A stretch of 35,803 nt of DNA from [Clostridium] clostridioforme AGR2157 (lineage in GTDB: Bacteria; Bacillota; Clostridia; Lachnospirales; Lachnospiraceae): the NCBI RefSeq assembly GCF_000424325.1, contig NZ_AUJR01000047.1, positions 1 to 35,803 of the forward strand, in the 5' to 3' direction. Position numbers and translations under genes: made by a program. The notes below the pieces were generated by a model. The model ran no database searches. It worked only from the letters and a program-made list of their open reading frames with translations, and was not told the DNA's origin. Shown in pieces: positions 1 through 35,803 of this stretch. Positions within the stretch are counted from its first letter, which is position 1. The number at the start of each line of letters is the position of its first letter.

Positions 1-314
1 TGGAAGTAGGTACAGATAAAGACCATGTACATTTTCTTATCCAGTCAGTGCCTACATATAGTCCAAAAAAAATCATCCAAATAGTGAAGAGCATCATAGC
101 CCGGGAGGTGTTCGCGAAATGTCCACAAGTGAAGAAAAAATTGTGGGGAGGAGAATTCTGGACAGATGGCTATTACGTAGCAACGGTGAGTGAACATGGG
201 AATGAGCAAATCATAAGTAGATATGTGAAAGAACAGGGACAGGAAAAAAATTATAAAACAATCTATAAAAACGTAGAGAAAACAAAGCAGTATAGCATAT
301 GGGATTATATGTAG
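1..314 (+). mobile_element. tnpA: IS200/IS605-family transposase TnpA, 3' part (5' end outside window)
   Basis: The reading frame is open from position 3 and ends at the TAG at 312-314. The visible part contains the His-hydrophobic-His motif (HVH, about positions 24-32) of the HUH metal site and a Tyr in the helix segment ISRYVKEQG (about 210-235), where the catalytic Tyr of Y1 transposases sits. TnpA of this family moves single-stranded DNA by recognising end hairpins. A GTG at 48 is not the true start, because homologous sequence continues upstream of it. About 40 N-terminal codons lie outside the window. The visible part appears undamaged. Its orientation is toward the ABC operon that follows. 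Confidence 0.9.
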
Positions 315-354
315 AGGTTGCAACCTCCGATACCCCGCAGCTTGCTGCGGGGTA
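314..354. repeat. End hairpins of the IS200/IS605 element
   Basis: A perfect 14-bp palindrome (314-327) overlaps the tnpA stop codon. It is followed by a perfect 11-bp stem (331-341 with 344-354) with a two-T loop. IS200/IS605 elements end in such subterminal hairpins, which TnpA binds, so this is probably the right end. The long GC stem could also stop transcription, but no T-run follows it. Confidence 0.7.
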
Positions 355-396
355 GTTCATTACTTTAATATCCATCACATTCAGAGGAGAAGGACT

Positions 397-1473
397 ATGT
401 CAACTAATATGGAGGAAAAGCCTGTCTCTGACAGCGGACAGATAAACCCGCTGGGACATCTGACGAGACAGCAGCTAAAAGAACTGGAGCAAAAGGAAAA
501 AACACGCGGGCAGATAATCCTGGACTTCGTTATTATGGTGCTTCCGGTTATCTGCGGTTTCACTGCTATTATCGAGTACTGGGAAGTTCCCAACGGAAGT
601 CCCAACAGCCATCCCTACACCTATGTAGGGGCATTGACAGCCTTTATGACTGCATACGCTCTCTATGCCCTTGCAGCCGGGATTAAGAACTGGAAGGGAG
701 ACAAACGGACAGTGGAGGACCTGCGCTACCGCGCGCCTTTGGTTTCTGCTTTTTTTCTCCTGCTTACCTTTTATGATTATCTGACTCTGAAAACAGGCAT
801 CCTGTCCCAGCCCTTTGTTCCGTGTATGAACAGCATATTGAACATTGCATGGGAGGACCGGGCTTATCTGCTTGAATGTACGCTTCATACTCTGCGTCTG
901 TTGTTTCTGGGATATTTTATCGGAATTGCCCTGGGACTGGTTACGGGAATTACCTGTGGTTATTCCGAGAAGGCCCGGTACTGGATTAATCCCATTATCA
1001 AATTTCTGGGGCCCATTCCCACCGCAACATGGATTCCCATTATCATGGTTGTGGCAACCTCCCTGTTCAGGGGAGCCGTGTTTATCATCGCCCTTGGCTC
1101 CTGGTTTGCAGTTACCGTGGCATCCATGTCCGGCATCCAAAATGTGGACAGGGATTTCTTCGAGGCCGCAAGGACCCTGGGGGCAAGTGAGCGGCAGCTT
1201 GTTTTCCGGGTGGCGATTCCTCATGCAATGCCCTCTATTTTACAGGGCTGCACCCAGGCCATGAGCTCATCCTGTGTCGCAATCATGATTGCGGAGATGA
1301 TGGGGGTAAAGGCCGGACTTGGCTGGTACATGAATTGGGCTAAATCCTGGGCGGCCTACGACAAAATGTTTGCAGCGCTGTTTGTCATCTGCTTTATTTT
1401 CACTATTGTGACAAAGGTGCTGGATTTGATTAAACGCCGCGTCCTCAGATGGCAGAACGGAGTAGTGAAATAA
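397..1473 (+). CDS. NitT/TauT-type ABC transporter permease
   Basis: Membrane permease of an ABC importer of the nitrate/sulfonate/taurine class (SsuC/TauC-like). The C-terminal 230 residues form the BPD_transp_1 domain, with the cytoplasmic EAA loop that docks the ATPase (EAARTLGASERQLVF, encoded about 1160-1210). The protein has 358 residues, about 100 more than typical SsuC/TauC proteins. The extra N-terminus adds a charged stretch and about three membrane segments before the usual core. The ATG at 397 follows AGGAGAAG at good spacing. The stop TAA shares one base with the ATG of the ATPase gene, so the two are translationally coupled. No promoter is visible in the 42 bp between the IS hairpin and the gene. 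The substrate cannot be told from sequence. Confidence 0.9.
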   Translation: MSTNMEEKPVSDSGQINPLGHLTRQQLKELEQKEKTRGQIILDFVIMVLPVICGFTAIIEYWEVPNGSPNSHPYTYVGALTAFMTAYALYALAAGIKNWKGDKRTVEDLRYRAPLVSAFFLLLTFYDYLTLKTGILSQPFVPCMNSILNIAWEDRAYLLECTLHTLRLLFLGYFIGIALGLVTGITCGYSEKARYWINPIIKFLGPIPTATWIPIIMVVATSLFRGAVFIIALGSWFAVTVASMSGIQNVDRDFFEAARTLGASERQLVFRVAIPHAMPSILQGCTQAMSSSCVAIMIAEMMGVKAGLGWYMNWAKSWAAYDKMFAALFVICFIFTIVTKVLDLIKRRVLRWQNGVVK

Positions 1474-2255
1474 TGGCAGAAAATACAATTATCCTTCGGT
1501 TAGAAAATGTATCAAAAAGTTTCGCAAAGGTGGAGCACGATGAGGTTACCCATGCGTTAAACGAGGTGAATCTGTCCATGAAGAGCGGTGAATTTATCAG
1601 TCTCGTGGGGCCGTCCGGATGCGGGAAATCTACCATACTCCGCCTTGTGGCCGGACTGATTCCCCCGACCACCGGCCATCTGACCGTAAATGGGGCACAG
1701 ATTACAGGGCCGTCGCCGGAGCGGGGAATGATGTTTCAGAAACCAACCCTTTTTCCATGGCTGACAGTGGAAAAAAATATTTCCTTCAGCTTAAAGCTGC
1801 AGGGAAAACTGAAGGGGAATGAGGAGAAGGTAGAGAGGATGCTTAAAATCATCGGCCTTGAATCCTTCCGGAACGACTACCCGGGCCAGCTTTCCGGCGG
1901 TATGGCTCAGCGCGTTTCACTGGTGCGCTCTCTGATTAACGAGCCGGATATACTGCTGTTAGACGAGCCGCTGGGAGCTCTTGACGCATTTACACGCATG
2001 AATATGCAGGATGAAATCTTAAAGGTGTGGCAGGAGAAAAAGCAGCTTGCGATCATGGTTACTCATGATGTGGATGAAGCCATTTATATGGGAACCAGGG
2101 TGATTGTCATGGACGCGCACCCGGGGCGGGTTGTCTCTGATATTAAGATAGACCAGGCATACCCCAGAGAGCGCTCATCCCAGACCTTTGTGGCCTGCCG
2201 GAATGAAATCCTCAACCGCCTGCACTTCGGCGGAAGAAACAGCGGTCAGCAGTAA
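1473..2255 (+). CDS. NitT/TauT-type ABC transporter ATP-binding protein
   Basis: Cytoplasmic ATPase of the same importer, 260 residues, SsuB/TauB/NrtD-like. Walker A is GPSGCGKST (residues 46-54), the signature is LSGGMAQR, and Walker B with the D-loop is LLLDEPLGALD. The H-loop His follows in MVTHDVDEA. I chose the ATG at 1473, which overlaps the upstream stop (TAATG) and has GGAG ten bases before it. An in-frame ATG at 1449 would add eight residues but lies inside the permease gene without a good ribosome site. All motifs needed for ATP hydrolysis are intact. Confidence 0.92.
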   Translation: MAENTIILRLENVSKSFAKVEHDEVTHALNEVNLSMKSGEFISLVGPSGCGKSTILRLVAGLIPPTTGHLTVNGAQITGPSPERGMMFQKPTLFPWLTVEKNISFSLKLQGKLKGNEEKVERMLKIIGLESFRNDYPGQLSGGMAQRVSLVRSLINEPDILLLDEPLGALDAFTRMNMQDEILKVWQEKKQLAIMVTHDVDEAIYMGTRVIVMDAHPGRVVSDIKIDQAYPRERSSQTFVACRNEILNRLHFGGRNSGQQ

Positions 2256-2340
2256 AACGGACAGGCCTGTGTACAGTAAAAAGAGCAGACCCTATGGTTT
2301 GTGTACATAAATAACTATTAAAAGCAAAAAGGAGAACAGT

Positions 2341-3579
2341 ATGATGAAAAAGACAAATGCGAAACGCGTTCTGGCAGCAGCGCTTGCGGGAATGATGGCC
2401 TTATCCCTGAGCGCCTGCGGGGAACAGGGCGGAGGATCCCCCACAGAAGGCGCGGCCGCAGCAGTTGTATCGGCCGAGACTAAAGCAGAGGCAGAATCAG
2501 CGGCGGAATCCCAGGATACCGGGAAATCCGGTGAGGAGATAACCGGCGGCGCAAGCCGTCCGGAGGCTGTGTCCCAGGAGGACTGGGAGGCCATGCAGAA
2601 GGAGCCTGCCTTTGGAACAACATTAAATTATCTGTTTAACGGAGGGGCCTGTGTGTCTGCGGTATACCTTGCCGAGGCGCTGGGCTATTATGAGGATTAC
2701 GGTATTAACGCGGAATACATTGAAGGCGAGTCTGTTGTTATGACGGTTGGTACAGGTAAGTGCCTGTGGGGAACAGACCATATCGCAACCATGCTTGTGC
2801 CGGTGACAAACGGCGTGGATATGACCTTTGTGGCAGGAGCCCACATGGGCTGCAAATCCATCTACGTATTCAACGACAGCGAGATTAAGACAGCTGAGGA
2901 TTTAAAGGGAAAGACCATTGCCATCCATGATGGCATCGGAAACTCCGACCAGAACATTATCTACCGTATGCTGGACGGGGAGGGTATAGACCCTACCTCT
3001 GAGGTGGAGTATCTTGATATCGCTGACAGCGCGGCCAGCGTAGCTGCCATGGAGAGCGGTGAGATTGACGCTTCCATTTTCTCGGATTATTTTGTAATCG
3101 CCAACTACAGCGATAAGATGCGCAAGGTATGCTCCATTACCCCCAGCGATGAGTTCGAGGGAGAGGTGTGCTGTGTAACCGCCATGAACAATGATTTTCT
3201 TGCGAAGAACCCGGTTCACGCAAAATACATTGTTATGGCTATTAAACGTGCAGGACAATATGCCCGTCTCCACTCTGAGGATGCTGTGCAGTTAATGTTT
3301 GACACCAATAAGATGACAGGTGAGTTTGAAAATCAGCTTCAGTTCTGGGATTCCCTGGATTTCGGCCTGTCTGACGCAATCACAGAGGAGGCACTTGGCA
3401 ATATTGCAGCCGACTACATCCGCCTTGGGGTTATCCAGAAGAAGGAACTGACAGCCGACGATGTCATGAAGCTTGCATGGACAAACGCGTGCCCGGATGA
3501 GGAGGTCCAGGGACTGACCGTGGGAGACCCGAAGTACGTGGAGGGACGTACCGTAGAGGTTCAGCAGAAGGGTGAATAA
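2341..3579 (+). CDS. NitT/TauT-type ABC substrate-binding lipoprotein
   Basis: Extracytoplasmic solute receptor anchored as a lipoprotein. A lysine-rich n-region and hydrophobic stretch lead to the lipobox LSAC (Cys26). An Ala/Glu/Ser-rich linker runs to about residue 85. An NMT1/THI5-like, SsuA-like periplasmic-binding fold follows, with the typical opening about a molecule that makes the cell's 'EALGYYEDYGI' segment. The ATG at 2341 has GGAG six bases upstream; a second ATG follows at once. It lies 85 bp after the ATPase gene and closes the operon before the terminator at 3671. The gene order permease-ATPase-receptor reverses the common receptor-first order. The ligand is unknown. Nitrate, sulfonates, thiamine precursors and other small solutes are all used by this family. 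Confidence 0.88.
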   Translation: MMKKTNAKRVLAAALAGMMALSLSACGEQGGGSPTEGAAAAVVSAETKAEAESAAESQDTGKSGEEITGGASRPEAVSQEDWEAMQKEPAFGTTLNYLFNGGACVSAVYLAEALGYYEDYGINAEYIEGESVVMTVGTGKCLWGTDHIATMLVPVTNGVDMTFVAGAHMGCKSIYVFNDSEIKTAEDLKGKTIAIHDGIGNSDQNIIYRMLDGEGIDPTSEVEYLDIADSAASVAAMESGEIDASIFSDYFVIANYSDKMRKVCSITPSDEFEGEVCCVTAMNNDFLAKNPVHAKYIVMAIKRAGQYARLHSEDAVQLMFDTNKMTGEFENQLQFWDSLDFGLSDAITEEALGNIAADYIRLGVIQKKELTADDVMKLAWTNACPDEEVQGLTVGDPKYVEGRTVEVQQKGE

Positions 3580-3670
3580 ATAAGGGATAGGTAAGAAAAC
3601 GAATATTGACAATCGTACTGATATGTTTTATGATGACAGTACAAAAGAACTTATGTGCATAGATACACAT

Positions 3671-3709
3671 AAAAGTCCCTAGGGAGTCGGTATCTCCCTG
3701 GGGACTTTT
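3671..3709 (+). terminator. Rho-independent terminator of the NitT/TauT-type operon
   Basis: A 16-bp stem (3671-3686 with 3694-3709, one G-T pair, 7-base loop) starts in AAAA and ends in TTTT. It is symmetrical enough to work in either direction. Confidence 0.9.
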
Positions 3710-3774
3710 CCACTTTATGGGGATGGTTCAGGCTGACTGTTTAATATATGGGCAAACGTTTGGCAAGAAAAGCG

Positions 3775-3803
3775 TTGACCTTTTGCGGACTTTTGCGTAT
3801 AAT
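3775..3803 (+). promoter_or_regulatory. Strong sigma-A promoter of the nickel/lar operon
   Basis: The -35 box is TTGACC (3775-3780) and the -10 box is a perfect TATAAT (3798-3803), with a 17-bp spacer. Transcription should start near 3810. It is the only strong promoter seen before the block running to larE. Confidence 0.85.
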
Positions 3804-3813
3804 TTTCCTAACG

Positions 3814-3829
3814 GTTGACAGAAGTCAAC
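3814..3829 (+). promoter_or_regulatory. Inverted repeat at the start of transcription, candidate operator
   Basis: GTTGAC-AGAA-GTCAAC is a perfect 6-bp inverted repeat that begins about four bases after the expected transcription start. A repressor bound here would block the promoter. It could instead be a 5' RNA hairpin. No NikR-type GTATGA/TCATAC site was found nearby. Confidence 0.5.
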
Positions 3830-3904
3830 ATTCAGAATGAATCGGACAAGCGCGATTAAGTGAGATTGAATAATTTTAGAAGTAAGGGATACCAGGAAGG
3901 TAGG

Positions 3905-4051
3905 ATGTATTCTCAAGGAATACGCTTATTCTGGTATTTTTTTATGCTTTTGCGGAATGTAAGTTTATGGAATGTAAGTTTATGGAATCCAAGCTTATGG
4001 AAACCAGGCATACGGGCATGGCATGAAAAAAGGAAATGGAGAGGGAAATGA
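3905..4051 (+). CDS. Trp-rich 48-residue leader or small membrane protein with pentapeptide repeats
   Basis: Small ORF starting at the ATG at 3905, preceded by AGGAAGG. It ends TGA at 4049-4051, so its stop overlaps the ATG of the receptor gene (ATGA at 4048-4051). The peptide has a hydrophobic N-terminus (IRLFWYFFMLL), then three repeats of N(V/P)SLW and a degenerate fourth, then a basic tail. Six of 48 residues are Trp. The repeats are encoded by four tandem 15-bp units at 3954-4013. I know no family like it. The ribosome site and stop-start overlap argue that it is translated. It may be a leader that couples translation to the nickel receptor, or a small membrane accessory protein. The alternative is a fortuitous ORF in repeat DNA. 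Confidence 0.45.
   Translation: MYSQGIRLFWYFFMLLRNVSLWNVSLWNPSLWKPGIRAWHEKRKWRGK
3954..4013 (+). repeat. Four tandem 15-bp repeats
   Basis: Two perfect copies of GGAATGTAAGTTTAT (3954-3968, 3969-3983) are followed by two diverged copies (3984-3998, 3999-4013). The period is a multiple of three and stays in frame with the small ORF, encoding the NVSLW-type repeat. The unit could expand or contract without shifting the frame. Confidence 0.85.
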
Positions 4052-5796
4052 GACGAGGAATGAGAAACGGAATGAAATATGCCGTGGCAGCCATGCTGGC
4101 CGTGTCCATGGCAGTGACGGGCTGCGCAGGCAGCAAAACAGGAAGCAGCGCTAAGGACAGCGGGACATCTGCGGCCGCAGATAGTGCGGGCCACAATGCG
4201 GGAGACAGTACGGGAAACAGTGCAGGAGATATTGCTGGGGACAGTGCGGGAAACAGTGCGGGAAATGGCGCCAAGGAGACAGGAAACAATGGGACAAGGG
4301 ACGACGTGGTGGTTGTCATGGGGCCAACCTCAGAGCCGGAGGCCGGATTTGATCCTGCCTACGGATGGGGGGCAGGCGAACATGTCCATGAGCCGCTGAT
4401 TCAGAGTACGCTGACTGTGACCACCGCTGACCTGAAAATAGGATATGACCTGGCAACCGATATGGAGGTGAGCCAGGACGGGCTTACCTGGACCGTGAAT
4501 ATACGGGATGACGTTAATTTTACAGACGGAGAGAAGCTGACTGCCCGGGATGTGGCTTTTACATACAATACCCTGCGGGACACCAGCTCTGTCAATGATT
4601 TTACCATGTTAGAGAGTGCGGAGGCGCTGGATGATACCACGGTGGCATTTCACATGAACCGGCCCTATTCCATCTGGCCCTACACCATGGCAATTGTTGG
4701 AATTGTACCGGAACATGCCTATGGGGCGGATTACGGGTCACATCCCATTGGTTCCGGCAGATATATCATGAAGCAGTGGGATAAGGGACAGCAGGTCATA
4801 TTTGAGGCCAACCCGGATTATTACGGGACAGAGCCGAAAATGAAGAAGGTGACCATACTTTTCATGGAAGAGGACGCAGCTTATGCGGCTGTCATGTCCG
4901 GGCAGGTGGACCTGGCCTATACGGCTGCATCCTATTCGGACCAGACCCTGCCCGGATATGAGCTCCTTTCTTTCGAGACAGTGGATAACCGGGGCTTCAA
5001 TCTTCCGGCAGTAAAGGCCGGCACTGTATCTGACGGCAAAACCGTTGCTGGAAATGATTTCACGTCGGATGTACAGGTGAGAAGGGCTGTGAACATTGCG
5101 ATTGACAGGGATGAAATGATTGAACATGTGTTAAACGGCTACGGAAGTCCGGCATACAGTGTATGTGATAAGATGCCCTGGTACAATGAGTCTGCAAAGA
5201 CAGAGTATGACCCGCAAAAGGCAGCAGAGCTCTTGGAGGAGGCCGGATGGAAGGCTGGTTCGGATGGAATGAGGGAAAAGGATGGCGTCAGGGCCGGATT
5301 TACACTGATGTACCCGGCCAGCGATTCTGTACGCCAGGCCCTGGCAGCGGATACTGCCAACCAGCTTAAGGAAGTGGGAATTGATGTGAAGATAGAGGGC
5401 GTTGGCTGGGATGACGCCTATGACCGCGCCCAGTCAGAGCCGCTCATGTGGGGCTGGGGCGCCCATACGCCTATGGAACTCTACAATATTTACCATACCA
5501 TGAAGGATACCGGCCTGGCGGAGTATTCTCCCTATGCTAATGACAGTGTGGACCGGTACATGGACCAGGCCCTGGCCAGCGGGAATCTGGAGGATTCCTA
5601 CGAGCTGTGGAAGAAGGCCCAGTGGGATGGGAACACAGGGGTGACCCAGGATGGAGATATACCGTGGATTTGGCTGGTTAATATAGACCATCTGTACTGG
5701 TCCAGGGACGGACTTAAGGTGGCGGAGCAGAAAATCCATCCCCATGGACACGGATGGTCCATTGTGAATAATGTGGACCAGTGGAGCTGGGAATAG
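4048..5796 (+). CDS. nikA: Nickel/peptide-type ABC substrate-binding lipoprotein (SBP_bac_5)
   Basis: Solute receptor of the peptide/nickel family, 582 residues. A signal sequence ends in the lipobox VTGC (Cys26). A low-complexity linker of Gly, Ser, Ala, Asn and Asp follows (about residues 27-85, repeats like AGDSAGNSAG). Then comes a full SBP_bac_5 domain with the family hallmarks WTVNIRDDVNFTDGEKLTA and DVQVRRAVNIAIDRDEMIE. The ATG at 4048 is chosen because GGAGAGG precedes it and because it overlaps the stop of the small upstream ORF; 4036 has no workable ribosome site. The family binds peptides, nickel chelates or other solutes. Nickel is inferred from the downstream larBCE genes, not from binding residues. 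The symbol follows that context. Confidence 0.82.
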   Translation: MRRGMRNGMKYAVAAMLAVSMAVTGCAGSKTGSSAKDSGTSAAADSAGHNAGDSTGNSAGDIAGDSAGNSAGNGAKETGNNGTRDDVVVVMGPTSEPEAGFDPAYGWGAGEHVHEPLIQSTLTVTTADLKIGYDLATDMEVSQDGLTWTVNIRDDVNFTDGEKLTARDVAFTYNTLRDTSSVNDFTMLESAEALDDTTVAFHMNRPYSIWPYTMAIVGIVPEHAYGADYGSHPIGSGRYIMKQWDKGQQVIFEANPDYYGTEPKMKKVTILFMEEDAAYAAVMSGQVDLAYTAASYSDQTLPGYELLSFETVDNRGFNLPAVKAGTVSDGKTVAGNDFTSDVQVRRAVNIAIDRDEMIEHVLNGYGSPAYSVCDKMPWYNESAKTEYDPQKAAELLEEAGWKAGSDGMREKDGVRAGFTLMYPASDSVRQALAADTANQLKEVGIDVKIEGVGWDDAYDRAQSEPLMWGWGAHTPMELYNIYHTMKDTGLAEYSPYANDSVDRYMDQALASGNLEDSYELWKKAQWDGNTGVTQDGDIPWIWLVNIDHLYWSRDGLKVAEQKIHPHGHGWSIVNNVDQWSWE

Positions 5797-5856
5797 CAGA
5801 AATCAGAAGATGGATAAAATTATTGATATCAGTATGAAGGCAGGAAGGATAAAATC

Positions 5857-6837
5857 ATGAGTTGGAAACAGGCGGGTGTTAATTTCATACGGATGGCAGT
5901 CCTGCTGGTGCTGGTGAGTATGGCGGCGTTTTTCCTGGTGTCGGTCTCTCCGCTGGACCCCCTTACCACCAATGTGGGGCAGGCGGCCCTTGGCAGCATG
6001 AGCAGCGAGCAGATTGCCAGGCTCCAGGAATATTGGGGTGTCAACACGCCGCCTGTAACCCGTTATCTGGCCTGGGCCGGTGAGTTTCTTAAGGGAGATA
6101 TGGGTATCTCCCTTTTGTACCGCAGGCCTGTAGCCCAGGTAATCGGGGAGAAGCTGGCCAATTCCCTTTGGATTATGGCGGCGGCATGGATTTTGTCCGG
6201 ATTCATTGGGTTCCTTATGGGAATCATAGCCGGGGCAAAGAAGGGAAAGGCAGCGGATCGTATTATTTCTTCCTATGCCCTGGTAACTGCCAGTACGCCG
6301 GCCTTCTGGGTGGCCCTGGTGCTGTTGGTTGTATTCGCGGTCTGGCTTAAGCTGCTCCCCATAGGACTTTCCGTTCCAATCGGGGTGGAGGCATCGGCTG
6401 TGACCATGAAGGACCGCCTGATTCATGGCATACTGCCTGCGTCGGCATTGTCCATTACAGGCATCTCCAACATTGCCCTTCACACAAGGGAGAAGATGGC
6501 AGAGGTCATGGAGAGCGATTATGTACTGTTTGCCAGGGCCAGGGGAGAGTCGGAATGGTCCATTATCCGCAGGCATGGAATCCGCAACATCCTTCTTCCC
6601 GCCATGACGCTCCAGTTTGCCTCTGTCAGCGAGATATTCGGAGGCTCTGTGCTGGTGGAGCAGGTATTTTCCTATCCGGGCCTGGGACAGGCGGCTGTGA
6701 CGGCCGGATTGGGCGGGGATGTGCCGCTCCTGATGGGTATTACAATCATCAGCGCGGCCATTGTATTTTTAGGGAACTTCACCGCCAACCTCTTGTATGG
6801 AACGGTGGACCCCAGAATCAGGAGGAGCAGGGGATGA
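5857..6837 (+). CDS. nikB: Nickel/peptide ABC transporter permease, NikB/DppB type
   Basis: First membrane subunit of the importer, 326 residues. It has an N-terminal membrane segment and the extracellular family region with VSPLDPL and GVNTPPVTRYL. The BPD_transp_1 core follows, with the docking loop YVLFARARGESEWSIIRRHG and the late segment GSVLVEQVFSYPGLGQAA, a hallmark of DppB/NikB. The ATG at 5857 follows AGGAAGG. The stop overlaps the next start (ATGA at 6834-6837), so it is coupled to the partner permease. Nickel as substrate is inferred from context. Confidence 0.88.
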   Translation: MSWKQAGVNFIRMAVLLVLVSMAAFFLVSVSPLDPLTTNVGQAALGSMSSEQIARLQEYWGVNTPPVTRYLAWAGEFLKGDMGISLLYRRPVAQVIGEKLANSLWIMAAAWILSGFIGFLMGIIAGAKKGKAADRIISSYALVTASTPAFWVALVLLVVFAVWLKLLPIGLSVPIGVEASAVTMKDRLIHGILPASALSITGISNIALHTREKMAEVMESDYVLFARARGESEWSIIRRHGIRNILLPAMTLQFASVSEIFGGSVLVEQVFSYPGLGQAAVTAGLGGDVPLLMGITIISAAIVFLGNFTANLLYGTVDPRIRRSRG

Positions 6838-7670
6838 GCGCACAAAGACACAGATGGAACCGCCGCAAGGCCATGGCGGTGCTGCTGGCGGTATCGGTCA
6901 TCCTGCTGGCGGCCATTGCCATTGCCGGCCAGGTGTTAAAGGAGCAGGCCCTGGCCACGGATTTCACCAGAAAGAACCTGCCGCCCAGTCTGGCCTATCC
7001 CTTTGGGACGGACTGGATGGGGCGGGATATGTTCATCCGCAGCCTTACAGGACTATCCATCAGCATACGCATCGGGCTTTTGACAGCATGTATCAGCGCG
7101 GTGGCGGCCTTTATCATGGGAACCATGGCAGCCTGTCTGGGCAGGGTCACAGACGCTGTCATCGGGGGAATCATTGACCTGGTTATGGGAATACCCCATA
7201 TCCTGTTTCTGATTCTCATTTCCTTTGCAGTGGGCAAGGGATTCTGGGGCGTACTGATTGGCATTTCACTGACCCACTGGACATCCCTTGCCAGGCTTCT
7301 CCGGGGGGAGGTCATGCAGCTTCGTGAGAGCCAGTATATACAGGTTGCAAAGAAGTTGGGAAAGGGAAGGTTTTATATTGCTTTCAAACATATGACGCCT
7401 CATCTGCTGCCCCAGCTTTTCGTGGGCATGGTTCTGTTGTTTCCCCATGCAATCCTTCATGAGGCCAGTATAACCTTCCTGGGCTTCGGACTGCCGCCGG
7501 AGCAGCCTGCAGTGGGTGTTATCCTGTCTGAGAGCATGAAATACCTGGTCATGGGAAAATGGTGGCTGGCCCTGTTTCCGGGGCTTTTGCTGGTATTTGT
7601 GGTGGTCCTGTTCCATTTTATCGGGGATACGCTGAGCCGTCTGATGGACCCGGCCCAGGCCCATCTGTAG
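6834..7670 (+). CDS. nikC: Nickel/peptide ABC transporter permease, NikC/DppC type
   Basis: Second membrane subunit, 278 residues, pairing with NikB. An N-terminal Arg-rich tip and one membrane helix lead to FGTDWMGRDMFIR, the NikC/DppC signature. The BPD_transp_1 core follows, with the loop YIQVAKKLGKGRFYIAFKH and the ending segment EASITFLGFGLPPEQPAVG. The true start is the ATG at 6834, overlapping the nikB stop. A longer open frame upstream of it (from 6555) is only the shadow of nikB in another frame. Confidence 0.9.
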   Translation: MSAQRHRWNRRKAMAVLLAVSVILLAAIAIAGQVLKEQALATDFTRKNLPPSLAYPFGTDWMGRDMFIRSLTGLSISIRIGLLTACISAVAAFIMGTMAACLGRVTDAVIGGIIDLVMGIPHILFLILISFAVGKGFWGVLIGISLTHWTSLARLLRGEVMQLRESQYIQVAKKLGKGRFYIAFKHMTPHLLPQLFVGMVLLFPHAILHEASITFLGFGLPPEQPAVGVILSESMKYLVMGKWWLALFPGLLLVFVVVLFHFIGDTLSRLMDPAQAHL

Positions 7671-7715
7671 AATCTCTGTCTACCGCTGCAGAGGTTCGTT
7701 CTGTAGGAGGTTGTC

Positions 7716-8648
7716 ATGGAGGAAAAACAAGTCATATTGTCGGTGGAGCACCTGATGATTTCATTTTCTCAGTATGTAGGGGGATGGCGCCAGAGGGAGC
7801 TTCCCGTGATTCGGGATCTGAACATAAAGGTACGGGAACATGAGGTGGTGGCCGTAGCCGGTTCCAGCGGTTCGGGAAAGAGCCTTCTGGCCCATGCGGT
7901 CATGGGACTTCTGCCGCAGAATGCCGCCTGTCAGGGGACGGTTTCCTTTGAGGGGGAAATCCTGACCCAGAAGCGCAAGGAACAGCTCAGGGGGAGCCGG
8001 ATGGTATTGGTGCCCCAGAGCGTGTCCTATCTGGATCCCCTTATGAAGGTGGGGGAACAGGTACGAAGGGGACAAAAGGATAAGGAGAGCGTGAAGCGCT
8101 GCCGTGAGTCTCTGGGGCGATACGGGCTGGGAGAGGATACGGAGGGACTGTATCCTTTTGAACTGTCCGGGGGAATGACCAGAAGGGTGCTGATTTCTAC
8201 GGCAGTGATGGAGCATCCCAGACTGGTCATTGCAGACGAACCCACGCCGGGGCTTCATATCAGCGCGGCCAGGCGTGTGCTCACCCATTTCCGGGAGATA
8301 GCGGACGAGGGGGCAGGGGTCCTTCTCATCACTCATGATTTGGAGCTGGCTCTGGAGGTGGCTGACAGAATCGTGGTATTTTATGCGGGTACCAATGTGG
8401 AGGAGGCCCTGGCAGCGGATTTTGAGGATGAGAAAAGGCTTCGCCACCCCTATACCAGGGCTCTTTACCGGGCCATGCCCCGCCACGGGTTTAAGGCAGC
8501 GTCCGGGACCCAGCCCTATGTAGCGGATATGCCCGCGGGATGTCCCTATGGGCCCCGCTGCCCGGACATGGATGAGGGCTGTCTCCAGGAAATTTCCTAT
8601 CGCAGTTTTCGCGGCGGCATGGTAAAATGCAGGAAGGCGGGAGTATGA
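7716..8648 (+). CDS. nikD: Nickel/peptide ABC transporter ATPase, NikD/DppD type
   Basis: First ATPase of the importer, 310 residues. Walker A is GSSGSGKS (49-56), the signature LSGGMTRRV, and Walker B LVIADEP (Asp174-Glu175). The C-terminus carries the oligopeptide/nickel extension with spaced Cys residues (CPYGPRCPDMDEGC). The ATG at 7716 follows AGGAGG at seven bases. The stop overlaps the start of the next ATPase (ATGA, 8645-8648). After Walker B the usual 'SALD' D-loop reads TPGLH, a departure that may tune the paired ATPase site. Confidence 0.88.
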   Translation: MEEKQVILSVEHLMISFSQYVGGWRQRELPVIRDLNIKVREHEVVAVAGSSGSGKSLLAHAVMGLLPQNAACQGTVSFEGEILTQKRKEQLRGSRMVLVPQSVSYLDPLMKVGEQVRRGQKDKESVKRCRESLGRYGLGEDTEGLYPFELSGGMTRRVLISTAVMEHPRLVIADEPTPGLHISAARRVLTHFREIADEGAGVLLITHDLELALEVADRIVVFYAGTNVEEALAADFEDEKRLRHPYTRALYRAMPRHGFKAASGTQPYVADMPAGCPYGPRCPDMDEGCLQEISYRSFRGGMVKCRKAGV

Positions 8649-9253
8649 GGCTGGAAGCAATGAATATTTCATTCCAATACGACAATGGGAACAGGAAAAT
8701 ACTGAACAATGTCAGCATGAGCTTTGAGAGCGGGGAACGCGTGGGGCTGACGGCTCCCAGCGGTTTTGGAAAGACTACCTTTTGCAAGATACTGGCCGGT
8801 TATGAGAAGCCGGACCGTGGGACTGTGGCTTTAGACGGAAAAGATATTACTTCCCGGGGCGGTTACAATCCGGTGCAGATGATATGGCAGCATCCGGAAC
8901 TGTCGGTAAATCCCCGTCTTAAGATGCGGGAGGTGCTGAGGGAAGGGGACTGCGTGGAGGAACGGGTGGTCCGCGGCCTGGGAATCGAACCGGACTGGCT
9001 GAACCGGTATCCGGGAGAGCTGTCCGGAGGGGAGCTGCAGCGGTTCTGTATAGCCAGGGCTTTGGGGAGGCGCACCCGGTTCATTCTTGCAGATGAGATA
9101 AGCACCATGCTGGACCTTATCACCCAGAGCCAAATCTGGGGATTCCTTTTGGAGGAAGTGAAGACGCGCAGGCTGGGTTTGCTGGTGGTCAGCCATTCAG
9201 AGGAGCTGCTGGAGCGTGTTTGCGGCAGGGTGGTTGATTTGAGGACGGACTAG
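8645..9253 (+). CDS. nikE: Short nickel/peptide ABC transporter ATPase, NikE type
   Basis: Second ATPase, only 202 residues against about 260 in NikE of enterobacteria; it stops after the ABC core. Walker A reads APSGFGKT (37-44), so the first Gly of GxxGxGK[ST] is Ala, while Gly40, Gly42, Lys43 and Thr44 remain. The signature LSGGELQR and Walker B ILADE are intact, followed by STMLD. The ATG at 8645 overlaps the nikD stop and has AGGAAGGCGGGAG upstream; the in-frame ATG at 8627 is less likely. The short form seems complete, as the frame is clean and conserved to the H-loop (VVSHSEE). Together with nikD it should form the heterodimeric motor. Confidence 0.85.
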   Translation: MRLEAMNISFQYDNGNRKILNNVSMSFESGERVGLTAPSGFGKTTFCKILAGYEKPDRGTVALDGKDITSRGGYNPVQMIWQHPELSVNPRLKMREVLREGDCVEERVVRGLGIEPDWLNRYPGELSGGELQRFCIARALGRRTRFILADEISTMLDLITQSQIWGFLLEEVKTRRLGLLVVSHSEELLERVCGRVVDLRTD

Positions 9254-9349
9254 GGCCGGATTAAGGACGGAGCAGCCGGATGATTCGTATGTGGAAGGAT
9301 TGAAAATGGATTGGCTGATCCGTATGAATTTGAGAGAGGAGAACGAAAG

Positions 9350-10093
9350 ATGGATGTCAGGGAATTACTGGAACAGGTAAAGTCCGGCAGTGTTGAGATA
9401 GAGGATGCGCAGATGCAGCTTAAGAACCTGCCCTATGAGGATTTGGGATATGCCAAGCTGGACCATCACAGGAAGCTGCGTTCCGGTTTTGGGGAAACCG
9501 TATTCTGCCAGGGGAAGCCGGATGCGTATTTGCTGGAAATTTATAAGAAATTTTATGAGAGAGATGGGGAGGTCCTGGGAACCAGGGCTTCTGAGAGCCA
9601 GGCTGAGCTGGTGAGAACAGCGGTACCGGATGTGGTGTATGATCCCATATCCCGGATACTCAAGGTGGAGAAGCCGGGAAAGGAGCGCAAGGGGTATGTG
9701 GCAGTGTGCACGGGAGGCACGGCGGACATACCGGTGGCGGAGGAAGCAGCCCAGACCGCTGAATATTTCGGATGCAGGGTAGACCGGATATTTGATGTGG
9801 GAGTTGCCGGAATCCACAGGCTTCTGGCCCAGAGGGAGCGCCTGGACAAGGCCAACTGCATTGTGGCAGTGGCCGGAATGGAAGGAGCGCTGGGCACGGT
9901 GATAGCAGGCCTGGTGGAATGCCCTGTGGTGGCAGTCCCCACCTCCGTGGGATACGGCGCCAGCTTCCATGGGTTATCGGCCCTTCTTACAATGCTTAAT
10001 TCCTGCGCCAACGGGATATCAGTGGTTAATATTGACAATGGATACGGCGCCGGCTACCTGGCGGCCCAAATAAACAGAATGGCGGTGAGATAA
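9350..10093 (+). CDS. larB: LarB, pyridinium-3,5-biscarboxylic acid mononucleotide synthase
   Basis: First enzyme of nickel-pincer cofactor synthesis. LarB carboxylates nicotinic acid adenine dinucleotide and releases AMP to give the biscarboxylate mononucleotide. The protein has 247 residues, the usual LarB length. Its C-terminal half resembles PurE (AIR carboxylase), with VAVCTGGTADIPVAEEAA, then GVAGIHRLL and VAGMEGALGTVIAGLV. The conserved Cys219 in LNSCANGISVVNIDNG matches the catalytic Cys known from Lactobacillus LarB. The ATG at 9350 has AGGAG eight bases upstream; an in-frame TTG at 9311 is not supported. The larC ATG follows the stop by one base. Confidence 0.95.
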   Translation: MDVRELLEQVKSGSVEIEDAQMQLKNLPYEDLGYAKLDHHRKLRSGFGETVFCQGKPDAYLLEIYKKFYERDGEVLGTRASESQAELVRTAVPDVVYDPISRILKVEKPGKERKGYVAVCTGGTADIPVAEEAAQTAEYFGCRVDRIFDVGVAGIHRLLAQRERLDKANCIVAVAGMEGALGTVIAGLVECPVVAVPTSVGYGASFHGLSALLTMLNSCANGISVVNIDNGYGAGYLAAQINRMAVR

Positions 10094-10094
10094 A

Positions 10095-11306
10095 ATGGGA
10101 AAGATTTTATATCTGGAATGTAATTCGGGTATCAGCGGGGACATGACGGTAGGAGCTCTGCTTGACCTGGGAGCGGACAGGCAGGTGCTGGAGAATGCGC
10201 TGGAGAGCCTGGGAGTGGATGGATACCATCTGCATTTTAGCCGGAAGGTTGTGTGTGGTCTGGATGCTTTTGATTTTGATGTGCATTTGGAGGATGGGCA
10301 TGAGTATGAGCACGATCACGGCCATCCCCATTCCCACATTCACAGGAACCTCCACGACATTTATCATATCATAGACCATCTGGATTCCAACGATAGGGTG
10401 AAGGAAATGGCCCGGACCATGTTCCGCATTGTGGCGGAGGCGGAATCCAAGGCCCATGGGCTTCCTGTTGAGCAGGTTCATTTCCACGAAGTGGGGGCTG
10501 TTGATTCCATTGTGGACATTATCAGTGTGGCAGTCTGCATCGACAATCTGGGCGTGGAGGATGTGGTGGTTTCTGCATTGTCAGAAGGTCGCGGCCATGT
10601 CCACTGCCAGCACGGTGTACTGCCGGTTCCTGTTCCCGCTACAGCTAATATTGCTTCTTCCTATGGACTTAAGCTGCATTTTACAGACAATGACGGGGAA
10701 ATGGTCACACCTACCGGGGCAGCCATAGCCGCTGCGCTGCGGACAAAGGACCGCCTTCCCGCTTCCTGCCGCCTGCTTAAGACAGGAATGGGTGCGGGGA
10801 ACAAGGTGTTTAAACAGGCGAATGTGCTCCGGGCCATGCTTCTGGAGACTTCACAGGATGAGGACCGTACCATGTGGGTATTGGAGACGAACCTGGATGA
10901 CTGTACAGGGGAAATGCTGGGTCTTGCCATGGAGATGCTCCTTGAAGCCGGGGCCGCGGATGTGTGGTATACCCCCATTCACATGAAGAAGAACCGTCCT
11001 GCCTATATGCTGTCCGTGCTTTGCCGTGAATCATCCATAGAGGCCATGGAGGAAATCATCCTGACCCAGACCACAACTATTGGAATCCGCCGCTATCAAA
11101 CGGAGAGGACCATTCTTGAGCGGAGTGAAATCCAGGTGGAAACCAGTTACGGGCCAGCGGATGTGAAGGTGTGTGCTTACAAGGGCAGAAAGTTCTTTTA
11201 TCCGGAATATGAAAGCATCCGGCGGATCTGTACGGAACAGAGCGTGGATTTTCAGACTGCATATCATCATGTACGCATGAAGGCAGAAGAAAGCCGCCAG
11301 GATTAA
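10095..11306 (+). CDS. larC: LarC, nickel-inserting cyclometallase for the pincer cofactor
   Basis: Third step of the pathway: LarC uses CTP to insert nickel into the bis-thiocarboxylate mononucleotide, forming the carbon-nickel bond. The protein has 403 residues in one frame and begins with LYLECNSGISGDMTVGALLD. A His-rich stretch (about residues 69-95, EHDHGHPHSHIHRNLHDIYH) is a likely nickel-handling segment. The motifs HFHEVGAVDSIVDI, VTPTGAAIAAAL and LETNLDDCTGEMLG follow. Lactobacillus plantarum makes full LarC only by a ribosomal frameshift between larC1 and larC2; here both halves are fused in a plain reading frame. It lies between larB and larE. Confidence 0.96.
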   Translation: MGKILYLECNSGISGDMTVGALLDLGADRQVLENALESLGVDGYHLHFSRKVVCGLDAFDFDVHLEDGHEYEHDHGHPHSHIHRNLHDIYHIIDHLDSNDRVKEMARTMFRIVAEAESKAHGLPVEQVHFHEVGAVDSIVDIISVAVCIDNLGVEDVVVSALSEGRGHVHCQHGVLPVPVPATANIASSYGLKLHFTDNDGEMVTPTGAAIAAALRTKDRLPASCRLLKTGMGAGNKVFKQANVLRAMLLETSQDEDRTMWVLETNLDDCTGEMLGLAMEMLLEAGAADVWYTPIHMKKNRPAYMLSVLCRESSIEAMEEIILTQTTTIGIRRYQTERTILERSEIQVETSYGPADVKVCAYKGRKFFYPEYESIRRICTEQSVDFQTAYHHVRMKAEESRQD

Positions 11307-11339
11307 ATGATATAGATAATGTCAGATTAGGAGATTCGT

Positions 11340-12200
11340 ATGAATACGGTAAATAACAGCTACAGTGATGTAATGTCATCTCTGGACCATATGAAAAAGT
11401 GTCTGGAGGTCAGGATGGAACAGCTGGCTAAAGAGGATATATGCCTTGCGTTTTCCGGAGGAGTTGATTCAAGCCTGCTTTTAAAGACAGCAGCAGACGC
11501 AGCAGTCCATACGGGGAGAAAAGTGTACGCCGTGACGTTTGACAGCTGCCTGCATCCATCCTGCGACCTGGAGATAGCCAGGCGCGTGGCAGGGGAGCTG
11601 GGAGGAATCCATGAAGTCATTACCGTGGACGAGCTGGAGCAGGAGGCAATAAAAAATAACCCGGTAAACCGCTGTTATCTGTGTAAGCGCCATCTGTTCT
11701 CCAAACTGGCAGAATTGGCAGAGGCCAGGGGAATCCGGTATATCCTGGACGGCACCAATGAGGACGATATGCATGTATACCGTCCCGGAATCCAGGCACT
11801 TAAGGAGCTGGGAATCATAAGTCCCCTGGCAGAGCTGCACATAACCAAGGCTCAGGTAAAGGCCCTGGCGTCAGAGTACGGAATATCGGTGGCATCCCGT
11901 CCGTCCACTCCCTGTATGGCTACCCGCCTGCCCTATGGCGCTGTCCTGGATTATGAGGTGCTGGGAAGAATCGGAGAAGGAGAAGCCTATGTCAGGACCC
12001 TGGTCCCCGGCAATGTGCGGCTCAGGCTTCACGGAGATATCGTGCGTCTGGAACTGGACCCGGGAGCCTTTGAGGTATTTATGAAATGCCGGGAGGAAAT
12101 CGTCAGCCGTCTGAAGGAAATGGGGTTTGTATATATAACTCTGGATGCAGAAGGGTTCCGCTCCGGGAGTATGGATGTAGGGCTGAATGGAGCAGGCTGA
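11340..12200 (+). CDS. larE: LarE, ATP-dependent sacrificial sulfur transferase
   Basis: Second step of cofactor synthesis: LarE adenylylates the substrate carboxylates and replaces oxygen with sulfur. It has 286 residues. The PP-loop is SGGVDSS (39-45). The RCYLCK segment and TNEDD follow, then SRPSTPCMATRLPYG with Cys192 at the place of the Cys that gives up its sulfur in Lactobacillus LarE. The single Cys here suggests the sacrificial mechanism rather than the iron-sulfur form with three clustered Cys, although CYLC lies elsewhere in the chain. The ATG at 11340 follows TAGGAG. The gene ends the operon before the hairpin at 12347. Confidence 0.95.
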   Translation: MNTVNNSYSDVMSSLDHMKKCLEVRMEQLAKEDICLAFSGGVDSSLLLKTAADAAVHTGRKVYAVTFDSCLHPSCDLEIARRVAGELGGIHEVITVDELEQEAIKNNPVNRCYLCKRHLFSKLAELAEARGIRYILDGTNEDDMHVYRPGIQALKELGIISPLAELHITKAQVKALASEYGISVASRPSTPCMATRLPYGAVLDYEVLGRIGEGEAYVRTLVPGNVRLRLHGDIVRLELDPGAFEVFMKCREEIVSRLKEMGFVYITLDAEGFRSGSMDVGLNGAG

Positions 12201-12346
12201 CCGGCTCGGGAGGGATGGACTGGGAAAAGGACCGGGCTAAATGTATCCTGAATGATGGACTGACAGTAATGAGATTATCAATAATTGGAGTATATTTTCT
12301 TTAAAAATCTATAAAGACACTGCAAACATTTTCGTCCGGTCTGCCT

Positions 12347-12385
12347 CGCCTGTATTATCTAAATATAGATAATACAGGCGTTTCC
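12347..12385 (+). terminator. Terminator after larE
   Basis: A perfect 15-bp stem (12347-12361 with 12366-12380, loop AATA) is followed by TTT and a T-rich tract interrupted by CCC. It lies about 150 bp after larE and should end the nickel/lar transcript. Confidence 0.75.
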
Positions 12386-12454
12386 CATTTTATCCCATAA
12401 CATTTCTATTATCCAAATACGAATATTTTCCTTAGTTTCTTAACGAAATTGAAC

Positions 12455-12483
12455 TTTACTGCCATAAAAAAACATGTTAAAAT
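12455..12483 (+). promoter_or_regulatory. Candidate promoter of the pit operon
   Basis: TTTACT (12455-12460), a 17-bp spacer, then TAAAAT (12478-12483). Transcription would start near 12490, right before the Pho-box-like repeats. The -35 match is moderate. Confidence 0.5.
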
Positions 12484-12492
12484 TAAAATGTT

Positions 12493-12520
12493 TGTAAAGT
12501 TTATGTAAAGATAAAGTAAA
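12493..12520 (-). promoter_or_regulatory. Pho-box-like direct repeats, minus-strand orientation
   Basis: TGTAAA (12493-12498), TGTAAA (12504-12509) and AGTAAA (12515-12520) have an exact 11-bp period. On the minus strand they read TTTACA/TTTACA/TTTACT with 5-bp gaps, matching the PhoP/PhoB box of Firmicutes (TTAACA-like hexamers every 11 bp). Lying just after the presumed transcription start, they would favour repression of pit. Confidence 0.65.
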
Positions 12521-12547
12521 TAATTAAGAGAGTAGGTAAAAAGAATT

Positions 12548-13606
12548 ATGGACATGTCGTTTTCCTTTTTCCTGCGGCAGCTGGTGACAAATCCGGCACT
12601 GTTGATAACAGTCCTTCTGACCCTTGGGGTCATCTGTGTCAATGGCATCACGGATGCGCCAAATGCCATTGCCACATGCGTGTCAACCAGGTCGCTGGAT
12701 GTGAATCTGGCCATTGTCATGGCGGCAGTATGCAACTGCGCAGGGGTGGTTGTGATGACCATAGTGAATTCCACGGTTGCCATGACCATTACCAATATGG
12801 TCAATTTCGGGGAAGATACTACGATTGCTCTGGTTGCCCTGTGTGCCGCGCTTTTTTCCATTGTGGTCTGGTCGTCCTTTGCTGTTTCCATTGGATGTCC
12901 TACCAGTGAGAGCCATGCGCTGATAGCAGGCCTTACCGGAGCTGCTGTGGCTATCCGCGGAGGATTTTCAGCCATTAACTCGGCAGAGTGGATAAAGGTG
13001 GTATATGGACTGATTTTTTCCGTTGTATTGGGATTTTTAAGCGGCTATCTTTCATGCAGGCTGGTGGCCTGGACCTGCCGGGATATGGACCGTCGGAAAA
13101 CCTCCGGATTCTTCCGGTATGCTCAGATTGGCGGAGCCGCCGCCATGGCATTCATGCACGGTGCACAGGACGGACAGAAATTCATGGGAGTCATGCTGCT
13201 GGGTATCTGTATGGTCAACGGGTCCAGCAATACTCAGGGAGTACAGTTCCCCCTTTGGATGCTTTTGCTGGGATCGGCTGCCATGGCCCTGGGAACTTCC
13301 ATTGGAGGAAAGAAAATCATCAAATCCGTGGGCATGGATATGGTACGGCTGGAGAAATACCAGGGCTTTTCCGCAGATATGGCGGGAGCTGCCTGTCTTC
13401 TCGGATTTTCCATTTTCGGTATACCTGTCAGTACCACACATACTAAAACCACAGCCATCATGGGTGTGGGAGCGGTTAAACGTCTGTCGGCCATTAACTT
13501 CAGCGTGGTTAAGGACATGGTGATGACCTGGGTCATGACATTCCCTGGCTGCGGCATCATTGGATTCCTGATGGCGAAGCTGTTTATGGTGTTGTTCCAT
13601 GGATGA
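12548..13606 (+). CDS. pit: Inorganic phosphate transporter, Pit family
   Basis: Low-affinity, proton- or cation-coupled phosphate permease (PiT family), 352 residues with about ten membrane segments in two inverted halves. The first half carries the family signature in VNGITDAPNAIATCVSTRSL and the second carries FMHGAQDGQKFMG and GIPVSTTHTKTTAIMGVG. The ATG at 12548 follows GTAGG-type bases weakly. The gene is followed at once by a DUF47 gene, the standard partner of Pit in Firmicutes, and both should share one transcript. The three Pho-box-like repeats upstream suggest control by phosphate supply. Confidence 0.93.
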   Translation: MDMSFSFFLRQLVTNPALLITVLLTLGVICVNGITDAPNAIATCVSTRSLDVNLAIVMAAVCNCAGVVVMTIVNSTVAMTITNMVNFGEDTTIALVALCAALFSIVVWSSFAVSIGCPTSESHALIAGLTGAAVAIRGGFSAINSAEWIKVVYGLIFSVVLGFLSGYLSCRLVAWTCRDMDRRKTSGFFRYAQIGGAAAMAFMHGAQDGQKFMGVMLLGICMVNGSSNTQGVQFPLWMLLLGSAAMALGTSIGGKKIIKSVGMDMVRLEKYQGFSADMAGAACLLGFSIFGIPVSTTHTKTTAIMGVGAVKRLSAINFSVVKDMVMTWVMTFPGCGIIGFLMAKLFMVLFHG

Positions 13607-13623
13607 GTAAAGGAGAAGATAAG

Positions 13624-14247
13624 ATGTCTAAGAAAAGTGATAGTTACTATTTTCAGAATTTCATTGAGTGCGTTGAGTGCGGATGCCAGGCAGCTAAAAT
13701 GCTGGAGGACAATCTGGAACATTTTGATACAGGACTTTTACAGGACAATCTGGACGGGCTGCACAGGATTGAACATGATGCGGATAAGAAAAAGCATGAG
13801 ATGATGGCCGTACTGGTCAAGGCTTTTATCACCCCCATTGAGCGGGAGGATATCATTCTTTTGAGCCAGAGCATTGACGAGGTGACGGACAAGATTGAGG
13901 ATGTGCTGATTCGTATTTACATAAACAATATTCGGCAAATCCGTCCCGAGGCCCTTGCCTTCATAAAGGTCATCATCCGCTGCTGCGAGGCGCTTAAGGA
14001 GGTCATGGAGGAGTTTGCGGACTTCAGAAAATCCAAGACCCTCCATGATCTGATTATCGAGATTAACGCTCTGGAGGAGGAGGGCGACAGGCTGTTCATT
14101 GATTCCATGCGCAGTCTTCACGCCGAGGTGACGGACCCCATTAAAATCATTGCCTGGAGGGAGATTTACGTATACCTGGAGAAATGCTGCGATGCCTGCG
14201 AGCATGTGGCTGATGTGGTGGAGAGCGTGATTATGAAGAATACCTGA
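13624..14247 (+). CDS. DUF47/PhoU-like Pit accessory protein
   Basis: Cytoplasmic all-helical protein of the PhoU-like DUF47 family (TIGR00153 type), 207 residues. It has the family features AAKMLEDNLEHFD, LDGLHRIEHDADKKKHEM and FITPIEREDIILLSQSIDEV, and a C-terminal helix pair ending KCCDACEHVADVVESVIMK. These proteins are coded next to Pit and are thought to modulate it, probably through metal-bound helical bundles. I chose the ATG at 13624, preceded by AAAGGAG; the ATG at 13603 overlaps the pit stop but lacks a ribosome site. Confidence 0.92.
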   Translation: MSKKSDSYYFQNFIECVECGCQAAKMLEDNLEHFDTGLLQDNLDGLHRIEHDADKKKHEMMAVLVKAFITPIEREDIILLSQSIDEVTDKIEDVLIRIYINNIRQIRPEALAFIKVIIRCCEALKEVMEEFADFRKSKTLHDLIIEINALEEEGDRLFIDSMRSLHAEVTDPIKIIAWREIYVYLEKCCDACEHVADVVESVIMKNT

Positions 14248-14337
14248 TGTCCGGCTGCAGCCGCAAACGCCTGGGAGATAGGACCGGCAGGCCACATGGT
14301 GTTAACGGACAGGCTTAATTCCTGGAAGAATTTAATC

Positions 14338-14365
14338 TTTACAGTTTAATTACAGTTTGAACACA
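14338..14365 (+). promoter_or_regulatory. Pho-box-like direct repeats before the cell-wall protein gene
   Basis: TTTACA (14338-14343), ATTACA (14349-14354) and AACACA (14360-14365) repeat every 11 bp on the coding strand, just upstream of a -35 box. This is the usual layout for activation by a PhoP/PhoB-type response regulator. Confidence 0.6.
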
Positions 14366-14368
14366 CAG

Positions 14369-14397
14369 TTGCATAAAAATAAAGAATGAATTATAAT
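14369..14397 (+). promoter_or_regulatory. Promoter of the cell-wall-binding protein gene
   Basis: TTGCAT (14369-14374), a 17-bp spacer and a perfect TATAAT (14392-14397). The Pho-box repeats end four bases before it. Confidence 0.75.
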
Positions 14398-14467
14398 GTA
14401 ACAAGTGCAGGATGAATAGTATCTGTCTGTGATAAGGCAGCTAAGGGAGAATGAAAGGAGATTCAGA

Positions 14468-15283
14468 ATGAAGAGACGTTTGGCGGTTATATTGGCAGCA
14501 GTGGCTCTGAGTGTGGTTATGTCGGTTCCGGCCTATGCAGGTACATGGAAATATGTGAATGATCAGTGGAAGTATCAGAGAGGCGCCAATAAGTTTGCCT
14601 ACAAGGAATGGATTCAGGATAACGGCAACTGGTACTATATGGATAACAACGGCGTCATGACCACGGGCTGGCAGCAGATTGACGGACAGTGGTATTACAT
14701 GGACCAGGCAGGCATCATGCAGAAGGGATGGTTTAAGGATAACGACAAATGGTACTTCCTGCTTCCCAACGGAGCCATGGCCACGGATACAGTGATTGAC
14801 GGACGCCAGATTGGCGCGGACGGCGTATGGATTGCAGCGGAGGGAGAGGTGGAACCGGCCAATATTACAGACCTGTCCACACCATATCTGGTGCAGAACC
14901 TGTTGGACGGCCTTTCCACCAAGGGATACAATATCATTACCTCTGGCAAAACATCCACCGGCGAGCGCTGGAATAATGCCATCCGTCTGAAAGGCAAGGG
15001 AAGTTATGTGAAGTATGCTGCCAACGGACAGTACCGTCTCTTATCCGGTATCATAGCTCCATCTTCCCAGTTCAGCAGCGGAATCATGGCTAAAGTAACT
15101 GTATACGGTGACAATGATACCGTACTCTATACATCACAGGATATCCATTACAATGAAAAGCTGATGCACTTTGGCGTGGATGTGACCGGACAGAATGAGA
15201 TTCGCGTGGAGGTTTCTCTGGTTACGGATAATGAGTGGGATGCTCCCATTATACTGATAGACGGTCTGTCTCTGTATAAGTAG
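14468..15283 (+). CDS. Secreted cell-wall-binding-repeat protein with a C-terminal beta-sandwich domain
   Basis: Secreted protein of 271 residues. A signal peptide ends near AYA-GTW (about residue 23). Three to four choline-binding-type (CW_binding_1) repeats follow, about residues 24-125, with the aromatic-Gly pattern NGNWYYMDNNGVMTTGW and GQWYYMDQAGIMQKGW. The last 140 residues resemble an NPCBM/NEW2-like carbohydrate-binding fold (VTVYGDNDTVLYTS, NEIRVEVSLVTDNEWDAPI). It probably binds the envelope and a glycan; no catalytic domain is visible. The ATG at 14468 follows AAAGGAG; the GTG at 14429 is rejected because it would spoil the signal peptide. It has its own promoter with Pho-box-like sites. 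Confidence 0.85.
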   Translation: MKRRLAVILAAVALSVVMSVPAYAGTWKYVNDQWKYQRGANKFAYKEWIQDNGNWYYMDNNGVMTTGWQQIDGQWYYMDQAGIMQKGWFKDNDKWYFLLPNGAMATDTVIDGRQIGADGVWIAAEGEVEPANITDLSTPYLVQNLLDGLSTKGYNIITSGKTSTGERWNNAIRLKGKGSYVKYAANGQYRLLSGIIAPSSQFSSGIMAKVTVYGDNDTVLYTSQDIHYNEKLMHFGVDVTGQNEIRVEVSLVTDNEWDAPIILIDGLSLYK

Positions 15284-15338
15284 GCAGGACGAAGATGTCC
15301 GGGAAACGGAAAAACCAAAAATAATGAATAGATAAGAA

Positions 15339-15393
15339 AACAGGCTGAGGACCGCACCTTTTGGCGCGGGGTGACTCAGCCTGTTATTTTTTT
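15339..15393 (+). terminator. Terminator of the cell-wall protein gene
   Basis: A perfect 11-bp stem (15339-15349 with 15375-15385) holds a 25-base loop with a short internal pairing, and is followed by seven T (15387-15393). Confidence 0.85.
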
Positions 15394-15931
15394 ATGGGAG
15401 TACGCCCTATGGGGTAAAAAGCTTCTGGGAAATGTAGGCTCCGCGCTAAGGCAGTATGGCTGCCAAGGTTATAAGTTCAAGTCAGCAACTGTATAACCTT
15501 AACATTCTCAATATTCAATTTTTAAAGCAGCCATCGAAAGATGGCTTGTTTGTGATGCGATTAAGGTAATGGATATTATCTGCTTCTCATTTTCAATCTT
15601 TACCTCCATCTTTGCGGCTGTCCCTGGCCTGAATATTATGACACCCAGTATCACTCCGGTTGCAGCTCAAGTATATTGATGACGGATGCTTTGGCTGCCC
15701 CCAGAATCCGTCCACCGGTCATGAGGGTACAGAAGTTTTCTATGACCTTTAAAAGCTTTGCCTGCAGGGAGATGTGAAAGACCGGAGGGAGAGGAGAACT
15801 GGGAAAACGCATACATGCAGCAGGTGTATGGTCCAAGGGAAAATACCTGATATCCCGGGAAGCGGCGCGCGGCCTTCAGGGCAGCCGCTGGTGATTCCAC
15901 CTTGAGATTCTGCTCCCGGAAGATCTCCATT
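15394..15931. other. Non-coding or decayed stretch with one hairpin
   Basis: No convincing gene. A GAAA-tetraloop hairpin lies at 15529-15546 (AGCCATC/GATGGCT). A minus-strand promoter-like TATAAT (15949-15954 read in reverse) points leftward into an ORF from 15930 (MEIFREQNLKVESPAAALKA...), which has no ribosome site and no family I know. By analogy with 16540-16938 this may be what remains of a gene once divergent from the first XRE regulator. Confidence 0.35.
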
Positions 15932-15947
15932 GGACTGATACTGGTCC
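15932..15947. promoter_or_regulatory. Operator-like 16-mer, unit 1, site 1
   Basis: GGACTGATACTGGTCC, an imperfect palindrome. On the minus strand it begins one base after a TATAAT, so a bound protein would cover the start of leftward transcription. A close copy lies at 16968, and 13 of 16 bases match the reverse complement of the site at 15987. Confidence 0.6.
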
Positions 15948-15986
15948 CATTATATCATGAATTTTGAATAAGATTAAGGGCAAAAA

Positions 15987-16002
15987 GGACTAAAATCAGT
16001 CC
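15987..16002. promoter_or_regulatory. Operator-like 16-mer, unit 1, site 2
   Basis: GGACTAAAATCAGTCC, with perfect 5-bp arms, begins exactly 55 bp after the start of site 1 and 36 bp before the XRE start codon. It probably mediates autoregulation. Confidence 0.6.
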
Positions 16003-16022
16003 AGATATTCAGGGGTGGCAGA

Positions 16023-16268
16023 ATGGACATAATTAAGAATGATGAGAGTGCTAATATAGGGGCGAATATCCGCAGAATCCGGAAGGAAAAGGGGATTGGA
16101 CAGACAGAACTGATTCAGAAGATTGACCTGGCAGAGTGGGATTTTGAGGTGAATCTCACCAGGGAGGCCCTGGTAAAAATAGAGCGGGGCATCCAGCATA
16201 TCAAGGTGTCCCAGCTAAAGGCCATCAAGGTTATTTTGGAAACGACCTATGATGAGCTGTTAAAGTAG
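16023..16268 (+). CDS. XRE-family helix-turn-helix regulator, copy 1
   Basis: Small DNA-binding protein of 81 residues, a single XRE/Cro-type HTH domain. NIGANIRRIRKEKGIGQTEL is the first helix and turn. An insert (IDLAEWDFEVN) follows, then LTREALVKIERGIQHIKVSQ as the recognition region, and YDELLK closes the fold. The ATG at 16023 follows AGGGG at seven bases. It is clearly paralogous to the gene at 17097: both begin MD(I/V)IKND and share most helix residues. The paired 16-mer sites upstream suggest it controls itself and a divergent gene. No regulated function is known. Confidence 0.85.
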   Translation: MDIIKNDESANIGANIRRIRKEKGIGQTELIQKIDLAEWDFEVNLTREALVKIERGIQHIKVSQLKAIKVILETTYDELLK

Positions 16269-16539
16269 GCGGCGGTATGGAGTTAGGCCATACTATCCCG
16301 CTGCAGAAATTCCTGAGAATACAGCCGCCGCCATATGGTACGGACAGCCGCCTCTTTTTCTGTTGGGAGCTTCACAGAATCACGCTCCAGTCCAGTGATA
16401 CGCTGGTGGCGGTCAATGCCGGCAACCGCTTTGCAGTCAGGGAGTTGTCAGGTCACAAAGACCCATGGCAGGCGTTCTGTGGCCGGGCTTAACCAGTGGA
16501 GCGGATGCTTTCCGGGCGGCAGGATGAGCGGGAATCATT
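16269..16539. other. Stretch without a supported gene
   Basis: A plus-strand ORF at 16277-16492 (71 codons) starts eight bases after the XRE stop, but has a poor ribosome site and no recognisable similarity. GC-rich complementary patches (GGCGGCGG near 16269 and CCGCCGCC near 16325) could form a weak hairpin. Confidence 0.3.
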
Positions 16540-16938
16540 TCATGATACAATCCTGCAGCAGTCATAGGTCAGGGCCAGAACCGAATCACCGGCGTCTGCA
16601 TCCAGGAATATATGTACGGCCATCATGAGTGCCATGTACATACCCTTACAGTTCTCCGTAATGTCCAGACCGCCGCTGTTGCGAAAGAGGACGTCGATGG
16701 TCCCGTTGTCCCGCTCAATCTGCAGCAGGGAAGAGGTCATCTGGGCATATTCTTTGAAGATGGGAAGAAGTGTGTGGTCAAACCATGCATTGTACCGTTC
16801 GTATTGGGCCAGCTGTGCGGTTTCACGGATGTTTCTGACCGCCTCCCTGGCCATCTCCAGTTCCTTTTCCGACATGCAATCCAGTAATCCGTAGATATCT
16901 TTGGCATTGCCGGTGTCTGTAAAGTCATATTGTTCCAT
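16540..16938 (-). CDS. Uncharacterised 132-residue protein divergent from XRE copy 2
   Basis: No family recognised. The protein is acidic, mostly helical by composition, with no signal sequence or membrane segment. It starts MEQYDFTDTGNAKDIYGLLD and includes MAREAVRNIRETAQLAQYER; the C-terminal part has CKGMYMALMMAVHIFLDADA. The ATG at 16938 has AGGTGA at good spacing on the minus strand. Its promoter carries a minus-strand TATAAT (16985-16990), with a 16-mer operator-like site at the transcription start. The neighbouring XRE protein is therefore the probable repressor. Confidence 0.65.
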   Translation of the reverse strand: MEQYDFTDTGNAKDIYGLLDCMSEKELEMAREAVRNIRETAQLAQYERYNAWFDHTLLPIFKEYAQMTSSLLQIERDNGTIDVLFRNSGGLDITENCKGMYMALMMAVHIFLDADAGDSVLALTYDCCRIVS

Positions 16939-16967
16939 AGGGTCACCTCATTGAATTTTTTAATGGT

Positions 16968-16983
16968 GGACTGGTTTTGGTCC
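16968..16983. promoter_or_regulatory. Operator-like 16-mer, unit 2, site 1
   Basis: GGACTGGTTTTGGTCC, followed by CATTATATCAT just as in unit 1. It sits at the start of leftward transcription of the gene at 16938. Confidence 0.6.
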
Positions 16984-17022
16984 CATTATATCATAAAATA
17001 TCCATAATATGAAGAGTGAAAT

Positions 17023-17038
17023 GGACTGGAATGGGTTC
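17023..17038. promoter_or_regulatory. Operator-like 16-mer, unit 2, site 2 (degenerate)
   Basis: GGACTGGAATGGGTTC begins exactly 55 bp after the start of site 1, the same spacing as in unit 1, though its second half has drifted. Confidence 0.45.
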
Positions 17039-17096
17039 AAAAATGGGGACATGAAATGAGGGTATGGAATGGAATCATGCGTACAGGGGAATGGTA

Positions 17097-17330
17097 ATGG
17101 ATGTGATAAAAAATGATAAAGGAACCAATATTGGCACCAACATACGTAGAATCAGGCTGGAGTCTAAAATCAGCCAAACGGATCTGGTCCGTATCCTGCA
17201 GCTGATGGGGGTAGACATTACGAGGGAGGCATTGGTGAAGATTGAGAAAGGGACGCAGCATGTAAAGGTCTCTCAGCTGAAAGCCATCAAAACAGCGCTG
17301 GGAACGTCCTATGAAGAACTGCTGGAATAA
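17097..17330 (+). CDS. XRE-family helix-turn-helix regulator, copy 2
   Basis: Paralogue of the regulator at 16023, 77 residues. MDVIKNDKGTNIGTNIRRIR opens the HTH; SKISQTDLVRILQLMGVDIT replaces the corresponding insert of copy 1. REALVKIEKGTQHVKVSQLK is nearly identical to copy 1. I chose the ATG at 17097 because AGGGGA precedes it by six bases and because it aligns with the start of copy 1; ATGs at 17064 and 17091 are possible. It lies divergent from the unknown gene ending at 16938. Confidence 0.82.
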   Translation: MDVIKNDKGTNIGTNIRRIRLESKISQTDLVRILQLMGVDITREALVKIEKGTQHVKVSQLKAIKTALGTSYEELLE

Positions 17331-17364
17331 TGAGTCCACATGACATCAACAGGGAATTAACAAG

Positions 17365-17394
17365 ATATCCACAAAGTTATCCACATTATCCACC
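17365..17394 (+). other. Cluster of three DnaA-box-like 9-mers
   Basis: ATATCCACA (17365-17373), a perfect TTATCCACA (17377-17385) and TTATCCACC (17386-17394) lie in the same orientation within 30 bp. Such clusters bind DnaA at replication origins, at titration sites and at some regulated promoters. No dnaA, dnaN or rep gene is near. Confidence 0.6.
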
Positions 17395-17637
17395 GAAAAC
17401 ACTGGATATTTCATGTGAATCGTCTGAAAATAACAGATTTGGTACTGTGTATAACTGAAATGTAGGAGAGGATGATTATGGATAAGATACGGATGGTCTT
17501 TCTGTTTATGCCAGAGGGAATATGGCAGGGGATTGTGCACCGGGGGATTAGAGGTGGATTATAAACAGGGGGATGTAAAAGAATGGAATAAAATAGAAGA
17601 ACGTGATTTTACAAGGTTTTTTTTGGCTGGGGGCCTA

Positions 17638-17669
17638 AGGTAATCATTGAGGTAATCAAAAGGTAATCA
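17638..17669 (+). repeat. Three AGGTAATCA direct repeats, possible left arm sites of an integrative element
   Basis: Identical 9-mers at 17638, 17650 and 17661 (periods 12 and 11). The same word recurs at 28881 and 28903 beside a decayed integrase, suggesting arm-type integrase sites at both ends of an element. Confidence 0.55.
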
Positions 17670-17846
17670 AGGTGACATTGTAGTAATAATATGATAGGAA
17701 GGAGTTTCTTGCACGTGTGACATGGGAAATAGTCTTGCTAATATTTTGAGACAGAGATTACCAGCAGGTTAATGCAGTTCATTGTAAAAATGTCAGGAAT
17801 AGTATATACTATGATTAAAGAAATATTCCAGGGAGGAGGCAGGATT

Positions 17847-18263
17847 ATGGATATATCTGAGAGACAGCAGATTGTTGAACATTACGCAGAACTGGTAAAA
17901 GAACAATATCCACAGACAAATCAATATAATGTATTGGTTTTCGGAAGCTTTCTGACAGATAGATATACAGAACAGTCAGATATTGATATAGGAGTCTTTT
18001 CATTGATTCCAGGATTATCGTTTCGTATTTATTCCTTTACAAAGGATCACTTTGATAAGTTAGGGATAAATAGTGATGTGGTACGGATGCGGCTGCTGGA
18101 AAGCCAGTATATTAATGTCTCTATTGTCACAGGTCAGAAATATGCGGTGACGGATTACTGCCCCAGGGAGTTGGTTGATTATATTAAAAGAATGATTGCG
18201 CAATATGGGGAGAATCCTCAGGAAACGGCAGTTAGACTGATGCGGCAGGAGGTTATTGCATGA
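17847..18263 (+). CDS. mntA: MntA-type minimal nucleotidyltransferase antitoxin
   Basis: Nucleotidyltransferase-fold protein of 138 residues. The motif GSX10DXD is exact: Gly33-Ser34, then ten residues, then Asp45-Ile-Asp47. In characterised MntA/HepT pairs the enzyme adds AMP to a Tyr in the toxin's RX4HXY motif and so neutralises it. The ATG at 17847 follows GGGAGGAGG; upstream in-frame ATGs (17772) lack a ribosome site. The HEPN partner starts 37 bp after the stop. Antitoxin first and toxin second is the reverse of the well-known hepT-mntA order. Confidence 0.88.
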   Translation: MDISERQQIVEHYAELVKEQYPQTNQYNVLVFGSFLTDRYTEQSDIDIGVFSLIPGLSFRIYSFTKDHFDKLGINSDVVRMRLLESQYINVSIVTGQKYAVTDYCPRELVDYIKRMIAQYGENPQETAVRLMRQEVIA

Positions 18264-18300
18264 ACTTATTTGGTGATGCATTGCAAAAGGCCGGTTAGAA

Positions 18301-18738
18301 ATGAAACTGTTGGAGATGAAGAATCATGTTTCTTCATTAGAACGTATGTATGAAAAATATTTAGCGTCTGAAGGTCAGGACCAATTTGATATCATGGACG
18401 GGCTTGCAAACCGATTCGGGTACATGGTAATTGCTTTTCAGGATGTGATGACAACCATTGGCTGGTTGACCGGGACGGTAAATGGTGCGGAACAACTGTC
18501 CATACGGCGTGCAATATCGGAATTTCAGTCTATATTTGAAGTAGAGTGTCAGGAACAGGGATTAGACAATGGGGTTTCGTCCATGGCTGACAGAAATGAA
18601 ATTGTTCACGTCTATGAGAATTATAAAAGTAATATGGAAGCAGTACTGGAAAATGTGCAAAATTATAGAAGTGAGTATGGAGCGATTATCAGGATTCTTT
18701 GGAAGTATTGTGAAGCAAAAGATATTTTGCAAAAGTAA
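18301..18738 (+). CDS. hepT: HepT-like HEPN-domain RNase toxin
   Basis: All-helical HEPN-family protein of 145 residues. The RX4HXY motif is present as Arg98-NEIV-His103-V-Tyr105 (RNEIVHVY); Arg and His form the RNase site of HEPN dimers, and Tyr105 is the expected AMP acceptor. The early segment DGLANRFGYMVIAFQDVMTT matches the HepT helix-pair region. The ATG at 18301 has AAGG some 12 bases upstream and a weak site; an ATG at 18316 is an alternative. The pair is closed by the terminator at 18773. No frameshift, so the toxin looks intact. Confidence 0.87.
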   Translation: MKLLEMKNHVSSLERMYEKYLASEGQDQFDIMDGLANRFGYMVIAFQDVMTTIGWLTGTVNGAEQLSIRRAISEFQSIFEVECQEQGLDNGVSSMADRNEIVHVYENYKSNMEAVLENVQNYRSEYGAIIRILWKYCEAKDILQK

Positions 18739-18772
18739 TGTGTCTGTTAGAAAAATTTATAGTGGTACTAAG

Positions 18773-18806
18773 GACTCTCATGATGTAATGTCATGGGAGT
18801 CTTTTT
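18773..18806 (+). terminator. Terminator of the mntA-hepT pair
   Basis: An 11-bp stem with one G-T pair (18773-18783 with 18791-18801), a 7-base loop, then five T. Confidence 0.88.
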
Positions 18807-19055
18807 GTACAATGACAGGAGTTGTCCATAATGGATGTTATAGTTTAAGAAAAAAGAACAAAAGATGAGAAAAAGGTAAAAAGGTCTATTCTTGGGGATT
18901 TTAATTAAATTTATACCCATATTACCATCCTTCTACTTCATATACTGTATTAAACATATATTTTTGAATTTATCTTTCATCAGCTCATACAGTTATGCCA
19001 CACCGGCTTCCGCACACAGACTGCCGCCGAAGGGGCTGAAGGAATTGGTTCTAAC
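18807..19055. other. Convergent intergenic region
   Basis: AT-rich sequence between the hepT terminator and the end of the AraC gene. I see no gene and no clear terminator for the AraC transcript. Confidence 0.4.
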
Positions 19056-19970
19056 CTATGAATTATAAGTATTAAGGCTCCTTTTTTCAATGGAATTAAG
19101 CTGCGCGCGATACTGGGTGGGAGTCATTCCATATAGATTCCTAAAGGACTTTAGGAAACTGTTATAGCTGGCAAAGCCGCTGTTTGTACAGGCATCCAGC
19201 ACGCTGTGTCCGGCGGCAATATCACGTCGGAAGTGCTGCATTCGCAGATTGTTGATATATCCGTGAATGCTCTCCATAGTGTATTCCTTGAAAGCTCTGG
19301 AGAGATGCTCCCGGCTGATGAAGATATTTTCAGCGAGAGACGCCACCGTAAGTGTGGGCTCGGTGTAATGCTTCTGGATATATTCAACAGCCCGGGAAAT
19401 CAGCGCGCTGGTTAAGCTGGGGGATTTGGTATGCTGCTCCTCCACGAGTTGGTTGATAAAAAGCTGGAGCTCCATCAGCTCACAGTTTAATACCGTTTCC
19501 TGATAAGCTTTTTTGATCCAGGGAATCTGGGCCATGCGCTCCAAATGCCCCCGCAGGTCCAAGGCGGATACAGCGTCCGCGCTCAAAATAACGATATTCT
19601 TCTGCCAATCCGGATTGATTAATCCGGATGCGTGAATGGCATAATCCCAGATTTCCGCGCTAATCTGGACAACCAGTCGGTTAGATACGATGTCTGTAAC
19701 CGTATAACGTCCGGAATGATAAATTTCCGCGGGAAAAAAGACCATCTCTCCAGGATGGAGGGTGTAAAGGCTCCCCTGAAAGGCGTAGAGCACGTTGCTT
19801 CCGGAAATCGGCAGGACGATTTCGTGGTACGGGTGTGAGTGGACCACAGACTGCTTGTTGTTCTGGTTTGTGTACCAGGTTACAACCACTCGATAGTCCT
19901 CAAGACCGATGCGGGCCATCTCCTGGGTCAGAATGGAATCAGTGCAGTGTGCAATCTTCTGAACAATCAT
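19056..19970 (-). CDS. AraC-family transcriptional regulator with cupin sensor domain
   Basis: Regulator of 304 residues. The N-terminal cupin (about residues 20-110) carries HPYHEIVLPISG, LHPGEMVFFPAEIYHSG. The C-terminal AraC DNA-binding domain (about 205-300) has two HTH motifs: LTVASLAENIFISREHLSRA and a second ending CTNSGFASYNSFLKSFRNLY, then GMTPTQYR. The ATG at 19970 follows GGGGG on the minus strand. It is divergent from the TRAP transporter operon with a 366-bp gap, the usual placing for a local sugar-responsive activator. The inducer is unknown, probably a product of the GH31 enzyme or the TRAP substrate. Confidence 0.9.
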   Translation of the reverse strand: MIVQKIAHCTDSILTQEMARIGLEDYRVVVTWYTNQNNKQSVVHSHPYHEIVLPISGSNVLYAFQGSLYTLHPGEMVFFPAEIYHSGRYTVTDIVSNRLVVQISAEIWDYAIHASGLINPDWQKNIVILSADAVSALDLRGHLERMAQIPWIKKAYQETVLNCELMELQLFINQLVEEQHTKSPSLTSALISRAVEYIQKHYTEPTLTVASLAENIFISREHLSRAFKEYTMESIHGYINNLRMQHFRRDIAAGHSVLDACTNSGFASYNSFLKSFRNLYGMTPTQYRAQLNSIEKRSLNTYNS

Positions 19971-20336
19971 GTAGTTTCCCCCTTCTTTGCTTAAATCAAA
20001 AAACCATCTTCTTCTTTTTTCAAAAGTATATTCTTAAATATCACATTTTGCAAGCTTTTAATCACAAAAGAATGGGACTTTAATGATGTAAAACTGATAA
20101 AATTTGCTTGTATAAACAAAATGGATATTAATTGTTGATAAAATACATAAGATTTTAATCGTATATTTGTGCAAAAACACCTTGATTTTTGAAACGGAGA
20201 CTGGCAATGAAAAACAATAGCATGCAATTTAAAGCGCGGATGATATTCCATAGCTGCATAAAAAGCAACAGTTGACAGCCGCAAAGCAGGCGTTGGCTGA
20301 TTGATAAATGAAACCATTTTAAAGGAGGAAGTATTT
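19971..20336. promoter_or_regulatory. Divergent control region between araC-type gene and TRAP operon
   Basis: AT-rich region of 366 bp. I find no pair of boxes good enough to call a promoter. TTGATA at 20135-20140 is a -35 candidate without a well-spaced -10. The length and AT content fit AraC half-sites, but none can be named from sequence alone. Confidence 0.4.
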
Positions 20337-21380
20337 ATGAGATTACGTAATCGCGCAATGATGGCATTGGCCGTAGCAGGAGCAATGATGCTGACGGCAT
20401 GTGGAGGCGGATCAGGCACGGCTTCTTCGCAGGCGGCAGGAGGAAACGGCGGGGCATCGGCTTCTGAGCAGACCTTTAATCTGAAGCTGAGCCATGGACT
20501 GGCTGAGGATCATGCGGTGCACATCCAGATGACTGCATGGGCTGAGGCAGTGAAGGAGAAGTCCAACGGAACAATCAACATTCAGATCCTTCCCAATGGT
20601 CAATTGGGGTCTGAAGCGGACAACGTTTCTTCCATTCAGGCGGGTGCGCTGGATATGGCAAAGGTTTCCGCGTCAACCCTTGGTAACTTCAACGAGGCAT
20701 GGAACGCTCTGTCTGTTCCGTATGTATTCAACGACAAGGATCATTACTATAAGGTTATGGATGGCGAGATTGCCGGGGAACTCTACAACATTACCGAGGG
20801 CGACGGCTTTATTGGACTGACCTGGCTGGATTCCGGTTCCCGTTCCTTCTATACCGCCAACACACCCATTCGAGTACCGGCTGATTTAAAGGGATTAAAA
20901 ATCCGCACCATGGACAGCCAGATAGCCATCGATATGATGAACGCGCTGGGCGGCTCCGCAACGGTCATGAGCTACTCTGAGATTTATACTGGCCTGCAGC
21001 AGGGAGTAATCGACGGGGCTGAGAATAACATCACCGCTCTCCGCGATCACAGCGATGTTACAAAATACTACTGCTATGATGAGCATACCCGTATTCCTGA
21101 CGTCATTGTAATCTCCACCAAGGTTTGGAATCAGATGAGCGACAGCCAGAAGAACATCATGAAGGAGACTGCGGCGGCCGCAACAGACGAGTACAAGACC
21201 CGCTGGGCGGATTTTGAGAACGAGGTGAAGACTGCGGCGGAAGGAAACGGCATTACCTTTGTAGAGGATGTGGACACCGCGGCATTCCAGGAGGCATGCC
21301 AGTCTATTTATGACGGCTTAAAGACCAGCAACGCGGAGGTATATGCAATCGTTGAGAAGATTCAGGCTGCCGGCAAGTAG
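20337..21380 (+). CDS. dctP: TRAP transporter substrate-binding lipoprotein DctP
   Basis: Extracytoplasmic solute receptor, 347 residues. Signal sequence and lipobox LTAC (about residue 22) are followed by a Gly/Ser/Ala linker. The DctP fold follows: LKLSHGLAEDHAVHIQMTAW, then PNGQLGSEADNVSSIQAGAL, GLKIRTMDSQIAIDMMNALG and GLQQGVIDGAENN. The Arg in GLKIR is the residue that pairs with the substrate carboxylate in most TRAP receptors. The ATG at 20337 follows a perfect AAAGGAGG. It opens the dctPQM operon. The ligand is therefore expected to be an acid, such as a sugar acid, though TRAP ligands vary. Confidence 0.93.
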   Translation: MRLRNRAMMALAVAGAMMLTACGGGSGTASSQAAGGNGGASASEQTFNLKLSHGLAEDHAVHIQMTAWAEAVKEKSNGTINIQILPNGQLGSEADNVSSIQAGALDMAKVSASTLGNFNEAWNALSVPYVFNDKDHYYKVMDGEIAGELYNITEGDGFIGLTWLDSGSRSFYTANTPIRVPADLKGLKIRTMDSQIAIDMMNALGGSATVMSYSEIYTGLQQGVIDGAENNITALRDHSDVTKYYCYDEHTRIPDVIVISTKVWNQMSDSQKNIMKETAAAATDEYKTRWADFENEVKTAAEGNGITFVEDVDTAAFQEACQSIYDGLKTSNAEVYAIVEKIQAAGK

Positions 21381-21425
21381 GAACCGGCCGGATGCTGTTG
21401 CTTACTTCATGAAGGAGATGAGATT

Positions 21426-21902
21426 TTGAAAAAGTTTAATAATTTTCTGGATACCGTAATGCGCTTTATCATGGCCGCTGCCATGTTTGCTCTTCTGGCG
21501 GGCGGTACATGGCAGATTTTTACCCGCTGGATTTTGAAAAATCCGTCTACATTTACGGATGAATTTCTCCGCTACGTGCTGATCTGGGCATCCATGCTTG
21601 GTTCTGCCTACTGCTTTTACAAGGATGAGCATCTGGCGCTGGATTTGGTAAAGAATCGTGTGAAAGGGTCGGTATGCTCTGTCCTTATGATTTTCATTGA
21701 GGCGGCGATTCTGTTCTTTGTGTGCTATGTTTTTATTTACGGCGGAATGCAGCTTGCAGGCAATGCAACCAACAAGTCCTCCGTGATGCGTATCCCGTTT
21801 AGGCTGCTGTACGCATGCCTTCCGATCTCAGGCATTTTCATTGTGATTGCCCGTGTAATCAAGTATATACAGCTTTTTACTGACAGCAAAGGAGGGAAAT
21901 AA
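21426..21902 (+). CDS. dctQ: TRAP transporter small membrane subunit DctQ
   Basis: Small integral membrane protein of 158 residues with four predicted membrane helices. It has the family pattern NFLDTVMRFIMAAAMF, WQIFTRWILKNPSTFTDEFL and RYVLIWASMLGSAYCFYKDE. It starts at a TTG (21426), supported by AAGGAG eight bases upstream and by the match of the next residues (KKFNNFLD) to family starts; no ATG fits. It pairs with DctM, whose gene begins three bases after the stop. Confidence 0.9.
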   Translation: MKKFNNFLDTVMRFIMAAAMFALLAGGTWQIFTRWILKNPSTFTDEFLRYVLIWASMLGSAYCFYKDEHLALDLVKNRVKGSVCSVLMIFIEAAILFFVCYVFIYGGMQLAGNATNKSSVMRIPFRLLYACLPISGIFIVIARVIKYIQLFTDSKGGK

Positions 21903-21904
21903 GC

Positions 21905-23221
21905 ATGGTTGTACAGGCTACGTTAATGCTGTTTGGTTCATTTTTTGTTATGCTGTTTGCAGGCGTTCCGATTTCGGCGGGAATTGGTATCGCTTCCATT
22001 ATTACTGCAATCATGAGCGGTATGGACGGGAATATCTTCGCGTTGACAGCGGCACAGAGATGCTTCTCCGGCTGCGATTCCTTCTCCCTGCTGGCTCTTC
22101 CGTTCTTTTCTTTGGGCGGCAACGTTATGAACAAGGGAGGGATTGCAAAGCGGCTGGTCCGTCTTGCAAGACTGCTGGTAGGCTGGGTACCTGGATATCT
22201 GGCAGCTACAAATGTACTGGCGAATATGTTTTTCGGCGCCGTATCTGGTTCTTCCGTAGCGGCAACCTCCGCGATGGGTTCCATCATGAGCCCGCTGGAG
22301 CTGGACGAGGGATATGATCCCAATTATTCCGCAGCAGTAAACATCTGTTCGGCGCCGACAGGAATCCTGATACCGCCGTCTGGTCCGTTAATTCTGTATT
22401 CCATCACCGCAGGCGGCGTTTCCGTGGCAGCCTTGTTCATGGGCGGCTATCTGACCGGAGCTCTGCTTGGCATTGCAGTCGCGGGGCTGGCAATCTTTTT
22501 GGCGGTGAGGAAGGGCTACAAGGCATCCGCTGTGAAGGAGGAGAATCCGGCATGGAAGATCGTGCTGGAGGCAGTTCCGTCCCTGTTGGCTGTTATTATC
22601 GTAATGGGCGGCATTTTGGCCGGTATTTTCACGGCAACGGAGGCAGGCGTGGTCATGTGCCTGTACTGCACGCTGCTGGCAATCATCTACCGTGAGATGA
22701 GTATAAAAACCTTTTATGACCTGCTTGCAGACACGATGAAGAGTTCCGCGACAATTCTGTTCCTGATTGCGGCATCCTCAATCATGTCCTACGTGATGTC
22801 CTATTCTGGTATTCCGGCGGCTATCAGCGAGGGTCTGATGAGTGTTTCCAATAATCGGTATATGATAATTTTAATCATGAATATGTTCCTGCTGGTGATG
22901 GGTATGTTTCTGGATCTGACTCCGGCCGTGCTGATTTTCACTCCGATCTTCCTTCCAATCGCCACCAGCGTTGGAATGAGTCCGGTGCATTTCGGACTTA
23001 TGCTGATTATGAACCTTGGTATCGGCTCCGTAACACCCCCGGTAGGTTCCTGCCTGTTCGTGGGCTGCGGTGTCGGCCGCGTAAAGATTGAGGGGGTTAC
23101 TAAATATATTGTTCCGATTTTCACGGCAATGGTAATCTCCCTGTTCCTGGTAAGCTTTATCCCTGCTATCCCGCTGCTTGTGCCGTATCTGTGCGGTCTT
23201 GTGCCAAGCATGTGGTGGTAA
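21905..23221 (+). CDS. dctM: TRAP transporter large membrane subunit DctM
   Basis: Ion-coupled channel-forming subunit of 438 residues with about 12 membrane segments. Family motifs are ALPFFSLGGNVMNKGGIAKR, AVSGSSVAATSAMGSIM, CSAPTGILIPPSGPLILYS and a late NLGIGSVTPPVG. The ATG at 21905 follows AAAGGAGGG, so it is coupled to dctQ. With DctP and DctQ it makes a complete sodium-driven importer, likely feeding the GH31 pathway. Confidence 0.94.
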   Translation: MVVQATLMLFGSFFVMLFAGVPISAGIGIASIITAIMSGMDGNIFALTAAQRCFSGCDSFSLLALPFFSLGGNVMNKGGIAKRLVRLARLLVGWVPGYLAATNVLANMFFGAVSGSSVAATSAMGSIMSPLELDEGYDPNYSAAVNICSAPTGILIPPSGPLILYSITAGGVSVAALFMGGYLTGALLGIAVAGLAIFLAVRKGYKASAVKEENPAWKIVLEAVPSLLAVIIVMGGILAGIFTATEAGVVMCLYCTLLAIIYREMSIKTFYDLLADTMKSSATILFLIAASSIMSYVMSYSGIPAAISEGLMSVSNNRYMIILIMNMFLLVMGMFLDLTPAVLIFTPIFLPIATSVGMSPVHFGLMLIMNLGIGSVTPPVGSCLFVGCGVGRVKIEGVTKYIVPIFTAMVISLFLVSFIPAIPLLVPYLCGLVPSMWW

Positions 23222-23275
23222 AAATGGTAAAAAGCGGAAGAAACCCATCGATAACCCTAAGAATGGAGACAGAGT

Positions 23276-24578
23276 ATGGATATTTGCACACAATTTTCAG
23301 GAATTGAAAGGACAGACGGCGCATGGCTGGTACATACAAACTGCGTCGATATCAAGATTATATTCGTTACCGATGAGATTGTGAGGGTCCGTACCGCATT
23401 TGACAAGGAATTTACGGAGGAATCCTATGTTTTGATGACAACGGCATGGGAGGACCGCCTGGACCCGCTGTTTGAGGGGGAGAGAACTCGTGTGGAGCCG
23501 GTAATCCCTGGGGTGGAAGAAACATCAAGCGCGCGCTGGGCTACCAGGGAAGTTCCATGTATTATCCGGAGCTGGAGAGGGACAGCGATGACGCGGTTCT
23601 TGGCTTTATCGATACAATTAAGGAGGAAGGCTTTCCGATTGACGGCTTCCATCTTTCCTCTGGATATACCAGCGTTGGAAACAAGCGCTGTGTGTTCACA
23701 TGGAATACGACCCGCTTTAAGGATCCATCTGCATATTTCCATGCAATGCAGGACAAGGGGGCGGAGAATGTTCCCAATATCAAGCCTGGGATTCTCCTGT
23801 GCTACCCGCGGTTTGAGGAGTTCAAAAGCCAGGATGTGTTTGTGAAGGACAGCAAGAATCCAGAACAGTACGTGGTGGGAAGCTGGTGGGGCGGTCCCGG
23901 GGCGTTCTGGGATTTTACAAAGCCTGCGGCAGGAGGAAGAGCTGCTTGCGCGCCGGGTGCAGCAGGGCATTTTCCAGGCCCGTTTCTCCATCCATTCGGC
24001 AAGCAACGATAATACCGTGACGGAGCCATGGATGTTTAAGGACAGTACGGACCTGATTCGGAGTGCGATTCTCCTGCGCTACCGTATGGCCCCCTATCTT
24101 TACTCCTGCGAGTACGAGGCGGCAAAGAACGGCGCGCCGATTATGCGGGCATTGGTTTATGAATTTCAGGAGGATGAGAACACCTATGACAATAGCTTCG
24201 ACTTCCTGTTCGGAAAGAGCCTGCTGGTTGCCAATGTTATTGAAAAAGACGCGGCAAGCCGCCGGGTTTATCTGCCGGCCGGCTTAAGGTGGTACGACAT
24301 GAATGATAATTACCGCTGCTATGAGGGCGGACAGACGATTGAGGTTCCTGTAACGATGGAGACCATCCCAATGTTTCTGCGGGAGGGCGGAATTCTGGCC
24401 ATGGCGGATAATCAACTGATGAACATGGAACGCGACTGTGTGGAGGAACTCCGTCTAATCATTGCCTCGGCAAGGGAAGGCTCTCAATTTGTGCTGTACG
24501 ATGATGACGGAAGAACCAACGATTAAGGATGCTCAGTTGGTTGTTTCCTTTGAAGATTTTGATTTGATTGGGATGTAA
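23276..24578 (+). pseudogene. GH31 glycoside hydrolase pseudogene with three internal deletions
   Basis: Decayed paralogue of the gene at 24638. The N-terminus (23276 to about 23520, MDICTQFSGIERTDGAWLVH) matches the paralogue's start. A deletion equal to about 24882-25418 of the paralogue follows; the frame resumes as KRALGYQGSSMYYPELE (near 23526). A second deletion (about 25826-26222 of the paralogue) falls near 23929; the frame then resumes as QEEELLARRVQQGIFQARF. A third removes the sequence between DDDGRTND (24526) and QLVVSFEDFDLIGM (stop at 24576). Both catalytic Asp motifs are lost. The remaining codons are well kept (roughly 60% identical by eye), so the gene decayed by clean deletions, not by slow mutation. 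The original start follows GGAGA. Confidence 0.9.
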
Positions 24579-24586
24579 CTATCGAC

Positions 24587-24616
24587 GCAGCCGTCTGAGT
24601 TCGGGCGGCTGCAGTT
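24587..24616 (+). terminator. Weak hairpin between the GH31 copies
   Basis: A 7-bp stem GCAGCCG/CGGCTGC (24587-24593, 24606-24612) is followed by AGTTTT. It may lower read-through into the intact GH31 gene. Confidence 0.45.
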
Positions 24617-24637
24617 TTATGATTATGGAGGAACGCG

Positions 24638-27148
24638 ATGCTTTTACGTGAACTGAAATCAATAGAAAAGACTGGTTCCGGCTATATTCTGCACGGGGAT
24701 GCGGCGGATGTATTGCTGATTTTTATGACGGATGACGTGATTCGGGTACGGGTGAGCTTCCGGCGGGATTTTAAGGAAGAATCCTATACGCTGGTGACTA
24801 CCGCCTGGGAGGATCGGATGGACGAACTTTTAAAGGACGAGCGCACACGCATCGAGCCCCTGGATATTCCCTTCGAGGAGAAGAACGGAAAGCTTGTATT
24901 TACAACAGGCGCCTGCATCCTGGAAATCAGGAAAACCCCTTTTTTCCTGACGTTAAAGACCCTGGACGGGGCTGTCGTTTATCAGGATCTGAAGGAGAGG
25001 GCGTTTGAGGAGGATCATCTGGGACGGTTGGCCCACTATTCCAAAATGGATCCGGTTAACGACCACTTTTACGGCTTTGGCGAAAAGACGGGCTGTCTGG
25101 ACAAGAAAGGGAGAAGACTCAGGATGTCACCCAAGGACGCGATTGGCCACGATCCGGAGTTTGGGGATCCCATGTACAAGCATATACCGTTTTATATCCG
25201 GATCAACGAGAAAACAGCCTATGCCATCGGCTTGTTTTATCATAATTCCTACGACAGCGTATTTGATATGGGGCAAGAGGTTTCCGGCTATTGGGATCGG
25301 TATTGCAATTATCAGACTGATGGGGGAGATATTGACCTGTTCCTGATTAATGGTCCTGAGCTTTCAGCGGTTTTAGACCGCTATACGATGCTGACGGGGC
25401 GCTGCGCGCTGCCCACCAAACAGTCTCTGGGGTATTGTGCCTCGACCATGTATTACGCAGAACTGGAGGACAACTGTGATCAGGAAATCTATCGGGTAAT
25501 CGATAAGCATGAGAAGGAGGGCATCCTAATCGATAACTTCTGGCTGGCATCCGGCTATTCCAGCGGCGAGGAGGACAACCTCCGCTATATCTTTAACTGG
25601 AATTACAGGAGATTTCCAAATCCTGAGGATTTCTTTGAGCGTATGAATGCCAGAGGAATCAATGTGATTCCCAATCTGAAACCGGGTATTCTGAAAAATC
25701 ATCCTTATATGAACCTGTTTGAGGAGAACGGCGTGTTTATTAAAAACCCGGGCGGTGACGGGGATTATTATGGAAGATGGTGGGGCGGAGAAGGCAGGTT
25801 TTTAGACTTCACGAACCCGAAGGCCCGTGAAACCTGGAAGATGCTTTTGGAAGACCGGATTCTGAGAATGGGAACAAAGACCGTATGGAATGACAACTGT
25901 GAGATGGACGGCGTGGAGGATCGGGACGCATACTGTGATTTTGAAGGCGCCGGAGGGACAATGGCGGAGCTCAAGATTCTGCATTCCAATCTGATGGCAT
26001 TTCTTGGAAAGCAGGCAATTGCCGACGTTTATCCGGGAGAGCGGCCCTACATCATCAACCGTGCGGGATATGCAGGCATCCAGAGATACGCGCAGGTATG
26101 GGGAGGAGATAACCTGACAGACTGGCGTACAGTGAAGTTCAACATCGCCACGATCGTGGGCATGGGACTTTCCGGCTGTGCCAACATGGGCTGTGACATT
26201 GGCGGGTTCGCGGGATCTGTGCCGGAGGCGGAGCTTTTGCTTCGTTGGATTCAAAGCGGTATTTTCCAGCCGCGCTTCTGCTTAAATTCGGCAAATAACG
26301 ACAACACGGTGACACAGCCCTGGATGTATGAGGAGAATCGGGAATATGTGAAGGCGGCTTACGCCCAGCGATACCGGATGCTTCCGTATCTGTACAGCCT
26401 TATGTATGAGGCAAACCAGAACGGCATGCCGGCTATGCGCCCGCTGTTTTTAGAGTTCCCGGAAGATAAGAAGTGTTACAGCGATAATAATTTTGTCTTT
26501 ATGTTCGGAAGGAGCGTGCTGGTTGCCAATGTGGTGGAGCCGGAGGCAAGGACAAGGACTATCTATCTGCCGTCAGGCTGCAGATGGTTTGACATGAATG
26601 ACAACCTGAAGGAGTATGCGGGCGGTCAGACTATCGAGCTTCCGGTAAATCTGGGCAGCATTCCCATGTTCCTCAGGGGGAGCGCGGTTTATGTGACCAG
26701 CGAGGATGTTAAGCATATTCTGTCGGACAGGATGCGTCATGTGGATTTCCTGATCAGCGCGGATACGGACACCAGCTTTGTATTCTATGACGATGACGGA
26801 CACACGGAGGACTATAAGAAGGGTGTTTACGCGAAAACCGCAGTTAATGTAACTGCCGGTAATCAGACGGTAATTCACTTTGATATCGAGGGAACCTACG
26901 AAAGCCCGTTGGAGCGGGTTACAATCCGGCTTGTCAGCAAGCAAAAAGGTGCATTCTGGGTAACGGTCGACGGCGAGCGCATCCCGCGTTATCTTGTAAG
27001 GGACGGCTGGGAGGAAGCCGGAACCGGATGGTATTACAATCTTTCCGACAGAACCATCTGGGTGAAGTATGAGATACCGGAGAAAAAATCGTATGATGTC
27101 ATTGTTTCGACGGAGAAATTCGACCTGATTGGAATGGTTGAGGAATAA
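24638..27148 (+). CDS. GH31-family alpha-glycosidase
   Basis: Glycoside hydrolase family 31 enzyme of 836 residues, retaining mechanism. It has the N-terminal galactose-mutarotase-like domain, a (beta/alpha)8 core and C-terminal beta-domains. The nucleophile is Asp419 in VWNDNCEMDG (WxDxxE pattern). The acid/base is probably Asp491 in WGGDNLTDW, followed by GLSGCANMGCDIGGF. There is no signal peptide, so it acts inside the cell on imported substrate. The ATG at 24638 follows GGAGG. Specificity is not settled: GH31 includes alpha-glucosidases, alpha-xylosidases and sulfoquinovosidases. Coupling to a TRAP importer and an AraC regulator favours an acidic glycoside. Confidence 0.93.
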   Translation: MLLRELKSIEKTGSGYILHGDAADVLLIFMTDDVIRVRVSFRRDFKEESYTLVTTAWEDRMDELLKDERTRIEPLDIPFEEKNGKLVFTTGACILEIRKTPFFLTLKTLDGAVVYQDLKERAFEEDHLGRLAHYSKMDPVNDHFYGFGEKTGCLDKKGRRLRMSPKDAIGHDPEFGDPMYKHIPFYIRINEKTAYAIGLFYHNSYDSVFDMGQEVSGYWDRYCNYQTDGGDIDLFLINGPELSAVLDRYTMLTGRCALPTKQSLGYCASTMYYAELEDNCDQEIYRVIDKHEKEGILIDNFWLASGYSSGEEDNLRYIFNWNYRRFPNPEDFFERMNARGINVIPNLKPGILKNHPYMNLFEENGVFIKNPGGDGDYYGRWWGGEGRFLDFTNPKARETWKMLLEDRILRMGTKTVWNDNCEMDGVEDRDAYCDFEGAGGTMAELKILHSNLMAFLGKQAIADVYPGERPYIINRAGYAGIQRYAQVWGGDNLTDWRTVKFNIATIVGMGLSGCANMGCDIGGFAGSVPEAELLLRWIQSGIFQPRFCLNSANNDNTVTQPWMYEENREYVKAAYAQRYRMLPYLYSLMYEANQNGMPAMRPLFLEFPEDKKCYSDNNFVFMFGRSVLVANVVEPEARTRTIYLPSGCRWFDMNDNLKEYAGGQTIELPVNLGSIPMFLRGSAVYVTSEDVKHILSDRMRHVDFLISADTDTSFVFYDDDGHTEDYKKGVYAKTAVNVTAGNQTVIHFDIEGTYESPLERVTIRLVSKQKGAFWVTVDGERIPRYLVRDGWEEAGTGWYYNLSDRTIWVKYEIPEKKSYDVIVSTEKFDLIGMVEE

Positions 27149-27205
27149 AGACAAGTGAAAGGTATCATTAGGAATATTATACGATAGTGGTATAAGTTCA
27201 CGCCA

Positions 27206-27237
27206 AAAAGCCAGGTACGGGAAGACCTGGCTTTTTT
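27206..27237 (+). terminator. Terminator of the TRAP/GH31 operon
   Basis: An 11-bp stem (27206-27216 with 27225-27235), an 8-base loop and six T. It closes the operon after the intact GH31 gene. Confidence 0.9.
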
Positions 27238-27262
27238 GGCATTTCGGTGCTACGTAAGTATT

Positions 27263-27451
27263 ATGGAATCTCTCTCTTCAGATTCCTCATCCGTCCATGA
27301 GGTGCTGCTTCTTGTGGATGACGGGTCTTATGATTACCATGAGCTGAGCCTGATGGTAAGGAGCATTAATGAGAAAGAGGTGGAGAGGGAAGACCGGCTG
27401 TCATCCTGTGTTTATTGTCTGTATAATGGGGTTAAAACCCTCGCCTTCTAG
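27263..27451 (+). CDS. Small ORF of unknown function, probably truncated
   Basis: Reading frame of 62 codons starting MESLSSDSSSVHEVLLLVDD, acidic, no family recognised. There is no ribosome site before the ATG, and the frame ends inside the structured element at 27428-27473. It therefore looks like a gene cut by an insertion, or a fragment of the decayed mobile element downstream. Confidence 0.3.
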   Translation: MESLSSDSSSVHEVLLLVDDGSYDYHELSLMVRSINEKEVEREDRLSSCVYCLYNGVKTLAF

Positions 27452-27473
27452 GCGAAACCTTTAGGTCAACCCC
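27428..27473. repeat. 46-bp three-stem palindromic element, possible IS200/IS605-type end
   Basis: An outer stem GGGGTT/AACCCC (27428-27433 with 27468-27473) encloses a 6-bp hairpin TCGCCT-TCT-AGGCGA (27441-27455) and a small ACCT/AGGT hairpin (27457-27466). The layout is a compact three-way junction like the ends of single-strand-transposing elements and their non-coding derivatives. No transposase gene is attached. Confidence 0.5.
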
Positions 27474-27491
27474 ATAGGCGTTTGGTCACCT

Positions 27492-28119
27492 TTTTTAATC
27501 GAGAGACTGCTATCTGTCCCTGTTGTAGAAACATCACCATCTATGGTTGAACAGGGGAATACGGGGAAGTGGCTTGCGTTCGTAGAATCCAAAGATGAAG
27601 GCAGGCGGGTAAAATCAGCCCTTCAACACAGCGGGATTTCGGTGGCATTTGTTTCGTCTGATAAGATGGAGCCAGGATGCGGAGGTATTATCCGATGTTC
27701 TTTCTGATGGGAGTTACAAAGTTCATGTTTTACTGGCAACCTCTGTTATTGATAATGGTGTCAGCATTGTTGACCAGTCTGTAAGTAATCTCGTGATATC
27801 TGGATTTGAAGCGATACAGGCTATACAGCAGGTGGGAAGGATACGACTTCAAAGCCCTGAGCAGACAGTCCGTTTGTTTGTGTGCCGCTATACCGCAGAA
27901 TTTTTTAATAGAAAGCGTCACTCATTTCATATGAAGAGAAATGCTTTAAGAATCCTCCAATTTGGAAATCAAGAGAGAATCATTGAATATTTGCTTGAAA
28001 ATGATGGGCAGTATATACGTGATTTAGCAATAAGGAGTCTATCGGGACATTTTCGAGTTAAGAATGTGAAGATAAAAAGTGTCCGAGAGACCCAAAAGTG
28101 TCGGACCCTATATATTTAA
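27492..28119 (+). pseudogene. Frameshifted C-terminal fragment of an SF2 helicase from a mobile element
   Basis: Frame 1 (to about 27665) reads like the start of a helicase C-terminal domain: GKWLAFVESKDEGRRVKSAL, then GISVAFVSSDKM. It then shifts to the frame of SQDAEVLSDVLSDGSYKVHV, LLATSVIDNGVSIVDQSVSN and AIQAIQQVGRIRLQ, where VGRIR is the motif VI Q-x-x-GRxxR-like region. The N-terminal ATPase motifs are absent. Such helicases are typical cargo of integrative elements. The fragment is unlikely to be active. Confidence 0.7.
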
Positions 28120-28192
28120 CAGACATAAAATTAAAAATACAAGAGGAGCCGGAACCCCGGCCGGTGAGTGTATACACGGTTCCTGATAAGTG

Positions 28193-28855
28193 ATGATGAA
28201 AGCAGAAAACAATTTGGACATATTGCATTACGCCCTGGAAAATGGTATTATTGACCTGTCATACGTGCAAGAAAAAGTAAAAATGAACAAAAGAAAAGAG
28301 TACCTGGAAAAGCACCCTTTTACAATATGAGAAGCATCCTGCCTATATTCCCACGTACGCAGTCGAATAGGCCAGTCTGACTGGAATGCGGGCGGGAGAA
28401 ATTTCAGCGCTGTTATGGGCTTGCATCACGGATTCATATATCATTGTGGATAAATCGGAAAAGTTCAACCGTATAACGAAAGAGTATTATATTGATGCGA
28501 CAAAGAATGGCAAAGCGCGTATTTTTCCGATGACAAACGAAATCAGGAATCTGCTTAAACGAGTAAAGGACATTGAGGTTCAATGCGGATATGAGTCAGA
28601 GTGTTTTTTTTCAAATGAGAACTGGAGAGTGCATGCGCCAATGATATCCTCCTGTTCAAAGAACAAATGTAGACAAGTAGGAAACAGTGAAAAGGGGATT
28701 TACGCATTCCGTAGGACGGTAAACTCTAAAATGAGGTGTGAGGGGGTATCGGCTCAGTAGCGGCAGCGCTTCTCGGACATACGGAAGATGTGAATGAACG
28801 GTATTATACATACGATATTAGCGGGATTGAGGAAAAGACTGAAATCATATCGTAA
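28193..28855 (+). pseudogene. int: Tyrosine recombinase (integrase) pseudogene
   Basis: Three pieces of one integrase. The N-terminal piece at 28193-28330 reads LDILHYALENGIIDLSYVQE and stops at a TGA. The core-binding region is missing. From 28386 the catalytic domain runs: TGMRAGEISALLW (first catalytic Arg), FRRTVNSKM (second Arg; the preceding HxxR His is not seen). A frameshift after about 28750 leads to ALLGHTEDVNERYY, with the second His and the Tyr nucleophile, ending TAA at 28855. The parts match integrases of Lachnospiraceae integrative elements. It is inactive but marks the right end of an element beside tRNA-Pro. Confidence 0.85.
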
Positions 28856-28880
28856 TGCTGAAATGCCCAATCTGGGTAGC

Positions 28881-28911
28881 AGGTAATCAATATATTGCAG
28901 AAAGGTAATCA
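28881..28911 (+). repeat. Two AGGTAATCA repeats at the right end of the putative element
   Basis: The 9-mer occurs at 28881-28889 and 28903-28911 (22 bp apart, two helical turns), in the same orientation as the three copies at 17638-17669. Confidence 0.55.
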
Positions 28912-28955
28912 AAAAAACAAAGGTTCCTGACACCGGTAAGCATCAGGAACCTTTG
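28911..28955 (-). terminator. Terminator of tRNA-Pro
   Basis: A perfect 13-bp stem (28918-28930 with 28943-28955). On the minus strand it is followed by seven T, so it ends transcription of the tRNA gene. Confidence 0.88.
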
Positions 28956-28970
28956 AATTAAAAGAAAAAA

Positions 28971-29044
28971 TCGGAGTAACAGGATTTGAACCTGCGACCT
29001 CTCGGCCCCCAGCCGAGCGCGCTACCAAGCTACGCCATACTCCG
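28971..29044 (-). tRNA. tRNA-Pro (anticodon GGG)
   Basis: On the minus strand the 7-bp acceptor stem CGGAGTA/TACTCCG closes a full cloverleaf. The D-arm has AGCTTGGTAGC, the anticodon stem is CTCGG/CCGAG with loop CTGGGGG, and the T-arm reads CAGGTTCAAATCCTG. The loop gives anticodon GGG, reading CCC and CCU codons. CCA is not encoded. Confidence 0.97.
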
Positions 29045-29122
29045 TTCTCGAACCTCAATTATTATATCAGATAATTTTCATTTTGAAAAGACCTAATTTT
29101 AATTTATTCGGAGAATTTAAAA

Positions 29123-29923
29123 ATGACACAGAAACCAAGTAAGAAAAAGCGGATTGTCAGCTTTGATTTGGATATGACACTGCTGGACCATAAGACATGG
29201 AAAATTCCGGACAGCGCTATGAAAGCTCTGGAACTGCTGCGGAAGGATTCGGTCATTGTCATAGGAAGCGGCAGGAACATGGACCATGATATGAGCGTGG
29301 TATACCGGGATATGATTATGCCGGACGCAGTGATACACATGAACGGCACGCGGGTCGTGGCTGAGGGCAATGTTCTTTTTGAACATCTGATGGACAAGGA
29401 CAGGCTCAGGGCACTGTTGGAATACGGGGATGCCCACGGAATTTCCCTGGGCGTCAGCCAGGAGGGAAAGGATTATTATATCCACCCGGAGGGCGTGGTC
29501 CGCATGGACCGGCTTCGCTGGGGTGTTTCGGAGCGCAATTTCATGGATGGATGGGAGCTGATGGATATGCCGGTCAGGACATTGGTGTACATAGGCGGTC
29601 CGGAAGGCGCCAGGGAGCTGGAAGTCCATTTTCCTGAATTCAAGTTTCCCATGTTCTCGGGGAACATGGGAGCGGATGTGGTGGAACAGGAGGCTTCCAA
29701 GGCAGAGGGACTGAAGCGGCTGTGCCAGTACTATGACATTGGCCTGGAGCATACGGTTGCCTTTGGAGACAGCATGAATGACTATGAGATTGTCCGTGAG
29801 GCAGGCATCGGTATTGCCATGGGCAATTCCGTGGAAGAGCTGAAGGCCGTGGCGGATTACGTCACAGATGATATTGACCGGGATGGGGTATGGAAGGCCT
29901 GCAGGCATTTGGGCCTAATTTAG
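29123..29923 (+). CDS. Cof-type HAD-superfamily hydrolase
   Basis: Probable sugar-phosphate or nucleotide phosphatase of the HAD superfamily, 266 residues. Motif I is SFDLDMTLLD with Asp15 (nucleophile) and Asp17. Motif II is IGSGRN. Motif IV is GDSMNDYEI with the metal-binding Asp near residue 215, followed by GIAMGNSVEELKAVADYVT. The C2-type cap domain lies between. The ATG at 29123 has GGAG nine bases upstream. The substrate is unknown, as for most Cof-type enzymes. It stands alone, about 80 bp from the tRNA and 88 bp before the next gene. Confidence 0.92.
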   Translation: MTQKPSKKKRIVSFDLDMTLLDHKTWKIPDSAMKALELLRKDSVIVIGSGRNMDHDMSVVYRDMIMPDAVIHMNGTRVVAEGNVLFEHLMDKDRLRALLEYGDAHGISLGVSQEGKDYYIHPEGVVRMDRLRWGVSERNFMDGWELMDMPVRTLVYIGGPEGARELEVHFPEFKFPMFSGNMGADVVEQEASKAEGLKRLCQYYDIGLEHTVAFGDSMNDYEIVREAGIGIAMGNSVEELKAVADYVTDDIDRDGVWKACRHLGLI

Positions 29924-30011
29924 ATTCGACAATTTGAAGAAATGATTTAAAACATGATTTAATCAAGATAATTTAAAAGAATAATTTATAAGAACATAAG
30001 GGAGAACGGGT

Positions 30012-31436
30012 ATGGCAAGAGAATTTGACGTAGTGATTATAGGAGCCGGGCCAGGGGGCTATACTGCAGCGCTTAAGGCAGCGGAATTTGGTCTCAAGGT
30101 TGTGGTCATAGAGGCAAAGAAGATTGGAGGCACGTGCGTAAATCGGGGATGCATTCCCACCAAGTCGCTGCTGCACGCCTCCGATATGTTTCATATGATG
30201 CAGAGCTGCGATGAATTTGGCGTGTCCACGGATTTCATTTCCTTTGATTTTGGTAAAATGCAGAAGTATAAGAAAAAGGCAGTGGTCAAATACAGGGACG
30301 GCATTAAATACGGATTTGAAATGCTAAATGTGGAAATTGTTTACGGAACAGCGGTGCTTCGCAGGGACAGGACCGTGGAGGTGGAGCTAAAGGAGGGCGG
30401 CCGGGAATTCTTCCGCGGAAATGCAGTCATCATAGCCACAGGCGCAGTGCCCTACATGAGCCGGATTCCCGGCGCGGACCTTGCAGGCGTATGGAACAGC
30501 GACAGGCTGCTGGCAGCTGAGAGCTGGAATTTTGACAGGCTGACAATCATGGGCGGAGGCGTTATCGCGGTGGAGTTTGCCACCATGTTCAATAACCTGT
30601 GTTCCCATGTGACCATTGTGGAGAAGCAGAAGCATCTGATGGCGCCTATGGATGATGTAATGTCTGCGGAGCTGGAAAAGGAGCTGCGCCAAAAGGGCAT
30701 TGACGTGTACTGTGATGCCACGGTTACTGAGATACTGGAGGAAGTGGGCGGACTCAGCTGCGTCATCACTCCCAACGGGGAGGGAGATCCCATCAAAATG
30801 AGGGCAGGCCAGATACTCATGGCCATCGGTCGCCGGCCCAATGTGGAGAAGCTTTTAGGCAAGGACATTTCTCTTGAGATGGAAGGCGGGAAGATAGCCG
30901 TAAACAGCGATTTTGAGACAAGCGAGCGGGGAATCTATGCCATCGGGGACGTGTCCGCCAGGACACAGCTGGCCCATGTGGCAGCGGCCCAGGGTACATA
31001 TGTGGTGGAGAAGATAGCCGGAAGACCCCACAGCATTAAGCTGGAGGTAGTGCCCAACGGTATGTATGTGTCCCTTCCAATCGTTCCAAACTGTATCTAT
31101 ACGGACCCGGAGATTGCCACCGTTGGCATCACGGAGGAAATTGCCAGGGAAAAGGGACTGAAGGTGCGCTGCGGTCATTTTTCCATGAGGGAAAATGGAA
31201 AATCCATCATAACCGGAGGGGAAAATGGATTTATCCGTCTGGTATTTGAGGCATATTCAAATACCATCGTGGGGGCGCAGATGATGTGCCCCAGGGCTAC
31301 GGATATGATTGGGGAAATAGCCACGGCTATAGCAAACGGACTGAGCGCGGAGGAAATGTCCTTTGCCATGCGGGCACAGCCTACTTACAATGAAGGCATT
31401 GGGGCGGCCATAGAGGATGCGATGAGGAAGAAATAA
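30012..31436 (+). CDS. lpdA: Dihydrolipoyl dehydrogenase-like flavoprotein lacking the catalytic His
   Basis: FAD-dependent pyridine nucleotide-disulfide oxidoreductase of 474 residues. The FAD fingerprint is IIGAGPGGYTAALKAAEFGL; the redox pair is Cys42 and Cys47 in GGTCVNRGC; the NAD-binding fingerprint is IMGGGVIAVEFATMF. The dimerisation domain ends in MRAQPTYNEGIG. In lipoamide dehydrogenases this segment is HPTxxE; here the His is Gln456 while Glu461 of the dyad remains. The enzyme may be slow in the lipoamide direction or act on another partner. No lipoyl-enzyme genes lie nearby. The ATG at 30012 follows AGGGAG. The symbol is by family only. Confidence 0.88.
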   Translation: MAREFDVVIIGAGPGGYTAALKAAEFGLKVVVIEAKKIGGTCVNRGCIPTKSLLHASDMFHMMQSCDEFGVSTDFISFDFGKMQKYKKKAVVKYRDGIKYGFEMLNVEIVYGTAVLRRDRTVEVELKEGGREFFRGNAVIIATGAVPYMSRIPGADLAGVWNSDRLLAAESWNFDRLTIMGGGVIAVEFATMFNNLCSHVTIVEKQKHLMAPMDDVMSAELEKELRQKGIDVYCDATVTEILEEVGGLSCVITPNGEGDPIKMRAGQILMAIGRRPNVEKLLGKDISLEMEGGKIAVNSDFETSERGIYAIGDVSARTQLAHVAAAQGTYVVEKIAGRPHSIKLEVVPNGMYVSLPIVPNCIYTDPEIATVGITEEIAREKGLKVRCGHFSMRENGKSIITGGENGFIRLVFEAYSNTIVGAQMMCPRATDMIGEIATAIANGLSAEEMSFAMRAQPTYNEGIGAAIEDAMRKK

Positions 31437-33311
31437 GTGCAGAGGAAACGAATAGAAAGAAACGGAAGGATGGATAATATTATGAATGTGATTCAGGGCA
31501 GGTTGGATGCATTGCGGAAATTGATGAAAGAGCGGGGAATGGATGCGTATATGATACCCACGGCAGATTTCCATGAATCCGAATATGTGGGAGAATATTT
31601 CAAATGCAGGGAATATATGACCGGATTTACCGGCTCGGCCGGTACGGCTCTGGTTACAATGGACGAAGCATGCCTTTGGGTAGACGGACGTTATTATGTG
31701 CAGGCAGCGGCCCAGTTAAAGGATTCCACGGTGACCATGATGAAAATGGGACAGGAGGGCATACCTTCCTTGGGAGCATATCTGGACGATAAAATGCCTG
31801 AGGGCGGCTGCCTGGGATTTGACGGCCGGGTAGTCAATGCAGCCGAAGGGCTTGCTTTGGAGGAACTGCTGAAGGAGCGGGGAGCGCGTATTTCCTATGG
31901 GGAAGACCTGGCAGGCATGATATGGAAAGAACGGCCTGAGCTGTCAGCAGAACCTGCATGGGTTCTGGATGAGAGGTATGCGGGAAAGCGTGCATTGGAT
32001 AAGATTGCAGATGTGAGGGAGGATATGAAAAAGGCCCATGCATCTGTCCATGTGCTTACCTCCCTGGATGATATAGCGTGGCTGTTAAATATCAGAGGCA
32101 ACGACATCCTGTACAATCCGGTGGTGTTATCGTACGCCCTGGTGACCACGGACCAACTGTATCTGTTTGTCAACAGCAGTGTGCTGGAAGGAAAAGCTTA
32201 TCCGTATCTGGAGGATGCAGAGGACATAAGCGTGAAGGAGTATCTGGAACGGATGGGGGTCACGGTGATGCCTTATGACGGAGTATACGACATGGTGGAG
32301 GGGCTCAAGGGCGAGAACGTTCTGCTGGAAAAATGCCGTGTCAACTATGCTGTATACCGCCTGATTAACGGCTCCAATAAGGTAATCGACAGGATGAATC
32401 CCACTGCTTACATGAAGGCAGTTAAAAATGACGTGGAGATAGAAAATGAAAAGCGGGCCCATATCAAGGACGGCGTGGCCATGACCAAGTTTATTTACTG
32501 GCTGAAGAAGAATATGGGACGCATTCCCATGGACGAAATCAGCGTGTCGGATTATCTTGGGAAGCTGCGCATGGACCAGGAGGGGTGTATTGGCCTGAGC
32601 TTTGCAACCATATCCGCATATGGAGCACATGGAGCCATGTGCCATTACTCCGCCACACCGGAGAGCAGCATTCCTCTGGAGCCCAGGGGACTGTACCTCA
32701 TTGATTCCGGAGGCCAGTATTATGAAGGGACCACTGACATTACCAGAACCATTGCCATGGGGCCTGTGACAGATGAGGAAAAGGAACATTTTACCTTAGT
32801 GCTTATGAGCATGCTGCGTCTGGGAGATGTGAAGTTCCTTCATGGCTGCCGCGGACTCAGCCTTGATTATGCGGCCAGAGAGCCACTGTGGAGACGGGGA
32901 CTTAACTATGAACACGGTACCGGACACGGGGTGAGCTACTTGTCCAGCGTACATGAGCGCCCCAATGGCATCCGCTTCAAAATGGTCCCGGAGCGCCAGG
33001 ACAATGCGGTGATGGAAGCGGGCATGATTACATCGGATGAACCTGGTGTGTATATTGAGGGAAGCCACGGAATCAGGACGGAGAATCTGGTTTTGTGTGT
33101 TGAGGATGAGAAGAATGAATATGGCCAGTTCCTGCGGTTTGAGTATCTGACATATGTTCCTATTGATTTGGAGGTAATTGACAGGGAGATTATGTCTGAC
33201 CGGGATGTGGAACTGCTGAACCGGTACCATGAGCAGGTATATGAGAAGATTAGCCCGTATCTGGATGAGGATGAGAGAGTGTGGCTGGCAGAGGTTACGA
33301 GAGCGGTTTGA
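31437..33311 (+). CDS. M24-family Xaa-Pro aminopeptidase
   Basis: Cytosolic metallopeptidase of the aminopeptidase P family (M24B), 624 residues if it starts at the GTG at 31437, which directly follows the upstream stop and has AGGAAG at six bases. ATGs at 31470 and 31482 are alternatives and fit family starts slightly better. It has two creatinase-N-like domains (about 15-320) and the pita-bread domain. Metal ligands are Asp423 and Asp434 (IDSGGQYYEGTTDITRT) and His497 (GTGHGVSYL), followed by Glu in SDEPGVYIE and in RTENL. It removes N-terminal residues before proline. It may share a transcript with the flavoprotein gene. Confidence 0.92.
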   Translation: MQRKRIERNGRMDNIMNVIQGRLDALRKLMKERGMDAYMIPTADFHESEYVGEYFKCREYMTGFTGSAGTALVTMDEACLWVDGRYYVQAAAQLKDSTVTMMKMGQEGIPSLGAYLDDKMPEGGCLGFDGRVVNAAEGLALEELLKERGARISYGEDLAGMIWKERPELSAEPAWVLDERYAGKRALDKIADVREDMKKAHASVHVLTSLDDIAWLLNIRGNDILYNPVVLSYALVTTDQLYLFVNSSVLEGKAYPYLEDAEDISVKEYLERMGVTVMPYDGVYDMVEGLKGENVLLEKCRVNYAVYRLINGSNKVIDRMNPTAYMKAVKNDVEIENEKRAHIKDGVAMTKFIYWLKKNMGRIPMDEISVSDYLGKLRMDQEGCIGLSFATISAYGAHGAMCHYSATPESSIPLEPRGLYLIDSGGQYYEGTTDITRTIAMGPVTDEEKEHFTLVLMSMLRLGDVKFLHGCRGLSLDYAAREPLWRRGLNYEHGTGHGVSYLSSVHERPNGIRFKMVPERQDNAVMEAGMITSDEPGVYIEGSHGIRTENLVLCVEDEKNEYGQFLRFEYLTYVPIDLEVIDREIMSDRDVELLNRYHEQVYEKISPYLDEDERVWLAEVTRAV

Positions 33312-33447
33312 GAGATGGGGAAATGAGCGGCTGAGAGTGAGCGGCTGGGATGGCGGAGTGGATTTGAGAGACATTGGTTGCGGAAGATGGTGCAGTGGGG
33401 AGGATTGAGGAGTAGGAGCGGTTGATGATGGCCGGATAAGAAGAAAA

Positions 33448-33549
33448 GGGCCGGACAGACTGAAATTGTTAATGGGTGAAAAAGGGCTGGGCAATTCCGC
33501 GGCATTGCAGAATGCAGAGTAGTGCTGCGGGAAATGTCCGGTCTTTTTT
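33448..33549 (+). terminator. Large nested terminator after the M24 peptidase gene
   Basis: The outer stem GGCCGGACA/TGTCCGGTC (33449-33457 with 33535-33543, one G-T pair) encloses a second stem CCGCGGCA/TGCTGCGG (33497-33504 with 33523-33530). Six T follow at 33544-33549. The 77-base interior is more than a terminator needs and could be a small structured RNA end. Confidence 0.65.
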
Positions 33550-33612
33550 GTGAGAGAGGATTTGTGTTGGGGTGGCTGGGGGATGAGGAAACAGGGATAG
33601 GGGAACGGGGAT

Positions 33613-33624
33613 GGGGGGGGGGGG
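33613..33624 (+). repeat. G12 homopolymer tract 1
   Basis: Twelve G in a row, directly followed by TATACT (33625-33630), a good -10-like box. No -35 box is found at the usual distance. Length may vary by slippage. Confidence 0.9.
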
Positions 33625-33796
33625 TATACTGTATCCATTAGCATGGACACTTTTAAGAGATAGGGCCTTTATAATGGGTATGGTAAAAGTTTATGTAACC
33701 TTGTTATTGGACAGCAGAGAGATGTGATTTATTCAGTTTATATGGTTATACATAAGGGGAAATATATGGTAGAATGGCCATATGGATTTTGACTTA

Positions 33797-33808
33797 GGGG
33801 GGGGGGGG
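33797..33808 (+). repeat. G12 homopolymer tract 2
   Basis: Twelve G in a row, two bases after a TTGACT (33789-33794). The tract would sit in the spacer of a promoter whose -10 is weak (around 33812-33820). It lies 87 bp before the methyltransferase start. Confidence 0.9.
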
Positions 33809-33894
33809 TGTGTAAGTATTTTTGAATGAAGTTGGAGTGACATGGAAATTGTTATAGGCGCGGAAAATTATGGATGAATATAGGAGATAGAAAG

Positions 33895-35436
33895 ATGGAT
33901 AGAAAGATGGCTGGAAGAATGGATAGAGAGAGGGCTAAAAAAATAGCTGGAAAGACGGCTAAAAGAATGGATACAGGTCCGGGAACAGGAAGCAGGAAAG
34001 TCGTAAATGGAGACAAAGACAGAGTGACGGATAGTAAACGTAGGGTGAGGGACGAAGAAGGTAAGACTGGTGTTGGTAAAAGCGGGAAACGGTTTGCAAG
34101 GAATGAGGACGCTTTGTCGAAACAGCGCAGTGGAGAAAAACGCAGGGATGGCAGTTCACTAAGGGAACGCAAAGGGGCGGATGAATTGTCTGTACCAAAA
34201 AAACAAAATGGAAGGGGCTTCATTGCTGAAAACCGGAAAGAGGATTCCAAAAGAGGCGGTTCATATGGGGGACGGGGAACCAGAAGGAGTAACAGTATAT
34301 GTCCGGTGCTGAACCTGTGCGGAGGCTGCCAGCTGCTGGATATGGAGTATGCTGAGCAGCTTAAGTTCAAACAGAAGCAGGTGGAAGAACTGCTAAAAGG
34401 GCTCTGTCCTGTAAAGCCTATTATAGGCATGAAGAATCCATTCCATTACCGCAATAAGGTGCATGCTGTATTTGACAGAGATAAAAGAGGAAATATCATT
34501 TCCGGAATATATGAAGAAAATACACACCATGTAGTTCCTGTGGAGAAGTGTCTTATAGAGGACCAGAAGGCGGATGAAATCATCGGTACTATACGCGGAA
34601 TGCTCAAATCTTTTAAAATCCGGACCTATGATGAGGATACGGGCTTTGGACTTCTCAGACATGTCTTAATCCGCAAGGGATTTTCCACAGAGGAAATTAT
34701 GGTAGTGCTGGTTACGGCATCTCCTGTGTTTCCGTCTAAGAATAACTTTGTTAAGGCTTTGCGGGAAAAACATCCGGAGATTACGACCATCGTCCAGAAT
34801 ATTAACGGAAGAGGAACAAGCATGGTTCTGGGTGATAAGGAGCATGTGCTATATGGCAAGGGATATATCGTGGACGAACTGTGTGGATGCCGGTTCCGTA
34901 TATCGTCAAAGTCATTTTACCAGGTGAATCCGGTGCAGACGGAAATTCTTTATGAAAACGCATTGTCACTGGCCGGTCTTACCGGACAGGAACTGGTGGT
35001 GGATGCGTACTGCGGTATCGGAACCATTGGAATCATAGCAAGTAAGGCTGCCGGGAAGGTTATTGGAGTGGAACTGAATCAGGATGCAGTCAGGGATGCA
35101 ATTAACAATGCAAAGATGAATGGAATAGAGAATATTCGTTTTTATTGCAATGATGCCGGCCGTTTTCTGGTGAATATGGCTGAACAGGGCGAGAAAGCCG
35201 ATGTGGTTATTATGGATCCTCCCAGAAGCGGAAGTACGGAGGAGTTTATGGACGCCGTAGGAAAGCTGGGAGCCGGAAGGGTTGTGTATGTGTCGTGTAA
35301 TCCGGAAACGCTGGCTAGGGATGTGGGGTATATGAAGAAGCTGGGGTATCGGGCGGTGGAGGCTTGGCCGGTGGATATGTTTGCTGGGACGGTGCATGTT
35401 GAGTGCGTGGTATTGATGTCAAGGGTTGAAAAATAA
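33895..35436 (+). CDS. rlmD: 23S rRNA (uracil-5-)-methyltransferase, RlmD/RlmCD type
   Basis: SAM-dependent RNA m5U methyltransferase, 513 residues. Four cysteines, Cys136, Cys142, Cys145 (CPVLNLCGGC) and Cys219 (EKCLIED), should hold a [4Fe-4S] cluster. The SAM-binding region is VVDAYCGIGTIGI and the active site has MDPPRSG and Cys468 in VSCNPETLARD, the catalytic Cys. The first 125 residues are a very basic low-complexity extension (Lys/Arg-rich, repeats such as RKMAGRMDRERAKK), taking the place of a TRAM domain. The ATG at 33895 has AGGAGA at seven bases; an ATG at 33874 is less well supported. Confidence 0.92.
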   Translation: MDRKMAGRMDRERAKKIAGKTAKRMDTGPGTGSRKVVNGDKDRVTDSKRRVRDEEGKTGVGKSGKRFARNEDALSKQRSGEKRRDGSSLRERKGADELSVPKKQNGRGFIAENRKEDSKRGGSYGGRGTRRSNSICPVLNLCGGCQLLDMEYAEQLKFKQKQVEELLKGLCPVKPIIGMKNPFHYRNKVHAVFDRDKRGNIISGIYEENTHHVVPVEKCLIEDQKADEIIGTIRGMLKSFKIRTYDEDTGFGLLRHVLIRKGFSTEEIMVVLVTASPVFPSKNNFVKALREKHPEITTIVQNINGRGTSMVLGDKEHVLYGKGYIVDELCGCRFRISSKSFYQVNPVQTEILYENALSLAGLTGQELVVDAYCGIGTIGIIASKAAGKVIGVELNQDAVRDAINNAKMNGIENIRFYCNDAGRFLVNMAEQGEKADVVIMDPPRSGSTEEFMDAVGKLGAGRVVYVSCNPETLARDVGYMKKLGYRAVEAWPVDMFAGTVHVECVVLMSRVEK

Positions 35437-35468
35437 CGAACTGAAAAAGTGTAGAAAACAAAGGGTTT

Positions 35469-35516
35469 CCGAGAGTTGGGATAGTTTGGACAACGGTTCC
35501 GGCTCTCGGATTTTTT
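35469..35516 (+). terminator. Terminator of the methyltransferase gene
   Basis: A 7-bp stem CCGAGAG/CTCTCGG (35469-35475 with 35503-35509), a long loop, then six T. Confidence 0.75.
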
Positions 35517-35527
35517 GCGTTTAAAAG

Positions 35528-35707
35528 GTAAGTAAGTAATAATCCGTATCTTGACAAAATAAGAAATCCCCCAGCACTTACCGGGGGAAGATCTGTCTTT
35601 TACTTTTTAAGTTTGCTGCGGCAATCATCAGGCAGATTGGAGGACCATGGGAGAAGCTCCAGCATTTCTTCCTTTGCCGGAAACGCACCGAGATCTTTCA
35701 TTTTTTC
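35528..35707 (-). mobile_element. IS66-family transposase C-terminal remnant with right end
   Basis: On the minus strand, codons from 35707 to the stop at 35600 read MKDLGAFPAKEEMLELLPWS then SNLPDDC, the LPWSxxLPxxC ending of IS66 TnpC. The sequence beyond it ends at 35528 with GTAAGTAAGTAATAATCCG, an IS66-like terminal repeat. A C5/G5 hairpin (35567-35588) may stop the transposase transcript. The rest of the transposase is missing. Confidence 0.75.
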
Positions 35708-35803
35708 GTAAGTAGGTAATAATCAGTATCTGCAAATTTCCATCCACATTTGATAAGATAAGTTCAAATGATGGAGGTGATACCAATAAATACGAATGAC
35801 AAT
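35708..35803 (+). mobile_element. Left end of a second IS66-like element (runs off the window)
   Basis: A terminal-repeat-like GTAAGTAGGTAATAATCAG starts at 35708, matching the repeat at 35528 in 17 of 19 bases. A perfect Shine-Dalgarno GGAGGTGAT lies at 35773-35781 near the window end, so a plus-strand gene probably starts just beyond or at a rare codon; an ATG at 35771 reads MEVIPINTNDN to the edge. Confidence 0.5.

Follow-up and report, generated by a model that had tools for sequence, protein, structure and literature searches.

A nickel-import and NPN-synthesis operon in [Clostridium] clostridioforme, its leader RNA, and a probable link to a single-histidine LarA pathway encoded elsewhere

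Introduction

The closest described counterparts of the locus analysed here are the larABCDE and lar nickel-transporter loci of Lactiplantibacillus plantarum, with which it shares the LarB, LarC and LarE families of nickel-pincer nucleotide (NPN) synthesis (treated in parts of PMC11796402 and PMC12611868), as well as the placement of a nickel importer near the synthesis genes. Our locus differs from these in having a Nik/Opp-type ABC importer and a larC that forms a single frame, in lacking larA, and in possessing its own leader and candidate operator. According to sections of PMC11796402, larBCE occurs without larA in about 15% of genomes, and an NPN protein other than LarA was inferred there. 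Sections of PMC12611868 describe a single-histidine LarA subfamily, comprising LarA_Bw and LarA_Sp (PDB 9q3j, 9q2u/9q3k), whose gene neighbourhoods include glycolysis-like genes and what may be sugar ABC transporters.

Results

The nik-lar unit

The window, that is, the whole stretch of 35,803 nucleotides analysed, is one whole contig of strain AGR2157, a gut bacterium, and carries nikABCDE-larB-larC-larE at 4036-12200 on the + strand (Table 1). All curated family models for NPN biosynthesis were exceeded: LarB scored 296 bits against a cut-off of 175 (NF033503), LarC 201 against 90 (TIGR00299) and 158 against 50 (NF052512), and LarE 264 against 150 (TIGR00268). The five genes 5' of larB encode an SBP_bac_5 binding protein, two permeases and two ATPases, and their best-scoring families are those of the general Opp/Nik ABC group. 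None of them reaches the NCBIfam equivalog cut-off that would place it in the NikABCDE nickel importer (NikA 160 versus 393, NikB 168 versus 447, NikC 158 versus 358, NikD 140 versus 319, NikE 116 versus 354), and their nickel specificity is thus assigned from context. The unit is best read as nickel import plus NPN synthesis, which would make it an ordinary cofactor supply.

An initial sequence-only reading of this DNA holds in outline, with small corrections. The identities of larB, larC and larE are clear and the promoter ahead of the unit is confirmed; the ATGA overlaps ascribed to the Nik-like genes are present at two of the four junctions only, and the terminator placed after larE is a perfect hairpin with a weak T run. 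Passed over in that reading were the strong hairpin downstream of the NitT/TauT genes and, in the interval between promoter and nikA, a leader that carries an intrinsic terminator.

Table 1. Features of the window, in window coordinates
Feature	Position	Strand	Basis or remark
NitT/TauT-type importer permease	397..1473	+	profile match; linked to LarA2 in relatives
NitT/TauT-type importer ATPase	1449..2255	+	profile match; linked to LarA2 in relatives
NitT/TauT-type substrate-binding protein	2341..3579	+	NMT1, PF09084
strong hairpin, probable 3' end of NitT transcript	3671..3709	+	downstream of the NitT/TauT genes
palindrome CAAACGTTTG, candidate LacI-type operator	3753..3762	.	common to LarA2 cluster
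sigma-70 type promoter TTGACC-17-TATAAT	3775..3803	+	sequence
conserved leader RNA	3808..3944	+	model R1, 143 bits; this copy belongs to the training set
leader hairpin P1, GTTGAC-AGAA-GTCAAC	3814..3829	+	AGAA loop
leader box ATACCAGGAAGGTA and intrinsic terminator re-pairing the box	3889..3943	+	fold
nikA-like binding protein (SBP_bac_5)	4036..5796	+	profile match
nikB-like permease	5857..6837	+	profile match
nikC-like permease	6834..7670	+	ATGA overlap with nikB; listed open frame begins 6555
nikD-like ATPase	7716..8648	+	profile match
nikE-like ATPase	8645..9253	+	ATGA overlap with nikD
larB	9350..10093	+	ATG at 9350 with RBS; listed open frame begins 9311
larC	10095..11306	+	single unbroken frame
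larE	11340..12200	+	Cys112, Cys115, Cys192 present
hairpin, probable unit terminator	12347..12380	+	34 nt, 15 bp, perfect; T run only weak

Three LarA homologues and the placement of LarA2

The absence of larA is true of the window but not of the genome, in which a whole-genome search brought up three Lar_N hits that exceed the cut-off; they lie on contigs C5, C2 and C13. By alignment, all three keep the equivalents of Lys184 and His200. LarA1 belongs to the canonical family (616 bits versus 460) and has genes for a D-threonate-type kinase, glycerate kinase, KdgT and PdxA as neighbours, and LarA3 falls into group 22 (523 bits versus 400). LarA2 (L005:9344-10837) carries Asn at His174 and belongs to the single-histidine subfamily, matching both LarA_Bw and LarA_Sp at E<1e-250; its sugar-catabolic cluster comprises a NitT importer, NagB-like, aldolase, PFK, TIM-like and NagA genes. 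The interpretation first offered for the unit is therefore borne out in part: LarA-like enzymes encoded elsewhere, several of them and in differing settings, are indeed available as recipients of the cofactor, and the new class of NPN enzyme put forward beside them is not needed in this genome.

In two close relatives, G004 and G011, the genes run TIM-LarA2-NitT importer-nik-lar (in G011, nikE was unresolved by gene picking and larB was identified in a separate search), and a third genome, G012, has the order LarA2-nik-lar. Since LarA2 adjoins the unit in G004 and G011 and lies elsewhere in this genome, synteny indicates that it has moved away here and is not lost. The concern that a larA directly downstream in close relatives had merely been lost was thus half justified, the homologue adjoining the unit upstream instead. 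From its place between LarA2 and nikA in the same two relatives, and from the occurrence of the NitT-like permease cluster in 32 of 87 LarA2 loci and of the binding-protein cluster in 30 of 87, we infer that the NitT/TauT importer flanking the unit belongs to the LarA2/nik-lar pathway, as had been suspected.

A palindrome common to the unit and the LarA2 cluster

The palindrome CAAACGTTTG occurs once in the window, just 5' of the nik-lar promoter, and again at L005:187, where the opening gene of the genome's own LarA2 cluster begins 97 nt further on. It is present in 48 of 80 LarA2 loci, which are related to each other, with 56 sites against 1.5 expected from base composition; 22 of these sites precede PFK and 17 precede LacI. 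Among larB loci, 7 of 13 from LarA2-bearing genomes carry it, versus 1 of 128 from genomes without LarA2, and in five of the seven the site lies upstream of nikA. No copy was found within 19-20 kb around LarA1 (L004) or LarA3 (L006). Most larB loci have neither this candidate operator nor the leader.

A structured leader RNA

The leader between promoter and nikA ends in an intrinsic terminator and recurs in other genera, where it heads nik-lar, NikM-lar and bare lar operons. Model R1 was trained on nine leaders related to each other. When 163 loci were scanned, every match at E<=0.05 that was not itself a training sequence stood at the head of a nik, NikM or lar run (12/12, two antisense echoes excluded); weaker ones (E 0.05-1) fall partly in unrelated places, L117, L101 and L188 among them. 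The terminator helix is 96.5% paired and covaries (0.262 versus 0.132 when shuffled, 0/500); with a covarying helix and matches beyond the training set at like genes, the leader qualifies as a new structured family. It belongs to no known Rfam riboswitch or leader: across the whole window no family but a tRNA reached gathering level, and at E<=1 no family approached its gathering score on the leader. The best weak match, His_leader (25.1 bits versus 49), was rejected. In the papers searched, no leader RNA ahead of NPN operons had been described earlier.

In two loci the leader precedes an ECF vitamin-type importer adjoining LarA2. The box pattern CANGAAGG upstream of the ECF gene is confined to L279 and L294; within 260 nt 5' of that gene it is absent in L266, L272, L275, L284, L297, L298 and L057.

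Cofactor synthesis and LarA across the family sample

At the thresholds used, 100 of 142 LarB-bearing genomes in the family sample have no LarA, and 14 of 56 LarA-bearing genomes have no LarB. Neither LarB over the cut-off nor LarC was found in 4 of 18 LarA2-bearing genomes of the sample (G001, G130, G213 and G259, all drafts) or in G010, likewise a LarA2-bearing draft, and the association of LarA2 with LarB is not significant (p=0.22). Beside larBCE in 80 LarA-less loci there was no consistent new partner gene, the neighbours being heterogeneous. Of the clusters there that the reference set left unlabelled, the most frequent were a cysteine-motif-bearing aldo/keto reductase (9/80) and a response-regulator-like gene (7), both named by eye, and DUF362 (5, confirmed). 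On two plasmids with larB, of the cyanobacterium Pseudanabaena (L322) and of Roseburia (L323), no LarA or DUF362 was named within 9 kb in the incomplete gene tables of the plasmids alone.

Discussion

What does the unit serve? We consider it probable that the nik-lar operon supplies LarA homologues encoded elsewhere, LarA2 foremost, and that it is controlled jointly with the LarA2 pathway through an operator of the LacI type together with an RNA attenuator. The gene identities, the three LarA homologues, the synteny of LarA2, the common palindrome and the leader with its covarying terminator can be read directly from the sequences. We envision a scenario in which CAAACGTTTG serves as binding site for the LarA2 cluster's LacI-type repressor, such that the presence of substrate would open nik-lar together with the sugar genes. 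The leader might then act as a second control: the box ATRCCANGAAGGYAT, folded as a small hairpin, would permit read-through, its capture by the terminator would stop transcription, and a cue reflecting nickel or NPN status might decide between the two. The same cofactor would then serve LarA1 and LarA3 as well.

Alternatively, the unit may be a housekeeping supply that serves all three LarA homologues alike, its tie to LarA2 being a matter of history only. The canonical score of LarA1, which might then be a hydroxy-acid racemase or epimerase, its kinase, glycerate kinase, KdgT and PdxA neighbours, and the group 22 match of LarA3 are consistent with this. We nevertheless deem it unlikely, because the unit bears the palindrome of the LarA2 cluster, which was not found in the 19-20 kb around LarA1 or LarA3, and because G008 has larB, larC and larE with LarA2 as its sole Lar_N match at E<=0.001. 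It is doubtful, too, that the unit also, or mainly, feeds an NPN enzyme that is not a Lar_N protein. The foremost candidate for such an enzyme would be DUF362 (PF04015), a family that has the LarA fold and is matched three times in this genome; alignment predicts in it the NPN-linking Lys and the Ni-ligand His, as expected of an NPN-dependent enzyme. However, the equivalent of His108 is not histidine in alignments read by eye, the same residues are kept in DUF362 rows from genomes without LarB, and no DUF362 gene occurs in 23 genus stretches, larB loci among them. Nor is the family restricted to genomes with NPN synthesis, being present in 48 of 108 LarB-less genomes (48 of the 163 with DUF362; relatedness makes the co-occurrence p-values optimistic). 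Conversely, 25 of the 100 genomes with LarB and no LarA lack DUF362, although all 25 have LarC, and DUF362 is thus rejected as the single answer for LarA-less larBCE genomes.

How might the leader work? Protein-controlled antiterminators such as the ANTAR and LicT systems use two hairpins, the second of which overlaps the terminator. We would put the chances that the leader is of this kind, rather than a ligand-binding RNA, somewhat short of even. It has AGAA-like loops on two hairpins, the second overlapping the terminator, and a long variable linker with no extended conserved aptamer; moreover, a P1 hairpin with a C-NGAA-G loop accompanies 16 of the 25 boxes that lie near lar or nik starts and none of the remaining 23. 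Against this, two of those 23 (L104 and L209) in fact belong to leaders that head NikM or methyltransferase-nik runs, and have no such P1; the loops appear unlike the ANTAR loop, and among the window proteins no RNA-binding antiterminator gene was recognised next to the unit. A bold and rather improbable guess is that the leader is an NPN-responsive switch over three arms of one regulon: nickel import (nikABCDE or NikM), NPN synthesis (larBCE) and NPN salvage, the last by the ECF S component together with a protein resembling nucleoside kinases, beside LarA2. Such salvage would account for hosts of LarA2 in which no NPN synthesis was detected, such as G259, where aldolase, TIM, LarA2, TauE and the ECF S component form a single run (all but LarA2 and the S component identified by eye) and neither LarB nor LarC was detected. 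No relative of this S component was found in the stretches examined of G001 and G010, which lack larBCE.

Like the NiCo (czcD) riboswitch and other Rfam leaders, the nik-lar leader precedes a nickel importer, but unlike these it falls outside every Rfam family when gathering scores are applied; as the leading element of NPN operons it would offer a regulatory handle on the cofactor. The LarB-bearing genomes without LarA resemble the organisms with larBCE and no larA reported in sections of PMC11796402, from which our genome differs by its three LarA homologues, and DUF362 provides a named candidate for the non-LarA protein called for in that part of the work. LarA2, for its part, resembles LarA_Bw and LarA_Sp, as portrayed in sections of PMC12611868, in its His to Asn exchange, its close match and its glycolysis-like neighbours. 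The main text of that paper, in the portion consulted, makes no mention of sulfo-, taurine, importer or LarBCE. New here, relative to that portion, are the NitT/TauT importer, TauE/SafE, the LacI palindrome, the nik-larBCE linkage and hosts without LarB and LarC. The NMT1-type binding protein, the TauE/SafE genes and a sulfatase in Lacrimispora point to sulfur-bearing sugars as the possible substrate. By joining nickel, cofactor and LarA2 in one regulon, the candidate operator and the importer would open a concrete route to the substrate of single-histidine LarA enzymes.

The nik-lar unit and its probable LarA partners

The sequence-only reading had the genes of the unit right: larB, larC and larE score far above curated cut-offs, and LarE carries Cys112, Cys115 and Cys192, in keeping with a [4Fe-4S]-type LarE. 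The proposed nickel importer is Nik-like in gene order and context, although its genes fall under the nickel-specific NCBIfam cut-offs, and its ATGA overlaps are found at the nikB/nikC and nikD/nikE junctions but not at the remaining ones. The suggested absence of a larA enzyme holds for the contig but not for the genome (4.94 Mb, 133 contigs; the window is one entire contig, C44), where the whole-genome search proposed at the time gave three Lar_N (PF09861) matches over cut-off elsewhere. LarA1 (contig C5) is a canonical LarA. On one side it has a D-threonate-type kinase (265 bits; the family cut-off is 450), and on the other a glycerate kinase, then KdgT and PdxA genes. LarA2 (C2, 497 aa) has Asn at the His174 equivalent, and its closest solved structures, 9q2u/9q3k and 9q3j, are the single-histidine enzymes of PMC12611868. 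LarA3 (C13) belongs to group 22. Equivalents of His108, Lys184 and His200 are kept throughout an alignment of 11 LarA rows.

In the genus sample, LarB and LarC each score over cut-off in 15/17 genomes, and nik genes adjoin larBCE in 11 of the 15 larC-bearing ones but not in G005, G006, G013 and G015. Two relatives (G004, G011) have the order TIM, LarA2, NitT permease, ATPase and binding protein, nik, larBCE (in G011 the gene picker left nikE unresolved, and larB comes from a separate search); in a third, G012, LarA2 lies ahead of nik without NitT genes between. In the source genome the NitT genes are still beside nik, and LarA2 is on C2. Ahead of it stand a second NitT set and NagB-like, aldolase, PFK and TIM-like genes, as well as a transposase (by eye); NagA comes after it. 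Taken together, these layouts indicate that the pathway genes have been separated, not lost. A larA gene directly downstream of the unit in close relatives, which had been named as a sign of mere loss here, is matched only in part: in G004, G011 and G012 the larA homologue lies upstream, and its counterpart survives on C2.

Separately, each side of the split pathway has signs of a mobile element close by: a transposase-like stretch in the window (see table) and a DDE-like transposase (by eye) adjoining LarA2 in its locus, L005.

Features of the window and of related loci (L numbers)
Feature	Location	Strand	Remark
Transposase-like stretch, left contig end	1-330		by its motif, resembles part of an IS200/IS605-type transposase
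Candidate LacI-type operator	3753-3762		
Leader	3808-3944		
SBP_bac_5 binding protein, two permeases, two ATPases, larB, larC, larE	4036-12200	+	family models
larB start, most likely	9350		
PiT phosphate transporter, PhoU-like gene	12548-14247		after larE; likewise in G004, G011, G012
Adenylyltransferase-like gene, then unmatched 145-aa gene	17772-18738		weak MntA antitoxin similarity (28 bits, cut-off 60)
AraC-type regulator, DctPQM-type TRAP transporter	19056-23221		
Small membrane-like protein, MACFxVP start	L146:7041-7463		start read by eye; several genera have it close to larBCE (relatives in L124, L140, L148, L150, L189)
DUF362 (PF04015) near larBCE	L126:11129-12016, L148:11079-12323, L229:4683-5789, L218:4804-5976, L129:290-1153		

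A shared candidate operator and the LarA2 gene cluster

A contig scan for LarA2-related stretches, of which the best 80 of 276 were kept, reached Hungatella, Lacrimispora, Enterocloster, Mediterraneibacter, Treponema, uncultured Spirochaetes, Paenibacillus and others. The palindrome CAAACGTTTG has 56 sites in 48 of these 80 loci against 1.5 expected from base composition, a count that overstates independence because the loci are related. The adjacent gene is PFK (22), LacI (17), an ECF S component (4), NitT permease (3), nikA (3) or others/none (7). The window holds a single copy, 12 nt upstream of the -35 box; at the LarA2 locus of the same genome the palindrome begins 97 nt ahead of the NitT permease, and the LarA1 and LarA3 loci (L004, L006) have none. 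Among 141 larB loci, it is found in 7/13 from LarA2-bearing genomes versus 1/128 from the others, that one with no gene start nearby. Five of the seven are ahead of nikA and two ahead of PFK, the latter because those stretches also include the LarA2 cluster.

With seven earlier loci added (87 in all), gene clusters gave LarA2 82, TIM-like 71, PFK 66, LacI 54, aldolase 51, NagA 44, NitT-like ATPase 44 (possibly including other ABC ATPases), NagB-like 40, NitT-like permease 32, NitT-like binding protein 30, PGI 16, TauE/SafE 15, aldose epimerase 15 and larC 12. These counts are rough, since the earlier loci partly duplicate the 80, contig ends cut loci and antisense frames hide genes; each name was checked on one protein, and for larC this was a BLAST comparison with the copy in the window. 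From the transporter families we would guess at a sulfur-bearing sugar as substrate.

A leader RNA ahead of nik and lar genes

After the promoter, nine nik-lar genomes of the genus have a common leader of ~135-171 nt, in which a variable linker joins a hairpin (P1) to a box with a terminator. It is absent from G014 and G016, whose nik genes come after larC. The window leader folds with z=-4.2. A model built on these nine leaders only (R1) and searched over 163 loci gave 12 non-training matches at E<=0.05, not counting two hits that were antisense echoes of training copies. Each of the 12 heads a run: eight before nikA, one before NikM/CbiM (L104), one before a methyltransferase-nik-like-larE run (L209) and two before larE-larB (L222, L208). 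Weaker matches (E 0.05-1) precede nikA, NikM or larB (L076, L135, L237, L203, L214), lie one gene away (L120, L085) or precede unrelated genes (L117, L101, L188). In the LarA2 set, R1 found copies in L245, L246 and L260 (the contigs of G012, G011 and G049 again) and in L294 (E 0.012) and L279 (E 0.02). In the last two the copy precedes an ECF S component (PF12822), which in L294 is followed by a weakly kinase-similar gene. A core model (R2), whose training set includes most R1-found leaders, added larB heads in L214 (E 0.0008), L037 (0.14) and L028 (0.26).

The terminator helix reaches 96.5% pairing over the 16 rows of the core alignment, with covariation of 0.262 versus 0.132 +/- 0.021 when shuffled (0/500) and at most 0.069 when slid; a competing local hairpin, ATRCC/GGYAT, has weaker support (31/500 shuffles). 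Treated as a plain motif, the box has 48 occurrences in 156 loci. Of these, 25 fall between -100 and 700 nt from a larB, larC, larE or nikA start on the same strand, in windows making up ~6.5% of the DNA; P1 accompanies 16/25 of these versus 0/23 others, two of the 23 (L104, L209) being leaders as well. With the nine genus leaders counted once, p is 1.5e-10 for position and 3e-4 for P1. The position test is partly circular because the motif was drawn from leaders, a concern that does not touch the R1 result. The majority of larB loci have no such leader, no Rfam family matched it, and the papers searched on larB, LarC and nickel-pincer make no mention of a riboswitch.

LarB without LarA, and LarA without LarB

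Counting LarA as present at E<=1e-10 (Lar_N) or E<=1e-5 (group 22), 142 of 250 family genomes have LarB, 56 any LarA and 42 both. LarB stands alone in 100 genomes at these limits and LarA alone in 14; LarC is also missing from 12 of 15 (G010 added to the 14).

LarB and LarC are both missing in 4/18 LarA2-bearing genomes. In G259, one of the four, a TauE-like gene (by eye) and an ECF S component come after LarA2. This S family stands beside LarA2 in nine loci (L266, L272, L275, L279, L284, L294, L297, L298, L057), whereas no larB locus examined has it; in six of the nine it is paired with gene family c31, kinase-like in L294. LarA2 without LarB and LarC, together with the adjacent S component, suggests that such hosts may salvage the nickel-pincer nucleotide (NPN). 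Another genome, G078 (97% complete), has LarA2 and LarC and no LarB match.

On the other side, 80 of the 100 genomes with LarB alone were rechecked at E<=0.1: 53 gave a match, nine over the Pfam cut-off, all nine short and at the end of Lar_N, and eight of them DUF362 genes.

Comparison with known systems

DUF362 and Lar_N share a Pfam clan, and PMC11770544 uses DUF362 only as an outgroup. By sequence, profile and fold, DUF362 belongs to the LarA fold and retains both the lysine that links NPN and the nickel-ligand histidine: equivalents of His174, Lys184 and His200 are invariant in the alignments made, and the L126 protein has the LarA fold by AlphaFold and Foldseek. The papers searched on DUF362/PF04015 yielded no proposal of NPN binding. 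The family is a lead, and not an answer, for the non-LarA NPN protein called for in PMC11796402.

Glycolysis-like neighbours of single-histidine LarA are already published (PMC12611868, section 2.6); a word search of its main text found no importer type, TauE, sulfatase or larBCE links. The genes of the unit are ordinary; what is new is the LarA2 link, along with the shared candidate operator and a leader not described before.
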